64,000 nt of DNA, from positions 1-64,000 of the forward strand of contig NZ_LWAF01000006.1 in assembly GCF_001719065.1 (NCBI RefSeq), in the 5' to 3' direction. The notes under the pieces were generated by a model. The model was not told where the DNA came from, ran no database searches, and worked only from the letters and a program-made list of their open reading frames with translations. Shown piece by piece: positions 1 through 64,000 of this stretch. Each line of letters starts with the position of its first letter. The first letter of the stretch is position 1. This stretch comes from Fervidobacterium thailandense (GTDB lineage Bacteria > Thermotogota > Thermotogae > Thermotogales > Fervidobacteriaceae). The position numbers and the translations under genes were made by a program.

Positions 1-387
1 AAAAAGGCAGATGAAGAGAGGGTAGTTTGGGGAGAAAGGCAGGATGTTGGTTTGAGGAGAGGAGTTTTTGAGTAAGTAAACGTTAGACTTATACTTGCAT
101 TTACGGCAGCGGAAACGGACGAAAGAAGAGCGAATTTTGTAGATTTCCATGGTAGTGTTGCAGTGAGGGCACCTGGGGTAGGAGAAGTTGAAGAGCTTGT
201 TAGGGTTGGGTGAGCGAGAGGCCTTTGGGAAGGAGAAAGTGCGTTTGCAGCTTTGGCAGATGAAGCTGAAGACCTGGGTCAGGGAGCCATCGGGAGCACG
301 GCGGAAGTATCGGGAATTGACGTAGACTTTGGGATGATGGCAGTAAGGACAAGAGGGTCTTTGAGGAAGGTTGAGTTTTCTAGGCAT
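1..387 (-). CDS. Zinc-ribbon protein, probable transposase N-terminus (partial)
   Basis: An open frame runs from an ATG at 387 leftwards off the window with no stop in 129 codons. A GGAGG lies 4-9 bases before the ATG on the minus strand. The visible part carries two zinc ribbons: C13/C16 with C44/C47, and C73/C76 with C94/C97 (CPYC, CQSC, CPHC, CRKC). Paired ribbons followed by a longer body are typical of transposases of several IS families, and zinc-ribbon transcription factors are the alternative. The catalytic part is outside the window, so the family cannot be named. The segment is unusually rich in proline and serine for this genome. Confidence 0.55.
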   Translation of the reverse strand, partial: MPRKLNLPQRPSCPYCHHPKVYVNSRYFRRAPDGSLTQVFSFICQSCKRTFSFPKASRSPNPNKLFNFSYPRCPHCNTTMEIYKIRSSFVRFRCRKCKYKSNVYLLKNSSPQTNILPFSPNYPLFICLF

Positions 388-509
388 AGGGTATACCTCC
401 TTTCGTGGGGTGGAGGGGGGTGTACCCCTTTTTAAGGAATTATACAACAATTCGGTGGGTTTTCATAATTTCATGGAACAGTCTACTAAATATTCGAGGA
501 GGGATGAAG

Positions 510-1259
510 ATGTTGAAAAAGGGTCTTGTGATTCTGGCAGTGGTAGTCTTAGTAGCAACGATGATCTTTCCGCAAAGTTTAAACACGATCAAGAAGCGCG
601 GTAAACTCATCATTGGAACGGAACCAACTTTTCCGCCGTTCGAGTTCGTGGATGAGAAGAACCAGATTGTGGGTTTCGACATAGATATCGCTAACGAACT
701 CGCCAAGAGACTTGGGGTTAAACTTGAGATAGTCAGTCTACCTTTTGATAGCCTCATCCCCGCACTCCAACAGGGGAAAATCGACCTAATCATCGCCGGA
801 ATGACCATAACCGAAGAACGAGCAAAGGTGGTTGATTTTTCGAAACCTTACTTTGAGGCGAACCAAGCTCTCGTGGTTCGGGGAGATTCTAAGTTCCAGC
901 CCAAGAAGATCGAGGACCTTGTCGGTAAAAAAGTTGCGGTGCAACTTGGCACAACAGGGGATTTGGTTGTGAGTGAAGTGAAAGGTATAGAAGTGGTGAG
1001 GTTCCAAAAGTTCACGGATGCTTTCCTCGAGCTTCAGAACGGTAGAGTGGATGCGGTTGTTCTTGATGAAGCTCCGGCAAAAGCTTACGTTAAAAAATTC
1101 CCGAAGTTCATCCTGAGTGCGGTTATCGATACCGGAGAGACGTACGGAATAGCCGTGAAAAAAGGGAACAGAGAGCTCCTGAATTTTGTGAATCAGACAC
1201 TCGACATTCTCAAATCCACAGGAGTTTACAACAGGCTTCTTCAGAAGTGGTTCGAGTAA
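510..1259 (+). CDS. Polar amino acid ABC transporter, substrate-binding protein
   Basis: Periplasmic solute-binding protein (SBP family 3) that captures an amino acid, probably glutamine or another polar one, and delivers it to the membrane permease. The 249-residue protein begins with a signal peptide (MLKKGLVILAVVVLVATM, then an FPQS cleavage region). The mature part has the family landmarks GTEPTFPPFEF, GFDIDIANELAKRLG and AGMTITEERAKVVDFSKPY. I chose the ATG at 510 because GAGGAGGG ends 6 bases upstream. The ATG at 504 abuts that site, and the longer frame back to 405 adds sequence before the signal peptide. It is the first gene of a three-gene transporter and is separated from the permease by a terminator-like hairpin. 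Substrate identity is not readable from sequence. Confidence 0.93.
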   Translation: MLKKGLVILAVVVLVATMIFPQSLNTIKKRGKLIIGTEPTFPPFEFVDEKNQIVGFDIDIANELAKRLGVKLEIVSLPFDSLIPALQQGKIDLIIAGMTITEERAKVVDFSKPYFEANQALVVRGDSKFQPKKIEDLVGKKVAVQLGTTGDLVVSEVKGIEVVRFQKFTDAFLELQNGRVDAVVLDEAPAKAYVKKFPKFILSAVIDTGETYGIAVKKGNRELLNFVNQTLDILKSTGVYNRLLQKWFE

Positions 1260-1286
1260 TTCCAAAGAACGGTGGAGGATATTTAA

Positions 1287-1318
1287 CGGGACACGCCCTG
1301 GTGCGTGTCTCGTTTTTT
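1287..1318 (+). terminator. Intergenic terminator/attenuator within transporter operon
   Basis: A 10-bp stem (1287-1296 with 1303-1312, one G-T pair) around a CCTGGT loop is followed by six T. It lies between the binding-protein gene and the permease gene. Partial termination here would give more binding protein than permease/ATPase, a common arrangement in ABC importers. Confidence 0.85.
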
Positions 1319-1364
1319 GAATAACTATTTGTACATGAGATAGCGTTTACTGACGGGGAGTGGG

Positions 1365-2018
1365 ATGGTGGAGGCCTTTTACGAACTTGTCAAGAACTTC
1401 AATTTTTTACTTATAGGTGCTTGGGAAACGCTAAAGTTGACTTCTTTCTCCGTTGGCATCGGCTTGATACTGGGAACGTTCATCGGTATGGGACGTTTGT
1501 CACGCTATAAGGTGATCAACTACCCATGTACTGCATATGTTGAATTTTTGCGGGGAACTCCGTTGCTTGTGCAAATATCGATCATATACTTCGGCTTGCC
1601 TCAGGTGGGTATACAACTTGCACCGTATCCAGCAGCCGTTACAGCGCTTGGATTGAACAGTGGAGCCTACATTGCCGAAATAGTAAGAGCTGGTATACAG
1701 TCGATCCCTCGTGGTCAATACGAAGCTGCAAGGTCGTTGGGACTCACACACTGGCAATCTATGAGGTATGTAATCCTTCCTCAGGCGTTTCGAAACATTC
1801 TTCCAGCGTTGGGAAACGAGTTTATTACACTTACGAAAGACAGCTCGCTGGCATCGGTGATAGGTGTATCGGAACTGATGAGGAGTGGTCAGTTCGTTAT
1901 TTCACGGACTTTCCAAACTTTCTCCATCTATTTTGGCATCGCGTTCATTTACTTTATAATGACCCTCGTTATCTCAAGAATTGTGCGTTACGTTGAAAGG
2001 AGGCTCTCAGTAGGATGA
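1365..2018 (+). CDS. Polar amino acid ABC transporter, permease
   Basis: Integral membrane permease of the HisM/GlnP type, 217 residues, which forms the translocation pore as a dimer. The conserved EAA loop that docks the ATPase is seen as [20 protein letters not shown] around residues 125-145, followed by PALGNEF. The N-terminal segment [13 protein letters not shown] is typical of the family. The ATG at 1365 has GGGGAGT upstream. Its stop overlaps the ATPase start by 4 bases (ATGA), so the two are translationally coupled. Confidence 0.93.
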
Positions 2019-2773
2019 ACGAAAATACCACAAGTTCAGAAGCCTCCCAAGAAATTCTAAGAATTGAGAATCTTCACAAACGTTTTGGAAATCTTGAAGT
2101 TCTGAAGGGTGTAAATCTTTCGGTGAAGAAAGCGGAAACCATAGTTATAATTGGCCCCAGCGGTGGAGGTAAAAGTACGCTCTTAAGATGTATCAACAGA
2201 CTTGAGGAATACCAAAGTGGAAAGATTTTTCTTGACGGAGTTGACATTCAGCAGATCGACGTCAACAAACTTAGGACGCGTGTCGGTATGGTTTTCCAAC
2301 AGTTCAACTTGTTTCCACACATGAATGTTTTACAAAACCTTATTCTGGCACCGATGAAAGTCAAAAACATGCCTGAAGAGCAAGCCATCGAAAAAGCGCA
2401 TGCGTTACTTCAGAGAGTAGGACTTCTGGACAAAATTTACGCTTTTCCAGAGCAACTTTCAGGGGGTCAAAAACAACGTGTTGCGATTGCGAGAGCTTTA
2501 ATGATGGATCCGGAGGTTATGCTCTTTGATGAACCCACCTCAGCCCTTGATCCGGAGTTGGTGGGAGAAGTCTTGGAGGTTATGAAAAACCTTGCGGAGA
2601 GTGGTATGACCATGCTGGTAGTTACCCATGAAATGGGATTTGCACGGGATGTTGCTGACCGAATCGTATTCATAAGCAACGGCGTTGTTGAAGAAGAGGG
2701 ACCTCCAGAACAGATATTGAAGAACCCACAAAAACAAAGAACTAAAGAGTTCCTGAGAAGAATTCTTGAATAG
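2015..2773 (+). CDS. Polar amino acid ABC transporter, ATP-binding protein
   Basis: Cytoplasmic ATPase of the GlnQ/HisP type, 252 residues, which powers uptake by the preceding permease. All nucleotide-binding motifs are present: Walker [11 protein letters not shown]-loop [13 protein letters not shown], signature [14 protein letters not shown], Walker [15 protein letters not shown] and switch histidine VVTHEMG. The start overlaps the permease stop. A strong terminator follows, closing the operon. Confidence 0.95.
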
Positions 2774-2796
2774 TAAATCCGATTTTTCTTTTGCAT

Positions 2797-2828
2797 GCCC
2801 GGTCTCAAAGTTTAAGACCGGGCTTTTT
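2797..2828 (+). terminator. Rho-independent terminator after transporter operon
   Basis: Stem GCCCGGTCT (2797-2805) pairs with AGACCGGGC (2815-2823) and is followed by five T. Confidence 0.9.
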
Positions 2829-2996
2829 ACTTATAGCTCAACTGCTAAGAATTACGTATTTAAAGATTCAACTGTAATTTTGAGATGAAGAAATCAAAAA
2901 ACGAAACAGAGTTGTAATATTCCTTTTCAGGCTAAAAAATGACCATTAACGCTAAATAACATTGAAAAAATGTTCTTTTCATATCGATGACAACGT

Positions 2997-3024
2997 TTTA
3001 CAACGTTGTTTGTTGTGCTATAAT
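2997..3024 (+). promoter_or_regulatory. Promoter of DUF4912/GH57 operon
   Basis: TTTACA at 2997-3002 and TATAAT at 3019-3024 with a 16-bp spacer, about 55 bases before the start at 3078. An imperfect palindrome built from ACAACGTT and AACGTTGT (about 2990-3010) overlaps the -35 and could be an operator. Confidence 0.6.
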
Positions 3025-3077
3025 TTCCAAAGAAGTGGAGTAGAACTAACCGACTTTTACCGTAGGGGGGTGGACCC

Positions 3078-3854
3078 ATGTGGAAGGAACTTGAGGAATG
3101 GCTCAAGCAGAACTTAACGATCCAGGAGCTGAAGGCCAAGGCCAAGGAGCTTGGTCTTCCGGTAAAAAAGCAGATGACGAAGAACGACGTCCGGCGCATG
3201 ATCGAGAAATTCCTTGAAAGGGTCAGACTCGGTGACCAACCTCAAACGAACGTCTCCTCGGCGGGTAGTGCACAGGTTCAGACACAGGTTACTGAACGTC
3301 AAACTCCCATACGCGAGGATTTAAACCTTCCGGAAACTTACAACAAAGACAAACTCGTTGCGATGCCCGTCAATCCTTACTGGATCCACCTGTACTGGGA
3401 CTTTTCCGAAGAAAACAGAAAATTCCTCTCCTCTGGTAACGTTCGAAAGCTCGTCCTGCGCGTCTATGATGTGACCTTCATCGAGTTTGACGGCACAAAC
3501 GCCCACAGGACATTTGAAGTTCCGATTGACTTGTCTATCAAGAACTACTACTTGAACATCCCCATGCCGGGGGCACATTACCTTGGAGAAATCGGATACT
3601 ACGACGCTGAAGGACGTTACGTTTCAATTATCCGCTCGAATTTGTGTAAAGTACCAACGAATTCTCCAAGTTCATCAACTCGTGAACGCTGGCTCGATCT
3701 GAGGAAGCACAGAAGAATCGTAACTCCAGCGGCAGGGATGCTCACCCCGATTATTGAGCGTGTACCCGGTTCACCTCACGGACTGGAGCATCTTTTTCGC
3801 ATCTCCAACGTTGGTAGCATCAGTGTATTTCAACTCAGTGGGAAGGGGATATAA
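3078..3854 (+). CDS. DUF4912 domain protein with N-terminal SAP/Rho-N-like helix
   Basis: A 258-residue protein of unknown function. Residues about 14-50 (TIQELKAKAKELGLPVKK... KNDVRRMIEKFL) look like a SAP or Rho N-terminal helix-extended-helix. After a Gln/Thr-rich linker, residues about 85-200 match the DUF4912 style (YNKDKLVAMPVNPYWIHLYWDF, then PGAHYLGEIGYYDAEGRYV). In many bacteria DUF4912 proteins sit beside GH57 enzymes, as here, where the next gene begins 2 bases after this stop. A role in glycan binding or in regulating the branching enzyme is inference from context. Start supported by AGGGGGGTGG 5 bases upstream. Confidence 0.82.
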   Translation: MWKELEEWLKQNLTIQELKAKAKELGLPVKKQMTKNDVRRMIEKFLERVRLGDQPQTNVSSAGSAQVQTQVTERQTPIREDLNLPETYNKDKLVAMPVNPYWIHLYWDFSEENRKFLSSGNVRKLVLRVYDVTFIEFDGTNAHRTFEVPIDLSIKNYYLNIPMPGAHYLGEIGYYDAEGRYVSIIRSNLCKVPTNSPSSSTRERWLDLRKHRRIVTPAAGMLTPIIERVPGSPHGLEHLFRISNVGSISVFQLSGKGI

Positions 3855-3856
3855 GT

Positions 3857-5458
3857 ATGCCGCGGGGTCAAATAGTCTTCGTTCTTCACGCTCATCTGCC
3901 GTACGTTCATCATCCAGAGTATCCGTTCTTCTTGGAAGAGCAGTGGTTATTTGAAGCGATGACCGAAACTTACATACCGTTACTGAAGATGTTCAGAAAC
4001 CTTGAAAGGGACAAGGTGCCATTCAAGCTCACCATGTCGATTACCCCACCACTGATGGAAATGCTTGCCCATCCAGATCTCCAGCGGAAATACGAAAGAA
4101 GGCTAACCCAGTTGATAGAGCTTGCCGGAAAAGAAGTTCAGAGGACAGCGTACGAACATCCTTTAAAACATAAGATGGCAAGGTTTTATCTTGAGGAATT
4201 TCAAGAGGCACTGCATCTTTTCAGAGACGTTTACAACGGCAACCTGCTTGGTGCGTTCAGGGATTACATGTCAAAAGGCTATTTGGACATCATAACTTGT
4301 AACGCTACGCACGGTTACCTTCCTTTCATGGAACAGTATCCGCAAGCCATCCGTGCACAATTGGAACAGGCTGTAAAGACGTACGAACGTCACATGGGTG
4401 TAAAACCGAGGGGGATTTGGCTTGCAGAGTGTGCCTACTTCCCTGGCTTGGATAAGTATTTAGCGGAGTACGGACTTGAATATTTCTTTGTTGATTCACA
4501 TGGTCTTTGGTACGCAGACGAAAGACCAAGGTACGGTGTGTACCGCCCTGTCATCACCCCGAACAACGTCTTCGTCTTTGCAAGAGATCCGGAGAGCTCC
4601 GAACAGGTTTGGAGTGCGCAGATAGGTTATCCTGGTGACTCAAGATATAGGGAGTTTTACAGGGATATTGGTTTTGACAGAGAGTACGAATACATCAAAC
4701 CTTACATTGATCCAAGTGGGGTTAGAATCAACACGGGGATCAAGTACCATAAGATTACTTCAAAGGAACTTCCGCTTGAGGCTAAGCAACTTTACGACAT
4801 TGACGAGGCCAAACAAGCCGCGTACGAGCACGCTCGGGACTTCCTCAGAAAAAAGGAGATGCAGGTGGAATACCTATTAAACCTCTTCGATGGACTTGAA
4901 CCGATCATCGTTGCCCCGTTCGATGCGGAACTGTTTGGACATTGGTGGTTCGAAGGGCCGTACTTCCTGGAGTACTTCATGCGCGAAGCTGCACGCAGTA
5001 CGAAACTGAGAGTTGTTCGTGCCTGCGATGTAGTTGACTGGATTGAAAAAGTCCAAATCGTCACACCCGCGGCCTCCAGCTGGGGAGCAAACGGTTACAA
5101 CGAAGTCTGGCTGAACGGCACAAACGACTGGATATACCCGCATTTACACGAAATGGTCGAGAAGATGACGGAGATGGCCCAGCAACACGCGAGTGAAACC
5201 GACCCTGTGAAGATTAGGGTTCTAAATCAGATGGTTAGGGAGTTATTGCTTGCCCAATCAAGTGACTGGGCGTTTATCATGACCACCCGCACGAGTGTAG
5301 ATTACGCAGTTAACAGAACCAAAACCCACGTGAAACGATTTTTAAACTTGTACGAGATGCTCAAGAGTGGTAATATAGACGTTGGGGAGTTGCAGAGGCT
5401 CGAGTACGTGGACGACATCTTTCCCGACGCCGATTACCGCATGTACTTAAAGTTGTGA
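3857..5458 (+). CDS. GH57 1,4-alpha-glucan branching enzyme
   Basis: A 533-residue GH57 (DUF1957-type) enzyme expected to make alpha-1,6 branches in glycogen-like storage glucan in the cytoplasm. The N-terminal beta/alpha barrel starts with IVFVLHAHLPYVHHPE. The likely catalytic nucleophile is E191 in GIWLAECAYFP, and the acid/base is D356 in IVAPFDAELFGHWWFEG. These match the Glu/Asp pair known from Thermus and Thermococcus GH57 branching enzymes. Length fits that subgroup and is shorter than GH57 amylopullulanases. RBS GGAAGGGG lies just upstream. It is co-transcribed with the DUF4912 gene. GH57 amylase or 4-alpha-glucanotransferase activity is the alternative. Confidence 0.9.
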   Translation: MPRGQIVFVLHAHLPYVHHPEYPFFLEEQWLFEAMTETYIPLLKMFRNLERDKVPFKLTMSITPPLMEMLAHPDLQRKYERRLTQLIELAGKEVQRTAYEHPLKHKMARFYLEEFQEALHLFRDVYNGNLLGAFRDYMSKGYLDIITCNATHGYLPFMEQYPQAIRAQLEQAVKTYERHMGVKPRGIWLAECAYFPGLDKYLAEYGLEYFFVDSHGLWYADERPRYGVYRPVITPNNVFVFARDPESSEQVWSAQIGYPGDSRYREFYRDIGFDREYEYIKPYIDPSGVRINTGIKYHKITSKELPLEAKQLYDIDEAKQAAYEHARDFLRKKEMQVEYLLNLFDGLEPIIVAPFDAELFGHWWFEGPYFLEYFMREAARSTKLRVVRACDVVDWIEKVQIVTPAASSWGANGYNEVWLNGTNDWIYPHLHEMVEKMTEMAQQHASETDPVKIRVLNQMVRELLLAQSSDWAFIMTTRTSVDYAVNRTKTHVKRFLNLYEMLKSGNIDVGELQRLEYVDDIFPDADYRMYLKL

Positions 5459-5492
5459 TTGGTTGCAAACAATTTTCGATTCCAAGAAAACT

Positions 5493-5513
5493 CCCCGGGG
5501 ATGCTTCCCGGGG
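5493..5513 (+). terminator. GC-rich hairpin between branching enzyme and porG
   Basis: CCCCGGG (5493-5499) pairs with CCCGGGG (5507-5513). There is no T-run after it, so it is either a weak terminator or an mRNA-stabilising hairpin ahead of porG. Confidence 0.5.
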
Positions 5514-5539
5514 TGTTGCGTTGAAAGGAGGTAAGTGAG

Positions 5540-6115
5540 GTGCCTGGTAAACTATTCGAAGTCAGATGGCACGGCCGTGCTGGTCAAGGTGCGAAAAGTG
5601 CTTCTCAAATGCTCGCAGAAGCGGCACTGGACATGGGAAAATACATTCAAGCGTTTCCGGAGTACGGTGCGGAACGAACCGGTGCCCCGATGAAAGCATT
5701 CAACAGAATCTCTGATGAGCCTATTCTCCTCCATTCTTCAGTTGAAAAACCGGACCTCGTTGTAGTCATTGACGACACCCTTCTTGGAAATCCAGATATC
5801 GTTGCTGGGACAGATGAAAACACCATTATGATAGTCAACACTGTGAGAGACTCCAACTGGGTTAGGCAAAAGTCCGGCTTTAAAGGCAAGATCTGTGTCG
5901 TTAAGGCAACGGATATTGCCCTTGAAGAGCTCGGAAGGGGTACACCCAACACGGTTATGCTCGGTGCCATTGCCAGAGTTACCGGCGTCATCGAGCTGAA
6001 GTACGTTGAAGAAAAGATAAGGGACATGTTCTTAAAGAAGTTTGGTGAAGAGGTTGTTCAGAAGAACATCAGGGCACTTCACAGGGGATACGAAGAGGTG
6101 AGATGCGATGCCTGA
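5540..6115 (+). CDS. porG: Pyruvate:ferredoxin oxidoreductase, gamma subunit
   Basis: The gamma subunit of the heterotetrameric enzyme that oxidises pyruvate to acetyl-CoA and CO2 and reduces ferredoxin. The 191-residue protein has the family start VRWHGRAGQGAKSASQMLAE and EYGAERTGAPMKAFNRI. The start is GTG at 5540, placed by AAGGAGGT 7 bases upstream. It overlaps porD by 8 bases. It heads the porGDAB operon, whose subunit order is the usual one in Thermotoga and archaea. Confidence 0.95.
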   Translation: MPGKLFEVRWHGRAGQGAKSASQMLAEAALDMGKYIQAFPEYGAERTGAPMKAFNRISDEPILLHSSVEKPDLVVVIDDTLLGNPDIVAGTDENTIMIVNTVRDSNWVRQKSGFKGKICVVKATDIALEELGRGTPNTVMLGAIARVTGVIELKYVEEKIRDMFLKKFGEEVVQKNIRALHRGYEEVRCDA

Positions 6116-6458
6116 ACTGAAAGGATGGAAAGAACTGCCGATCGGTGGAATTATTGTTGAGCCTGGTAACGCAAAACAGTATAAAACGGGGACTTGGAGG
6201 GTCCTGAGACCTGTTTATCAACCTGAAAACTGCATCCACTGTATGCAGTGCTGGTTGTACTGCCCTGATCAGGCGATCGTTGTTGAAATTGTCGATGGTA
6301 AACCGAAGATGAAAGGATACAATTACTACTACTGTAAAGGTTGTGGCCTTTGTGCAAATGTCTGCCCAAGAAGCATTGATCCAAAGACGAAACAACCGGC
6401 ACCTGAAGAAAAACGTGCAATAATCATGAGACCTGAAACTGATTTTGCCGAGGAATGA
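6108..6458 (+). CDS. porD: Pyruvate:ferredoxin oxidoreductase, delta (ferredoxin) subunit
   Basis: A 116-residue electron-transfer subunit with two 4Fe-4S motifs, CIHCMQCWLYCPD and CKGCGLCANVCPR. It passes electrons from the TPP site to external ferredoxin. It starts inside the end of porG, and porA begins 12 bases after its stop with GAGGAGG between them. Confidence 0.95.
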   Translation: MPELKGWKELPIGGIIVEPGNAKQYKTGTWRVLRPVYQPENCIHCMQCWLYCPDQAIVVEIVDGKPKMKGYNYYYCKGCGLCANVCPRSIDPKTKQPAPEEKRAIIMRPETDFAEE

Positions 6459-6470
6459 GGAGGTGTTAGG

Positions 6471-7640
6471 ATGCCAACCAAACAAGCGCTTACGGGTGCA
6501 GAAGCAATAGCGTACGCAATGAAGCAGATAAATCCAGATGTTGTTGCCGCGTATCCGATAACACCGCAGACACCTGTGGTGGAATACTTTGCGAAGTATG
6601 TTGCCGACGGTGTTGTGGATACGGAGATGATCCCCGTTGAGAGTGAACACTCAGCGATGAGTGCGTGCGTTGGTGCTGCAGCAGCGGGTGCAAGGGCCTT
6701 TACGGCTACCGCAGCGGTGGGACTTGCACTGATGCACGAGATAGTGTACATCGCCGCTTCGTTGAGACTTCCAATTGTTATGGCTGTTGCAAACAGGGCC
6801 CTTTCAGGTCCAATCAACATTCACTGTGACCACAGCGATGCCATGGCCGAGAGGGATAGTGGTTGGATACAACTCTGGGCTGAAAACGTACAAGAAGCCT
6901 ACGATTTCACGGTGATGGCGTACCGCATAGGAGAACACCCAGATGTTAGGCTCCCGGTCATGATAAACTTTGATGGATTCATTATTTCCCACGGTGTTGA
7001 GGTTCTTGAAACGTTGGATGACGACGTTGTCAAGAATTTCGTTGGAAAGCCAATAAAGATGTATTCACTTCTCGATACCGATCATCCAGTTACCTATGGT
7101 CCACTAGATCTGTACGACTATTACTTTGAGCACAAGCGTCAGCAAATCGAAGCGATGAAGCATGTGCCAAGGGTGTTCAAACAGGTCGCGGAAGAATTTG
7201 CGAAGATTTCCGGAAGAAAATACGATTTGGTCGAAGAATACATGACCGATGATGCTGAATACATAATGATTGCCCTCGGTTCTACAGCTGGTACGATTAA
7301 GCACACAATCAAGGAATTAAGGGCAGAGGGTAAAAAAGTCGGTTTGGTCAAGCCGTGGGTCTTCAGGCCGTTCCCGAAATTCGAGCTCCAAAGGATTTTG
7401 AACGGTAGAAAAGGCGTAATAGTGCTTGACCGTTCTGCGTCTTTCGGAGCAGAAGCTCCTCTCTACGAAGCTGTTAAATCCGCCTTGTACGAAGTTGCCG
7501 TTAGACCGCAACTGGGTAGCTACGTCTACGGTCTCGGTGGTAGGGACATAACACCCGCACACATCAGACAAGCGTTCGAGGATGCGTTCAAAGGCTACCT
7601 GATTGCGGATGAAGAGAGATACCTTGGTTTGAGAGAGTAA
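6471..7640 (+). CDS. porA: Pyruvate:ferredoxin oxidoreductase, alpha subunit
   Basis: A 389-residue alpha subunit with the family N-terminal motif AYPITPQTPVVEYFAKYV. This domain contributes to pyruvate and TPP binding at the interface with the beta subunit. ALMHEIVYIAASLRLPIVM and NIHCDHSDAMAERDSG are further landmarks. GAGGAGG precedes the ATG by 8 bases. Confidence 0.95.
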   Translation: MPTKQALTGAEAIAYAMKQINPDVVAAYPITPQTPVVEYFAKYVADGVVDTEMIPVESEHSAMSACVGAAAAGARAFTATAAVGLALMHEIVYIAASLRLPIVMAVANRALSGPINIHCDHSDAMAERDSGWIQLWAENVQEAYDFTVMAYRIGEHPDVRLPVMINFDGFIISHGVEVLETLDDDVVKNFVGKPIKMYSLLDTDHPVTYGPLDLYDYYFEHKRQQIEAMKHVPRVFKQVAEEFAKISGRKYDLVEEYMTDDAEYIMIALGSTAGTIKHTIKELRAEGKKVGLVKPWVFRPFPKFELQRILNGRKGVIVLDRSASFGAEAPLYEAVKSALYEVAVRPQLGSYVYGLGGRDITPAHIRQAFEDAFKGYLIADEERYLGLRE

Positions 7641-7656
7641 AGAGGAGGTGTGCTGA

Positions 7657-8676
7657 ATGCCACTGAATGCTATAGAACTTGCAAAACTGTTCCACGACAA
7701 AAATCCCGGAATAACTCCAGGTCACAGAATGTGCCCGGGTTGTGCTGCACCAGTAGTCGTTAAATTCGCACTGATGACCGCCATAGCGAAAGGCTACCAT
7801 CCAGTTGTTGGATTGGCAACAGGTTGTCTTGAAGTCTCCACCACGATTTACCCGTACACTGCCTGGAACGTGCCGTATATTCACAACGCATTTGAAAACG
7901 TGGCAGCAACAATAAGTGGCGTTGAAACGGCCTTTAGGGCTGCGAAAAAGCGCGGGGAGATACCCCCAGACAAGAAACTTGCGTTCTTCGCTTTCGCAGG
8001 TGACGGTGGAACTTACGATATAGGTCTTCAATCACTCTCCGGTGCTGTTGAACGTGGACACAAGTTCATTTACATCGTTTACGACAACGAAGGTTACATG
8101 AACACCGGTAACCAGAGATCCGGCGCGACACCTCCGGGTTCTGATACAACAACTGCACCGGTTGGAAAGAGGATTCCCGGAAAGCTCCAGCTAAAGAAGA
8201 ACATCGTTGAAATAATGGCTGCTCACGAAAATGTTTACGTTGCAACCGTGGCCATCTCCGAACCTATCGACTTCATGAGGAAGATAGAGAAAGCTCTTGA
8301 ATTCGACGGTCCTGCTTTTATTGCTGCGCATTCCGCGTGTGTGAGGTTCTGGAGGGTAAACGATGATAAAGCTGTTGAAAGCTCAAAACTCGCAATTGAA
8401 ACACTTTATTGGCCACTTTACGAGGTTGAGCGTGGTGTTTACAGAGTAACCAAAAAAGTAACCAATCCGAGACCAGTAGAAGAATACATCAGAGCGCAGG
8501 GAAGGTTCAGACCACTCCTTGCAAGACCGGATGCGAAAGAAATCATCGAGGAACTCCAGCAGTACGTAACCTCCAGGTACGAAAGGTTACTTGCACTCGA
8601 AGAAATAACGAAGGACAAACCTCTAAGGGGTCCATGGGCAAAAGAGGACATTCAAACTGACGAACACGCAATGTAA
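7657..8676 (+). CDS. porB: Pyruvate:ferredoxin oxidoreductase, beta subunit
   Basis: A 339-residue TPP-binding subunit. CPGCAAP near residue 29 supplies two cluster cysteines. The TPP/Mg motif is GDGGTYDIGLQSLSGAVERG, with YDNEGYMNTGNQRS completing the pocket. GAGGAGGTG precedes the ATG. A strong terminator follows, so the operon ends here. Confidence 0.95.
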   Translation: MPLNAIELAKLFHDKNPGITPGHRMCPGCAAPVVVKFALMTAIAKGYHPVVGLATGCLEVSTTIYPYTAWNVPYIHNAFENVAATISGVETAFRAAKKRGEIPPDKKLAFFAFAGDGGTYDIGLQSLSGAVERGHKFIYIVYDNEGYMNTGNQRSGATPPGSDTTTAPVGKRIPGKLQLKKNIVEIMAAHENVYVATVAISEPIDFMRKIEKALEFDGPAFIAAHSACVRFWRVNDDKAVESSKLAIETLYWPLYEVERGVYRVTKKVTNPRPVEEYIRAQGRFRPLLARPDAKEIIEELQQYVTSRYERLLALEEITKDKPLRGPWAKEDIQTDEHAM

Positions 8677-8711
8677 TCGAATGTAAAAGAAAGTGATTAA
8701 ATCACTTCAGG

Positions 8712-8741
8712 AATGCTCCGCCTCCGGCGGAGCATTTTTTT
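8712..8741 (+). terminator. Rho-independent terminator after porGDAB
   Basis: An 11-bp stem (8712-8722 with 8726-8736, TGCTCCGCC/GGCGGAGCA core) around a TCC loop runs into seven T (8735-8741). Confidence 0.93.
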
Positions 8742-8758
8742 GATTTCAGAAAAGGGTA

Positions 8759-8789
8759 TTGACACACCCAGGTGGCTTTATGATATAAT
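8759..8789 (+). promoter_or_regulatory. Promoter of lysine/DAP operon
   Basis: TTGACA at 8759-8764 and TATAAT at 8784-8789 (19-bp spacer; GATATA at 8782-8787 would give 17). About 70 bases downstream lies a leader ORF, then an attenuator, then asd. Confidence 0.75.
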
Positions 8790-8858
8790 TTGAGCAAGAA
8801 AACAAAAGATAGAAAATGAATCTGAAAGAAAACTGCTATTTAATGGAGGAAAAGTTGG

Positions 8859-8975
8859 ATGACAGGTTTGAAATGCTCCGAAATGAGAATTTTCGAAATT
8901 AACAAGAACATGTGCAAGAAAGCTAAACGCGGCTGCCCGCTGGGAAGTGGTCAGCCTGCGTTTGGCTTGGTATAA
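8859..8975 (+). CDS. Putative lysine-containing leader peptide of asd-dap operon
   Basis: A 38-codon ORF (ATG 8859, TAA 8973-8975) with GGAGG about 9 bases upstream. Five lysines fall at positions 5, 16, 20, 21 and 23, so four of eight consecutive codons 16-23 are Lys. It lies between the operon promoter and a strong terminator, and the first base-paired arm of the predicted antiterminator (8935-8943) starts 7 bases after the last Lys codon. The layout is that of a translated attenuation leader sensing charged tRNA-Lys. I recognise no homolog. The alternative is that the ORF is accidental and the region is a non-coding RNA switch. Confidence 0.45.
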   Translation: MTGLKCSEMRIFEINKNMCKKAKRGCPLGSGQPAFGLV

Positions 8976-9043
8976 AGGCTAAAGCAGGCAAAGGCCGAAA
9001 AATACCAGCGGGCTACAGTATAAAAACTGTAGCCCGCTTTTTT
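8935..9043 (+). promoter_or_regulatory. Transcription attenuator: competing antiterminator and terminator
   Basis: The terminator is a 12-bp perfect stem AGCGGGCTACAG (9007-9018) with CTGTAGCCCGCT (9027-9038), followed by T through 9043. Its 5' arm can instead pair with an upstream segment: GCCCGCTGG (8935-8943) is the exact complement of CCAGCGGGC (9005-9013). Between these arms a further hairpin forms (8954-8959 with 8984-8989, and 8961-8967 with 8977-8983). Formation of the outer helix would prevent the terminator. The leader ORF's 3' half runs through this structure, so ribosome position could choose between folds. No lysine (L-box) or T-box core motifs are visible. Confidence 0.65.
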
Positions 9044-9097
9044 ATTAGGAGGTAATCTTTCATTTCCGATTATCACAAAAGGAAGGAGGAGAGGTGT

Positions 9098-10093
9098 ATG
9101 CGTATTGCGATAGTGGGAGCAACTGGCGCGGTTGGTAGGAACATGGTAGCAGTGCTTGAGAACACTGAGCTGACTGTTGACGAACTCCACCTGTTTGCTT
9201 CAGAACGTTCCGCAGGGCAAAGACTAAGCTTCCGGGGGGTCGAACTGCCGGTCGAAAAACTGGCAGAAGACGTTTTTGCCCGAGGTTATGACTACGTCCT
9301 CTTCTCGGCAGGTTCTGACGTTGCGAAACATTTTGCCCCAATTGCCGCGCATTATAGCAACCTGGTAATCGACAACTCATCGGCTTTCAGGATGGATCCA
9401 GCCATACCCCTTGTTGTTCCAGAAATAAACGGGCATTTGTTGAGAGGTTATCGCGGGATCGTTGCGAATCCAAATTGCTCAACGATCCAAATGCTTCTGG
9501 CACTGTATAGAATTCACGACAGGTACCAACTTTCGGAGATATTCGTTTCAACCTACCAATCCGTTTCTGGTGCCGGTTACAAGGGGATTTCCGAATATGA
9601 ACAACAACTTGGAGGTGTTTACGAGCCGAGGGTCTTTGTAAAACAGATTGCCCACAACGTGATTCCTCTGATTGGTGATTTGAGAGACGATATTTCCCAA
9701 GAAGAATGGAAGATGATCAACGAAACCAGGAAAATTTTGAACTCGAGAGCGCTGAACGTTTACCCCACGACCGTAAGAGTACCGGTTCGAATTGGTCATT
9801 CCGAAGCGATCATAGCGCGAACGCTGTTCCCTATCATGTCGAAGGCCGATTTGATAGAGACCATCTCCAGCGGAGAAAATGTCGTGGTAACGGAGGATAT
9901 TGTAACCCCCGTTGATGTAGCGGGAAATGATTTGACATACGTATGTCGAATCAGGTTATTCGACGCGCACACGTTCGGTGCATGGGTCGTTGCGGACAAC
10001 TTGAGAGTCGGAGCAGCTACCAACGCTGTTCGGATCTTACTGAAGCACCTGAGTTTGAATTTATCACGCAACCAAGTGATGCAAAGCTGCTGA
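9098..10093 (+). CDS. asd: Aspartate-semialdehyde dehydrogenase
   Basis: Reduces aspartyl phosphate to aspartate semialdehyde with NADPH, the branch point to lysine/DAP, threonine and methionine. The 331-residue protein has the nucleotide-binding start RIAIVGATGAVGRNM and the active-site cysteine in IVANPNCSTIQM. The later segment RVPVRIGHSE supplies the catalytic histidine. GGAAGGAGG lies about 8 bases upstream of the ATG. It is the first structural gene after the attenuator. Confidence 0.95.
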   Translation: MRIAIVGATGAVGRNMVAVLENTELTVDELHLFASERSAGQRLSFRGVELPVEKLAEDVFARGYDYVLFSAGSDVAKHFAPIAAHYSNLVIDNSSAFRMDPAIPLVVPEINGHLLRGYRGIVANPNCSTIQMLLALYRIHDRYQLSEIFVSTYQSVSGAGYKGISEYEQQLGGVYEPRVFVKQIAHNVIPLIGDLRDDISQEEWKMINETRKILNSRALNVYPTTVRVPVRIGHSEAIIARTLFPIMSKADLIETISSGENVVVTEDIVTPVDVAGNDLTYVCRIRLFDAHTFGAWVVADNLRVGAATNAVRILLKHLSLNLSRNQVMQSC

Positions 10094-10107
10094 AAGAAGG
10101 GAAAGGG

Positions 10108-10914
10108 ATGGACGGTATTTTGCGCATTTCTCCGTACACCGCAACGGGTAATACATTTGTTGTCGTAGAGCTTTTGCGCGAATCAGCACTTACAGACGAA
10201 GAGAAGTCCCAAATTGTGATTGATGTTGTTGGCGAGAGGGATGGGGTCATTTTCGTCGAGCGTTCCGGTGAAGGTTTAAGTTTCCGGATGGACTATTTTA
10301 ACAGAGATGGAAGAAGGGCTGCGTTTTGTGGTAATGGTGCGAGGGTATTCGCAAGATATTTGCGGGATAAATATGGACTCTTTGGTGACCTTCGGTTTGA
10401 AACATCGGTTGGTTTCCTACACGCAATTGTCGGTGAAGAGGTCAAGGTAGAAATGCCAAGACCAAGAATTGATAGGGAAATTATGGAAGTTCTTGATGAC
10501 GTACCTCTTGTTGGGAAACTTGTAATCGTCGGTGTTCCACATTTAACTTTTAAAGTCACACACAAGGTTACCTACGAAAGGGTCTGGACGGAGGAAGATT
10601 TGTTCGAGCACTTGATGAAGTATGCTCCCGAGTTAAGACGCAAATACGACGCAAACGTAAATTTTTACCGCGTTCTTGCTACGGGACATATCAAAGTGCG
10701 TACCTACGAACGTGGTGTGGAACGTGAAACGTTTTCGTGTGGCTCGGGAGTAACCGCCTGCGCGTACGTTTATGCTATGGAAAATGTCTCCAGTCTGAAC
10801 CATAGTGAAACTCGTAATGGCTATGTTGTTCACGTTACCACTCGTGGAGGATTACTCAAGGTTCATTTTGAGACTGATGGACTCTATCTTTCGGGGGGTG
10901 TAGTGAATGAGTGA
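10108..10914 (+). CDS. dapF: Diaminopimelate epimerase
   Basis: Interconverts LL- and meso-diaminopimelate without cofactor. The 268-residue protein carries the two catalytic cysteines in FCGNGARVFARYL and FSCGSGVTACA, plus the N-terminal TATGNTFVVVE. The frame is open back to 9943, but that part lies over asd. The ATG at 10108 is 14 bases after the asd stop and has AAGG-type RBS sequence. Its end overlaps the dapA start by 8 bases. Confidence 0.93.
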   Translation: MDGILRISPYTATGNTFVVVELLRESALTDEEKSQIVIDVVGERDGVIFVERSGEGLSFRMDYFNRDGRRAAFCGNGARVFARYLRDKYGLFGDLRFETSVGFLHAIVGEEVKVEMPRPRIDREIMEVLDDVPLVGKLVIVGVPHLTFKVTHKVTYERVWTEEDLFEHLMKYAPELRRKYDANVNFYRVLATGHIKVRTYERGVERETFSCGSGVTACAYVYAMENVSSLNHSETRNGYVVHVTTRGGLLKVHFETDGLYLSGGVVNE

Positions 10915-11806
10915 TGTTAGGAGTTGGAAGATGTTCAGCGGCGTTGGTACGGCTATAGTTACGCCATTTAAGGATGGTGAAGTGGATTATCAAGCATACG
11001 AAAGGCTTGTCCGCTGGCAGGTGGAGAGTGGTGTTAGTGCCATCATCGTTGCGGGTACAACTGGCGAAGGTGCAACATTAACAGTTGACGAGAGAAACAG
11101 GTTAACTTCCTTGACGAAAGAAATTTGCGGGGCTGCTGTCCAAGTCATTGTAGGTACCGGGACAAACGATACACGAAAAACGCTCGAACTTTCAAAAAAC
11201 GCACAACAACATGGTGCAGATGCGGTGCTGATAGTGACTCCGTATTACAACAAACCAACACAGGAAGGTTTGTACGCACACTACAGATTCCTCTCCGAAC
11301 GACTCGATATTCCCATCGTTATTTACAACGTTCCCTCACGAACTGGCGTGAACATCTCTCCTGAAACCGTCGCACGCCTCGCGTCTGACTGTCCAAACAT
11401 CGTGGCAATCAAAGAAGCAAATCCCGATGTAAGTCAGTCAGACGAGATCTACCGTTTGACCCGTGGGATGAACTTCTACATATACTCGGGTAACGACGAT
11501 CGCGCATTCCATATGATGTGTGCTGGTGCCAAAGGTGTGATTTCCGTTGCCTCGAACGTCATACCAAGGGCGATGGTTGAGATGACACAGGCAGTTTTAA
11601 ATGGGGACGTGAAGACGGCTCTCGAGATTCACGTTAGGTACCTCAAGCTTATGAAATTACTCTTCATCGAAACCAACCCCATTCCTGTGAAGGCTATGCT
11701 TTCGCTCATGGGTTTTATCCAGAACGAACTCAGGTTACCACTTGTTCCCGCCTCTCAACAGACGATTGATAAGCTTTCGCAGGCTCTGAAGGAGTTGGGA
11801 ATATGA
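10907..11806 (+). CDS. dapA: 4-hydroxy-tetrahydrodipicolinate synthase
   Basis: Condenses pyruvate with aspartate semialdehyde, the first committed step to DAP. The 299-residue TIM barrel has GTTGEGATLTVDER, the triad tyrosine in TPYYNKPTQEGLYAHY and the Schiff-base lysine in IVAIKEAN. The ATG at 10907 follows GGGGGGTG. A second in-frame ATG at 10931 (MFSGVGTAIVTPF) is closer to the usual family start. The stop overlaps dapB by 4 bases. Confidence 0.95.
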   Translation: MSDVRSWKMFSGVGTAIVTPFKDGEVDYQAYERLVRWQVESGVSAIIVAGTTGEGATLTVDERNRLTSLTKEICGAAVQVIVGTGTNDTRKTLELSKNAQQHGADAVLIVTPYYNKPTQEGLYAHYRFLSERLDIPIVIYNVPSRTGVNISPETVARLASDCPNIVAIKEANPDVSQSDEIYRLTRGMNFYIYSGNDDRAFHMMCAGAKGVISVASNVIPRAMVEMTQAVLNGDVKTALEIHVRYLKLMKLLFIETNPIPVKAMLSLMGFIQNELRLPLVPASQQTIDKLSQALKELGI

Positions 11807-12462
11807 AATATGGTCTTGTTGGTGCGAAGGGTAAGATGGGGAAAGAGATAAGAGAACTTTTTTCAAGCCACGGGGATGATCTTGTTCTCGAAGTAGATGT
11901 TGATCATTTCGTAGAGAGGGGCATTCCCGAAGTTATCGTTGACTTTTCTTCCCCAAATGCCGTCCCAACTACCGTTGAATTATGTAAGAGATACTCGGCG
12001 CACTTAGTGATAGGAACAACCGCACTCACTCAAGAGCATTTTGAACTACTTCGGGAACTTGGCCAGCACGTTGCAGTTGTCCAAAGTTTCAATTTTTCCG
12101 AAGGAATAGCGATATTTCAGAAGTTGCTAAGAAACTTCTCTCGTCTGTTTACGGACTGGGATTGCTGGATTGTTGAAACACATCACAACCAGAAAAAAGA
12201 TGCACCATCTGGTACTGCCCTAATGTTAAAGCGCGAAGTTGGTAGAGAGGTCCCGATAAGTTCTTTGAGGATAGGTGGGATCTTTGGAGAGCATGTTGTT
12301 TACTTTGCCAACGCCAACGAAGTTTTCGAAATAAAACATTCGGCCTTATCACGGAAAGTTTTCGCAAGCGGTGCAAGAAAGGCTGCCCTCTTTTGTTTGA
12401 AGGCAAAGAAGGGATTCTACAACTTCCTCGATGTCCTCGAAGGAGGTATTGAGCATGGATAA
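11803..12462 (+). CDS. dapB: 4-hydroxy-tetrahydrodipicolinate reductase
   Basis: Reduces hydroxy-tetrahydrodipicolinate with NAD(P)H. At 219 residues it is shorter than the E. coli enzyme (about 270), as in Thermotoga. Motifs are [10 protein letters not shown] for nucleotide binding and [15 protein letters not shown] with the catalytic histidine/lysine region. It starts in the ATGA overlap with dapA and ends 8 bases inside the start of dapH. Confidence 0.93.
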
Positions 12463-13252
12463 AAACACGCACACGAATGCCTCGATGAACATCGTTCAAA
12501 AGCGCCCGAGCGAACTGACGAGCGAGGAGATAATAGAGCTTATTGCCAAGAGTAAGAAGAAGGATCTTGTGAGGGTGTACGCTTCTGGGAATTTTTCGGA
12601 TCCTGCGGTATTAGAAAATTTTGAAGGATACGGAAGCGAGTTTGAATTTGTCGGTGGAAAAGATTTCGGTGTTTTCTTTGGAAATTATGAATTTATCCGC
12701 CCCGTGCTCGAGAGTGGACTTGTTCACGCGTACAAAATGGAGTACCTGGCCAGACGTTCCGCAATCCCACTGTCGGATATTTCAAAATTCAACGCCCGAA
12801 TTGAGCCAGGTGCAATTATTCGAGAACACGTAGAAATAGGCGATAACGCCATCATCATGATGGGGGCGGTCATCAACATAGGAGCTGTCATCGGTGAAGG
12901 TACGATGATTGATATGAACGTTGTGGTCGGTGCCAGGGCGCGGATAGGTAAATACTGCCACATCGGCGCTGGTAGCGTTATTGCAGGCGTAGTTGAGCCA
13001 CCGAGTGCAAAACCGGTGGTCATAGGTGATCGTGTAGTCATTGGGGCCAACGCCGTTGTATTGGAGGGTGTAACGGTCGGAGATGGCGCAGTAGTTGCAG
13101 CTGGAGCTGTTGTTGTCAACGATGTACCACCACGTACAGTAGTTGCAGGTGTACCCGCCAGAGTTATAAAAACTGTCGACGAAAAGACCGAAAGTAAGAC
13201 GCAAATTTTGGAGATTCTCAGGGGAGATAGCAGCGGAGGTGGGCGGACTTGA
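12455..13252 (+). CDS. dapH: Tetrahydrodipicolinate N-acetyltransferase (DapH/DapD type)
   Basis: Acylates tetrahydrodipicolinate to keep it open-chain. The 265-residue protein has an N-terminal alpha domain and then hexapeptide repeats forming a left-handed beta-helix ([56 protein letters not shown]). The repeat order and C-terminal [11 protein letters not shown] fit the acetyl-CoA-dependent DapH branch better than succinyl-dependent DapD. I chose ATG 12455, preceded by AAGGAGG, over the longer frame that begins within dapB. Confidence 0.9.
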
Positions 13253-14460
13253 AGGTAATCGTCCAAAAGTACGGTGGATCCTCGGTTGCTGATCCGGAGA
13301 GAATCAAAAACGTTGCGAATCGCATCGCACGAAAAGTACGTGATGGATTCAAGCTAGTAGTTGTCGTCTCCGCCATGGGGAAGACAACGGATCAGTTAAT
13401 TGCACTTGCAAAGAGTGTTTCGGATCGACCAGATGAGAGGGAACTTGATATGTTGCTCACAACGGGTGAACAGGTCTCTTGCGCACTTGTGGCGATGGCT
13501 CTAAAGGATCTTGGAATTAGGGCCATATCTCTCAACGCTTTTCAGGCAAAAATACTAACAACCAGACACCACACAAACGCACGCATTTTGGATATAAGTC
13601 TGTCTCATCTCAAAGAATACCTCAAAGACCACGATGTGTTAGTCATCACTGGCTTCCAAGGTGTTACGGAAGATGGTCATTACACGACACTCGGTAGAGG
13701 AGGTTCCGATACATCTGCAGTAGCCTTAGCTGCGAAGCTGAAATGTGACTGTGAGATATACAGCGACGTTCCAGGAGTGTACAGTTGCGACCCCAAACTC
13801 GTTAACCGTCCAAAAAAGTGGCCCTACATCACATACGATGACATGCTCGAACTTGCAGCTACCGGTGCAAAAGTACTCCATTCGAGAGCGGTAGAAATTG
13901 CAAAGAAATATGGCGTCAAGATCTACTGTGGTTCATCCTTCACGGAAGAGGAGGGAACGTGGGTGGTGGACAGACTTCCAGAGTGGCTCGAAGAACCGGT
14001 CGTGACAGGTGTAAGTCTTGAGAGAAACCAAGTGAAAGTAACTATAACCGATTTGACCAACGATGCCGCGATCGTGTCAGATATTTTTAAGAGAGTTGCC
14101 GATAGAGGAATTAACGTGGACATGATTTCCTTGGTAAAGAACGGTGAAAGAACACACGTCTCATTCACGGTCGTGCCGGATAAACTCGATGGAATAAAAG
14201 AATTGCTTGATGATACTCTCAGTGATTACGGTGCGAAGTACCATTTCTTCGGTAGTTTTGCCAAAATCACGGTTGTAGGTACAGGGATGCGTTCAAGTTA
14301 CGGAGTAGCGTCAAAACTGTTGGAAATCTTGTCCGGAGAGGGAATAGAGCCGGAAATCGTGACTACTTCTGAAATAAAGATCTCCGTCCTTGTACCGGAA
14401 GAACACGCTCAAAAACTTGTGGAGAAAATATGTTACGCTTTTTCGCTTGTTGAGGAATGA
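13249..14460 (+). CDS. lysC: Aspartate kinase
   Basis: Phosphorylates aspartate, the entry step of the aspartate family pathway. The 403-residue protein has the kinase start [25 protein letters not shown], and two ACT domains after about residue 260 that usually mediate lysine/threonine feedback. The start is TTG at 13249 after GGAGGTGGG and overlaps the dapH stop by 4 bases. Its placement at the end of the operon, after dapH, fits co-regulation with the lysine branch. Confidence 0.93.
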
Positions 14461-14503
14461 CCTGAGATGACGGATAAGTTCAAAGATGGGCGGAGGGACG
14501 AGG

Positions 14504-15628
14504 ATGTCGTATCTTGCCGACACGTACGTCAGATTTCCGATCAAGGTGCGTAACGCGTTGGGAATAAAAATTTGGGATATTGATGGCAACGAGTACATCG
14601 ATACCTTCATGGGTATCGGTGTGCTCCTCTTTGGACACAACCATCCCGGTGTTGTTCAAGCCATGAAAGAAAAAATCGAACGGTACGTGCACCTGTCGAA
14701 TTTCTTCCTCGATGAAGATGCGGAACACGTTGCACGTAGACTCATTTCCGAAACAGGGAAGAATGGGAAAGTATTTTTTACAAATTCTGGAACGGAGAGT
14801 ACCGAATGCGCGCTTAAGGTGATTGCAAAGTTCAGAAAGAAATATAAGCAGAAGGGTAAGATATTGAGCTTTGTCAGAAACTTTCATGGGAGAACCTCGG
14901 GAGCGTTAAGAGTTACGGGTTTTGAGAAGATTAGAACTCCTTTTTTAGAAGAGGACACGGAAGTTGTATTTTTGCCGTACGACGTTTCAGAGGTTGAGGA
15001 GTTTTTGAAGAGCAAGTTGGTCGATGCAGTGTTTCTCGAGGTTGTTCACGGAAGCGGCGGGCTTGACGCGATACCTGTTGAGATAGTTGAAGTTATTAAA
15101 TTTTACCAAAAAGAGCGTGGTTTCATCCTCGTTGCAGACGAAGTCCAAAGTGGGCTTGGGAGAACCGGAAAATTCTACGCTTATCAACACTACGATTTAG
15201 ATCCAGACATAGTAACCGTTGCAAAAGGAATCGGAGGAGGTCTCCCACTGGGAGCCTGTCTGATGCTTGGTCAATTGGCTGACGTTTTCGAAACAGGTGA
15301 ACACGGATCAACGTTTGCACCTAATCCCGTAGCGTTGGCTGCGGGACGCGTTATACTGCAGATGATAACTCCGGAGCTCCTTGAACACGTCACAAGGATG
15401 GGAGAAGTTTTTCAAAAAACATTCTCGAAATTCGGTACAGTGCGTGGCTTGGGATTAATGCGCGGTGTGGAGTTGGAAAAACCGGTGACGAAGGACGAAT
15501 TCTTAAGCGAAGGATTATTGGTCAACATCGTTGGAGAAAGAATACTCAGGTTCTTATTGCCCCTAAACGTTTCTGAGGATGAAATTTCCGAAATTGCCCA
15601 ACGCTTGGGCAGAGTCCTGCAAGGGTAA
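14504..15628 (+). CDS. Class III aminotransferase, probable N-acetyl-LL-DAP aminotransferase
   Basis: A 374-residue PLP enzyme of the acetylornithine/ornithine aminotransferase group. Motifs are NSGTESTECALKVI, FHGRTSGALRVTG, LVADEVQSGLGRTG and the PLP lysine in VTVAKGIGGGLPLGA. By position at the end of the DAP operon after DapH, the likely reaction is amination of N-acetyl-oxo-pimelate to N-acetyl-LL-DAP. Acetylornithine aminotransferase is the alternative. GGAGGG lies 6 bases before ATG 14504, whereas the frame start at 14486 lies upstream of that site. A deacetylase to finish the acetyl route is not in the window. Confidence 0.85.
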   Translation: MSYLADTYVRFPIKVRNALGIKIWDIDGNEYIDTFMGIGVLLFGHNHPGVVQAMKEKIERYVHLSNFFLDEDAEHVARRLISETGKNGKVFFTNSGTESTECALKVIAKFRKKYKQKGKILSFVRNFHGRTSGALRVTGFEKIRTPFLEEDTEVVFLPYDVSEVEEFLKSKLVDAVFLEVVHGSGGLDAIPVEIVEVIKFYQKERGFILVADEVQSGLGRTGKFYAYQHYDLDPDIVTVAKGIGGGLPLGACLMLGQLADVFETGEHGSTFAPNPVALAAGRVILQMITPELLEHVTRMGEVFQKTFSKFGTVRGLGLMRGVELEKPVTKDEFLSEGLLVNIVGERILRFLLPLNVSEDEISEIAQRLGRVLQG

Positions 15629-15638
15629 GAGCTTTGAG

Positions 15639-16376
15639 TCACTCTTTGCACCGTCTTTGTTCGAAGAGCCAAGATATCATTTCCTCGGTCCTATAAGCCG
15701 GTACCCAACTTGCGTGTGGTGGTAAACCTAGAGAATTCATGTAGCCAGCGGGATACTCTGTATAGCGGACTTTCCCTCCGATCTCTTTAAGTTTTTGGAC
15801 CAGGACTCTCGAATACGTTACGGGAACGATGTCATCATCTTCCGCGTGGAATAACCACAATGGAATATGCTTTATCCGGTGCAACCGTTCGGGATTTCCA
15901 CCACCACAGACCACGACCCCGGCTGCAAAAAGTTGAGGATTTAATGTGAGCAGCGCTATCGTGCCGAAACCTCCCATCGATAGGCCGGTGACGTAAATCC
16001 GATCCTCATCGATGGGGGCTATGCTAAGAAGCTCCTCGATGATCAACAGCACGGTTGCAACGTAACAGTTTGGTACAAGCTTGTACGGATCCTTTTCAAC
16101 CCTGAAAGACGTACCCCAGTAACCGTCTTGCGGACACTGTGGTGCCAAAACAAAACAAGGGTGCTTTGCTTGAACATCAGGCCTCACCCAAACCGTGGCA
16201 CCTTCGTTGGCCGTTATGTGTCTTTCGTTATCATCCCCTCGCTCACCAGCGCCGTGTAAAAACACCACAAGTGGATATCTCTTTCCGGACTCCACGTTTG
16301 GTTCAAACAACCTATATTTCATCCTCGCTGGTCCATCAACATACTCATAAGGTTTAAAAGCTTCAAGTACGTTCAT
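15639..16376 (-). CDS. Alpha/beta hydrolase, probable esterase
   Basis: A 245-residue hydrolase of the dienelactone-hydrolase/phospholipase-carboxylesterase group. The oxyanion region is VVFLHGAGERGDDN, the nucleophile serine lies in VTGLSMGGFG, the acid is in LFHAEDDDIVPV, and the catalytic histidine is in PPHASWVPAY. No signal peptide is evident. RBS GAGGAG lies upstream. It converges on the aminotransferase gene with a 10-base gap. Substrate unknown. Confidence 0.88.
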   Translation of the reverse strand: MNVLEAFKPYEYVDGPARMKYRLFEPNVESGKRYPLVVFLHGAGERGDDNERHITANEGATVWVRPDVQAKHPCFVLAPQCPQDGYWGTSFRVEKDPYKLVPNCYVATVLLIIEELLSIAPIDEDRIYVTGLSMGGFGTIALLTLNPQLFAAGVVVCGGGNPERLHRIKHIPLWLFHAEDDDIVPVTYSRVLVQKLKEIGGKVRYTEYPAGYMNSLGLPPHASWVPAYRTEEMISWLFEQRRCKE

Positions 16377-16738
16377 TCAAGCCCGCTCCTCTTTTCATAA
16401 TACTCGGCAAGTTGTATAATTGCAACGAAGAATCTTGTGCACCGTAAAAGCTTCTCAAAAAAAGGTCGAACGGTTACAATGGTTTGGAACCATGCTTTGT
16501 ACTTTGTTCGGTATAAATTATACCACGTGTATCACGAAAGAATAAATTTTCGAATAGGTTCTGTTGACCTACGGCAATTCGGTCAAAGAATTTTACTGCT
16601 TAAAGCCAAATGAATATAGATAACTGAAAGTAACATTTACAAGCCGATGCTAATAAGTCAAACTAATAATTATCTATGTGAAAAATTACTTCGACGCTAC
16701 TTAATCAGTCAAAATTATCAGTCAGTGAGGGATAACTA
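16377..16738. other. Intergenic region between esterase and crcB
   Basis: No gene seen. It contains a minus-strand promoter-like pair (TTGCAA at 16420-16425, ATAATA complement at 16397-16402, 17-bp spacer) facing the esterase. A 15-bp palindrome GGTATAA-A-TTATACC lies at 16510-16524. The half next to crcB is very AT-rich and shows no fluoride-riboswitch core. Confidence 0.6.
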
Positions 16739-17128
16739 ATGAACTTACTATCACTTATCTACGTTGGTGCAGGTGGGTGTGTTGGTAGTGTTCTTCGATA
16801 CATAATCTCTCTGTGGTTTAACGAAAAGTTTCCAAACTCGTTCGTGCCGTACGGAACGCTTTTGGTGAACGTTGTTGGAAGCTTTCTGCTTGGGGTGATC
16901 TTAGAGTTTTCCCTACACGGGGACCTAAGTTATAATGTCAGGCTCTTTCTGACAACGGGGATTATGGGAGGGCTTACGACGTTCTCGACTTTTAGTTATG
17001 AAACAGTTGCACTTATAAACAGTGCGCTCTACTCGCAAGCTATTGCTAACGTCGCGCTTAACCTTGGGTTAGGCCTCGGTGGAGCACTTGCAGGGATAAG
17101 CCTGGTTCGATTGATATTCAAATTCTAA
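16739..17128 (+). CDS. crcB: Fluoride ion channel CrcB/Fluc
   Basis: A 129-residue membrane protein with four predicted helices that exports fluoride as a dual-topology dimer. Family landmarks are GAGGCVGSVLRYIISLW, YGTLLVNVVGSFLLG and GLTTFSTFSYE (the phenylalanine-box helix). The start is the ATG at 16739 following a GAGGG. The DUF190 gene follows closely. Confidence 0.93.
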   Translation: MNLLSLIYVGAGGCVGSVLRYIISLWFNEKFPNSFVPYGTLLVNVVGSFLLGVILEFSLHGDLSYNVRLFLTTGIMGGLTTFSTFSYETVALINSALYSQAIANVALNLGLGLGGALAGISLVRLIFKF

Positions 17129-17142
17129 GGGGGAAGGGGATT

Positions 17143-17487
17143 ATGTACGAGTTCGAGGGCACGTACATCAAAATCTTCGTCCGCGAAAACGAGAAATGCA
17201 AAGCACTGCACAACAAACCGCTGAATAGAGTTATTGCCGAGATAGCTATCGAATTAGGCATTTCAGATTTTGTTGAGTACAAGGCTATGGAAGGGTACAT
17301 ATTCGACAGAAAGCTTCACACTTCTCTAAGAGAAGTCGTTGAACCAAGCCTTCCGATAATAATCGAAGTGTTCACAACCGACGAACTTGCTCAAAAGTTC
17401 CTCGAAAGAATACATCCCTATCTCCGAAATGCGGCAGTCCTCGTTTTTAAAGAAGTGCGGGGAATTTTCTATCGTGGAGATATCTGA
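17143..17487 (+). CDS. DUF190 family PII-like protein
   Basis: A 114-residue cytoplasmic protein of DUF190, which has a PII-like ferredoxin fold. It begins GTYIKIFVRENEKCKALHNK and contains SLPIIIEVFTTDELAQKFL. DUF190 genes very often adjoin crcB, as here with a 14-base gap and RBS GGGGGAAGGGG. A regulatory role toward the channel is inference. Confidence 0.9.
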   Translation: MYEFEGTYIKIFVRENEKCKALHNKPLNRVIAEIAIELGISDFVEYKAMEGYIFDRKLHTSLREVVEPSLPIIIEVFTTDELAQKFLERIHPYLRNAAVLVFKEVRGIFYRGDI

Positions 17488-17783
17488 GAAAACAGAGCCA
17501 ACAAACTGAGAAATTGCCATTCCCAAATTCCCCCCGTATAAGGCTGAAATTTGCGTCCTATTGTAGGCCGATGGGTTTGTAACCCATCAACACTTTTATC
17601 CCATGCTCAGAAGTCATTTAAATCGAAAAATTCCAAAACACCTGTATTCAAGCTAATTTACAAGCACTTGAAGCCAATAATTTTTGGTACTAGAAAATGC
17701 AATATAAGAAACCTTATATTGCATTATATGATCCACAAAATCTCTTTCTGGTTGAGAGCGAAACTTCTATGCTGAGAATTTGG
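17488..17783. other. Intergenic region with two hairpins
   Basis: No gene seen. One hairpin is GATGGGTT (17570-17577) with AACCCATC (17581-17588), followed by a weak T-rich stretch. The other is a 13-bp perfect stem at 17696-17725 (core TGCAATATAAG with CTTATATTGCA, loop AAAC). They may end transcripts of the crcB pair on one side and the ATPase on the other. Confidence 0.6.
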
Positions 17784-18884
17784 CTAAAGCGCCCTTGCAA
17801 CATCCGCTACGATTGGATCTATCAGCTTATAGCCGTTGAGTGGAACTTTTTCGACGTATCCCATCCTAACAAGATTCGTAAGTAACCTGTTGAAAGATGT
17901 ATCTGTCATCCGCTTTCTTGAGAGGAACTCAGCACCTTCTTTGATAGATTTCCACGTACTTGCACCTTGGGCGAGCGCCTTCAATACGTATTTAAAGTTT
18001 TCAGAGTATCGAATAATCTCTTGGATCTCCTCGTAGATCATTTGTCGTGCCTGGGAAAGCACACTTTCAAGAACTTCTTCACTTGCCGTTTGTTGAACAT
18101 AACAGCGATAACCAAACGCTGTTAACCAGCCAACGATCCCGTCGAGTTTCGAAACGGCTCGTTCTATAAGTCCATCGCTCACCATCATGCCAATTTCGGA
18201 AAAGCCTTTCTTCAAAAAGTCAATGGATTGCTCTTGCGTGAACCGTGGAAGTGTAATTTCGAGAACGGATCTCCCGTACAGTGGCGAGGACGGGTCGTCG
18301 AAACTAAGAAAATCTCTCAGTATTCCTACTTCCGAACCAGTCCGTACAAATTGGAGATGCCTGAAGCGATCGTATGCAAAGCTAAGTAATACCGGAAAAT
18401 CCAATCCTCCCGGTCTTTTCAGGAATCTAAGCATTTGTGCTTCATCGAAGGCTAAAATGAAGTTCTTACCAGTTGCCTCCGCTTTTTTATCTAAATCAAA
18501 GAGAATTTCTACAAACTTTTTAGCAGGTTCTTTATCAAATCAAAGCTCCAAACCGTATATTTTTAGGTTCTTTGTGGAACTCTTCACCTTGCGTATCTCT
18601 CTGAGTAAAGGATTTTTTCTCACGTTCTGATTTACCAACTTCGTAAAGTAGTCCAAAAAGTTCTTGGAACTGTAATTTTGCTCGTGGAAAACCTCGCGAC
18701 AATCTATTATCAAACACCTTCCTTCAAGTTGATTTGCAAATACGTTTAAAAGAGACGTTTTGCCTAACCTTCTCGGTGCCAGGAGGAGTATAATTGGTGC
18801 ATCAGTATTAAGTAATCTTCCCAATTCCTCTTCGCGATCGTACAGCTCTTCTTTCCTTACTTTCGGCCTTGGGTCGAAAAGCAT
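17784..18884 (-). pseudogene. Archaeal-type AAA ATPase interrupted by in-frame TGA
   Basis: Two halves of one ATPase gene lie in the same reading frame, separated by a single TGA at 18540-18542. The N-terminal part (ATG 18884, RBS GAGGTG) has the Walker A motif LLLAPRRLGKTSLLN. Immediately after the TGA the frame continues FDKEPAKKF, then the Walker B region FILAFDEAQMLRFL, and the C-terminal winged-helix-like part ends normally at 17784. The whole would be about 366 residues, in the style of the archaeal ATPase/DUF234 NTPases of Thermotogota and archaea. A nonsense mutation is the simplest reading; readthrough cannot be excluded. Confidence 0.82.
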
Positions 18885-18919
18885 ATTAACACCTCTTCCG
18901 TTCAACTCTATCTTGTATT

Positions 18920-18956
18920 ACTATCACTCCTGATAGTAACTATCACCCCTGATAGT
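18920..18956. promoter_or_regulatory. Tandem palindromic operator-like sites
   Basis: Two copies of ACTATCA-N4-TGATAGT sit head to tail (18920-18937 and 18939-18956, period 19) 36 bases upstream of the ATPase start. Two full turns of spacing suggests cooperative binding of a dimeric regulator on one DNA face. Confidence 0.6.
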
Positions 18957-20035
18957 AACAGTGTCCGTAGTCATTTCACAATAAATTCACTTCTCTTGCC
19001 AACGTTCGGGAAAACGAGCTTTACCGAATATACCAGAAGAGCTGCGAAAATTCTCGATTTCCAAGCTTGTTCTAACTGACTCGCAAGGTGAATGAATTAT
19101 GGCCGATAATACTTGGATGGTGTGACTAACGACCTACATCAAATAACATTCGATTCATAACTATAAAGTCACTTAGTTTAAAATACAAAAAACTACTGGC
19201 CTTACTAATAATTCCTACTCTAAACAACATCATACTTGAACACAAACATATTATGAACTATGCTAATTACTTTAACAAAACTAACTTTTTCAATTACAAC
19301 TTTTAGTCCCCTCAACTTCCGATTTTGTTGTTTTCCGGTACGTCAAGTATATTCGATGGATAACCAGAAGTTCGTTTCGACTTTTAGTGCGTCTTCCTAA
19401 AGCGAAGAGATGTGTGCGAGTATTATTTAAGATGTAGTAAATTGGTTCGTTTGAATTATAGTTCATTTGGTTCCAATCGATGGATCAGTGAATTTAAATA
19501 GAACGTGTGAAGAGAGAAAAGCTGAACAAGAGCTTGGTCTTGAGTACCTTCTACCGGCCTTCACGAATCTCTCAGGATAACACATGCTTCATTTGTATTC
19601 AAAGAAGACCTAACCCACTGATTATGGCCAACAATGTTAGGAAGTACTGCTTCGATTTCGTTTTCAAGCACAATAACTCAGATAAGCACCAAGTTCTTCC
19701 GACAGGCGGTAATGAAATCCAAATGCGCTCTTTAGTGCCTCGGCAAAGTCGAAACTTTTCGAATGTGGACTGTATTTTTGCAATGATTTGATTTGTTTCG
19801 GTTCCTTCTTGATTTCAGAAGAACTCAACTATTTCTGATTTTTTTGAGAAGAAGGAACCATAATAATTTCGTTCAGATCGCAACCCAAGCTGTTGCTACT
19901 CGGTGGGTAACCTAGCAGACCAAAACACACCCTGTCCAAAGTAGCAAACTAATTAGAAGAATTTCAAGTGTCCCCAAAGAAGGTTACTTTGCTAAGAGAA
20001 AAGAATTAACGGGGTGCATCTTTTCCTTCCAAACG
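18957..20035. other. Long AT-rich region without a recognisable gene
   Basis: I see no supported gene in this kilobase. A 94-codon frame at 19507-19791 has no convincing RBS or family resemblance. A stem-loop of 11-bp arms (GGTTCCTTCTT at 19800-19810, AAGAAGGAACC at 19849-19859) encloses a smaller TCAGAA/TTCTGA stem. The left copy of the island-flanking repeat lies at 19930-19973. The region looks like decayed accessory DNA. Confidence 0.6.
19930..19973 (+). repeat. Left island-flanking imperfect direct repeat
   Basis: About 38 of 45 aligned positions match 35269-35313; the shared core includes TCCAAAGTA, CAAACTAATTA and TTCAAG. The two copies bracket the eight defence genes and the IS element. 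Confidence 0.6.
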
Positions 20036-20044
20036 TGTTATAAT
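20036..20044 (+). promoter_or_regulatory. Extended -10 promoter of six-gene defence operon
   Basis: TGTTATAAT is an extended -10 (TGn plus TATAAT at 20039-20044). No good -35 is visible. It lies about 80 bases before the helicase start. Confidence 0.5.
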
Positions 20045-20122
20045 AAAATTGAATAGATTTTTGGCCAATTTTTCTTAACGCAGAAGTAATCTGTGTGTTA
20101 TCAGAAAGTCGGTGGAAAAGCA

Positions 20123-21481
20123 ATGAGACTCTTTCAGCATCAATTAGAAGCAATTGACTCATGGAAAGCTGCAAACTACAGAGGCATTATATCAATGGCA
20201 ACAGGCACTGGAAAAACGTACACTGCTATAGGTTGCGCAGATTTGATCTTTAAGCAGCTGGATAGAGCTATTTGTTTCATTACGGTACCTTACAAGCATT
20301 TAATAGGTCAGTGGAGGGAGTCTATTACTAAATACGACCTCCAGCATGATTTGATAATTGAATGTCATTCGGAGAACTCAAATTGGCCTCGTCAACTAGT
20401 CAAAGTCATTCCAAAAATCGTGATAGGTCAGTTTTCGAAAGTAATAGTGATTTCGACCCACTCGTCACTTGTTTCAGAGAAAATGACGCGGATAATAACG
20501 AACATACCACAAAGTATCAAAAAAATACTAATTGCGGACGAAGTTCACGGAATGGGGTCTGAGAAAAGGAGAAATAATCTCCCACACTCGTTTGATTATA
20601 TCCTCGGACTTAGTGCGACTCCAAAAAGAATGTATGATGAAATAGGGAACCGGTTTTTGAAGAGTTTTTTTGGCGATATAATATACGAGTTCCCTCTGTG
20701 CAAAGCGGTTTATGAATTGAACGTTGTAACCAACAAGACGTATCTAACGCCATATTATTATTACCCAATAAAGATTTCCCTTAACGCGGAAGAAAGTGAA
20801 AGGTATTTCTTTCTCACGAGGAAAATAGTAAATTTGATCAAAAAGAAAGGAATAGACTTGTCCACAGCCAGCTTGGAAGATCTGGAAACGGCCAATATAG
20901 AAGACTTAGAAAGATTGCTTTTCAAGAGGAGTGAAATAATAAAGACCGCAAGTGAGAAGATCGAGAAATTGCCGGAAATCCTACGTAAGATCCAGGATAG
21001 ACAAGGTGATCTGAAAGATACGATTCTGTTCACTCATGAGAAGATCATCGACAAAGTCATAAGGGTTGTTGAAAGTACGCACGCGACATACAGGAGATTT
21101 ACGCAAGAATTATCCTTGAAGGAGCGGGAGCAGATTTTGGATGCATTCAAAAAGGGACATATTGACGTTCTCATTGCTATCAAAATTCTCGACGAAGGAG
21201 TGGATATACCATCCGCAAAAAACGCAGTCATAATTTCAAGCACCACGAACCCTCGAGAATATATTCAAAGATTGGGACGAGTCTTACGACCATCCGAGAA
21301 TAAACCTTTAGCTTACATATACGATTTTGTAGTTCTGGATTCTCTCAAAATGTTCTCTAACAGTCCAGAGCTACATACTTTGGAAGAAAAATTTGCAAGA
21401 TCCGAACTTCTTAGGGTCAGAGTAATTGCCGAATGTTCTTTAAACGGAATAAATGCGGTTACTGACGTCTTCCGGTGGTAA
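20123..21481 (+). CDS. SF2 DEAD/DEAH helicase, restriction-type
   Basis: A 452-residue superfamily 2 helicase. Motif I is MATGTGKTYTA (about residues 24-34), motif II is ADEVH (about 138-142), motif III is LGLSATP, and motif VI is YIQRLGRVLRP after DEGVDIPS. No nuclease domain is visible. The architecture resembles helicases found beside dnd phosphorothioation clusters (the family named DNA phosphorothioation system restriction enzyme) and type III/I translocases; this is from memory of the families. ATG 20123 has GGTGGAAAAG upstream, while the longer frame would start with GTG at 20093. First gene of a tight six-gene operon. Confidence 0.85.
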   Translation: MRLFQHQLEAIDSWKAANYRGIISMATGTGKTYTAIGCADLIFKQLDRAICFITVPYKHLIGQWRESITKYDLQHDLIIECHSENSNWPRQLVKVIPKIVIGQFSKVIVISTHSSLVSEKMTRIITNIPQSIKKILIADEVHGMGSEKRRNNLPHSFDYILGLSATPKRMYDEIGNRFLKSFFGDIIYEFPLCKAVYELNVVTNKTYLTPYYYYPIKISLNAEESERYFFLTRKIVNLIKKKGIDLSTASLEDLETANIEDLERLLFKRSEIIKTASEKIEKLPEILRKIQDRQGDLKDTILFTHEKIIDKVIRVVESTHATYRRFTQELSLKEREQILDAFKKGHIDVLIAIKILDEGVDIPSAKNAVIISSTTNPREYIQRLGRVLRPSENKPLAYIYDFVVLDSLKMFSNSPELHTLEEKFARSELLRVRVIAECSLNGINAVTDVFRW

Positions 21482-21498
21482 TCACGGAGGTGGAGGGA

Positions 21499-21708
21499 AT
21501 GATATTTGAAAGGGATAAAATTTTTGATACTTTGGAGGCCATAGTGGATGAGTATTACGAAAGGAACAACGGGCTTCCCATAACAAAGGAACAAATGAAA
21601 AAATTAGCTTACGAATGCTACTATGCATACATTTCAAATCCTGAAAATCCCAGGGAAGTTACGAAGAAGATGGTTAAGCTCATTGAACAGACGGTCGATG
21701 AAGAATGA
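21499..21708 (+). CDS. Small acidic helical protein of defence operon
   Basis: A 69-residue protein I do not recognise. It is acidic and predicted helical (IFDTLEAIVDEYYERNNGLP, then EVTKKMVKLIEQTVDEE) with no cysteines besides one. ATG 21499 has GGAGGTGGAGGG upstream, and the frame sits between the helicase (17-base gap) and the SMC-like gene (23-base gap). The spacing and strong RBS make it a real operon member. It may be a subunit linking helicase and ATPase; that is inference. Confidence 0.7.
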   Translation: MIFERDKIFDTLEAIVDEYYERNNGLPITKEQMKKLAYECYYAYISNPENPREVTKKMVKLIEQTVDEE

Positions 21709-21731
21709 TTAAGTGATTAGAGGTGATTATT

Positions 21732-23669
21732 TTGAGACTCAAAGGTTTAACTATCAAGAACTACCGGCAATTTCTGGATGTATCCCTTAGGTTTGATAAA
21801 ACGTCTGAATACGACTTCCACGTCTTGGTGGGGAAACAGGGAGTCGGAAAGACGAATCTCATAGACAGTATAACCTGGCTTTTGTACGGTCGGGAGTTTT
21901 TTTCAAGAATTACGCGGCCAGATGAAAGTAGCATACTGAACTGGAATTTGCTCAGATCTAACACTCAAAAGCATACTGTGAGTATTAGAGGTGTGTTCGA
22001 AGATCGTTTAGAAAAAAGGGAGATTATTATAACGCGCACGGCCACGATAGGAATATCAAGCGAAGACGGGAAACCGTATTTATACGAAGATGGTTTAACA
22101 TTCTTAGGTGCAGGGGGAAATAGTGAAATAACTAAGTATAAGGCAGACGCTCAAATGTCCATTGACTCGTACTTCCCTCCGCTTGTTAGTGACCATTTCT
22201 TTTTTGATGGGGAAAGCCTTGATACGTACTTTGCGGCCACAAGCGGACGGAAGATTAAAGAGGTTATTCAGAAACTGAGTCACATAGAAAAAATTGAAAA
22301 CATAAAAAAGATACTACAAAACGAAGTGAGTGAAGGCTTTACAAAGATGATAAAGGCTGAAAGAAAAAGGGAAGCAGAGTTATCAAATCTTCAGCGAGAG
22401 TTTCAAGAGGTTCGAAAGGAGATCGAGAAAGCAGAGGAAGAAAAAGAAATCTTAGAGAAACAGATCCAGGAAGCGAAAAAGGAACTGAAAAACCTGAACG
22501 CTCAAATTCAAAAGTACCAGCAAGCTGAAGAACTTCGTAAGAGGCTCGAAGAGCTAAAGAACACTATTTCGATGCTCGACATTGAAAGAAACGGACTTCT
22601 TCGACAGAGACTGAAGAAGCTTATAAACTTATCAATCCTTGTATTTGGATTTAAAGGGCTAAGGTGCATTGAGAAAGAAGCTGACACTGGGATAGAATTT
22701 TTAAGACACTTACCCAAAGAGTACGTGCAGAAGGCTATAGAAGAGAATGTCTGCCCTACATGTCGTAGGGAACTTCCTTCGTTTCAAAAGAAACTCTTAC
22801 AATCTATTCTGTTCGATGAGAGTTTTATCATTTCGGAAGAGAAATATCAACAAAAACTTTTGGAGATCAAGAATCTCAAGGACGAAATCTTTGAATTAAA
22901 TAAGCAACTGGGTATGAAAACAAAACAAATTGAGATCGAGAAAAGTAGGTTGCAGGAGATCAGAGAAAGACTCGAAAATCAGCCAAATCTTGACGAGGCG
23001 AGTAAAATAAGGATGAAAATTGAAACACTCGATTATCAAAAAGAAATGATGGAGAGAAATCTTGGGAGAATCGAAGAGACGATCAGTAGACTCAGGACCA
23101 AGAGAAAGGAAATAGAAAATAGAATGATGGAAATTCTCAGGGAGGATCAAAAAAACAGAAAACTGGAAGAAAAGATAACCGTAGTTTCCATATTATCAGA
23201 AATATATGAACAGTTAGCATTAAGGCGAAGAGAGGAAATTAGAAAGGAAATCGAATGCTCCTTGAATAAACTGATCAAAGAAATGATGTGGAAGAAAGAA
23301 CTTATCGAGTTCGTTGAAGTAACAGAAGAATTTGATGTGATTCCAAGGGATGCTGAAGGTCGAAACATACTTTACGATCTCTCTGGTGGGGAAAGATCAC
23401 TATTAACACTTGCTTTCGCGCTGGCGCTTCATAACAGTGCAGGTATCCAAGTCCCAATCTTTATTGATAGACCTCTGACAAACGTATCAGGCGAGTCATT
23501 TGAGTATGTGCTCGAGGTGTTAGCTGAAATGTCCAAATCAAGGCAAATATTTATAACATTAACCGACAAGGAATTTGAGTTATCAAAAGAACTTCTTTTT
23601 GACATCTCATCTACAATCCACAAAATGGAAATCACGAACAACGAGGCAACGATCCAGAGAATAAAATAG
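21732..23669 (+). CDS. DndD-like SMC/Rad50-type ATPase with CxxC hook
   Basis: A 645-residue ABC-type ATPase. Walker A is LVGKQGVGKTNLIDSI near residues 31-46. Long coiled coils (about 190-330 and 370-490) flank a zinc-hook motif CPTC near residue 341. The signature LSGGERSLLTLAFALAL (about 547) and the Walker B region VPIFIDRPLTNVS close the C-terminal lobe. The layout and the start (LKGLTIKNYRQFLDVSLRF) match DndD of DNA phosphorothioation systems and other RecF/SbcC-like defence ATPases. TTG at 21732 has GAGGTG 6 bases upstream; GTG at 21723 is the alternative. No dndA, dndC or dndE lies nearby. Confidence 0.8.
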   Translation: MRLKGLTIKNYRQFLDVSLRFDKTSEYDFHVLVGKQGVGKTNLIDSITWLLYGREFFSRITRPDESSILNWNLLRSNTQKHTVSIRGVFEDRLEKREIIITRTATIGISSEDGKPYLYEDGLTFLGAGGNSEITKYKADAQMSIDSYFPPLVSDHFFFDGESLDTYFAATSGRKIKEVIQKLSHIEKIENIKKILQNEVSEGFTKMIKAERKREAELSNLQREFQEVRKEIEKAEEEKEILEKQIQEAKKELKNLNAQIQKYQQAEELRKRLEELKNTISMLDIERNGLLRQRLKKLINLSILVFGFKGLRCIEKEADTGIEFLRHLPKEYVQKAIEENVCPTCRRELPSFQKKLLQSILFDESFIISEEKYQQKLLEIKNLKDEIFELNKQLGMKTKQIEIEKSRLQEIRERLENQPNLDEASKIRMKIETLDYQKEMMERNLGRIEETISRLRTKRKEIENRMMEILREDQKNRKLEEKITVVSILSEIYEQLALRRREEIRKEIECSLNKLIKEMMWKKELIEFVEVTEEFDVIPRDAEGRNILYDLSGGERSLLTLAFALALHNSAGIQVPIFIDRPLTNVSGESFEYVLEVLAEMSKSRQIFITLTDKEFELSKELLFDISSTIHKMEITNNEATIQRIK

Positions 23670-23714
23670 CTACAATGCGTTCTGCGAAGATTATCAGGAG
23701 TGCGGGGTGTTAGA

Positions 23715-24176
23715 ATGTCGCAAGAGAAGTTTATAATATTCAGGTTATCGCAAAAGAATAACGAGAAACTTGATGAGCTTTATAAATCCATTGACAGAGA
23801 GTATAAACCAGAAATCTCAAAGTTCATGTTGTATGCTGTGGCCGCAGCGTACGCTTTCTCGATGGAAAAGAGAGAACCTGTGAGTGAGCCAGTCGATATC
23901 GCAAGAGGTGAATTCTTAGCACGTCCTGAGTATCAGAACGTATCTCTTTTAATTGAATCGATCTGGGCGTACAAAAAAGATGTGATTTCAGGGATAGACA
24001 AGTATCGCCTCTTTGAAGAATATGCAAATGCTGGTGCGAATTTGCTTTACGAACTCTTCAAAGATTCTGAGGAAGATTTAGAGCATTTTATCGATAATTT
24101 TGAGCTACGTGTATTAGAGGAAATACAAAATAATCCGTTCCTTAAGGAAGAATTATCAAGATTCGGGGAGGAATGA
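23715..24176 (+). CDS. Small protein resembling phosphorothioation-associated protein 4
   Basis: A 153-residue alpha-helical protein. The pattern KFMLYAVAAAYAFSMEKREP, then LLIESIWAYKKD and FEEYANAGANLLYELF, resembles what I recall of the dnd system-associated protein 4 family (alanine-rich helix, REP, then EEYANGG). That is a motif-level resemblance, not a search result. It is translated just ahead of Mod (3-base gap) after a GGGGTG RBS. A role as an adaptor between the SMC ATPase and the methylation/restriction subunits is inference. Confidence 0.65.
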   Translation: MSQEKFIIFRLSQKNNEKLDELYKSIDREYKPEISKFMLYAVAAAYAFSMEKREPVSEPVDIARGEFLARPEYQNVSLLIESIWAYKKDVISGIDKYRLFEEYANAGANLLYELFKDSEEDLEHFIDNFELRVLEEIQNNPFLKEELSRFGEE

Positions 24177-24179
24177 ACA

Positions 24180-26732
24180 ATGCATGTTCTTCAACAGAAG
24201 TATGAGCGAGAATTTTACAAGGCTCTTGAAGACATATTCATCGGTGAACGTCTCGAAGGACAATCTGGGTACATAAATTTGCTGAAGATAAAGAGTAGTT
24301 ATTACACCAACGTGATCAAGCCAGAACTTGAAAAATTCATAAACGACAAGCTGCTTGATAAGGGAATAGAAGATTTCAGAGAAGAGCTTTTTGAAAAGCT
24401 TTACACCTTTTTCAAGCGTTACTTCAGCGAGAGCGGATCAATATACTTTACTTACACTCCATGGAGTGAAAGGGTTTATGAACGAATTTATGACCCCGAA
24501 AAAGACGTCGCGCTCTTTTGGAAAACCTATATGCTTTATTATGTGAAGTCGGAAAGACTTTACAAAAGCCTTGAGCTACAGATTAAGGGCGAAAACGGGA
24601 AAGAATTCACGATATACTTCGATGCTACGGAAATAGAACACCAAAAGGCAAACGAAAAAAGAGAACTCATTTACGAATTTGACAAGGTGGAGAACGGTAA
24701 AATCTTTCTAAAGTGTAAGATTTCTGAGAAGGGAAGAAAAACGAAAGAAGAGGAAATTGTGAAAGAAATATCAAACAACGGTTTAAGAGACATAACTACG
24801 GATGATATAGAAAGGGCAATTAGAATATTTGAAAAACAGTCGGAAGTGGACTTTTTCATAAACAAGGATGCTGAACAGTTCTTGAAAGAACAGCTTGATA
24901 TGTTTATCTATCAGTACATGTTCAATCAAAAAAACGTCTGGGGTATCAAGAGAATAAACGAAATTCAAACTTTTAAAGAAGTAGCGGAGAAGATTATCGA
25001 ATTCATAGCTCAGTTCGAAAACGAACTTGTAAAAATATGGAATAAACCCAAGTTAGTGTTCAACTCGAACTATGTTATCACCCTCGATAGAATCGCCAAA
25101 GTTGACAGAGATTTCAGAGTAATCAATAAAATTGTTAACCATCCAAACATTCACCAACAAATAGAAGAATGGAAAGAACTCGAGCTTGTTGACGAAGATT
25201 TCAAAATAGAACATTTAGTTAACTCCGAAAGTATTTTCGGAGGCTTAAATGACAGATATAAGTTTCTCCCGATTGATACGAAATATTTTAAAGACATTGA
25301 AGTGGAACTCTTAGAGCTGTTTGATAACCTGGATGACCAACTCGACGGAGTTTTGATAAAGAGTGAAAACTATCAAGCGCTGAACACCATACTAAGAAAA
25401 TACAAAGAAAAAGTACAAACAATATACATCGATCCACCGTTTAACAAAGGGCAGGATGCGGATTACTTTTACAAAGTTAATTACAAGGATGCTACTTGGA
25501 TAACAATGCTCGAGAATCGAATAAGACTTGCAAAAGAGTTATTGAACGAAAGGGGAAGTATTTTTGTTAGGTGCGATTATAATGGGAATATGTATGTAAG
25601 GCTTTTGATGAATGAGATATTTGGAGAAGAGAATTTCAGGAACGAGATAAGTGTGCGAAGGTTTAAGAAAAACATTATGGATAGACTTGTAAAAAAACTT
25701 CCAGAAGCTATTGACACCATTTATACTTATTCAAAAGTTGCTGAGAAATTTTATTACGAAAATCCTTTAAAAGAGAGGCAGGTTATAAGAAAAGGTTTTT
25801 GGAGGCACATGGACGATTCGTCAGGTCAAGGAACCCCAAAATCGTTTTTCGGAAAAATTTTAGAACCACCCGCAGGAAAACATTGGAAATTCTCTCAAGA
25901 GAAAATCGATAAAATGATCGACGAGGGGAAAATTATTCTGCAATGTAGGAATTGTGGTTACGTACATGACAAGAGCAAGGGGCTTTGGACTGCATGTCCG
26001 GTTTGTGGGAAAGACGATCCGGAACCAAAATACTGGGTTGAAGAAAGTTCCGACGAAGTTCTCGATTCAAACTGGACAGATATTTACGGATATTCGACAG
26101 GTTGGAACTTCCCTACTGAAAATTCCGAGCTGCTCCTCAAACGTGTAATCGAATGTGCCTCGAAACCTCGAGATCTGGTCATGGACTTCTTCCTTGGTTC
26201 TGGAACAACTACCGCAGTGGCTCACAAGCTTGGAAGGAAGTGGATAGGAATTGAAATGGGAGAACATTTCTATACGGTTGTTCTTCCACGTATGAAGAAA
26301 GTCTTGGCTTATGATAAGTCCGGTATATCAAAGGAAAAAGATGTGAAGGAGTTTTACAACGAAAAGAATGCGGGTGGCTTCTTTAAGTATTACGAACTTG
26401 AACAATACGAAGAGGTGTTGAGAAACGCTAAGTATATACATGGAGATATTAGTCTACAACCACGTCCTGGAAAAGACGCGTTTAACGAATATGTCTTTAT
26501 GAGAGATCCAAAGTTCGTAGAAGATGCCATCGTTAAGGATAGTGATAAATTTAAAGTTGACCTGACGAGAATTTATAAAGACAAAGTCGTTGATATACCA
26601 GAAACTATTTCCAACGTAACTGGAAAGAAAATTAAGAAAATTTCTAAGGATTACTTTGTTCTTGAGGACATCGGTATGATCCGGTATGACGATATTCCTC
26701 TTGAATATGTTAAAGAATTAATTTGGTGGTGA
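24180..26732 (+). CDS. mod: Type III DNA-methyltransferase (Mod)
   Basis: An 850-residue adenine-N6 methyltransferase that should modify the island's recognition site. Motif IV is YIDPPFNKGQDADYF near residue 417 and motif I is MDFFLGSGTTTAVAHKLG near 668, the beta-class order expected for type III Mod. Between them, in the target-recognition region, is a zinc ribbon CRNCGYVH...ACPVCGK (about 587-610). The first about 390 residues are a long N-terminal extension, larger than in classical Mod. GGGGAGG precedes the ATG. Res follows 5 bases downstream. Confidence 0.93.
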   Translation: MHVLQQKYEREFYKALEDIFIGERLEGQSGYINLLKIKSSYYTNVIKPELEKFINDKLLDKGIEDFREELFEKLYTFFKRYFSESGSIYFTYTPWSERVYERIYDPEKDVALFWKTYMLYYVKSERLYKSLELQIKGENGKEFTIYFDATEIEHQKANEKRELIYEFDKVENGKIFLKCKISEKGRKTKEEEIVKEISNNGLRDITTDDIERAIRIFEKQSEVDFFINKDAEQFLKEQLDMFIYQYMFNQKNVWGIKRINEIQTFKEVAEKIIEFIAQFENELVKIWNKPKLVFNSNYVITLDRIAKVDRDFRVINKIVNHPNIHQQIEEWKELELVDEDFKIEHLVNSESIFGGLNDRYKFLPIDTKYFKDIEVELLELFDNLDDQLDGVLIKSENYQALNTILRKYKEKVQTIYIDPPFNKGQDADYFYKVNYKDATWITMLENRIRLAKELLNERGSIFVRCDYNGNMYVRLLMNEIFGEENFRNEISVRRFKKNIMDRLVKKLPEAIDTIYTYSKVAEKFYYENPLKERQVIRKGFWRHMDDSSGQGTPKSFFGKILEPPAGKHWKFSQEKIDKMIDEGKIILQCRNCGYVHDKSKGLWTACPVCGKDDPEPKYWVEESSDEVLDSNWTDIYGYSTGWNFPTENSELLLKRVIECASKPRDLVMDFFLGSGTTTAVAHKLGRKWIGIEMGEHFYTVVLPRMKKVLAYDKSGISKEKDVKEFYNEKNAGGFFKYYELEQYEEVLRNAKYIHGDISLQPRPGKDAFNEYVFMRDPKFVEDAIVKDSDKFKVDLTRIYKDKVVDIPETISNVTGKKIKKISKDYFVLEDIGMIRYDDIPLEYVKELIWW

Positions 26733-26737
26733 GTGGT

Positions 26738-29713
26738 ATGCCTAAGACAGCATCGAAGAGAACGAGTTCAGAACTACAAGTATACACTCTCCTTCAATTG
26801 TTCGTTGAGGAAAATTTACCCCAGTTTGAGGACTTGCCCCCAGAGTGGAATAATATCGACATAGTAGGGTTCTCAAAGAACAAAACTTTATGGGACTTCC
26901 AAATCAGAGCAATCAAAAATGCCATAAGGTTGCTCTACTTCTATTATCACGAGCTGGAAGGAGACAAGGACAGTTTCTACGAGGCTCTGAAGGCATCAAC
27001 AGATCTTCAAAAATACGAAAAGAATCTTGACATTTACCCAAAAGATGGGGAGATATGGAAGGTTTTGAATAAGTATTTTTACGCCTTAGATGAGAGAATC
27101 CCATTCTCAAATATTTCCAATCGCATGAATTTTTGGATGGCAACGGGTAGTGGTAAGACGGTAGTCATAATTAAGCTAATCGATATACTCGTAACTTATA
27201 TGGAACGGGGTTTGATTCCAAAGAGAAATATTCTATTTTTGACGTATAGGGACGATTTAATTGAGCAGTTTAAGACGCATTTCAAAGAATTCAAACCTCA
27301 GAGCTCTAAACAGTTGTTTCTGAGCGATTTGAAAGAGTTTCACAAGTTGAAACAGTACGGCTCTGATTTCACTACTTTTCCTATTTTCTACTATCGTTCG
27401 GACAATATTTCCGACGAACAGAAAGATAAGATAGTTGATTACACGTTCTACGAAAATAACGGTGAATGGTACATCATCCTTGATGAGGCTCACAAGGGTG
27501 ACAAGGAATCAAGTAAGAGACAACAATACTTCGCCATTATGGCGAGAAATGGCTTTCTGTTCAATTTTTCCGCGACTTTTACAGATTTTCGTGATATTAT
27601 AATGACCGTCTTTGAATTTAACTTGTCGACATTCATCAAGGAGGGATACGGAAAGGAGATAAGAATTTTCAATGAAAACGTGAAACTCCACAAGGAGAAA
27701 TTGGAGGAAGCCGATTTTACTGATCTCGAGAAAAATAAAGTTTTTCTTAAGAATTTAATTCTCCTCGCTTACCTGAAAAAGAACCTTGAAAAGGTTAGGA
27801 AGTTGAGTTTTAAAGACAAAAACTTTTATTATCATTCTCCCTTGCTTATCTATCTTGTGAACTCGGTAAATGTTGATGATTCTGACTTGGAGATTTTAAT
27901 TCGGATTTTAACAAACTTTGCAAGTGAGGATACTTATAAAAACTTGCTGACCTCGGAAGTTTTTCAGGAAGCCAAAAGAGAGCTAATATCTAGTACTCCT
28001 ATTGATCCGTTCGATTCGGCAAATGATTCCATTGAAGGCCTTAACCGAGAGGAACTTGAGAAGTTGTCTGGCACTGATATATTAAACTTTGTCTTTAATG
28101 CCCAAACACCTGGCGAAATCGAAATAATAAAGTCAACCTCAAAAAAGGAGATCGCTTTGAAGTTGATGACATCGGACAAGCCATTTGCACTTGTTCGTAT
28201 CGGTGATGCATCTCCACTTATTGATAAAATTAAGCAGTATAAAGACGTCTACATTCAGGAAAGATTCGAAAGCGACGATTTCTTTTCTAATTTGGAAAAC
28301 GATGAAAATATTAACATTCTCCTTGGTTCACGAGCCTTTTATGAAGGTTGGGACAGCAACAGACCGAACATAATCACGTTTGTGAACATTGGTCAAGGAA
28401 CGGATGCAAAGAAATTTATCTTGCAATCGATTGGGAGAGGTTTAAGGATAAAACCCTTCAAAGATGATGATGTTAATAGGAAACGGTTGTCCGATAACGC
28501 CTCTTTGATACGCTACAAACACTTACTTAAACCACTGGAAACACTATTCGTCTGGGCAACTAAAAAAGACGCTGTTAGAACCGTAATTACTGAAGTTAAA
28601 AACTTCATTACCGAGAGCGGTGAAAGAATTTCACTTAAAAAGAACCGGGAAAGAATCGATGGTAAAACGATCTATATCCCAGTGATTCAAAAAGTACAGT
28701 TAAAAGACCGAAAGGCTGACCTTTCTAAATTACCGAAAATGACACTAAACATATCTGATTATAACGACGTAATCACAGTGTGCAACTCTACTTCCGACGA
28801 AATGTTATATTTCAAGTTCTTTTACAACAGCCAATGCCCAGTTAGGGATATAGAGCTCTTGAGAACAATCCTGTCTGAGTCTAACAGGGGAAAATTTATA
28901 TCAAAGAGTCTTGATGAGAATAGGATAGGCTGGGAAAGAGCTCTGGAGAAGATTGCAAAGAATATAAAAAGGAATGTTGATTATCTCTATCAAGTCGACG
29001 TTGACTCTAACGATGATGAGTATATCGTTCATTACAAAAACATAGTAATTCGACTACCCGACAAGGAAAAAGTGCAGACAGTTAAAGAAAAGATCGAGGA
29101 ATATCTTGTGAAAGAACACAGTCACGCTCCAGATCGTCAGGAGGTAACTCTCGCCGGAAAGAGTGAAGTTTTATTGATTGAGTTTTTGAAAGAGCATTAT
29201 TACATACCGATTCTCGAATCTCTTGATAGCACTAGTTTATCGGGTAGGATCAGTTATTTAATAAAGCACGACAGCGAACGGAAGTTCATTGAGGAACTCA
29301 AGCAGGCTTCAAGTGAACTGGCTAAACAATTAGGAGAAATCTGGTGGATCTTCAGTAAGATTGTAGAAAACGTTGATAAAGTGTACATTCCATATGACGA
29401 CAACGGAGTGGAGAGATTCTTTTATCCTGATTTCATCTTTTGGTTCAACAAGGATGACCGATATGTGATAGTTTTTGTTGACCCCAAGGGAACTGAGCAT
29501 ACTGTGGCAGAAAGAAAAATTGATGGGTTTGAAAACTTGTTCATAGAAAATGGTAAGTGCAAAGTGTTCAGCAACGGTAGTACGCGAATCATTTTCAAAC
29601 TTTATTTTTACAACAAAGATGCGATCAGCTCAAAAAAATATCGTGACTATTGGGTTAGCTCAGCGGATGAAATATTCCAACAGGTTATAGACATTTTAAA
29701 CAGCGACTGGTAA
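26738..29713 (+). CDS. res: Type III restriction enzyme (Res)
   Basis: A 991-residue restriction subunit with SF2 helicase motor and C-terminal nuclease. Walker A is MATGSGKTVVI (about 134), motif II is ILDEAHKG (about 247), motif III is NFSATF, and motif VI is SIGRGLRI. Near residues 895-917, YPDFIFWF and VFVDPKG form a PD-(D/E)XK-type nuclease site. ATG 26738 was chosen over TTG 26723, which overlaps the mod stop. It is the last gene of the six-gene operon, with a terminator about 150 bases downstream. Confidence 0.93.
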   Translation: MPKTASKRTSSELQVYTLLQLFVEENLPQFEDLPPEWNNIDIVGFSKNKTLWDFQIRAIKNAIRLLYFYYHELEGDKDSFYEALKASTDLQKYEKNLDIYPKDGEIWKVLNKYFYALDERIPFSNISNRMNFWMATGSGKTVVIIKLIDILVTYMERGLIPKRNILFLTYRDDLIEQFKTHFKEFKPQSSKQLFLSDLKEFHKLKQYGSDFTTFPIFYYRSDNISDEQKDKIVDYTFYENNGEWYIILDEAHKGDKESSKRQQYFAIMARNGFLFNFSATFTDFRDIIMTVFEFNLSTFIKEGYGKEIRIFNENVKLHKEKLEEADFTDLEKNKVFLKNLILLAYLKKNLEKVRKLSFKDKNFYYHSPLLIYLVNSVNVDDSDLEILIRILTNFASEDTYKNLLTSEVFQEAKRELISSTPIDPFDSANDSIEGLNREELEKLSGTDILNFVFNAQTPGEIEIIKSTSKKEIALKLMTSDKPFALVRIGDASPLIDKIKQYKDVYIQERFESDDFFSNLENDENINILLGSRAFYEGWDSNRPNIITFVNIGQGTDAKKFILQSIGRGLRIKPFKDDDVNRKRLSDNASLIRYKHLLKPLETLFVWATKKDAVRTVITEVKNFITESGERISLKKNRERIDGKTIYIPVIQKVQLKDRKADLSKLPKMTLNISDYNDVITVCNSTSDEMLYFKFFYNSQCPVRDIELLRTILSESNRGKFISKSLDENRIGWERALEKIAKNIKRNVDYLYQVDVDSNDDEYIVHYKNIVIRLPDKEKVQTVKEKIEEYLVKEHSHAPDRQEVTLAGKSEVLLIEFLKEHYYIPILESLDSTSLSGRISYLIKHDSERKFIEELKQASSELAKQLGEIWWIFSKIVENVDKVYIPYDDNGVERFFYPDFIFWFNKDDRYVIVFVDPKGTEHTVAERKIDGFENLFIENGKCKVFSNGSTRIIFKLYFYNKDAISSKKYRDYWVSSADEIFQQVIDILNSDW

Positions 29714-29859
29714 GGAAAATCAGCTCCGTACACCGCAGGACTGTCAAGGAGGACTCAAATAACTTTCAGAAACCAAACAAGAATGGGATTAACTTCGAAA
29801 GGCGATCAACAGTCACCACAAAAGTCGGAAGGAAAGTTCTGTAAACGAGCGGAACAATT

Positions 29860-29897
29860 AAGCCCCGCCTGGGGCTTTAAATTTTTAAATTTTTGTT
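29860..29897 (+). terminator. Terminator after res
   Basis: AAGCCCC (29860-29866) pairs with GGGGCTT (29871-29877) around GCCT, followed by T- and A/T-rich sequence. It lies just before the IS element. Confidence 0.7.
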
Positions 29898-29919
29898 TTG
29901 CGCACAACCTCATAAGTCA

Positions 29920-31023
29920 TTATCGATTCGTGTGGCAGTTGGTGAAGACATATTTACCAGTTAATTTATTGAAAAGATAATACAAGCTCCCCACTTTCCT
30001 GAATACCTCCTCAAGTAATACCACAGGATATTCGTATACATGTCCTGATACCATTATTTTGCTTTCTCTGAATTTTTCATATGGCGTCATTCCTTTCATC
30101 CCTTTCCCGTTGTTCGGTCTGGCTTTGTTCCATGTGTCTTGCCATCTTTGCGCCTTGTCTAAAAATTCTTCCTTTCTCTTACATCTTTCCGCATGGATCA
30201 TCAAAAAGTATTCATCATCCGCTCTGTGCGTGTTTTCTATTACCCCCATCATGTGTTTTGCCCTCGGTGGTATTGGGCTTAACTGTAAATCTAACTTCTC
30301 GAATATTTCGTTCCATTCGTTCAATTTCCTTTCGCTTCCTCCGCAAAACTCCATCCCGTTATCCATCCGTATTTTCATTCTCCCTCTCACATTGTGCACC
30401 CTTAACCATAGTGCCACTATCGAAATAAACATGAACCCAAACGTCGAGTTTAATTCATACGAGTATGCCGTAAATCTTGTCCTGGTTGCTACGTCTATCA
30501 TATTCCATTCGTATCTCGGTAATCTGTAATTTTTCATGTGTTCATACACTTCTTTCGGTAAGCTTTCTTTGTCCAATAAATGCTTCGTATCTAATTGAAA
30601 CTCACTGAATGGTATTAACGCTTCGTAATCGTATAAGCTCCTTTCTCCTTTCTTTGTCTTCCTTGTCTTTTTCGGTACTTTATTTCGTTTCAGAACAGAT
30701 TTTATCGTATTTTCACTTATCACAAGCCCATATTTCTTCTGCAAATACGTAGACAATCTTCTGTATCTAAATCCTGTCCTCTTGGCTTCTTCAACGATTA
30801 TGTCTTCAAACTCTGATTTTAGCTTCTTAGGGGAGTTTTTCGGCCTTCTTGACTTATCCTCCAAACAATCGTACACAGCTCTTCTTACTGTTGCTCTTGC
30901 GATACCTAATATCTTTGCAGTCTTTGATACATTCCGGTTATTAGCTTCAAAGACTTTACGAACGACTTCCCTTGCTTTTTGAGGGGATAGTTTTCTTAGC
31001 TCGTGATATGATATAATGTTCAT
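29920..31023 (-). CDS. IS481-like DDE transposase
   Basis: A 367-residue transposase. Residues up to about 110 form helix-turn-helix DNA-binding domains (VSKTAKILGIARATVRRAV). The rve integrase core has its acidic triad in QLDTKHLL, RMDNGMEFCGG and GVIENTHRADDEY. No disruption is visible, so it may be active. The ATG at 31023 has GGGAGGT 7 bases upstream; the frame extends 5 codons further back. The 3' end of the gene lies within the left inverted repeat. IS481/IS3-type is a judgement from the fold and inverted repeats. Confidence 0.85.
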   Translation of the reverse strand: MNIISYHELRKLSPQKAREVVRKVFEANNRNVSKTAKILGIARATVRRAVYDCLEDKSRRPKNSPKKLKSEFEDIIVEEAKRTGFRYRRLSTYLQKKYGLVISENTIKSVLKRNKVPKKTRKTKKGERSLYDYEALIPFSEFQLDTKHLLDKESLPKEVYEHMKNYRLPRYEWNMIDVATRTRFTAYSYELNSTFGFMFISIVALWLRVHNVRGRMKIRMDNGMEFCGGSERKLNEWNEIFEKLDLQLSPIPPRAKHMMGVIENTHRADDEYFLMIHAERCKRKEEFLDKAQRWQDTWNKARPNNGKGMKGMTPYEKFRESKIMVSGHVYEYPVVLLEEVFRKVGSLYYLFNKLTGKYVFTNCHTNR

Positions 31024-31175
31024 AGGCTGACCTCCCATCCTGGAAGGAATTTGGTAGTACGATAAAAGGGGATGTTAGATGTTTTAATTATATCAAACAG
31101 GATGGAGGCAGCCTCTATTCTTTTTAGAGCTCCATCTGTATTGTTTTGTTTCTCTACCTGGTAAGTATGTCCACA
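29943..31175 (-). mobile_element. Insertion sequence with terminal inverted repeats
   Basis: Near-identical ends define the element: TGAAGACATATTTACCAG at 29943-29960, and TGTGGACATACTTACCAG read inward on the minus strand from 31175 (15 of 18 identical). The ends begin TG and finish CA. The transposase stop lies just outside the left repeat boundary as drawn, so the true edge may be a few dozen bases further out. No clear target duplication was found, although ATTCGTG-GCAGTT-like sequence occurs on both sides (29925-29939 and 31179-31190). It separates the type III operon from mcrBC. Confidence 0.7.
31097..31139 (-). other. Hairpin in IS between terminal repeat and transposase
   Basis: ACAG and ATGGAG (31097-31107) pair with CTCCATCTGT (31130-31139), with an inner CTCT/AGAG helix. 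Positioned upstream of the transposase, it could block translation or transcription entering from outside, as known for several IS families. The related relic at 39144-39239 lacks it. Confidence 0.45.
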
Positions 31176-31204
31176 CCTATTCGTGCAGTTCATGAAGAAA
31201 TCCT

Positions 31205-31234
31205 TTGACTTTTACAATATTTTTATGATACAAT
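31205..31234 (+). promoter_or_regulatory. Promoter of mcrB-mcrC
   Basis: TTGACT (31205-31210) and TACAAT (31229-31234) with an 18-bp spacer and a TGn extension. It lies 30 bases outside the IS right end, so the McrBC pair keeps its own promoter despite the insertion. Confidence 0.6.
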
Positions 31235-31345
31235 GGTTTTGTAATTTCTTGCTTGCTTGATAGTGAGAAGACCATCTTGGAAGCGTTTAAACAATTGCCA
31301 TTCTGAACATTTTAAATTGCTACTAATTCAACGGGGGAAGAGGAT

Positions 31346-33187
31346 ATGGGTAATAAATTCGCCTATTTTTCGAACACACCCGAAGAGTTTGAAGTATTTG
31401 CAAGAACCGGGATTTTATTCTGGCCGAGAGGCCTGCATCTAATGTTTGGCAAAACGAAATACCAGCGGGATCATAATATAGAAATTGTAGAACAAATTGG
31501 TGACACTATCTTTGTTGTCGCGGGAAGTAGAATTCGAGGTTTCGAGTACGAAGTAGATGATAGGAAAATCCAGATAAACAAAGTTCCATCAATAGTATAC
31601 GTAGGCACCGTTACCGAGGTTTTTGACTATCCAATCATTTGCTACAGATTTACTCCCGAACTAAACAGTAGGGTGGTTGCCAACTTACCTTTACAAGTTT
31701 TTCCTCTCTTGAAGGGTTTTAAAGACTTTCTTGGAAAGCCTCTAACAGATAAAGATAGAAAGGAAATAGAGAACGTGATAAATCTACAAGAAGTTCTCCA
31801 ACATTTGCTTGAAAACAAACAAATTAGTTTCAAACCCGCTGACTCGACCGGAAATGCTACATATAAGAAGTGGCTTGTTGATGAGGATTCGAAAAGTAAA
31901 ATTCTGGACCTTCTCATGACGAAAGTAGACCCAAAGGTACATTGGCATGACTACATGGTTAGACTTGATACTTGGAGAGGTTCAGAGTTTGTAAAAGTTC
32001 AAATAGATAACAAGAATCCTTTAATGTTGGAATTGAACAATGTCTCACTAGATCAAGGAATATCAACCAGACTGTTGTTAGACGAAGAGCTCGAATATCA
32101 GGATACTCAAGACTACTCTAAAACATACATAGCTATTCTCAAGAAAGTACGTGAATTTGAGGGTCAAAGGAATTCTTTTGGGGAAGTAGAAGAGAGCTCT
32201 AACACAGGAAAACACTACGGTCCAAATTTGAGCGCTCTTTTGAAACGGTTAACAGAAATCCTCAAATTCAACAAGCAAATAGTCTTGACAGGTGCTCCGG
32301 GTACGGGAAAGACATACTTAGCACGTGAAATTTGTAAACACCTTCTTGCTGAAACCCTTGGAAAAGAAATAGACGCTCTCTCCGAGAATGAAATTGAGAC
32401 TTTCATAACCTTGGTCCAATTTCATCCCTCATACGACTACACAGACTTTATAGAAGGATTAAGGCCTGTTAAAAATGGAGCGGAAATTTTCTTTGAAAGA
32501 AGGGATGGTATTTTCATGAAAATATGTCGTGAGGCTCTTAAGGATGAAAATCGCAGTTATAACTTTTTCTTGATAATCGACGAGATTAACAGATGTGATC
32601 TCTCGAAAGTATTTGGTGAGATCATGTATAGTCTTGAGTACCGAGGCCCGAAAGGTAGAGTAATCACACAATATAACAATCTTATGGATGATGCCCATCC
32701 CTTTAAAAACGGATTTTTCGTTCCGGAGAACGTTTACATCATCGCCACGATGAACGAGATTGATAGGAGTGTCGAAGCATTCGACTTTGCTTTACGGAGG
32801 AGGTTCTTCTGGTACGAAATAAAAGCAAATGAAATCATGGAAGAAGTTATAGAGAGTATGCTAGAGGAAAACGATATTCAAAACAAAGGAGAGATAGTAA
32901 CTGAGCTCACAGCAGCCGCGATAGCTTTGAACAACTTGATCTCATCTGAAGGCCAGAAGTACGGTTTGAATAGCCATTACCATTTGGGACCTGCTTACTT
33001 TGGAAAGCTACCACCGGCCTCTATTAAAGATGGAAGGTGCGATGTTCAACTTGCAAAAAAGTTACTTTGGGAGTATAGGATAGAACAGATTTTACGAGAA
33101 TACCTCAGGGGATATGACGAAACAGAAACTGACTTTATTGAAAAAGCTCGAAAAGTTTTTGAAAATCCATCCTTGATTAATAACTGA
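31346..33187 (+). CDS. mcrB: McrB-like AAA+ GTPase restriction subunit
   Basis: A 613-residue motor subunit of a modification-dependent (McrBC-type) restriction system. The AAA+ domain has Walker A LTGAPGTGKTYLAREI (about 314-330), Walker B FLIIDEINRCDLSKVFGE (about 407), and sensor segment IATMNEIDRSVEAFDFALRR. The first about 300 residues are a target-recognition region I do not recognise, which would determine which modified base is sensed. GGGGGAAGAGG precedes the ATG. mcrC follows 25 bases later. Confidence 0.9.
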   Translation: MGNKFAYFSNTPEEFEVFARTGILFWPRGLHLMFGKTKYQRDHNIEIVEQIGDTIFVVAGSRIRGFEYEVDDRKIQINKVPSIVYVGTVTEVFDYPIICYRFTPELNSRVVANLPLQVFPLLKGFKDFLGKPLTDKDRKEIENVINLQEVLQHLLENKQISFKPADSTGNATYKKWLVDEDSKSKILDLLMTKVDPKVHWHDYMVRLDTWRGSEFVKVQIDNKNPLMLELNNVSLDQGISTRLLLDEELEYQDTQDYSKTYIAILKKVREFEGQRNSFGEVEESSNTGKHYGPNLSALLKRLTEILKFNKQIVLTGAPGTGKTYLAREICKHLLAETLGKEIDALSENEIETFITLVQFHPSYDYTDFIEGLRPVKNGAEIFFERRDGIFMKICREALKDENRSYNFFLIIDEINRCDLSKVFGEIMYSLEYRGPKGRVITQYNNLMDDAHPFKNGFFVPENVYIIATMNEIDRSVEAFDFALRRRFFWYEIKANEIMEEVIESMLEENDIQNKGEIVTELTAAAIALNNLISSEGQKYGLNSHYHLGPAYFGKLPPASIKDGRCDVQLAKKLLWEYRIEQILREYLRGYDETETDFIEKARKVFENPSLINN

Positions 33188-33212
33188 ATCATCGTAAACG
33201 AAGGGACGTTAA

Positions 33213-34793
33213 ATGGACGTTGTAGTTTTCAGACTTTCGGATTTCAGCGGTTATTCGAACAATAATAATGGGGAAATAAGAAAGGAAAACGACAAAACCG
33301 TTGTTGAAGACAAATACTTCTACAATCTTGAAGATGCTGAGGAGAGAAAACTTTTCGAGCTCTTGGTTGAATCGGTAAAACAGTTCAACAAAAATCGAGC
33401 ACTCGCACTAGAGATACCCATCGACGAAAACGAAGAGCCTGCCGATACGAATTCAAATGAAATGTACCAGTTACAAGAAGAGATTCATGAATTTCCAACA
33501 CCCTCACAGGAAATGTCTGATCCTGAGGTCCTGGTTTCGAAAATAATAGACCTAAACCTTAAAACTGGACAAGTATATACAAAAAACTATACTTGTTTGA
33601 TAACATGCATTGTTGAACCCTCACCACAAAGCGCAGAATACATAAGAGGACGTAAATTCGACGTTACCCTTGAAATAAGATCCCGGTTTGACAGGGCTGG
33701 CAGAAATTACTTTCTCGAATACATTCTTTCTAATTCTTTGACCCCGAAATTTTTTGAGTACTTTTCCACACCTTGGGGAACATCGGAAATATGGGAATGG
33801 CTGATCGTTTACCTTTTTAAGTACTACCTCGAAAAAGCTTATAGAAAAGGCGTTTTCAAAAAGTACGTTGAATACAGGTATAATGATCCAATGTACAAAG
33901 GTTCAGCAGATATAGTTGAGCATATCAAGCGTAACATACCATTTACCGGTAGCATTGCGTACAAAAAAATAGAACTAAGTCATGATAACGAAATCACGCG
34001 TTTGATCTTAGCAACTTATGATTTTCTCAAGATGAGGTACCCGAATGCTGCACGGACAATTTTAAATCCAAAAATAAAGGCTTTTCGTGCAATTTCTGCA
34101 ATCAAGGAATTAGTCAGTCTGAATAGTACTAGACCCGAAACTATTCGTCGAGTAATCGCGAATGCTTCAGAAAAGATAAGTCACCCTTACTATAAAGAGT
34201 ATGAGGATGTTAGAAGAGTTTGCTTAAATATTTTGAGGACCAGAGGAATACGGATCCAGTCTGAACACCGCGCAGACTTTTTCGCGTTGCTAATCAACAT
34301 ATCCAAGTTGTGGGAAATTTTCCTCGGTTCCGTTTTCGTTAGAAACTTTCATGGTGAAATTATTTGTGAATCTCAAAAGGAAATCAATGTATTTTTCAGA
34401 GACAGAAGTTTGAGATTTTTGCCGGATTTCTATCTTGAATACCGGGGAAGGCGTGTTGTAGTGGATGCAAAATACAAAAACAACTGGAGCAAATTTCTAG
34501 ACACGATGGATTTTAACTTAATCAAGAATGATTATCTACAGTTGGTTAATTATATATACGTTACAAAAGCATCAGCAGGACTAATAATCTTCCCCGGATT
34601 CACGACAGCAGTGGGCAACTATTGCTTGAACGAAGACGTAGCTTCCTTCAAGTTTGATAATTTGGAACCGTTTTTGTACGTTTTCAAGGTGAGCATACCC
34701 ATAAATGAAGAAAAAAGAGACGAATGGGCAAGAATTTTCGAGAAAAATTTGAACAACATGTTGATAAGTGTGAAGAACTTGTTGACTAGCTAA
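33213..34793 (+). CDS. mcrC: McrC-like nuclease subunit
   Basis: A 526-residue partner of McrB. The nuclease core RFLPDFYLEYRGRRVVVDAKYK (written here in two overlapping parts as LPDFYLEYRG and VVVDAKYK) at about residues 400-420 is the PD-(D/E)XK site typical of McrC. The N-terminal part would dock on the McrB hexamer. It begins soon after mcrB and ends the island's gene content on the right. Longer than E. coli McrC (about 350), like the DUF2357-linked McrC proteins. Confidence 0.85.
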   Translation: MDVVVFRLSDFSGYSNNNNGEIRKENDKTVVEDKYFYNLEDAEERKLFELLVESVKQFNKNRALALEIPIDENEEPADTNSNEMYQLQEEIHEFPTPSQEMSDPEVLVSKIIDLNLKTGQVYTKNYTCLITCIVEPSPQSAEYIRGRKFDVTLEIRSRFDRAGRNYFLEYILSNSLTPKFFEYFSTPWGTSEIWEWLIVYLFKYYLEKAYRKGVFKKYVEYRYNDPMYKGSADIVEHIKRNIPFTGSIAYKKIELSHDNEITRLILATYDFLKMRYPNAARTILNPKIKAFRAISAIKELVSLNSTRPETIRRVIANASEKISHPYYKEYEDVRRVCLNILRTRGIRIQSEHRADFFALLINISKLWEIFLGSVFVRNFHGEIICESQKEINVFFRDRSLRFLPDFYLEYRGRRVVVDAKYKNNWSKFLDTMDFNLIKNDYLQLVNYIYVTKASAGLIIFPGFTTAVGNYCLNEDVASFKFDNLEPFLYVFKVSIPINEEKRDEWARIFEKNLNNMLISVKNLLTS

Positions 34794-35670
34794 CGAAATC
34801 TACTGAAACTTCACTTACTTATACCATTCCTGCCTGAATATATTTACCCCCTGTCTAAAGTGAGTAAGAGATGATCCTTAGAAAAGATTAGCTACCTCAA
34901 ACAAGATTCTATTAGTAACTCTTCTTCGGAGGCGTAGCTCGTGAATGGACAAATTCGATGCGTTGCTATCTCTTTCAATATCCCAAACAATACCCTTGAA
35001 TCTATCACAAATAGCATTTGTTAACCTTTCTCTCCAATCAAACACGATTAGAGAACTATTCGGGAAAATAAAAGCTAATCAAATAACTCTCGATGATAAA
35101 CTTGCATCAATACAAACAATAAGCTACAAGCTACCGAATGAAGAAGATAGACAAAGAAAAAGTATCCGCACTAATCAAAAAACTTATTTGGAGTATCGTG
35201 GCTATATATAGCACAAAGTTAAAAAATAACAAAAAGTTACATCAGGCAATAGGTATTTGAAGGAAAACCCCTATCCAAAGTAACAAACTAATTATGAAGG
35301 GGTTCAAGAGTCCTTAGCTCTTGCTTTATACAAATAACACTAGCTTCCTCCCTGTTAGTGTCCATTCTATTCATACTTCCACGTCCGGCCGCTTTTTCGC
35401 TCAAAGTTTATCTTCATCTACAATCGCTGAATAAATATCTTTGTTTCCCACCTGTGTGGATAAATAAAACATTTCTGCAGCTATGTTATTTATTTTTTTA
35501 CTAATCTCTGATCTTGCTGTTTCATAGTACGTCAAGCGATATGCTATAACTAAGACAAATTTTTTGACTCCAAGCGCCTTCTAAAAGTGTACAACAATAT
35601 GCGAACATTTTTAGCACATCTAAAGAAATTGTGCGAGTTATCGAAAAAGTTTCTTGGTAGTACTGTAGTG
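34794..35670. other. Region without a recognisable gene, right island edge
   Basis: An 88-codon frame (34945-35211) lacks a clear RBS and family match and may be chance or a decayed gene. The right copy of the flanking repeat is at 35269-35313. The rest is AT-rich with no supported feature. Confidence 0.55.
35269..35313 (+). repeat. Right island-flanking imperfect direct repeat
   Basis: Partner of 19930-19973 (about 38 of 45 positions identical, one single-base gap), in the same orientation, about 15.3 kb apart. Confidence 0.6.
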
Positions 35671-35691
35671 GTAGATATTACAAATATCTAC
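35671..35691. promoter_or_regulatory. Perfect palindrome upstream of PIG-L deacetylase
   Basis: GTAGATATT (35671-35679) and AATATCTAC (35683-35691) form a 9-bp inverted repeat with a 3-base centre, about 70 bases before the PIG-L start. It is placed well for a repressor or activator operator. Confidence 0.5.
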
Positions 35692-35759
35692 ATGGTTTGC
35701 TTTACTTCTTAATTTTTAAAAACGTACAAAAAGATTCCCGTGCAAAGGGGTGAAGCTCC

Positions 35760-36410
35760 ATGAAAAAGCGAGTTCTCTTCATCGGTGCGCATCCGGACGA
35801 CATTGAAATCTGGGCCGGAGGAACGATATTTAAGATGAAGGAATCTGGGCAATTTGAGATCGTCCATATTGTCCTGACCGATGGTGCAGCCAGTTTGACG
35901 GGTACACGAGAGGAGCGAAAGAGAGAGCAAGATTTTGCTTTGGAGATTCTTAAACCAGATTTCCACGAGTACCTCGGCTTTCCCGATACCTCTCTGGCAT
36001 TCAAGAATGACCTTCCGATAATTTTAGCTAACATCGTCAGAAAATACCGCCCGCATTTAATATTCACCCACAATCCCTTGGACAAGCACCCTGACCACTC
36101 GGCTATCGGCTCAGCTATCCAAAAAGCGTTGTTTCTTGCTTCCACTAAGTCCGAAACTCTTGAAGGTGAACCTCATCTCTGCAACAATCTTATATTCTTC
36201 GTCTCAGATCCACTGCAAATTCCCAAGCATTTATACTTTGTCGACATTTCAGAATACGTTGCTAAAAAGGAAGAACTGATTAAGGTATTCAAAACCCAAC
36301 TTGCCGTATTACTACCCATGCTTCAAGTGAACTACCTGTACGGAGAACTCCTTGGTCTAAGAGCTGCGGAAGCGTTTGAAATTGTCAAATTAGTGGACGG
36401 AGTATTTTAG
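35760..36410 (+). CDS. PIG-L/LmbE family N-acetylglucosaminyl deacetylase
   Basis: A 216-residue zinc-dependent deacetylase. The zinc motif is GAHPDDIEIWAGG at residues 9-21 and the third ligand is in HNPLDKHPDHSAIG. Family members remove N-acetyl groups from amino sugars or related compounds; the substrate here is unknown. Start ATG 35760 follows AAAGGGGTGAAG. It stands alone, between the island edge and a transposon remnant. Confidence 0.88.
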   Translation: MKKRVLFIGAHPDDIEIWAGGTIFKMKESGQFEIVHIVLTDGAASLTGTREERKREQDFALEILKPDFHEYLGFPDTSLAFKNDLPIILANIVRKYRPHLIFTHNPLDKHPDHSAIGSAIQKALFLASTKSETLEGEPHLCNNLIFFVSDPLQIPKHLYFVDISEYVAKKEELIKVFKTQLAVLLPMLQVNYLYGELLGLRAAEAFEIVKLVDGVF

Positions 36411-36559
36411 TTTGGGCGTACCCAACCTTCTGCAAAATTATCCGGGCAGCAAACACACCGATGTACGTTGTGATAGCGACCATTATTATTCATAGTATGG
36501 AAGGGTACTATAAACTCAGGCTTGTAAACAAAGAAAAATCAAGCAAAAGTCCGTGCTTG
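36411..36559. other. Short intergenic region
   Basis: Contains a weak hairpin TTGGG/CCCAA just after the PIG-L stop and otherwise nothing I can support. The gap continues into the TnpB remnant. Confidence 0.4.
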
Positions 36560-37060
36560 ATAGGTGAAAACTCAACACGTCCAAGCGACTAGATGGACTA
36601 TATCAATACAAACAAAACTGCGTCAACGATTTTGTACACACAGTTTCAAGGAAGAGAGTAGAGTATTGCGTTGAAAATGGCATTGGAGTGATAATCGTTG
36701 GCAAGCTCAATCACGGTATGAGCGGTACAAGTATCGGGAGGCAAAACAGCCAAAAGCTTCACCAGATGTCGTACGAAAAGTTCTTGCGGAAATTGAAGTA
36801 CAAAGCAGAAACCCACTGTATTCAAGTCATCAAAGTTTATGAAGTATACACATCCAAACGTGTTCATACTGTGAACTGATAGACAAAATAAACACAAAAC
36901 ACCGAGGTCTGTATGTTTGCTAAAGCTTTTGCTAAAGCTGTGGTATTTCTAAACGCAGATGGGAACGGTACCTTAAACTTTTTGAACAGAGTATCTCCAA
37001 GCTCCTGTGGTTGGGTAGGAGTAATGACATTGGTCAGGCCGGTGCGATCAAGGTTAGTAA
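36560..37060 (+). pseudogene. Degraded IS605-family TnpB remnant
   Basis: Translated pieces in shifting frames match the C-terminal half of TnpB. From about 36570 one reads LNTSKRLDGLYQYKQN, then SRKRVEYCVENGIGVIIVG (about 36645-36700), GKLNHGMSGTSIGRQNSQ, KLKYKAETHCIQVIKVYE and YTSKR. After a frameshift the tail gives NTKHRGLYVC and LNADGNGTLNFLNRV. There are stops and at least one frameshift, no start, and no N-terminal half. Boundaries are approximate. Confidence 0.7.
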
Positions 37061-37108
37061 GGCTAACGACAGCACGAAAAGTCTTCGCACTCCAATACGG
37101 AGAGGAGG

Positions 37109-38719
37109 TCAAAATTTTTCGTAAATCCAATCACATATTAAACCTGTCTCACTTGACACGTTTATCCCGATTAAGTATACTTCCTTTCCTTTGTAAGGTT
37201 CGTAGTATCCTCTTTCCTTTATCTGTTGAAGCGCTTCTTTGGCCGATTTATCAACCTTTAGCTCAATTATGTACACCAAACCATTCAGCTTTACAACAAC
37301 ATCTGCTCTTCCACCAGCACTCTCTTCTTCACTTACCACACTTACTCCCGTCGATTCGAATAAACTCACCATGATGCTTTGATAAAACGCCTCAAGGTGC
37401 GTTAGTTTGTCTTCTTTCCCACTTTTTTCGATTTGCTTTCTTGCCCTCGAACTTACTTTCGCATATATGGTATTCAGCACTCCTATCATCTTTTCTATGT
37501 CTTTGTACTTTATCGCTTTGAACAATTCGTTCGAACTTCTCATTACTTCTGTTAGCTCTATGTTGTTCTGAATCGATAAAATGAACTTTTCCAGTCCTTT
37601 CCTTACATCCGTATTCGGTATGTACAATTCGTATATGGGTTCTGGATCAGTTCTATCTGTGATTAATTTGAGCGATAAATACCCTGCTTGTGCGAGGAAC
37701 ATACTCGGTGGATTATCTTCTATCTCAAACGCTGAGAAATCACTTTGCGAGAATTTGTCTTCTAACAATTCCTGTTTAGAAATACCATGTTTTTTAAGAT
37801 ATTCGTACACAAAACTTGGTGCTCCTGATTCACTCCAATATGGTGCAAAACGCATCTTACTAAAGAATAAAAGTACTGCAAATGGGTTATACACTCTTCT
37901 GTCCTTTCCTTCCTCATCGTACCATATCCCATCGAACGAATATCCATCGTAATACTCCCTGAACATTTCAAGAAAATCTTCTTTGTTCAAACCTGTCAAT
38001 TGTAAATACTTTTGAATATACTCATCGAAGTACTGAATTACTTCCTCGTGAGTATATCCAAGCATCTGAGCATACTTTTCATCGAAGGAGATATCTTCGA
38101 GATTATTTAACGCACTAAATACTCCCATCTTTGTAAATTTGGTTAAGCCTGTGATGAGCAAAAATCTAATTATTCCGGTATAATCTTTCAGCACACTGTA
38201 AAATCCCCGAAGTATCTCTCTCATCTCTTTCGCTTTTTCTGGATTGGTTATGTTATCCAATACTGGTTTTTCGTATTCATCTATCAGTACAACTATCGAC
38301 TTTTTCGTTTTACCATACAAACTCATCAAGAGATTTTCAAATCTTGATACTATATTGTTCCCCGATAAATCCAAATCGTATTGAATCGCATTAAATTTCA
38401 AAACGTTGTTCATCTTTTCTTCTAAATCGCTTTGAGTTTTAAATAAGCCAGAAGCAAGACTGATATATACAACAGGATACTCTTGCCAATCCCATTTGTC
38501 GTATATCCACGTGTCTTTGAATAACTCTTTCTCTCCAGTAAACAAACACCGCAACGTACTCAACAACAAACTCTTCCCAAATCGCCTGGGTCTGGAAAGA
38601 AAATATATCCCTTTTTCTCTCTTTACCAACTCGTATATGTATTTCGTTTTATCAACATAAATAAAATTGCCCTTTATTAAGTCCTTGTAATCATTTACTC
38701 CTAATGGTAGATCCTTCAT
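37109..38719 (-). CDS. AAA-ATPase-like / PD-(D/E)XK protein (DUF1703-type)
   Basis: A 536-residue protein common in large paralogous sets in anaerobic bacteria. The N-terminal AAA-ATPase-like domain starts LPLGVNDYKDLIKGNFIYVD and carries the P-loop region FLSRPRRFGKSLLLSTL, with IVVLIDEYEKPVL as Walker B. The C-terminal PD-(D/E)XK-like domain has GRADVVVKLNGLVYIIELKV. Function is unknown; a nuclease/NTPase role in defence or mobile elements is often proposed. ATG 38719 has GGGGTGG upstream, and the frame runs 7 codons further back without better signals. Confidence 0.85.
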   Translation of the reverse strand: MKDLPLGVNDYKDLIKGNFIYVDKTKYIYELVKREKGIYFLSRPRRFGKSLLLSTLRCLFTGEKELFKDTWIYDKWDWQEYPVVYISLASGLFKTQSDLEEKMNNVLKFNAIQYDLDLSGNNIVSRFENLLMSLYGKTKKSIVVLIDEYEKPVLDNITNPEKAKEMREILRGFYSVLKDYTGIIRFLLITGLTKFTKMGVFSALNNLEDISFDEKYAQMLGYTHEEVIQYFDEYIQKYLQLTGLNKEDFLEMFREYYDGYSFDGIWYDEEGKDRRVYNPFAVLLFFSKMRFAPYWSESGAPSFVYEYLKKHGISKQELLEDKFSQSDFSAFEIEDNPPSMFLAQAGYLSLKLITDRTDPEPIYELYIPNTDVRKGLEKFILSIQNNIELTEVMRSSNELFKAIKYKDIEKMIGVLNTIYAKVSSRARKQIEKSGKEDKLTHLEAFYQSIMVSLFESTGVSVVSEEESAGGRADVVVKLNGLVYIIELKVDKSAKEALQQIKERGYYEPYKGKEVYLIGINVSSETGLICDWIYEKF

Positions 38720-39143
38720 CAATACCACCCCACAGGGCACTTATCCTTCGCGTTTCTCAAATCCGATTCGTGGTGTTGAACGTGATGTTGAAAAAATAAA
38801 TACTCTTTTCTCCAAATGGATTTTTGAACTTCTTCAGTAACTTTTTTCAATTCTCCATTTATTCCGAACGCGTGGATACCTGATTCTGTACTCAATATGA
38901 AAGGTAAATTGCAATGCAAGTCGTGAACATTTCTCCCTTCGATTGAAGTTAATTGCCGCGAGTATCAGATAGCGATTAATATTTCTTTTCCACACACCGA
39001 GAATATTATACACCAACAACAAAACAAGATTCCCGATGAGATTTACTAAGCACACTAACATCCTTCCTGTATAACTAAGTCTATCACATTCTTCCATGTT
39101 CCTTGAGATGATAGTTTTGTCAGTTCATGACACAGAATTTGAA
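38720..39143. other. Intergenic region without supported gene
   Basis: Overlapping minus-strand frames of 66 and 87 codons lack RBS and family resemblance. Nothing else is supported before the IS relic. Confidence 0.5.
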
Positions 39144-39239
39144 GGCTGAACTCCGTTCCCGGAAGGAATTTCGTAGTCCGATAAAAGGGAGATTGTGTTT
39201 TCTTTCTCTACCTGGTAAGTATGTCCATACCTATTCGTG
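39144..39239. repeat. IS end relic related to the element at 29943-31175
   Basis: Matches 31025-31185 at both ends: GGCTGA, GGAAGGAATTT and CGATAAAAGG at the left, then TCTCTACCTGGTAAGTATGT and CCTATTCGTG at the right. The central part, including the hairpin, is missing, as are the transposase and the other end. It sits 18 bases upstream of the csp -35. Confidence 0.75.
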
Positions 39240-39257
39240 GAGAAATTTTTTACCCTA

Positions 39258-39286
39258 TTGACATTCTTAAGGTTGGATGATATACT
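39258..39286 (+). promoter_or_regulatory. Promoter of csp
   Basis: TTGACA (39258-39263), 17-bp spacer, TATACT (39281-39286). The approximately 55-base leader may carry cold-responsive structure. Confidence 0.85.
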
Positions 39287-39348
39287 CAATCATCCGCTGC
39301 TTGAGGAAAGAGCAACGGAGAGAAAAAAGATCTTAGGAGGAAGCGTGT

Positions 39349-39549
39349 ATGAAAGGTACAGTTAAGTGGTTCGATTCAAAGAAAGGCTACGGTTTTATCA
39401 CGAAGGAAGACGGAGAAGACATCTTCGTTCACTTCAGCGCCATTCAAATGGATGGTTTTAGGACTCTCAAAGAAGGCGACCGTGTAGAGTTCGAGGTTCA
39501 AAAGGGACAAAAAGGTCCTCAGGCAGCGAACGTCAGGTTGGTTAAGTAA
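39349..39549 (+). CDS. csp: Cold shock protein (Csp family)
   Basis: A 66-residue OB-fold nucleic-acid chaperone. RNP1 is KGYGFIT and RNP2 is DIFVHF, within the full family pattern [18 protein letters not shown] to [17 protein letters not shown] precedes the ATG. It has its own promoter and terminator, hence monocistronic. Confidence 0.96.
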
Positions 39550-39566
39550 TCTTACAGCCTTCAATG

Positions 39567-39592
39567 GCCCCCGCAAGGGGGCTTTTATTTTT
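39567..39592 (+). terminator. Terminator after csp
   Basis: GCCCCC (39567-39572) and GGGGGC (39577-39582) close a GCAA tetraloop and run into T-rich sequence. Confidence 0.88.
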
Positions 39593-39601
39593 ATGAATGG
39601 T

Positions 39602-39610
39602 TGGTATAAT
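39602..39610 (+). promoter_or_regulatory. Extended -10 promoter of glycosyltransferase
   Basis: TGGTATAAT (TATAAT at 39605-39610), a TGn-extended -10 directly after the csp terminator; -35 is weak. Confidence 0.5.
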
Positions 39611-39653
39611 TAAGAGAGCCACGTATGAACTTTCGTTTCGGAGGTATAGCGAA

Positions 39654-40682
39654 ATGAAAGGTCCGAGTATATCGGTCATCATTCCCATGTACAACGTAGA
39701 ACGGTTCATTGGTGCAACTCTGAAGAGTATTTTGAGGCAGAATCGAGATGATATAGAGATTATCGTGGTGAACGATGGCTCGAAAGATGGCAGTCGCGCG
39801 GTGGCTGAAGGTATTTTGAAGAATTCTAATGTGCGTTGGACTATTATAGATCAACCAAACGGCGGTGTCAGTGTGGCCAGGAATACGGGATTACAGCATG
39901 CAAATGGCCGGTTTATAAAATTCGTTGATGGTGATGATCTACTTTTTGACGGTGCGCTGGATATTCTTGAGCGTGAGATGGTTAGAACCGGAGCGGATGT
40001 TGTCTTTGGAAATTACGTTCTTAGGACGTTGAAGGGAAAAACAATTTTCGAGCAACCGCATATGGGAAAGTTGAAGGAGGGTTACCAAGATAGGTTCTCG
40101 TTTATCATAGACTTTTTGAAATTTAAACCTTTTGTCCACCTTGGGTGTATGCTAATAAGAAGGGATGTTATTGAAAGTTCTTCTCTAAGATTTACGAGAG
40201 GTATAAAAATAGCCGAGGATGTTGAATTTGCCGCAAAGCTGTTTTACCACAGCAACTCGATATATTATGTGGATAAGTTTGTGTACGATTGGATTCGGCG
40301 TCCACAGTCGGCAACTAAAGCGCGAAGTTCTGTTATGTTTCAACACGTCGCTGTGATGAGAAGGTTGATCAATTACTTCCGAAGCTTAGGGGAATTTGAG
40401 CTTGCGAGTGTTATCGAGGAAGAAATTTTGCCGATTGCCTTTGCCCAAGTTGTTGGTATTCTTGCATATAACCGGCTTGACTACCAAACGTGGGTACGCT
40501 TGGTGGAACATCCTGTAATCAAAGGTTACTTATCCAAACTTTCGGTCAAGTATCTTGACCTTAGTAAGAGTCATTTCCACCGTCAGATGATCGTTGCACG
40601 CGAGGTTCTCAGGTTATCCCCCACACTCCTTTATCTTCTTCTTCGCGGTGTCAGAAAATACCACGAAATCTTCGGTGGTTGA
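39654..40682 (+). CDS. Family 2 glycosyltransferase
   Basis: A 342-residue GT-A enzyme using a nucleotide sugar. The start SVIIPMYNVERFIGATLKSI, VVNDGSKDGSRAV, ARNTGLQHANGRF and the metal-binding FVDGDDLL are diagnostic. The C-terminal acceptor domain is family-specific and does not reveal the acceptor. GGAGGT lies 8 bases before ATG 39654, while the frame extends to 39597 within the promoter region. It is monocistronic, upstream of a tRNA. Confidence 0.9.
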   Translation: MKGPSISVIIPMYNVERFIGATLKSILRQNRDDIEIIVVNDGSKDGSRAVAEGILKNSNVRWTIIDQPNGGVSVARNTGLQHANGRFIKFVDGDDLLFDGALDILEREMVRTGADVVFGNYVLRTLKGKTIFEQPHMGKLKEGYQDRFSFIIDFLKFKPFVHLGCMLIRRDVIESSSLRFTRGIKIAEDVEFAAKLFYHSNSIYYVDKFVYDWIRRPQSATKARSSVMFQHVAVMRRLINYFRSLGEFELASVIEEEILPIAFAQVVGILAYNRLDYQTWVRLVEHPVIKGYLSKLSVKYLDLSKSHFHRQMIVAREVLRLSPTLLYLLLRGVRKYHEIFGG

Positions 40683-40697
40683 TTATGTACCCTCCCC

Positions 40698-40726
40698 TTG
40701 AAAAATGTGGATGTGGATGGTATAAT
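40698..40726 (+). promoter_or_regulatory. Promoter of tRNA-Gly
   Basis: TTGAAA (40698-40703), 17-bp spacer, TATAAT (40721-40726), about 30 bases before the tRNA. Confidence 0.75.
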
Positions 40727-40757
40727 AATCGTGAACTCAAATAACTATTCCCTTCGA

Positions 40758-40833
40758 GCGGGCGTAGCTCAGTTGGTAGAGCATCAGCTTCCCAAGCTGA
40801 GGGCCGCGGGTTCGAATCCCGTCGCCCGCTCCA
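40758..40833 (+). tRNA. tRNA-Gly (anticodon CCC)
   Basis: 76 bases including an encoded CCA. The acceptor stem GCGGGCG pairs with CGCCCGC, the D-arm has AGCTCAGTTGGTAGAGC, the anticodon loop TTCCCAA places CCC at 40791-40793, and the T-arm has GGGTTCGAATCCC. All four stems pair. Confidence 0.97.
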
Positions 40834-40864
40834 GATACGGCAAAGTAGAATAGGACTCAAAGAT

Positions 40865-40897
40865 ACGTTACACGCAAGTTCGTGTAACGTTTTTTTA
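40865..40897 (+). terminator. Terminator after tRNA-Gly
   Basis: ACGTTACACG (40865-40874) pairs with CGTGTAACGT (40881-40890), followed by seven or eight T. Confidence 0.92.
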
Positions 40898-40911
40898 TAC
40901 AATAACAGTAA

Positions 40912-42441
<1,530 letters not shown>

Positions 42442-42464
42442 AGAGGTGAACTCTGTTCAAAATA

Positions 42465-42489
42465 AAAACCCCGGGCTTCCGGGGTTTTT
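42465..42489. terminator. Bidirectional terminator between guaB and membrane protein gene
   Basis: AAAACCCCGG (42465-42474) pairs with CCGGGGTTTT (42479-42488) around GCTT; T-run on one strand and A-run mirrored on the other, suiting two convergent genes. Confidence 0.9.
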
Positions 42490-42491
42490 AT

Positions 42492-42830
42492 TCATTCTTT
42501 TGATTCTGAGGACCAATTTGAATTCCAGCTGGATTTTTTCTTCCTATGAGACGTTATTATCAATTTCAGTCCCAGTTCTATCAATCCCGCACCCAATAGG
42601 GCGACGACAAATTCCCAAAAACCGATCTTTAAATAACCGAGTGCGTGTGTTACTATAAGGCCACCGAGTACGGTTAAGCCTATACCGTTTGGGAAACCTT
42701 TGGCCATAGTGACAATGCCACTTGCAATTGCAATGCTTCCGAGTGCCAACCATACAGGTGACGTAACCGAGAGAACGATCGCCAGTATGATACATATACC
42801 AGCCGTTAGTAGTATAGTACCCCAAAGCAT
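42492..42830 (-). CDS. Small integral membrane protein of bactofilin operon
   Basis: A 112-residue protein with about four hydrophobic helices (MLWGTILLTAGICIILAIVL, then LALGSIAIASGIV and EFVVALLGAGLIELGL) and a charged Lys/Ser-rich tail. It resembles the small LiaI/DUF5668-like membrane proteins often placed with DUF2089 regulators; that is inference. I chose ATG 42830, preceded by GGGAGGTG, although the frame begins with an ATGA overlap at 42863. Last gene of a four-gene minus-strand operon. Confidence 0.75.
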   Translation of the reverse strand: MLWGTILLTAGICIILAIVLSVTSPVWLALGSIAIASGIVTMAKGFPNGIGLTVLGGLIVTHALGYLKIGFWEFVVALLGAGLIELGLKLIITSHRKKKSSWNSNWSSESKE

Positions 42831-42859
42831 TTCAGCACCTCCCGATCTAAAAAGTATTT

Positions 42860-43858
42860 TCATTCCTCGCTATATCGTTCTGGTTCTATACCTTTGTAAG
42901 TTTCGTAACTTGCAAGCTCCACTACGAGTTTACCATGATTTTCAACATCTTCGGCTGTCAGGATTCTGATTTTTGCATTTCCTCTGTTGAACAAAAGTTC
43001 AGTTGTCAGAACATCACAGGTCAGCGAACCATTATTTTCAAGCTCCTCTGTTGTTACGCTTTGCAATGCGCACCTTCCATTGTTTTCGATGCGTTCGCAA
43101 ACTAACGTTTCGCAACCTAGATCCCCGTTGTTTGACAATGTTTCGGCTGTGCATTTCCTTACATCGAGCTTTCCATCATTCTTTAGTTCCTCGCCCCAAA
43201 GTTTTTGTGTTGATAAACTCCCACCCGTCTGGATTTCCAAGTATTCGCAAGAAACGCTCTGCGAGTTCAATTTTCCACTGACGGTAAGTCTTTCGCAGTG
43301 CAGTTTCTGAACGTTAACGTTTCCAACGACCTTAACGTATTTTGCGTCTTTGATTTCCTCAGCTTCAAAATTACCGCTCAATACCATCTCTTCTCTCGGG
43401 GTTGGGGGATTGTAATATCCGGAGTCCTTTATGAAATCCTTCATAAATGGTAAATCCACGGCCACTCCGCTTTTCTTGCCGGCAACGTATCCGTTTCCCG
43501 ATTCTTGGCACATAACAAGTTTTGCATCACCAAGAACCTTCCCACCACGCCAGGAGATCTTCGAAGTTGCCGCGTTCAAATTACCGTGCACCGTACCGGA
43601 TAACTCGACGTAACAATTTACAACATCAAGGTCACCGAGTATTTCCCCATCTATCGTCAGCTTCGAGTTTCGCGCGGACACCGTCTCTCTGATGACCTCG
43701 CCAGGTTTAACAACGAATACCTCGTTGTACACTTCTCTAACCTTTGATTGGCTGAACTCCTCTTCGCTGGATTCAAAGAGAGCGTTTACGAGTTTTTCCG
43801 CGTCCTCTGGAGATAACTCACCGCGTTCCACCGCTTCCAGTATCTTTCTCAATTCCAT
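42860..43858 (-). CDS. Bactofilin-like/beta-solenoid protein with N-terminal SHOCT-like helix
   Basis: A 332-residue protein. The first 30 residues (RKILEAVERGELSPEDAEKL) form the short helical motif also seen at the end of the DUF2089 protein and the start of the next gene's product. The middle (KLTIDGEILGDLDVVNCYVE) is bactofilin-like (DUF583). From about residue 165 come imperfect 18-22 residue units such as AETLSNNGDLGCETLVCERI and ENNGRCALQSVTTEEL, predicted to stack as a right-handed beta-solenoid. It is cysteine-rich for an intracellular protein. Probably a membrane-associated scaffold. Confidence 0.78.
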   Translation of the reverse strand: MELRKILEAVERGELSPEDAEKLVNALFESSEEEFSQSKVREVYNEVFVVKPGEVIRETVSARNSKLTIDGEILGDLDVVNCYVELSGTVHGNLNAATSKISWRGGKVLGDAKLVMCQESGNGYVAGKKSGVAVDLPFMKDFIKDSGYYNPPTPREEMVLSGNFEAEEIKDAKYVKVVGNVNVQKLHCERLTVSGKLNSQSVSCEYLEIQTGGSLSTQKLWGEELKNDGKLDVRKCTAETLSNNGDLGCETLVCERIENNGRCALQSVTTEELENNGSLTCDVLTTELLFNRGNAKIRILTAEDVENHGKLVVELASYETYKGIEPERYSEE

Positions 43859-43915
43859 CCTACCGCCCCCTGTCGATCAGTCAGGAATAATAAAATTCGA
43901 CTTGGTTGCATCGTT

Positions 43916-44437
43916 TCATTCCTCGATCTTAATTCCGGATAATATTGGTTTGACGAACAACTTCACCGTTCCGAGGATGCCACCGATAAAGAAGTTGTTC
44001 ACCTCATTTACGCGACCCTTGACCACGGGCTTCTTACCAGAGTACTCACTCCCGACTATGAGTAGATTGCCGTTGATGAGGCCTCCGTCCCACTTTGCTT
44101 TGGAACCTACAAGATCGACGTTGCCATGGATCTCACCGGAAAAATATAGCTCTGAGAATACAAGTTGCACATCCCCGTAAACCTTTCCTTTGATAATCGC
44201 GGTTCCGTTAACGATTTCCAAACCTCCAATGACTTCCTCCCCTTCTTCAACAACAACATCCTTTCCCACAACGGTTCTACCACGCTTTTTCGGTTTTCCC
44301 TTTTCCTTTTCATCACCAGTGCCCGATCGTTGAGTTTCCTTGAGAGCGAGTATCAGTTGCTCGGCTTCATCAACTGTAATCTCGTGTCGAGCAAGTGCCT
44401 CCAAAATCGACCTTATATCACTTGGCAACTCGCCCAT
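43916..44437 (-). CDS. Short bactofilin-like protein with SHOCT-like N-terminus
   Basis: A 173-residue relative of the previous protein. The N-terminal helix is RSILEALARHEITVDEAEQL, then a charged linker rich in Lys/Glu. The C-terminal beta-helix has short repeats (VVEEGEEVIGGLEIVNG, AIIKGKVYGDVQLVFSELY, GEIHGNVDLVGSKAKW). It overlaps the end of the DUF2089 gene by 20 bases, indicating coupled translation. Confidence 0.78.
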   Translation of the reverse strand: MGELPSDIRSILEALARHEITVDEAEQLILALKETQRSGTGDEKEKGKPKKRGRTVVGKDVVVEEGEEVIGGLEIVNGTAIIKGKVYGDVQLVFSELYFSGEIHGNVDLVGSKAKWDGGLINGNLLIVGSEYSGKKPVVKGRVNEVNNFFIGGILGTVKLFVKPILSGIKIEE

Positions 44438-44816
44438 CTTCTTCCCCCCCTCGGCGCTTTTTTAGAAGCGCTATCGCTTCTTCAACGGTGATTTTCTTCT
44501 CCTTGAGTAACCGGAACACGTCTGCTTCAGTACTTTCCTCATCGGTGTCTATCGGTGTCAACCCCATCTTCTCCAACAACCGCTCCAATTTCCCACGTAG
44601 CGCAAAGTAGCCAATACCCGTCAGCCGTTCAATTTCCTTCAAATTCCCGCGTGCTCTCAAGAACATCAAGACAAATTTTGTATCTTCTTCGTCAAGAAAA
44701 ACATACGGTGGCACTTCGAATGTGCCGCGAACGATCACATCGTGTTCTTCGCATTTTAATTCTTTCACCACCATGGGCTTCCCACAAATCGGGCATCTTG
44801 GTAGCATCATCGACAC
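44418..44816 (-). CDS. DUF2089 family zinc-finger/HTH regulator
   Basis: A 132-residue protein with a zinc finger (CPICGKPMVVKELKCEEHD, residues about 8-26) followed by a sigma-region-4-like helix-turn-helix (LKEIERLTGIGYFALRGKLE) and the C-terminal helix EKKITVEEAIALLKKRR. Probably the regulator of its own operon. AAGGAGG lies 9 bases before a GTG at 44816, which I take as the start; ATG 44810 is the alternative. First gene of the operon, from a consensus promoter. Confidence 0.85.
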   Translation of the reverse strand: MSMMLPRCPICGKPMVVKELKCEEHDVIVRGTFEVPPYVFLDEEDTKFVLMFLRARGNLKEIERLTGIGYFALRGKLERLLEKMGLTPIDTDEESTEADVFRLLKEKKITVEEAIALLKKRRGGEEDGRVAK

Positions 44817-44842
44817 GTCATACCACCTCCTTGGCAAAAAAT

Positions 44843-44871
44843 ATTATACCACAAACAAAAATTTTTGTCAA
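44843..44871 (-). promoter_or_regulatory. Consensus promoter of DUF2089-bactofilin operon
   Basis: On the minus strand TTGACA (44866-44871), 17-bp spacer and TATAAT (44843-44848): an exact housekeeping sigma consensus. Confidence 0.9.
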
Positions 44872-44884
44872 ACATACAAAAAAA

Positions 44885-46306
44885 TTAAACGATACGTTTG
44901 TACTGGTCGTACATCTTCGGGGTTTCGTTTCTTAACTTCATAATTCTAAAGGACTTTGCTGGGATGGAAATTTTGATTGTTCCGCTGGTAACTTTAAAAA
45001 CCTCGTTTGTAAAAAGGTCTACAAACTCGGTGCGATCGAGAATCCTGTGGTCCCGTATTTGAATGACTAAACTTTTCTCATCGTCTGGGTTCACGGCAAC
45101 CAGTATGGTGTCTTGTACGTTTTGAGACTTCCTGAGGAAAACTATTGGATGATCGTTCAAAAGAACAAACTCCCCGACCTTCAGAGCTATCTCTCCTCTT
45201 CGTATTTTGATGAGCTGTTTGTAGAACTCTCTCAGTTCATTATCCCACTTGCTTTCATCCCAAATCATCGGAGCCCTACATTCCGGATCCGGACCGCCTT
45301 CAAGGCCTATCTCGGTGCCGTAAAAAATCACAGGTACACCTGGATAAGTGAACTGTAAAACTATTGCTAATTTCCGTAAGTCTTTGTCTGGAAGCGTGGT
45401 TGCAAGACGTTCGGTATCGTGGCTATCGAGCATATTCCAGCATCCGAATATTTTGGGCGTATTCTTGTACATCTTTTCCAATAACCAACCGGCGTGGGTG
45501 GTTTCACTTTTGAGGTACGAAATTACCAGTTCTCTGAAGTGGTAGTTCATCGTTCCATCAACCATATCCCACCCTGAAGGATAAGTCCACAACTCGCTTA
45601 CGACGTACTTTTCAACGGAGAAGTTTTTTACAACCGACGCAACGAAAGCGTTGTTCACAGGGCCAAGGTCTTGACCACAGTCCAATCTCCAGCCATCAAT
45701 TCCAAGTTTCAAGTAGTGAGTTAAGACAGAACTGATGAACTTTCGAACGTTAACTTCCTCAAGATTCAACTCCGGTAGCGATTGGACCCCCCACCAACCT
45801 CGATGGTGTGTTTCATAAAAACTAAAAAACTCCCTGAATTCGCTTCCCTGTTGTGCTTTTCTAAAAAGAGGACTTAGGTTACTCATGTGGTTGAAGACAC
45901 CATCAAGTATTAGATGCATCGAATGGTTTTTTAGTACCTTTATCAATTTGATTAGCGCACGATTCCCACCAAACTGCGGGTCAACTGAAAAGTAATCGAT
46001 TGCATCATACTTGTGGTTCGAGGGTGAGGTGAAAATAGGTGTTAGGTAAAGGCAGTTAGCACCGAGATCCTGAATGTAGTCAATTTTTTCCGCGATACCC
46101 CAAAGGTCCCCTCCGTAAAAAACTTTGCTTTGTCTGGAATCACCTGTGCGTACTGGCCTTATACCCCACTCACTGACGGTACCTCCGTATGTTGTGTAAA
46201 GCTTTTCTTTATCGTGTACAGATTTTCCACGGCCGATGGCGAACCTGTCCGGGAAGATTTGATAGACTACGGATTCGTAAACCCACGAAGGGATAGGATA
46301 GTCCAT
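44885..46306 (-). CDS. GH13 alpha-amylase family glycosidase
   Basis: A 473-residue cytoplasmic enzyme (no signal peptide) acting on malto-oligosaccharides, in the style of cyclomaltodextrinase/neopullulanase without the N-terminal domain. Region I is ILDGVFNH, the nucleophile is D in IDGWRLDCGQD, the acid/base is E in VVSELWTYPSG, and region IV is NMLDSHDTERLAT. The start VYQIFPDRFA is typical of this group. GGAGGTG precedes the ATG. Exact substrate unknown. Confidence 0.92.
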   Translation of the reverse strand: MDYPIPSWVYESVVYQIFPDRFAIGRGKSVHDKEKLYTTYGGTVSEWGIRPVRTGDSRQSKVFYGGDLWGIAEKIDYIQDLGANCLYLTPIFTSPSNHKYDAIDYFSVDPQFGGNRALIKLIKVLKNHSMHLILDGVFNHMSNLSPLFRKAQQGSEFREFFSFYETHHRGWWGVQSLPELNLEEVNVRKFISSVLTHYLKLGIDGWRLDCGQDLGPVNNAFVASVVKNFSVEKYVVSELWTYPSGWDMVDGTMNYHFRELVISYLKSETTHAGWLLEKMYKNTPKIFGCWNMLDSHDTERLATTLPDKDLRKLAIVLQFTYPGVPVIFYGTEIGLEGGPDPECRAPMIWDESKWDNELREFYKQLIKIRRGEIALKVGEFVLLNDHPIVFLRKSQNVQDTILVAVNPDDEKSLVIQIRDHRILDRTEFVDLFTNEVFKVTSGTIKISIPAKSFRIMKLRNETPKMYDQYKRIV

Positions 46307-46415
46307 CCGCTCACACCTCCATTTATGGTTGAAGCTTTTAGTCTCAAATATTCTATCAGATTTGAAGGAACTGCAAAACTACTTGAGTGGGTAGTAATGA
46401 AAGTAGTAGGAGGAC

Positions 46416-46448
46416 AAAAAAATAAAATGGGTGGGGGTACTCCCACCC
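46416..46448 (-). terminator. Terminator after cysK
   Basis: GGGTGGG (46429-46435) and CCCACCC (46442-46448) with an A-rich run at 46416-46427, which reads as T after the stem on the minus strand. Confidence 0.85.
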
Positions 46449-46475
46449 GTGAAGAATCGACATTGACCTTTCGCA

Positions 46476-47363
46476 TTAAAAAAGGGAAATATACTTTGAG
46501 CCATCATCAGGGAAGACGGTTACAACACGTTCAAGGCTATGCTTCTCTTTCACGTAAACTGCTGCAAGAAGATTAGCCGCGGAAGAAATACCGACAAATA
46601 TTCCTTCCTTCCACAGTTTTTGGGTCATTTTTAGTGCTTCCGTATCATCCACACAGACTATCTCGTCCACAAGGCTGCGGTTAAACAATTGTGGAACAAA
46701 GTCAGGTCCAATACCTTGGATTTTGTGAGGTTGCGGTGTTCCACCTGTGAGTACTGGCGAGGAGCAAGGTTGAACCGCGAAAACCTTGATACTTTCCGAA
46801 AATGATTTAAGTACCTCTGAAACACCGACAAGTGTACCGGCAGTTCCAACACCGGCAACAAAGGCATCTAACTGAAAGTTCATCTGCCTTAAGATTTCCG
46901 GACCAGTTGTGACCTTGTGGGCAAGAACGTTATTTGGATTTTCGAACTGATTGAGAATAAAGCCTCCTAACTCGTTAGCTATCTCGAGGGCCTTTTCCAC
47001 GGCTTTTGACATATTGTCAACGAGCACTACCTCGGCACCGTAAGCTTCAATCAACCGACGCCTTTCAACGGAAACGCTACTCGGCATGACGATGATGGCT
47101 TTCAGTCTCAGAAGGGCGGAAAAATAAGCTACCGAGATACCGGTATTTCCACTCGTAGGTTCTATTATCACGGAGTTTTCCCTTATAAGGCCGTTGTTTA
47201 TCGCTCGCAAGAGCATAAAGTAAACCGGTCTATCCTTTACACTACCGGTAGGGTTGTATCTTTCAAGCTTAGCGTACACTCCGTACTTTTCAAGATAAAC
47301 CAAAGGTGTTTGTCCAACATTTATCTGCCCAAGTTTTGCGAGTGCGTATTTTTTGAATTCCAT
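46476..47363 (-). CDS. cysK: Cysteine synthase (O-acetylserine sulfhydrylase)
   Basis: Makes cysteine from O-acetylserine and sulfide using PLP. The PLP lysine is in NPTGSVKDRP, the phosphate/substrate loop is EPTSGNTGISVAY, and GVGTAGTLVG binds the PLP phosphate. I chose ATG 47363 (295 residues), which matches the usual family start; the frame continues upstream to 47411 with no better RBS. It follows cysE on the same strand, so the enzyme pair can form the cysteine synthase complex. Confidence 0.92.
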   Translation of the reverse strand: MEFKKYALAKLGQINVGQTPLVYLEKYGVYAKLERYNPTGSVKDRPVYFMLLRAINNGLIRENSVIIEPTSGNTGISVAYFSALLRLKAIIVMPSSVSVERRRLIEAYGAEVVLVDNMSKAVEKALEIANELGGFILNQFENPNNVLAHKVTTGPEILRQMNFQLDAFVAGVGTAGTLVGVSEVLKSFSESIKVFAVQPCSSPVLTGGTPQPHKIQGIGPDFVPQLFNRSLVDEIVCVDDTEALKMTQKLWKEGIFVGISSAANLLAAVYVKEKHSLERVVTVFPDDGSKYISLF

Positions 47364-47388
47364 GGCAACGTCGTACCACCCTGTTCTT

Positions 47389-48000
47389 TCAGTTTTGACA
47401 AACACTGGCAAGATTCTTCACAGCTTCGATTTGTGGGTCAGAATTCTTTCGCACCTTGGCCGGTATACCAACTACCGTCGCGTATGGGGGAACATCCTCT
47501 ATAACCACCGCGTTTGCACCAATTCGCGCCCCGTCTCCAACTCTGATGGGTCCAAGCACCTTAGCACCGGCACCCAAGATAACGTTACGCCCTATCGTTG
47601 GATGACGTTTACCGGACGTGATTTTTCTTGCTCCCAAGGTAACACCGTGATAGATAATCGTTCCCTCTCCTACGTAGGCTGTTGAACCGATAACTATGCC
47701 TATACCATGGTCAATAACAACGCCCGGTTCTATCACCGCTGCCGGATGAATGTCAACCGCGTGCAAGATTCTGTTGATGTGGTATAATAGGTAGGCCAAA
47801 AACTTGAAACCGGAAACATAGAATGCGTGGGAAAACCTGTAGAGCTTTAAGCTTTGATAACCAGCGTGGAAAAGAAATTGATAATCTTTCTCGAAAGATG
47901 GATCAAGTCGTTTTAGCATCTGACGATCTTTCTTAAGAGCGTTTTTTAGGCTTGCGAGTTCTTTAAGAAGTAAGTGAAGGTTTTTCAGTAAAATACGCAC
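47389..48000 (-). CDS. cysE: Serine O-acetyltransferase
   Basis: Acetylates serine to O-acetylserine for cysK. The 203-residue protein has an N-terminal helical domain and C-terminal left-handed beta-helix (VIEPGVVIDHGIGIVIGSTA, HGVTLGARKITSGKRHPTIG, NVILGAGAKVLGPI). The start is GTG at 48000 with AAGGAGG 12 bases upstream. The promoter with its inverted repeat lies directly before it. Confidence 0.92.
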   Translation of the reverse strand: MRILLKNLHLLLKELASLKNALKKDRQMLKRLDPSFEKDYQFLFHAGYQSLKLYRFSHAFYVSGFKFLAYLLYHINRILHAVDIHPAAVIEPGVVIDHGIGIVIGSTAYVGEGTIIYHGVTLGARKITSGKRHPTIGRNVILGAGAKVLGPIRVGDGARIGANAVVIEDVPPYATVVGIPAKVRKNSDPQIEAVKNLASVCQN

Positions 48001-48018
48001 CCCATAGTTTCGCCTCCT

Positions 48019-48065
48019 TATACTTAGGCTTACCTAAGTATACCACGTGTATGAGGAGTTGTCAA
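48019..48065 (-). promoter_or_regulatory. cysE promoter with perfect inverted-repeat operator
   Basis: On the minus strand TTGACA (48060-48065), 17-bp spacer and TATACT (48037-48042). The -10 is the outer end of a perfect 10-bp inverted repeat, TATACTTAGG-N4-CCTAAGTATA (48019-48042). A repressor bound there would block the promoter. The TTAGG-N4-CCTAA core recalls DtxR-type or Rrf2/CymR-type sites; the regulator is not identified. Confidence 0.75.
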
Positions 48066-48098
48066 TAAATTTGCTGAAAACTTTGACGAAAATTTATA

Positions 48099-48128
48099 TT
48101 GAACATTTTATCAACTTTGTGGTATAAT
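48099..48128 (+). promoter_or_regulatory. Promoter of fur/perR operon
   Basis: TTGAAC (48099-48104), 18-bp spacer, TATAAT (48123-48128). Just downstream GATTA-N4-TAATC (48131-48144) could be a self-regulation site. Confidence 0.65.
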
Positions 48129-48178
48129 AAGATTAGAGTTAATCAAGCCTAATACCTTTAAAAGAGGAGGTTGGCGTT

Positions 48179-48595
48179 GTGAAGGCAAGCGAACTGTTGA
48201 AGCAAAAAGGTGTTAAACCTACCGTGCACAGAGTTGAGATTATGGAGTATCTGATGAATACAAAGACGCATCCAACAGCTGACGAGATATACGAACATTT
48301 CAAGAAAGAAGAAAGGCTATCCGTACTGTCGAGAGCTACCGTCTACAACACTCTCAGAGTTCTGGCTCAGGCTGGGCTTGTTAAGGTCATCATCACACCG
48401 GACGCGATTCGGTACGATTTTGCCCAGGAAGGTCATCACCATTTTTATTGTCACAAATGTCAAAAGGTCTACGACGTAATGCTCGATGTTGAGCTTCCAC
48501 AGATTTCTAAGGTCAAAGGTCATGAAATCCAGCATGTTCAACTAACGCTCGTTGGAATCTGTGAAAACTGCTTGAAAGAGTCGCATGGGAAGTAA
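48179..48595 (+). CDS. Fur family regulator, PerR-like
   Basis: A 138-residue metal-dependent repressor. The winged helix (KPTVHRVEIMEYLMN ... ATVYNTLRVLAQAGLVK) is followed by the metal-binding GHHHFYCHKCQKVYD and a second CENC, the structural zinc pairs. The neighbouring rubrerythrin and superoxide reductase genes favour a peroxide-sensing PerR role over iron uptake. The start is GTG at 48179 after GAGGAGG. Confidence 0.9.
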   Translation: MKASELLKQKGVKPTVHRVEIMEYLMNTKTHPTADEIYEHFKKEERLSVLSRATVYNTLRVLAQAGLVKVIITPDAIRYDFAQEGHHHFYCHKCQKVYDVMLDVELPQISKVKGHEIQHVQLTLVGICENCLKESHGK

Positions 48596-48655
48596 CACAA
48601 GAGTTACTCGGAACTTCTGTATCTACCGATAGTATCAACCAAGGGGGTGTATGGG

Positions 48656-49165
48656 ATGAGGGAGATGACGAAAAAGTTTCTCGAAGACGCTTTCGCGGGC
48701 GAGTCCATGGCACACATGAAGTACTTGATCTTCGCTGAGGAAGCGGAAAAAAACGGACTGAAGAATCTTGCGAATACCTTCCGCGCTATAGCTTACGCAG
48801 AGTACGTACATGCCAAGAATCACTTCAAAGCACTAAAAAAGCTCGGTGGTACCCAGGAAAATATTAGTTCTTGTATAGCTGGAGAAACCTTCGAAATCGA
48901 GGAAATGTACCCAGTTTACAACGAAACGGCGAAACTTCAGGGGGAAAAAGAAGCCCAAATCACAACTTACTACGCCCTTGAAGCTGAGAAAATCCACGCG
49001 GAGATGTACAAGAAAGCCCTAAAACTCGCCTCCGAGGGAAAGGACTACGACGCTGAGAGAATTTACATTTGCCCGGTGTGTGGTTACACCGCTGAAAATG
49101 AGGCTCCGGAGAAATGCCCAGTTTGTGGAGCTCCGAAGTCCTCTTTTGTTGAGTTCAGGGGGTGA
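48656..49165 (+). CDS. rbr: Rubrerythrin
   Basis: A 169-residue peroxide reductase of anaerobes. The N-terminal four-helix bundle carries the diiron motifs (FAGESMAHMKYLIFAEEAEK, AEYVHAKNH, ALEAEKIHAEMYKK), and the C-terminal rubredoxin domain has CPVCGYT and CPVCGAP. ATG 48656 has AAGGGGG 8 bases upstream; GTG 48647 is the other option. It follows the PerR-like gene and overlaps nothing. Confidence 0.95.
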   Translation: MREMTKKFLEDAFAGESMAHMKYLIFAEEAEKNGLKNLANTFRAIAYAEYVHAKNHFKALKKLGGTQENISSCIAGETFEIEEMYPVYNETAKLQGEKEAQITTYYALEAEKIHAEMYKKALKLASEGKDYDAERIYICPVCGYTAENEAPEKCPVCGAPKSSFVEFRG

Positions 49166-49170
49166 TTTCC

Positions 49171-49527
49171 GTGATCGGTGATTACATCAAAAGTGCCGAT
49201 TTCAAGGCGGAAAAACACGTTCCTGTTATCGAGGCTCCTGAAAAAGTGAAAAAAGGTGAATGGTTCGAAGTTGAAGTTTGCGTTGGTAAGGAAATACCGC
49301 ATCCAAACCTTGTTGAACATCACATCGCATGGATAGAACTGTACGCGATGCCGGAAGGCGCCCCGTACATTCTTAGAATCGGTAGATACGAATTCTCACC
49401 CACTCTCGAGGAACCGTACATCAAAACGAAGATCAAATTGGAAAACAACGCAAAACTCATCGCACTTTCTTACTGTAACATCCACGGCCTGTGGGAAGGC
49501 TCGAAAGACGTAATCGTAGAGGGTTGA
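49171..49527 (+). CDS. Superoxide reductase (neelaredoxin/desulfoferrodoxin type)
   Basis: A 118-residue single-iron enzyme reducing superoxide to peroxide, which rubrerythrin then removes. Iron ligands are the histidines in EKHVPVIE, HPNLVEHHIAWIE and the cysteine/histidine in CNIHGLW. There is no N-terminal desulforedoxin domain, so it is the class II/neelaredoxin form. GTG 49171 has AGGGGGTG 6 bases upstream; GTG 49162 overlaps the rubrerythrin stop. Confidence 0.93.
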   Translation: MIGDYIKSADFKAEKHVPVIEAPEKVKKGEWFEVEVCVGKEIPHPNLVEHHIAWIELYAMPEGAPYILRIGRYEFSPTLEEPYIKTKIKLENNAKLIALSYCNIHGLWEGSKDVIVEG

Positions 49528-49555
49528 GGTTTTTAAACTTTTTGGCATTTATTGA

Positions 49556-49586
49556 AAAAGGGCGTTGCTGATGGCAACGCCCTTTT
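49556..49586. terminator. Bidirectional terminator between superoxide reductase and DUF554 genes
   Basis: A 13-bp stem AAAAGGGCGTTGC / GCAACGCCCTTTT (49556-49568, 49574-49586) with A- and T-runs at its two ends, between convergent genes. Confidence 0.9.
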
Positions 49587-49601
49587 GCTTTGGTAATTCT
49601 T

Positions 49602-50285
49602 TTATTTCTGCAGAGCAACGGCCAAAAAACTCAGAAGCGGACTTACAAATAGAGCTGGGAGAAAGTTTCCTACCTTGGTGTCCTTTATTTCCAGTATTCG
49701 TAAACCGATTCCAAGGACGAGTAAACCGCCAACTCCGACCAGATCGTTCAAATACTCGGGTTTCGTTAAAAAGTTGAGCGATCCGGAGAGTAATGTGATG
49801 CCTCCCTGGACTACCAAAACTGATAAAGCTGAGAGCATAACGCCAAGCCCATAGGTGGAACTTAGGACGATGGACGAGATGAAATCCAGAATCGATTTTG
49901 TGTATATAATCTCCCCATCACCTTTCAGGCCCGCTGTGATGGACCCAACGATTGTCATCGGTCCGACCAGGAAAAGTAGTGAAGCCATCACAAAGCCGGT
50001 TGAAAAATCGCCCTCTTGGATTCTATCCCCAAAAGCTTTCAACTTTTCCTCGATGTTCAACCACTCACCGATTAGACCACCAAGTACCATAGAGAAGAGC
50101 ACGACTAAGAAGTTATTAGCTCCGATAATCATTCTGATACCAATTCCCAGCGTGGCGAGCCCGACAGAGAAAAAGAGTATCGTTTTGAACCTTTGCGAGA
50201 TTCCCTTTCCCAGCAAGAGACCGGCACTACTACCGATGACGATGGCCACTGCGTTGACCAGGGCTGGGAGTAAAGCTCTAATCAT
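49602..50285 (-). CDS. DUF554 family membrane protein
   Basis: A 227-residue protein with about seven hydrophobic helices, matching DUF554 (YdfK-like): LVNAVAIVIGSSAGLLLGKG, then LGIGIRMIIGANNFLVVLFS and FLVGPMTIVGSITAGLKGD. Transport function is suspected for the family but the substrate is unknown. Third gene of a minus-strand set after malic enzyme and the secreted protein. Confidence 0.87.
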   Translation of the reverse strand: MIRALLPALVNAVAIVIGSSAGLLLGKGISQRFKTILFFSVGLATLGIGIRMIIGANNFLVVLFSMVLGGLIGEWLNIEEKLKAFGDRIQEGDFSTGFVMASLLFLVGPMTIVGSITAGLKGDGEIIYTKSILDFISSIVLSSTYGLGVMLSALSVLVVQGGITLLSGSLNFLTKPEYLNDLVGVGGLLVLGIGLRILEIKDTKVGNFLPALFVSPLLSFLAVALQK

Positions 50286-50350
50286 TTTGCATCTCTCCCC
50301 GTAATCGGAGTTCTTCTCAGGTTCACAAATCCCTTTGTAACTGTCCTGTT

Positions 50351-50752
50351 CTAAAATTTCCAGGCAAAGCCGATGTCAACAACGCCTTTTGGTTTGTCCG
50401 CAAGTCCTCCTACGCCACCTTGGAGAAAGAGCTCCGTTCCAGCGAGTTCTTTCAATTTTGTTCGCCAACCAACCAGAAAGCCAAATGAAAGTCTTTGATT
50501 GTACTCGATCAGTAAATAGGGACTGATGTAAAGTCCGGCGGTTTGAGGCGATGAAAAACGTAAACCAGTAAAAACCCCATTCAAGCCAGCTGCCATGAAA
50601 AATTCCGCACCACTTGCCGCCGCCCTAAGTTCAAGACCAACAAAATGCTGAGCACTGAGTACAACGTGGAGTCCTGTCGAAATCTGCTGGGCGCATACAA
50701 TTTGAAAGCCCAACACTGAGACCAACAAAACAAGAAAAATCTTTTTCCTCAC
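50351..50752 (-). CDS. Secreted protein of unknown function, possible small beta-barrel
   Basis: A 133-residue protein with a signal peptide (VRKKIFLVLLVSVLGFQIVC, cut near AQQ). The mature part has alternating hydrophobic strands (GLHVVLSAQHFVGLELRAAA, RLSFGFLVGWRTKL) and ends in phenylalanine (IGFAWKF), as outer-envelope beta-barrels do. No family recognised. The GTG at 50752, 8 bases after GGAGGAGG, removes the long frame extension that overlaps malic enzyme. Confidence 0.65.
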   Translation of the reverse strand: MRKKIFLVLLVSVLGFQIVCAQQISTGLHVVLSAQHFVGLELRAAASGAEFFMAAGLNGVFTGLRFSSPQTAGLYISPYLLIEYNQRLSFGFLVGWRTKLKELAGTELFLQGGVGGLADKPKGVVDIGFAWKF

Positions 50753-50783
50753 AAACGTCACCTCCTCCAACTCCTCCAAAGAG

Positions 50784-51917
50784 TTAGTAAGCGAAGACTG
50801 AGAATCTTTTCGAAAGTTCGTGATAAAGATATTCATGTGGCCATCTTTCGAAGGGTTTGGGAAGTATCTCGTCTGGTTTTGGGTCTACGGCACTTGCGAG
50901 GACTTCAGCGGCGACCCTTAGCACGCGATTGTTGATTTTGACTTGTTTTTCCACAGCGAACCTCATTATCCCTGGAAAAGCGAGTAGATTGTTTATTTGA
51001 TTTGGATAATCCGACCTTCCCGTTGCAACGATGAACGCCCCAGCTTCATAAGCCTTGGCTGGATCGATTTCCGGTACGGGGTTTGCCAGGGCGAAAACTA
51101 CCGGGGCTTTGTTCATACGTTTGATATCTTCAGCAACGAGTAGGTTTCCTTTAGATACGCCAATGAAAACGTCTGCTTGATCTAAGGCGTCTCTCAACGA
51201 TCCAGAACGATCCAGTGTACCACAAAGTTTTGCTATTTCCAGGTGGTACTCGTGTAAAGCGTTGTTCTCATTTATTATACCATGAACGTCGCACGGGATT
51301 ATGTTTCTTGCACCAAATTCGAAAAGTAACTTTACGATATTGTACCCAGCGGCCCCAATTCCGTTCACAACTATTTTCACATCTTCTATGCGCTTTTCGG
51401 CAAGTTTGAGAGCATTAATTAACCCTGCAACGACTACCACAGCCGTACCTTGCTGGTCATCGTGAAAGACGGGGATTTCAAGCGTTTCATTTAGCGTTCT
51501 CAGTATCTCAAAACACCTTGGGGCTGAGATATCCTCAAGGTTCACCCCACCGAAGTTTGGTTCAAGGCTTGAGACGATTTTTACAATCTCATCGGTGTCT
51601 TGCGTCTTGAGACAGATCGGAACCGCATCGAGATCTCCGAACTGTTTAAACAACATCGCCTTCCCTTCCATTACAGGTAGCGCACCGTAAGGACCGATAT
51701 TACCCAAACCCAAAACCGCGCTTCCGTCGCTTACAACGGCGATGAGTTTCCGCCTTCTTGTGTACTCAAATGTTTTCAGCGGATCCTTCGCACACTCTAA
51801 CGCCACATTCGCAACACCCGGTGTATAGAGAAGCTTTAATGTTTCTTGAGTAACTTCTATCGCATGATTGACCCGTATTTTTCCCTTGAGAACTTTATGG
51901 AGCTCCATTTCGTCCAT
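50784..51917 (-). CDS. NAD(P)-dependent malic enzyme
   Basis: Decarboxylates malate to pyruvate, linking C4 acids to the pyruvate:ferredoxin oxidoreductase route. The 377-residue protein is of the short bacterial/archaeal type without a phosphotransacetylase domain. Motifs are LLYTPGVANVALECA, AVVSDGSAVLGLGNIGP, the metal-binding FHDDQQGTA and the nucleotide-binding VVNGIGAAGYNIVKLL. GGGAGGG lies 8 bases upstream of the ATG. Confidence 0.94.
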   Translation of the reverse strand: MDEMELHKVLKGKIRVNHAIEVTQETLKLLYTPGVANVALECAKDPLKTFEYTRRRKLIAVVSDGSAVLGLGNIGPYGALPVMEGKAMLFKQFGDLDAVPICLKTQDTDEIVKIVSSLEPNFGGVNLEDISAPRCFEILRTLNETLEIPVFHDDQQGTAVVVVAGLINALKLAEKRIEDVKIVVNGIGAAGYNIVKLLFEFGARNIIPCDVHGIINENNALHEYHLEIAKLCGTLDRSGSLRDALDQADVFIGVSKGNLLVAEDIKRMNKAPVVFALANPVPEIDPAKAYEAGAFIVATGRSDYPNQINNLLAFPGIMRFAVEKQVKINNRVLRVAAEVLASAVDPKPDEILPKPFERWPHEYLYHELSKRFSVFAY

Positions 51918-51935
51918 GTGAAGTACCCTCCCTTA

Positions 51936-51944
51936 TGATATAAT
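51936..51944 (+). promoter_or_regulatory. Extended -10 promoter of EAL-domain gene
   Basis: TGATATAAT (TATAAT at 51939-51944) with TGn extension and weak -35, about 43 bases before the start at 51987. Confidence 0.45.
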
Positions 51945-51986
51945 GTGGCTAGCGATTGAGCAAAAGATGCGGGGGGCTAAAGTAAC

Positions 51987-54584
51987 ATGTATAAGTTCCT
52001 TTCCATGATCACTGTAGTGGTGGCTTCAATAGCTATAAACTACTCCCTCGAGAGAAAAGTTTACAAATCGTCGAGGAACCTTGCTGTGTTGACTTGGCTG
52101 AGCTTCGCTCTTGCTTGGTTTGAGTACATGAAATTCGAGTTTCCAAATCAGGTTGAACAATTTGAAAAGTTGCAGGATATAATTCTCCTTTACATACCTT
52201 CGTTTGTCTACACAGCGTTCCGAGATTTTACAATAAAAGATAAGCTGAAGAAGCAGTTTGCGTTTTTAATGCACGTCATACCGGGCTTCTACGCTATTTT
52301 AGCATTGACTAACGACTTTCACAACATCTTTTGGAATGGCACAATCTTTTCGAACATCTACAACAGCTACCGTCCCAAGCCCACCGCGTTTGTCAATAGC
52401 TATTACTTCTACTTGCTCTACCTTACGTTACTTATCGTTATGGATATAAAAATTGAGCTGAAGCGCACAACATCCCGCTTTCTAAGGCGAGTTATGATCA
52501 TTTACTTAGCGATTTGGATCCTTGGACTTCTGTTTTTCAAGTTTGACTACAACTATCCGTTGGTTATTCTGGCGCTAAGTTTTCTTGCTTTAACATCTCA
52601 ACTGACTTTCATCAGATACACTTGGAAAGCTCTAATGCTCTCATCCAGATCTGAGTTTTTTGAAAGATCCGACGATGGGTATATACTCTTCGATAAAGAG
52701 GGTCGGATCGTTGATTGTAACTCTGCGGCGCTGATGCTGTTAAATATGAGGAGAGAAGACGTTTTATGGAAGAATTCGGACAAGATCAATGAGCTGGTAC
52801 AAGCTACAAGCGATATTTTAAAGGTCGATGACAAGTTTCTCCTCAAGAGGATCGAAGAGATGGATGATAAAAAAGTCTTGGTATTACGCGACGTGACGGA
52901 ACAGGTTGTGGCCTCGAAAGGTAAAGATTATTATTCGAGTCTACTTCAGGGACTTTTCGAGAACGTATCTCAAGCTGTTCTAATCCTGGATGAAAACGGT
53001 ACGATTGTCGACTGCAATAAACAATTCGAATCGATGTTCGACTACAAGAGGGAAGAGCTGGTTGGAAGAAAGCCGGAAGATTTTATCGTTCCGGAAGAAC
53101 TTAAGTCCGAGCCTCAGAAAATTAGAGAAATGGCTCTCAAGCAAGGTGTGGTACGAATTCGAACCGTTAGAAAAAGGAGAACTGGTGAGCTTGTTGATGT
53201 TGAGATCTCGGTGGTCCGTGTAAGAACATCGGAAGGGGATATTCTCTATTCCATCTACTCCGACGTTTCACTCGAGCGTGAGTTCCTGCGCACATCTTCG
53301 AGCATCCTGCAACGGGACCCTCTCACGGGGCTGTACAACCGTGAGTACTTCGTAAAAAGACTGGTGCGTGTGCTTGAAGAAGAAAGAGACGATTACATCT
53401 ACAATGCCGTTATCTTCATCGACATAAATAACTTCAGCCACATAAACGTGAGCAAGGGACATTCCTTTGCCGATGAACTACTCAGGAAAGTTGCGGAACG
53501 TTTTTCGGAGGTAATACGGAGCACGGATACCGTCTCACGGGCGGTTTCGGACGAGTTCTGGATCCTGATCGAAAAATTTGCCAGGACTCAGGTCGAGGCT
53601 AACGAGCGGATAAGAGGAATCGTCAGAAAACTGATCGAACGTTTAGAGGAAGCCTATTTTGTACAAGGCGAAGTTGTCAACTTGGAGTTTACGTTCGGCG
53701 TGTACATCTTTGAAAGTGACAGGTACGATGAGGTACTCCGCAAGGCATCGATAGCCTTAAAAGAAGCCAAAGAACGGGGAGAGAAGTACGCGATCTACTC
53801 TCCTAAACTTGATGAGAAGTTCGCCCATATATTCGAAAAAGAGAAACTCTTCAAAACGGCGTTTTACAGTGGTGGTTTAAAGGTCTTCTTCCAGCCAATA
53901 TGTACATCGAAGGAAAAACCCGTTGGGGCGGAGGCTTTACTGAGAGTTGTCGACGATAAAGGAAATGTGCACCCTCCTCTCGAGTTCATCCCGATTATCG
54001 AAAGTAATGGAATGATTCACATGGTAGGCGAGGAGGTACTAAGGCAATCCTGCGAGGCGCTTAAGAGTTTAAACGGGAAACTTAAGTTTGTGGATATCAA
54101 CGTCAGTCCTGTTCAATTCATGAATCCTAACTTTGCCGATAGGTACGCCGATGTGGTCAAAGAAGCGGGCGTTGATCCATCCAAGATAGTGATCGAGGTG
54201 ACCGAAAATATCATTCTCGGTACAAGTGAGGTTGTTAAAACCAATATCAAGAAACTACTTGATTACGGTTTTCAGCTTTGTATCGACGACTTTGGAACAG
54301 GTTACTCATCACTTCTGTACCTCGTTGAGTACCCGTTAAAAAAGATAAAAGTTGATCGGAGTTTTGTGAAAGGTATTCCGGGTGATAAAAAGGCGGTGAG
54401 GATACTTGAAGCGATAATGAGCTTGTCACGATCGTTGGGAATAGATGCGATTCCGGAAGGAGTCGAGAACGAAAGACAGCTTGAGCTTCTCTCACTGATG
54501 GGTTACAGGCTGTTCCAAGGTTTTTATTTTTCGCCACCTTTGTCCTTTGAAGACTTTACAAAATTCTTGAACAATAGGGAGTGA
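51987..54584 (+). CDS. Membrane PAS-GGDEF-EAL protein, probable c-di-GMP phosphodiesterase
   Basis: An 865-residue signalling protein. About seven N-terminal membrane helices (residues 1-215) resemble the 7TM sensor of histidine kinases. Two PAS domains follow (about 222-305 and 325-430). The GGDEF domain (about 440-600) has AVSDEF (residues 519-524) in place of the cyclase motif, so it is probably inactive and may bind GTP. The EAL domain (about 625-860) is intact: E649 in GAEALLRV, VTENIIL, DDFGTGYSS, IKVDRSF and PEGVE. Net activity predicted: c-di-GMP hydrolysis. GGGGGG lies 10 bases upstream. Confidence 0.9.
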   Translation: MYKFLSMITVVVASIAINYSLERKVYKSSRNLAVLTWLSFALAWFEYMKFEFPNQVEQFEKLQDIILLYIPSFVYTAFRDFTIKDKLKKQFAFLMHVIPGFYAILALTNDFHNIFWNGTIFSNIYNSYRPKPTAFVNSYYFYLLYLTLLIVMDIKIELKRTTSRFLRRVMIIYLAIWILGLLFFKFDYNYPLVILALSFLALTSQLTFIRYTWKALMLSSRSEFFERSDDGYILFDKEGRIVDCNSAALMLLNMRREDVLWKNSDKINELVQATSDILKVDDKFLLKRIEEMDDKKVLVLRDVTEQVVASKGKDYYSSLLQGLFENVSQAVLILDENGTIVDCNKQFESMFDYKREELVGRKPEDFIVPEELKSEPQKIREMALKQGVVRIRTVRKRRTGELVDVEISVVRVRTSEGDILYSIYSDVSLEREFLRTSSSILQRDPLTGLYNREYFVKRLVRVLEEERDDYIYNAVIFIDINNFSHINVSKGHSFADELLRKVAERFSEVIRSTDTVSRAVSDEFWILIEKFARTQVEANERIRGIVRKLIERLEEAYFVQGEVVNLEFTFGVYIFESDRYDEVLRKASIALKEAKERGEKYAIYSPKLDEKFAHIFEKEKLFKTAFYSGGLKVFFQPICTSKEKPVGAEALLRVVDDKGNVHPPLEFIPIIESNGMIHMVGEEVLRQSCEALKSLNGKLKFVDINVSPVQFMNPNFADRYADVVKEAGVDPSKIVIEVTENIILGTSEVVKTNIKKLLDYGFQLCIDDFGTGYSSLLYLVEYPLKKIKVDRSFVKGIPGDKKAVRILEAIMSLSRSLGIDAIPEGVENERQLELLSLMGYRLFQGFYFSPPLSFEDFTKFLNNRE

Positions 54585-54589
54585 TCATC

Positions 54590-55834
54590 TTGATATACAG
54601 ATTCTTCTTGGCTCTTTCTTTGGCTTTCATGGTCTTTGGTTTGTCCGTCTCTGGCTCACGAATTGTTCATGAACTTACCACGATAATTCTTTCACCTGAT
54701 TACCTTCTTACCGACTACATGGCACTCGCAGGAGTGGGTGGCGCTTTTTTCAACTCCGGTTTTTTAATGTTGCTCTTCACTGGTCTTCTCAAGCTGTTGA
54801 AAGTTAACCCATCCGGTGCATCGATCGCGGCCGTCATGACTATAGGGGGCTTTGCACTTTTCGGGAAGAACTTCTTCAACGTTTGGCCCATCGTCGCTGG
54901 GGTGTTTCTCTACACAGCGTTGATAGGCGAGAACATGAGAACGTTCCTTTATGTCGCTTACTTTGGGACAGCGCTGGCTCCCATTTCAACCCATCTAATA
55001 TTGGCCAGTGGATTTAACGTTGTGGGGCTCTTTCTTTCACTGCTCGTTGGATTTCTTCTTCCACCACTTGCAAGTTTTTGTCTCACGCTTCACCGTGGAT
55101 ACAATCTTTACAACGTAGGATTCACGGCAGGTATACTCGGAATGTTCTTGGGAAGCATTTTGAAAGCTTACGACCTTGCTCCGGCGCCAAGGTTTTATTG
55201 GTACGAGGGTCATCAAGTTCTCCTCGCGGTATTTATGTACGCCGTGTTTTACTCTACGTTATTGTACGGTTTAAAACTAAACGGATGGTCTTTCAAGGGT
55301 TACAAAAGTATCTTGAAGCATTCGGGAAAGCTTCTAACGGATTTCGTTCTGCTCGAAAGCGAGGGTGTAACGTTCATCAACGTTGGACTTTTGGGACTTC
55401 TGGGAACTTCCTACGTCCTCCTTTCTGGTTCTGCACTCAACGGTCCAACAATAGGCGGGATTATGACTTTGGCAGGATTCGGTGCTCTCGGTAAACATCC
55501 GAAGAATATTGCACCGGTTGTTCTGGGTGTGATCTTGGGAGCTGCAACGAACGCCCAACCCTTCAACAGCCCAAGTATGACACTTGCGGTACTCTTTGGA
55601 ACTACGCTGGCACCAATCGCGGGTGAATTCGGACACGTGTGGGGGGTTATCGCGGGCTTCTTACACAGTGCACTTGTTATCAACGTTGCGTTCTTGCACC
55701 AAGGTATGAACCTGTACAACAACGGTTTTTCCGGAGGGTTCGTTGCCCTGTTCTTACTCCCACTCATCGAGGCCGTTAGACAGCTAAAAAATAGAATGAT
55801 ATCGAGCAGTAGAGGTGAGGGTAATGGAAACTGA
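54590..55834 (+). CDS. DUF1576 family membrane protein
   Basis: A 414-residue polytopic membrane protein matching DUF1576, with two similar halves each containing NxGF and a GxMxxxGF motif (AAVMTIGGFALFGKN, then GGIMTLAGFGALGKH). The internal duplication suggests an inverted-repeat transporter fold; substrate unknown. TTG 54590 lies 7 bases after GGGAG; the GTG at 54581 overlaps the previous stop but abuts that RBS. The end overlaps the next gene by 11 bases. Confidence 0.82.
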   Translation: MIYRFFLALSLAFMVFGLSVSGSRIVHELTTIILSPDYLLTDYMALAGVGGAFFNSGFLMLLFTGLLKLLKVNPSGASIAAVMTIGGFALFGKNFFNVWPIVAGVFLYTALIGENMRTFLYVAYFGTALAPISTHLILASGFNVVGLFLSLLVGFLLPPLASFCLTLHRGYNLYNVGFTAGILGMFLGSILKAYDLAPAPRFYWYEGHQVLLAVFMYAVFYSTLLYGLKLNGWSFKGYKSILKHSGKLLTDFVLLESEGVTFINVGLLGLLGTSYVLLSGSALNGPTIGGIMTLAGFGALGKHPKNIAPVVLGVILGAATNAQPFNSPSMTLAVLFGTTLAPIAGEFGHVWGVIAGFLHSALVINVAFLHQGMNLYNNGFSGGFVALFLLPLIEAVRQLKNRMISSSRGEGNGN

Positions 55835-56162
55835 AAAACTCGTCGTTATGATGGTCAACGACTTAATTTACTATCTTCTCAAAAACGGTGCTCATTTGGT
55901 GGACACCGAAATTGTGGCTTCGAATCGAGACTTCTACATCCTGATTGAAGCGAACGTTCCCCAAGAACAAAAGGAAACCGTTGAAAAGGATTTGAAAATC
56001 CTTTCGAAAATTAAAGAACACCCAGAACTAAGGTACTATTCCGCACTCTCACAGCAAGTCGGTGGCTTGGAAGGAATCTACACAATCGCTCCATACATCA
56101 AGAAAATCGATTTTGATTTTACCGAAAACGGGTTAAAACTGGAAGTTTTCGTGATTCGTTGA
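55824..56162 (+). CDS. Conserved small protein of unknown function
   Basis: A 112-residue soluble alpha/beta protein I do not recognise. It reads METEKLVVMMVNDLIYYLL, with repeated charged helices (EQKETVEKDLKILSKIKEHP) and a C-terminal strand pair. ATG 55824 has GAGGTGAGGG upstream and lies inside the end of the DUF1576 gene, so it is translationally coupled to it and may regulate it. Confidence 0.68.
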   Translation: METEKLVVMMVNDLIYYLLKNGAHLVDTEIVASNRDFYILIEANVPQEQKETVEKDLKILSKIKEHPELRYYSALSQQVGGLEGIYTIAPYIKKIDFDFTENGLKLEVFVIR

Positions 56163-56218
56163 TTTTGAGACTTTCTGAACATATGGAAAGGTGCGGGAAG
56201 CCATCGGAGGGGAGAGGG

Positions 56219-56815
56219 TTGTTTTATCTCGAACGTCAGAAGCACCCACTGAGACGTGACTTGTTAGTTGATGGAAAGGCGGTACTTTTATTGATCGATG
56301 TCCAAAGTTATTTCTTCAACCCCAATTCACCAGCTTATCTTAGAGGGGTAGAACGTGTTCTTTTAAACATCGTCCGGTTGCTTGAGGTCGTCAAGCGAGC
56401 GAACATCCCCATAATAGCAACGATTCACTCGGGTGGTAGTGATAACATGCGCCGCTGGTGGAACAACACCGTTGATGAACCTTGGACGACGCTTGCGGTG
56501 GATAACAAGTTAGTGGATTATCTTGTGACGAAGAACACATACGACGCTTTTTTCAGCACGAACTTGGATGACTTGCTCAAATCCCTCAAAAGCCAGGTTG
56601 TTCTAATTTCCGGTGTGATGACTCACCTTTGTTGCGAGACAACCGCGAGAAGTGCTTTCGTACGTGGGTACGATGTTGTAATGATAGAAGACTGCTTGTG
56701 GGACAAAGACGAGTGGTACCACTACGCATCCCTCCGAAACCTGGCCCACGGATTCGCGGTTATTTCAAATTTGGGGGAGATCGAAAGATTGATACAAGAG
56801 GTCTCGAGTTTTTGA
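56219..56815 (+). CDS. Isochorismatase/cysteine hydrolase family protein
   Basis: A 198-residue hydrolase of the isochorismatase fold. The catalytic aspartate is in AVLLLIDVQSYFF, the lysine site is probably VVKRANIPIIATIH, and the nucleophile cysteine is in SGVMTHLCCETTARSAFVRG. Family members hydrolyse isochorismate, nicotinamide or carbamoyl compounds; the substrate is not clear. I chose TTG 56219, which lies 8 bases after GGAGG; the frame is open to TTG 56159, overlapping the upstream gene. Confidence 0.82.
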   Translation: MFYLERQKHPLRRDLLVDGKAVLLLIDVQSYFFNPNSPAYLRGVERVLLNIVRLLEVVKRANIPIIATIHSGGSDNMRRWWNNTVDEPWTTLAVDNKLVDYLVTKNTYDAFFSTNLDDLLKSLKSQVVLISGVMTHLCCETTARSAFVRGYDVVMIEDCLWDKDEWYHYASLRNLAHGFAVISNLGEIERLIQEVSSF

Positions 56816-56833
56816 TCGTTTCAAATTTAACTT

Positions 56834-57631
56834 TCAACTTTCAACCTCCCAGGCCTTATGTACAAATTCGTAGTTCCCACCATCCCTCAGAACGAAGTAG
56901 GCACTTCCCGAACCAGTCAACGCTGCGGGGTACTCTTTTCGAAAAGCCTCGATTTCCTGCCTCAACTCTTCGGGAACGATGTATTCGAATACGTTGTAAA
57001 CTCCGAGCTTGATAGCCTGCCAATCTCGGGATTTAAAAGCCTCGTAGAGCTGAGAAGCCTTCAACGGAGCTTTACCGAACAGTTCTGGACGAAGCTTTGC
57101 ATAAGCCTCCTTCGTCGAAATCGAATAGTCCGGTTTGATAACATCAAGTTTGTACCCAAGTAGTGGGTCCACATGGGAGAGCTGCTCACCCCTTCCACCG
57201 ACAATTGCGGTGCCACCGCAAAGAAAGAACGGTACGTCGCTACCTACCAATGGGGCTATTTGTGTTGCTTTTTCCCAGGATATTAGACCGTGGGTTGCAA
57301 GTAATGCAAGGAATCCTCCCGCGTTGCTACTTCCACCGCCAAGCCCAGCTCCCATCGGTATCTTCTTTTCCAACCTCACATAACAGTCCAGTTCGCTTGG
57401 CTTAATCAGGTCCCATACCTTTAAGAGTATGTTCCCATCTATTTTCACATTCGATTCAACAAATATCCGTCCCTGTCCGTGCACAAAGCGCACTTCCAAG
57501 TCGTCGTGGAGCGAAACGTTCTGAAAAAGAGAATCGATCTCATGAAACCCGTCCGGTCTTTTGAAAAGTACGTCGAGGCACAGATTTATTTTTGCGTACG
57601 TTCTAAGTAGGTAGCTACGATTTTTGCCCAT
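56834..57631 (-). CDS. ispE: 4-diphosphocytidyl-2-C-methyl-D-erythritol kinase
   Basis: ATP-dependent kinase of the MEP isoprenoid pathway, 265 residues, GHMP fold. Diagnostic segments are RTYAKINLCLDVL at the N-terminus and the phosphate loop PMGAGLGGGSSNAGG (about residue 92), with ALTGSGSAYF near the C-terminus. It is the last gene of a six-gene minus-strand operon and overlaps the Nudix gene by 46 bases if it starts at 57631; a GGAGG lies 10 bases upstream of that ATG. Confidence 0.92.
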   Translation of the reverse strand: MGKNRSYLLRTYAKINLCLDVLFKRPDGFHEIDSLFQNVSLHDDLEVRFVHGQGRIFVESNVKIDGNILLKVWDLIKPSELDCYVRLEKKIPMGAGLGGGSSNAGGFLALLATHGLISWEKATQIAPLVGSDVPFFLCGGTAIVGGRGEQLSHVDPLLGYKLDVIKPDYSISTKEAYAKLRPELFGKAPLKASQLYEAFKSRDWQAIKLGVYNVFEYIVPEELRQEIEAFRKEYPAALTGSGSAYFVLRDGGNYEFVHKAWEVES

Positions 57632-58164
57632 CCCTCCATCTCCTCCATGTACTGACTGAGTGATTTTGACCTGAACTCCACGAAATTCTCAGGTTCGGCC
57701 AGCCCGTGGTAACGCACCTGTGCGATGTACAATACCCCCAGGTGAACCCGGCTGACTGGGTTCTCAGTTTCGTTTATTAATCCTCTGTACTCCAAACTCA
57801 ACAACTCCACTACTACTTCCTCTTGAAGCTCTCTCTTCAAGCCGTTCATAAAGCACTCGATGGGGTCGGTCCCATCTTGATCGTTCAGATGCCCTCCAAC
57901 TCCGAGGGTTATCAAGTTATGTAGCCGCTTCTCCGTTTGATTGGCCGTTCGCTTAAAGAATATGTACTCGTCTCCTTCCATGAGTACGATATACGGGATG
58001 ATTTGTCTAAACGTCTCATCGTACTCCGCGTCAACTCTGGGGATGAAAAACGCGTTCCTTAGGAGTTTGAAAAACTCACCTTCAGGTACTTCTATTACCC
58101 CTTCTTGTTCATCGATGAGTTTCAAAACATCCTCAGTCTTGACCACGAGTACGTTTTCGTTCAA
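57586..58164 (-). CDS. Nudix-like hydrolase
   Basis: A 192-residue protein with a divergent Nudix box: GVGGHLNDQDGTDPIE and GLKRELQEEVVVE, where the REL-EE core is kept but spacing before it is longer than canonical. A preceding YIVLMEGDEYIFFKR is typical. Substrate unknown; nucleotide sugar or house-cleaning are possible. TTG 58164 has GGAGG 7 bases upstream, while ATG 58170 is only 1 base from it. Confidence 0.75.
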   Translation of the reverse strand: MNENVLVVKTEDVLKLIDEQEGVIEVPEGEFFKLLRNAFFIPRVDAEYDETFRQIIPYIVLMEGDEYIFFKRTANQTEKRLHNLITLGVGGHLNDQDGTDPIECFMNGLKRELQEEVVVELLSLEYRGLINETENPVSRVHLGVLYIAQVRYHGLAEPENFVEFRSKSLSQYMEEMEGWAKIVATYLERTQK

Positions 58165-58190
58165 AAACATTCCTCCCTTTCCACGTAATA

Positions 58191-58490
58191 CTACTCCTTT
58201 GCTTTTGTAGCGCTCAGCTGGATGAAAGCCAAAACCTCCGCTACCGCAAGGTACAGTTTCGATGGTATGGGTTCAAGAAGTTGTAATCGAAAAAGCTCGT
58301 GAGCAAGTTCGGGAGATTTAACCACGGGAACTCCGCTGTTGATAGCCGTCTCGACGATCTTCTTAGCCAGCTCGCACTTCCCTTTTGCAACAACAAAAGG
58401 AACGTAATCCTTTCCAATTTCGTATTTCAACGCGACGGCAATCTTTTGGGTGCAATCATCACGTTCCAGACGTTCCGGCTCAAACATACA
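58191..58490 (-). CDS. FlhB C-terminal domain homolog (FlhX/YlqH-like)
   Basis: A 99-residue protein corresponding to the cytoplasmic C-terminal domain of the flagellar export gate protein FlhB, without its membrane part: KIAVALKYEIGKDYVPFVVA, KGKCELAKKIVETAINSGVP and LFRLQLLEPIPSKLYLAVAE. The autocleavage NPTH motif of FlhB is not seen, which fits the stand-alone homologs. ATG 58490 overlaps the upstream gene by 11 bases; the longer frame to 58616 lies in that gene. Confidence 0.82.
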   Translation of the reverse strand, partial: CMFEPERLERDDCTQKIAVALKYEIGKDYVPFVVAKGKCELAKKIVETAINSGVPVVKSPELAHELFRLQLLEPIPSKLYLAVAEVLAFIQLSATKAKE

Positions 58491-59121
58491 CCCCACCATC
58501 CAGACTTTCAAGTTTGATGTTGACAAGTCCAAAATGTTTTCTGAGATTGTTCTCCAACTCTTCAACGCCTCCTGGTATCTTCTTAAAGTACAGGGTAACG
58601 ATTTCGTCAGTAACAATTCCCTTTATCTTGTTATCTTTCGTGAAAACCTCAAAACTCCCATTCCTCCTGTTGATGAAAACAAAGATACCATCGCGACTCA
58701 GCAATCCGTAGCCGCCAGAAATCATGTTCAAATAGTGCTCGAAACACTCATCGTGACTCACAAGGTAACCACCCATCCATTTCAAGAATTCCGTGTCGAT
58801 ATCTACCCTCTTTGACACCTCTTCCAAAACGAGCGCGATCCTGACGGCGATCTCCTTAGACCATGCGCAAAAGTCCTCTGAAAGCAACTTTGTTAGCTTT
58901 TCTGAGAGTTCCATCAACTTCAGGCTCGGTAAATGGTCAATCGTATCATCCTTCTTGGCTACGATCGTTGCCTTTAAATCCCCGTAGCCGAAATCTTTCA
59001 GCTCGATCTTACTGCCCTCTTTCGGAGGTCTTTTGTCACTCTTCACGATGATTTCCCCGTCGCGCGTTCTCACTTTCATGTACTTGCCATAACTTTCAAG
59101 AACAAGTCCGATAACCTTCAT
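58480..59121 (-). CDS. Protein resembling FliK C-terminal domain (YlqG-like)
   Basis: A 213-residue protein. The first 60 residues are a small beta domain (MKVIGLVLESYGKYMKVRTR), then helices with KWMGGYLVSHDECFEHY, and a C-terminal beta-rich part (GLLSRDGIFVFINRRNGSFE, ELENNLRKHFGLVNIKLESL) in the manner of the FliK/YlqG hook-length-control fold. Pairing with an FlhB-C homolog is as in Bacillus ylqG-ylqH, which supports the call. No enzymatic motif. Confidence 0.6.
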   Translation of the reverse strand: MKVIGLVLESYGKYMKVRTRDGEIIVKSDKRPPKEGSKIELKDFGYGDLKATIVAKKDDTIDHLPSLKLMELSEKLTKLLSEDFCAWSKEIAVRIALVLEEVSKRVDIDTEFLKWMGGYLVSHDECFEHYLNMISGGYGLLSRDGIFVFINRRNGSFEVFTKDNKIKGIVTDEIVTLYFKKIPGGVEELENNLRKHFGLVNIKLESLDGGVYV

Positions 59122-59131
59122 CGTGATTTGG

Positions 59132-61951
59132 TCAATCGACCCTCGCTTTCGCTTTACTTAGAGAATTTATCAGCGATTCAACATCGAGAAAGAACATGTA
59201 CGCGTTCTCTCGCTCGTTGAATAGGTAGGTTTCACTCAGCTTTTCAAAATGACCGGCCTTGAACTGAACCACAAGTCCAACGTCGCTGATCTTAGCCTTC
59301 GAAACTCCAAGGTTCCACAAGTAGACACGCAACCGTGCCATGTTGAGTAAGTTACGCACACTTTCAGGTAATCGGCCAAACCTATCCTCGAGCTCTTCCT
59401 CGATGTTATCGATTTCTTCAAAAGTTGTCGCCGATGCGATCCTTCTGTAGAAACGCATGCGCTCGAACGGGTTGTACACATAAAACTCCGGGATTACGAT
59501 GCTTCCCACAATACCTTCGATCTCCGTATCAACCCTACTAACGACCTGGCCCGTGTACTCCGTTATCGCATCGTTCAGCATCTCAAGATAATAGTTTAGC
59601 CCAACATCGTTGATAAACCCGTGTTGCTCAACTCCGAAAATTGCACCAATACCTCGAATTTCCATATCCCTCAGTGCGATTTTCATCCCACTGCCCGGTC
59701 CAACGTACGCCTTAATTGCGTAAAGTCTTTCCAGAACCTTATCACTCACATGCTTTGGATGGAAGAAATACGCGAACGCAATTTTATCACTTCGCCCCAC
59801 ACGGCCACGGAGTTGGTACAACTGTGCCAAGCCGTATCGGTGTGCATCGTCGACGATGATCGTGTTTGCGTTGGGTACGTCCACACCGTTCTCAATTATC
59901 GTTGTACATAACAGAACATCGACTTTTCCGTGGAAGAATGCTTCAATAGCCTTTTTGAACTCACTTTTCGGTTGTTGACCGTGTATCACCGCGATGGTCA
60001 CGTCCGGGACAATTTCTTTTAGACGTTCGAACACATCGTAGAGTGTGTTAACCCTGTTGTGAACGTATATTACCTGCCCGCCTCTATTAACTTCGCGCAT
60101 TATTGCGAGTCTTACTATCCGCTCATCAAACGGCCCAATGTGCACCTGGACCTCTTTCCTTCCGAACGGTGGGGTCTTTATTTCCGACAGGTCCTTCAAA
60201 CTCGAGATGGCCATGTGTAAGGTTCTCGGTATCGGTGTGGCACTCATGCTCAGTACATTTACGTTCGCCCGGAGCTTCTTGAAGTGTTCTTTTTGTTCCA
60301 CACCGAATTTCTGTTCCTCGTCGATAACGACCAAACCGAGATCAAAGAATCTAACGTCGTTAAACACGCTATGGGTTCCTACAAGCACATCGATCGTGCC
60401 CGATTTGACACCCTTGATAATCTCTTCGCGTTCTTTCTTAGTTGAATATCTACTTAATAGAGCAACGCGTATTCCGAAGTCCTTGAAACGTTCGTTCAAC
60501 GTTTCGAAATGCTGCTTGGCAAGTACCGTTGTTGGTGCCACGAGTACAGCTTGCTTTCCCGAAACGACCGTTCTGAATATTGCCCTGATTGCAACCTCCG
60601 TCTTCCCGTACCCAGCATCACCAACCAGCAATCGGTCCATCGGCTTTTCGCTCGCCAGATCTTCGAGCACATCATTTATAGCTTGTAGCTGATCCGGTGT
60701 CTCAACATACGGGAAGGTCTGTGCAAAACTTTGCTCAAGTTCCGGATCACCTTCGAGAATAACGCCTTTTATCGAACTTCGAATGTGTTGTAACATCACC
60801 AACTCGCGAACGATGGTTTCCAGGTTCTTCTTAACCCGTTGAACTCGCTTTGACCAAGTGTTCCGTTTAAGATTATCAAGCTTTACTCCAGCATCGTCAC
60901 CTATGTACTTATCGACCAAATCCACGCGTTCGATTGGAACGTAAAGAACAGCATCTGCAAATTGAAGGACCATGAATTCCCTGATAGCACCGTTCGTCTC
61001 AACCTTCCGAATCTCGAGAAATTTCGCAATTCCGTACTTCTTGTGGACAACTATATCCCCTGGCTGTAGCTCATCCTCGCTCAGAACCGGCGCAACAACT
61101 TCCTCGAAAGAAGAAGGTTCCTCTCTTTTCACCGTCCTGGAAACGAGCGTACCTTCGTAATTTTTTGCAACGTTGAGGATTTTTTCCGGTTCGAATATTG
61201 CGTATTTTCTGTAGACATTCCTCAGTTCATCCGAGGGAATTGACAAGCGCAACTCTCTCTCAAACGAGGAAAAATGATCAATAACTGATTTTCTATCGAC
61301 GATGAAAAACTCTACGTTGTAGTCCAATATTGTTCCATCAACATATTTTCCGGTGAATTGTTCATCAACAGGTTCGATCTCAGCTGTTGTGTCATGAAGA
61401 ACAAACTCTCGGGCTGGAAGGATGAGGGCACGTTCCAACCGCTCCACACTTCTTTGCGTTGCAAGATCGAACCTTCTTATCTCTTCAACGATGTTATCGT
61501 AAAGTTCTACCCTCGTCGGCACACCGTCCGGTCCCACAAAATCGATTATTTCACCGCGTATCGAGAACGTGCCACCTTCCCGAACGTTGAACACCCTTTC
61601 ATAGCCGTAACGAATGAAAAGCTCCTCGGGATTTTCCAACACATCACCAGGCTTCAGCTCCACGATCGTCTTGCTGAGTTGTTCTGGTCGCATCACGTAA
61701 TGCAACAACGCTCGGAGTGTAGCAACACCCCGGAGTTGACCTTTTAAGGCTTGGTAAAGTGCAAAGATACGTCGCGAGCGTACATGCCAGGACGGACGGA
61801 TGTTCTCCGTTGGTAAAACATCGTAGTCAGGTATGTAAAAGAAACCTTCCAGGTTTGCTTCCTTCTCCGTTGGGACTATAAGGATAACGTTTCTATCCTT
61901 GGGTAAATCAGCGAGTAGCCCAACCATCTTCGCTCTGAATCCACCTTCCAC
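59132..61951 (-). CDS. mfd: Transcription-repair coupling factor Mfd
   Basis: A 939-residue translocase that removes stalled RNA polymerase and recruits UvrA. An N-terminal UvrB-like part, a RNA-polymerase-interaction domain (ELQPGDIVVHKKYGIAKFL), SF2 helicase motifs GDAGYGKTEVAIRA, VIDEEQKFGVEQKEHF and QLRGRVGRSDKIAFAYFF, and a TRCF C-terminal domain (YYLEMLNDAITEYTG) are present. It is about 200 residues shorter than E. coli Mfd because the N-terminal UvrB-like region is reduced, as in other Thermotogota. The GTG at 61951 has a weak GGTGG. Confidence 0.94.
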   Translation of the reverse strand: MEGGFRAKMVGLLADLPKDRNVILIVPTEKEANLEGFFYIPDYDVLPTENIRPSWHVRSRRIFALYQALKGQLRGVATLRALLHYVMRPEQLSKTIVELKPGDVLENPEELFIRYGYERVFNVREGGTFSIRGEIIDFVGPDGVPTRVELYDNIVEEIRRFDLATQRSVERLERALILPAREFVLHDTTAEIEPVDEQFTGKYVDGTILDYNVEFFIVDRKSVIDHFSSFERELRLSIPSDELRNVYRKYAIFEPEKILNVAKNYEGTLVSRTVKREEPSSFEEVVAPVLSEDELQPGDIVVHKKYGIAKFLEIRKVETNGAIREFMVLQFADAVLYVPIERVDLVDKYIGDDAGVKLDNLKRNTWSKRVQRVKKNLETIVRELVMLQHIRSSIKGVILEGDPELEQSFAQTFPYVETPDQLQAINDVLEDLASEKPMDRLLVGDAGYGKTEVAIRAIFRTVVSGKQAVLVAPTTVLAKQHFETLNERFKDFGIRVALLSRYSTKKEREEIIKGVKSGTIDVLVGTHSVFNDVRFFDLGLVVIDEEQKFGVEQKEHFKKLRANVNVLSMSATPIPRTLHMAISSLKDLSEIKTPPFGRKEVQVHIGPFDERIVRLAIMREVNRGGQVIYVHNRVNTLYDVFERLKEIVPDVTIAVIHGQQPKSEFKKAIEAFFHGKVDVLLCTTIIENGVDVPNANTIIVDDAHRYGLAQLYQLRGRVGRSDKIAFAYFFHPKHVSDKVLERLYAIKAYVGPGSGMKIALRDMEIRGIGAIFGVEQHGFINDVGLNYYLEMLNDAITEYTGQVVSRVDTEIEGIVGSIVIPEFYVYNPFERMRFYRRIASATTFEEIDNIEEELEDRFGRLPESVRNLLNMARLRVYLWNLGVSKAKISDVGLVVQFKAGHFEKLSETYLFNERENAYMFFLDVESLINSLSKAKARVD

Positions 61952-61987
61952 GCCACCGAAAAATTTTCAGAAATGTACTTCTCTTAA

Positions 61988-63256
61988 CTAAATCTGAATT
62001 GGTTCGCGGAAATCCATACCAGCGATGGCCTGTGCTTTGTCAGGATACATGAACGTATAAATGTCGCTGGCTAAAAGATCCTTTTGAAGTTGCCATCTGA
62101 AAAGTTCCGGATTTATTCGGAAGTTCCTCTTTCCCTCTTCGGTTTTCTTTAAGGCTTCCTGAATAACGTGCTCAGCAAGTGATGGTGTTGATAGTATCGG
62201 AATTGTGGCCTTTTTCTTAATTTCCCTCAGTATCTCCCTACCGCGATTTGTAAAGCCCAGTAATCTCAGGTACTGGGGTCCGTACTTGTTCGATTCCTCA
62301 ATCATTCCCTTTTCAAAACCGAACAATGCGTGCAATATGGCCCTGCGAATCCTTGAATAAGTGAACCTCTTGGCTTTAACAAGCTCGACGAACTGCTGTA
62401 AATCCCCGGTAGCTCTGGCAGCCTCGTAGAACCTTAAATCAAGTCCTTCATTGAAACTGTAGATTCTCTCAAAATCCGCTCTACTCATCTTCCGGAATAT
62501 GGGGATGACGAAGGATAAGTCCCTCCAGAAAACCGGTCCCCTGCCGGCATCAAACTCGCGCTTCAGAATCTCGTAGGTTACCGCTGGCATTGCCTCCCCG
62601 CTCTCGTCGAATTTTCCCTCGCGAATTGCCTTTCTTATGGCGCTGGCCGATGAGAATTTCCCTCGAAAGGTCTCGTCGTTGTCATCAGCTCCTACTCGTC
62701 TTATTACATGCGGTTGTATGTTACTCCCGTAGTGAATCAATGACTTGATGTATTCGATACCGAGAATATCGTTGGATTTCGAGAGCTTCTCAACTTCCGA
62801 ACTTAAAACATCCATGAGCGCGTATTTCCGCGCGTTCGGGTACGAATATCCCATCTTAAGATGAACCCTAAACGCTCGCTTAAACTCCGGAGTTTGGTGA
62901 GTCAAAAGCCGAGCTACCTTCTGCAGAAATTCCAAATCGCCGCTCTCGCTACCAAAAACGATATCGGTTACGACGCTTGTTTTATGGAGCACACCAACCG
63001 AACCAAGCGCGAACCCGCCGGCGTCTTGAACTGCGTAAACGGTCGGTAACTCGAACACCACATCGATTCCCATCCTAAGGGCGATCTCAGTGCGTGCGAA
63101 TTTGTTGACTATCGCCGGTTCTCCTCTCTGGCAGAAATTTCCACTCATGACCGCTATAACGTAATTCGGTTTAACCAGTTCTATGGCTTCCCTTAAATGG
63201 TGCAGGTGACCATAGTGAAACGGGTTATATTCAACCACCACACCGAGTACGCGCAT
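61988..63256 (-). CDS. tmcAL: tRNA(Met) cytidine acetate ligase
   Basis: A 422-residue nucleotidyltransferase-like enzyme (UPF0348) that acetylates cytidine-34 of elongator tRNA-Met with acetate and ATP. The HIGH-type motif is VEYNPFHYGHLHHL, with MSGNFCQRGEPAIVNKFART and VFGSESGDLE as family landmarks. GGGAGGATAACGG precedes the ATG. First gene of the minus-strand operon ending in ispE. Confidence 0.9.
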   Translation of the reverse strand: MRVLGVVVEYNPFHYGHLHHLREAIELVKPNYVIAVMSGNFCQRGEPAIVNKFARTEIALRMGIDVVFELPTVYAVQDAGGFALGSVGVLHKTSVVTDIVFGSESGDLEFLQKVARLLTHQTPEFKRAFRVHLKMGYSYPNARKYALMDVLSSEVEKLSKSNDILGIEYIKSLIHYGSNIQPHVIRRVGADDNDETFRGKFSSASAIRKAIREGKFDESGEAMPAVTYEILKREFDAGRGPVFWRDLSFVIPIFRKMSRADFERIYSFNEGLDLRFYEAARATGDLQQFVELVKAKRFTYSRIRRAILHALFGFEKGMIEESNKYGPQYLRLLGFTNRGREILREIKKKATIPILSTPSLAEHVIQEALKKTEEGKRNFRINPELFRWQLQKDLLASDIYTFMYPDKAQAIAGMDFREPIQI

Positions 63257-63324
63257 CCGTTATCCTCCCAGCGATTGAATTTTAACTGTCTTTACAGAGG
63301 AGCACCGTTTTTATGCGCTATTCA

Positions 63325-63349
63325 ATTATAACATAGCTCATGGTATACT
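63325..63349. promoter_or_regulatory. Divergent extended -10 promoters of tmcAL and TIGR00725 genes
   Basis: Minus strand: TATAAT (63325-63330) preceded by TGT. Plus strand: TATACT (63344-63349) preceded by TGG. The two -10 regions are 13 bases apart, so the polymerases would compete. Confidence 0.5.
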
Positions 63350-63445
63350 TCTATTAGCCGCAACGTTCTTAGCAAGAACGGAGAACCGGGTAAACTTTTC
63401 CGAACTTTGAGTTTTGCAAGCGATGAGCCGTGGAGGGATACTTCG

Positions 63446-63976
63446 ATGCGAAGAATAACTGTTGCTGTGGTAGGTTATTCCGGAGACGTGAACGAGGAAC
63501 CTGTTAAGTCCTTAGTACATTTGTGCGTTGAACTGGGAAGAGAACTTGGTAAAAGGTACACCGTCTTCACCGGTGGTCGAAACGGTGTTATGGAACTTGT
63601 TGCAAAAGGTGTTAGGGAAGTGGGAGGGATATGCGTAGGTATCCTTCCGTGGGATGGGAGTGATGCGAACGAATACAACTCTGTGGTTGTCGCCACCGGG
63701 CTTGATTTCCAGATGCGCTCGTTCATAATGATAAAGAGCGTGGATTTCGTCATTTCAGTAGGTGGTGAAATTGGAACAGCAATAGAGATTCTCGCCGCGT
63801 ACGCGAACATGAAGCCAGTAATCCTGTTGAGAAACACCGGAGGTTGGACGGATCGAATCGTTAACGTACTTATCGATGGGCTGTATCTTGATAACAGAAA
63901 GTTGTCCCCCGTTTTACAGGCCTACACCGTCGAGGAGGTAATTAGAACTATCGAAAGACTATCAGGTTCGAGGTGA
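63446..63976 (+). CDS. TIGR00725/LOG-fold protein
   Basis: A 176-residue Rossmann protein of the lysine-decarboxylase-like/LOG or molybdenum-cofactor-carrier fold. It reads VAVVGYSGDV, then YTVFTGGRNGVMELVAKGVR, with the phosphoribohydrolase-like GGEIGTAIEILAAY (PGGxGTxxE is degenerate: VGGEIGTAIE). Function in TIGR00725 members is unsettled. ATG 63446 has GGAGGG 8 bases upstream; the frame extends to 63407. Confidence 0.85.
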   Translation: MRRITVAVVGYSGDVNEEPVKSLVHLCVELGRELGKRYTVFTGGRNGVMELVAKGVREVGGICVGILPWDGSDANEYNSVVVATGLDFQMRSFIMIKSVDFVISVGGEIGTAIEILAAYANMKPVILLRNTGGWTDRIVNVLIDGLYLDNRKLSPVLQAYTVEEVIRTIERLSGSR

Positions 63977-63984
63977 GACTTGAG

Positions 63985-64000
63985 ATGCTGAAGTACGTCC
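63985..64000 (+). CDS. Start of a further gene, cut by window edge
   Basis: Only five codons (MLKYV) are visible after GAGGTGA with 8-base spacing. Nothing about its function can be said. Confidence 0.35.

Follow-up and report, generated by a model that had tools for sequence, protein, structure and literature searches.

A putative ribosome-mediated lysine attenuator in the place of the lysine riboswitch upstream of the asd-dap operon of two Thermotogota genera

Background

Bacterial lysine operons are known for riboswitches that sense lysine directly. Leader-peptide attenuation has been described for other amino acids, chiefly in Proteobacteria and Actinobacteria and in a few Firmicutes.

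The attenuator specificities given in one survey are His, Leu, Thr and Trp plus Ile/Val and Phe, without Lys; the same survey reports the lysine riboswitch in 'most' Thermotogales, acquired with the operon (PMC3766115). Leader peptides were previously known in Proteobacteria and Actinobacteria, to which His leaders in bacilli have been added (PMC2965389). A survey of Actinobacteria includes no RNA element for lysine (PMC1262725). SEP5 of Sinorhizobium meliloti is a translated sORF that carries a cluster of six Thr and three Lys codons, precedes an aspartate-pathway gene and was suggested to encode a leader peptide (PMC10117765).

The window (the whole stretch of 64,000 nucleotides analysed here, from Fervidobacterium thailandense) carries a short ORF with Lys codons and a terminator upstream of a lysine operon. 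A translated lysine attenuator had been proposed at this place in an initial annotation, in which translated Lys leaders were said to be unfamiliar. The literature search agrees, as it found no lysine leader-peptide attenuator earlier than this one besides the suggested Sinorhizobium Thr/Lys sORF (the comparative survey of Lopatovskaya et al., 2010, lay outside the search, and an earlier mention is possible).

Like the trp, his, thr, leu, ilv and phe leaders, the leader of the window combines a short ORF enriched in end-product codons with mutually exclusive pairings (1:2, 2:3 and 3:4) and a terminator located before a biosynthetic operon. It differs from them by its Lys codons, by its host (Thermotogota), by its stop codon (located in the 2:3 loop and not between regions 1 and 2) and by the unusual invariance of its core, including the terminator stem. 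It shares with SEP5 a short ORF with Lys codons before an aspartate-pathway gene; SEP5 has mainly Thr codons and belongs to another phylum, and the passage describing it reports neither terminator nor antiterminator (PMC10117765). Judged from sequence comparison and folding, the element very probably is a classical four-region, ribosome-mediated (trp-type) transcription attenuator that would sense charged tRNA-Lys.

Organization of the leader and of the operon

The features of the leader and of the genes downstream are given in Table 1. The asd-dapF-dapA-dapB-dapD-lysC-argD-type operon encodes the acetyl-DAP route to lysine.

Table 1. Features of the putative lysine attenuator and of the downstream operon in the window
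Feature	Position	Strand	Characteristics
Promoter-like TTGACA and TATAAT (a)	8759-8764 and 8784-8789	+	spacer 19
Shine-Dalgarno GGAGG of the leader ORF	8845-8849	+	sequence; 9 nt 5' of ATG
Leader ORF (b)	8859-8975	+	38 codons/38 aa, MTGLKCSEMRIFEINKNMCKKAKRGCPLGSGQPAFGLV*; precedes terminator and asd
Putative regulatory Lys codons AAG AAA (GCT) AAA	8916-8927	+	K20, K21, K23; sequence and comparison
Hairpin 1:2	8922-8941 with 8946-8966	+	19 bp; -34.1 kcal/mol; antiterminator arm inside the stem
Antiterminator 2:3, outer arm (b)	8935-8943 / 9005-9013	+	exact 9-bp complement
Antiterminator 2:3, middle helix	8948-8952 / 8993-8997	+	
Antiterminator 2:3, inner helix	8954-8968 / 8976-8989	+	
Antiterminator 2:3, loop	8969-8975	+	7 nt; stop codon at its end
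Intrinsic terminator 3:4 (b)	9007-9019 / 9026-9038, to 9044	+	13-bp stem, then U-tract TTTTTATT
asd, aspartate-semialdehyde dehydrogenase	9098-10093	+	first operon gene; NCBIfam NF011456, 348 bits, above cut-off
dapF	to 10914 (operon remainder, 9943-15628)	+	above curated cut-off
dapA	10907-11806	+	above curated cut-off
dapB	11803-12462	+	above curated cut-off
dapD, acetyl type	12431-13252	+	above curated cut-off
lysC, aspartate kinase	13249-14460	+	above curated cut-off
argD-type aminotransferase	14486-15628	+	TIGR00707, 353 of 410 bits, below cut-off

a An alternative pair with a spacer of 17 runs from the same TTGACA to GATATA (8782-8787). A stricter promoter scan left out the TTGACA/TATAAT pair because of its spacer. 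A comparable TTGACA-TATAAT pair is found upstream of most homologous leaders. b The leader ORF with its ribosome-binding site, its four Lys codons among codons 16-23 (16, 20, 21 and 23) and the exact 9-bp arm had been given in the initial annotation and are found as described there. The terminator stem had been given as 12 bp; it comprises 13 bp, and all other coordinates hold.

A strong terminator upstream of the leader (8709-8739) closes a pyruvate/2-oxoacid ferredoxin oxidoreductase operon. A weak GcvB-like Rfam match (8690-8741) covers this terminator and was judged to be due to chance.

Elsewhere in the window, a defence-like island (20093-34793) has a lower G+C content (about 0.38-0.40 versus 0.46). 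It includes helicase and SMC-like proteins with strong matches to PADLOC PbeA and PbeC, a McrB/McrC-like pair and a type III methyltransferase whose partner is restriction-like. A transposase-like protein (29920-31038, minus strand), in which a helix-turn-helix and an integrase-like part were recognized by eye, is encoded between the type III restriction gene and the McrBC-like pair.

Conservation of the leader ORF

Relatives were located via asd. A homologous leader precedes asd, in one copy per genome, in nine genomes belonging to the genus of the window (g1) and to a second genus of the same family (g2). Its core, AAAGCTAAACGC[A/G]GCTGCCCGCT-NNNN-[A/G]GTGGTCAGC[T/C]TGCG, occurs exactly once in each of these genomes and was not found by motif search in the other 94 Thermotogota genomes. 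Two g2 assemblies lack a match to the leader; they are 81% and 60% complete, and in one of them the contig breaks off inside asd, asd itself being missing from the other. A wider search of contigs with asd retrieved only distant asd genes, all from outside Thermotogota, and the leader comparison did not draw on it.

The N-terminal parts of the nine leaders are too diverged to be aligned. The frame is open in all of them (0 stops in 193 codons, versus 51 in 386 for the other two frames of the same stretch), and all have a start codon with a purine-rich stretch on its 5' side; a Shine-Dalgarno core of the GGAGG or GAGG type is found in most leaders and is weaker in two of them (G001 and G004). 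The stop codon lies exactly 54 nt past the first invariant Lys codon in 9/9 leaders, despite varying codons upstream of the stop. The C-terminal 14 residues of the peptide are near-identical in the nine genomes. Start, open frame and fixed stop are thus found before a biosynthetic operon in nine leaders, as in trp-type attenuators, and the same frame is kept at the same position across nine genomes of two genera, far beyond chance. By comparative criteria, the leader ORF is real.

The window ORF has Lys codons at positions 5, 16, 20, 21 and 23. AAA-GCT-AAA, which includes two of them, is invariant (9/9 leaders). At the third Lys position, the leaders show either a synonymous AAG/AAA exchange or a shift by one position, and one leader (G006) has K-A-K alone, without a third Lys in the control window (the last Lys codon and the six codons before it, directly 5' of the structured core). 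Lys accounts for 28 of 63 residues in the control windows and for 5 of 283 elsewhere in the nine leaders (Fisher 6e-19); when the invariant K-A-K is removed, the counts are 10/36 versus 5/148 (4e-5). Both values are indicative, these sequences being related. As in trp-type attenuators, codons for the product are concentrated in the leader, in this case Lys codons before a lysine-synthesis operon.

The ORF could have arisen by chance ahead of an ordinary terminator, one short ORF with few Lys codons being not rare in an A+T-rich region; the fixed stop and fixed Lys codons kept in nine genomes of two genera refute this explanation, whose probability is next to nil. The check proposed in the initial annotation, conservation of the ORF and of its Lys codons in relatives, gave the opposite of a refuting outcome. 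The translated lysine attenuator proposed there had been understated: all nine genomes keep the frame, the start, the place of the stop and two of the Lys codons, and further Lys codons are concentrated at this place.

Mutually exclusive RNA folds

The fold of 8799-9046 has a z-score of -6.9, and none of 200 shuffled sequences was equally stable. The pairings 1:2, 2:3 and 3:4 were found by folding and comparison to be mutually exclusive, as in trp-type attenuators. The 3' arm of the terminator contains GCCCGCT, the same heptamer as 8935-8941 in the antiterminator arm, so that the two arms compete for the same 5' arm. The antiterminator hairpin carries the stop codon in its loop, a location that the model of the initial annotation requires. 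Hairpin 1:2, which hides the antiterminator arm and was missing from that annotation, is the most stable competitor fold.

MAFFT misaligned region 3; pairs were therefore counted in hairpin 1:2 only, and a swap test served to assess the antiterminator. In hairpin 1:2, 99.4% of the cells (nine sequences) are paired, versus 25-44% in slid controls. Covariation is sparse, with only nine sequences and a core so invariant that 1:2 shows a single compensatory pair (A-U to G-C at 8931/8956). In the swap test, region 3 of the window (g1) gave -45.5 kcal/mol with its own region 2 and -30.8 to -38.4 kcal/mol with g2 regions 2; region 2 of the window gave -27.4 to -35.4 kcal/mol with g2 regions 3. The cognate sum was reached by 225 of 5040 permutations, which makes this a weak test, the regions being largely interchangeable within g2.

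The near-identity of the C-terminal 14 residues could point to a nascent peptide, KAKR-S/G-CPL-x-GGQ-L/P-AF, that, on a signal such as lysine, stalls the ribosome from within the exit tunnel. However, two-way RNA pairing already demands conservation of the peptide. Moreover, the A-U to G-C change replaces Ser by Gly and Leu by Pro: both residues change while the 1:2 pair persists, which indicates that the RNA pair, not the peptide, is kept. Such an arrest is very improbable.

The terminator stem GCGGGCTACAG / CTGTAGCCCGC (9008-9018 / 9027-9037) is identical in the nine leaders and is found nowhere else in these genomes. Its upper part (TACAG/CTGTA) is invariant in all nine, although the competition between folds has no need of this half; this may reflect slow divergence under a strong constraint on stem stability or may be the sign of a second function. 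Invariance without a need for competition would also suit an alternative fold controlled in trans by an RNA-binding protein or a small RNA. Such control would leave the open frame and its Lys codons unexplained and is considered extremely improbable. The near-invariant core and terminator are shared by two genera while the flanking leader has diverged past alignment, and both may do a second job besides translational sensing of lysine; for example, the terminated leader RNA (about 247 nt) could be stable and act in trans, or the peptide could sense lysine or the ribosome directly. This addition to the trp-type attenuator is regarded as unlikely.

Proposed mechanism of attenuation

From the ORF, its Lys codons, the position of its stop codon and the exclusive folds, all of them present and conserved in the leaders compared, we infer translation of the leader, stalling, a response to lysine, termination and the direction of control. 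Region 1 would correspond to 8922-8935 (on and just past the Lys codons), region 2 to 8935-8968 (containing the antiterminator arm), region 3 to 8976-9013 (after the stop codon) and region 4 to the 3' arm of the terminator. Under lysine shortage, the ribosome would wait with K20 or K21 in its A site and cover region 1; the 2:3 pairing would then remove the 5' arm of the terminator, and RNA polymerase would enter the lysine operon. When lysine is ample, the ribosome would reach the stop codon within the 2:3 loop, where it would block region 2 and so lead to the terminator; if it departs instead, 1:2 would refold, again leading to the terminator.

Equilibrium folding of the full leader prefers the terminator in every state, as it does for E. 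coli trpL. The choice of fold must therefore be kinetic (the folding calculation does not simulate kinetics) and, full-leader folding being uninformative, shortened transcripts were used. Their quasi-equilibrium folding was calibrated with trpL, whose sequence was verified against public genomes; the ribosome was represented by a mask of 30 nt with K21 in the A site. Means for the nine leaders, taken two bases short of the complete terminator stem and covering variation between individual leaders, were as follows. At 37 C, the antiterminator reached 0.64 with the mask at K21, versus 0.21 without ribosome and 0.33 with the ribosome at the stop codon; at 65 C, the values were 0.72, 0.14 and 0.29, respectively. 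The direction is that given by trpL, whose shorter transcripts show more antiterminator when the ribosome is stalled at the second Trp codon. When 1:2 was set as preformed in the same calculation, the arm was unavailable and the terminator formed.

A mask at K23 covers part of the antiterminator arm, and the fit is consequently good for K20 and K21 only, whereas G006 has K-A-K alone at this place. These points speak against the model, as does another: with a ribosome at the stop codon, the outer arm of the antiterminator alone could still pair.

Replacement of the lysine riboswitch

No covariance-model match to the lysine riboswitch (L-box, RF00168) above the gathering score was found in the leader of the window or in any g1 or g2 genome, and no T-box match was found in the leader of the window or in homologous leaders; T-box leaders also read tRNA charging. 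By contrast, a strong Rfam lysine riboswitch precedes asd, at the same place before the same asd-dap operon, in the nine genomes examined from sister genera of the same family (g3, g4 and g5). All g3-g5 genomes searched have it, as do a related family (f3) and Thermotoga maritima, which served as control. Judged by kinship (Thermotogota with riboswitch-bearing sister genera), g2 is probably Fervidobacterium and g1 a close relative of it. Another family without L-box (f2) was considered as a second case and rejected: its asd homologue is distant (about 35% identity), the neighbouring genes differ, and no intergenic leader can be seen.

The presence of a lysine riboswitch before the same operon in sister genera, together with a core that is very highly conserved at the nucleotide level, third codon positions included, would fit a new metabolite-binding riboswitch that senses lysine or a pathway intermediate independently of translation, the ORF being a by-product. 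Pairing in exclusive helices nevertheless accounts for most invariant core positions and leaves little conserved unpaired sequence for a binding pocket; no Rfam riboswitch or T-box is matched; and the open frame, the fixed stop and the concentration of Lys codons 5' of the structured core would go unexplained. A new riboswitch is judged quite improbable.

The best explanation of these sequences is that a trp-type Lys attenuator took the place of the riboswitch before asd, a replacement missing from the initial annotation. The Asd tree separates the g1 and g2 genomes included in it from g3-g5; since the tree is split in this way, the simplest reading would be a single replacement in the ancestor shared by g1 and g2.

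Significance

If the proposed mechanism is correct, lysine and a thermophilic phylum would join leader-peptide attenuation. The two genera would then provide a clean swap, for the same operon and within one lineage, in which a sensor of the metabolite lysine gave way to a sensor of Lys-tRNA charging. As the sister genera keep the riboswitch, the costs and benefits of the two sensors would be directly comparable.
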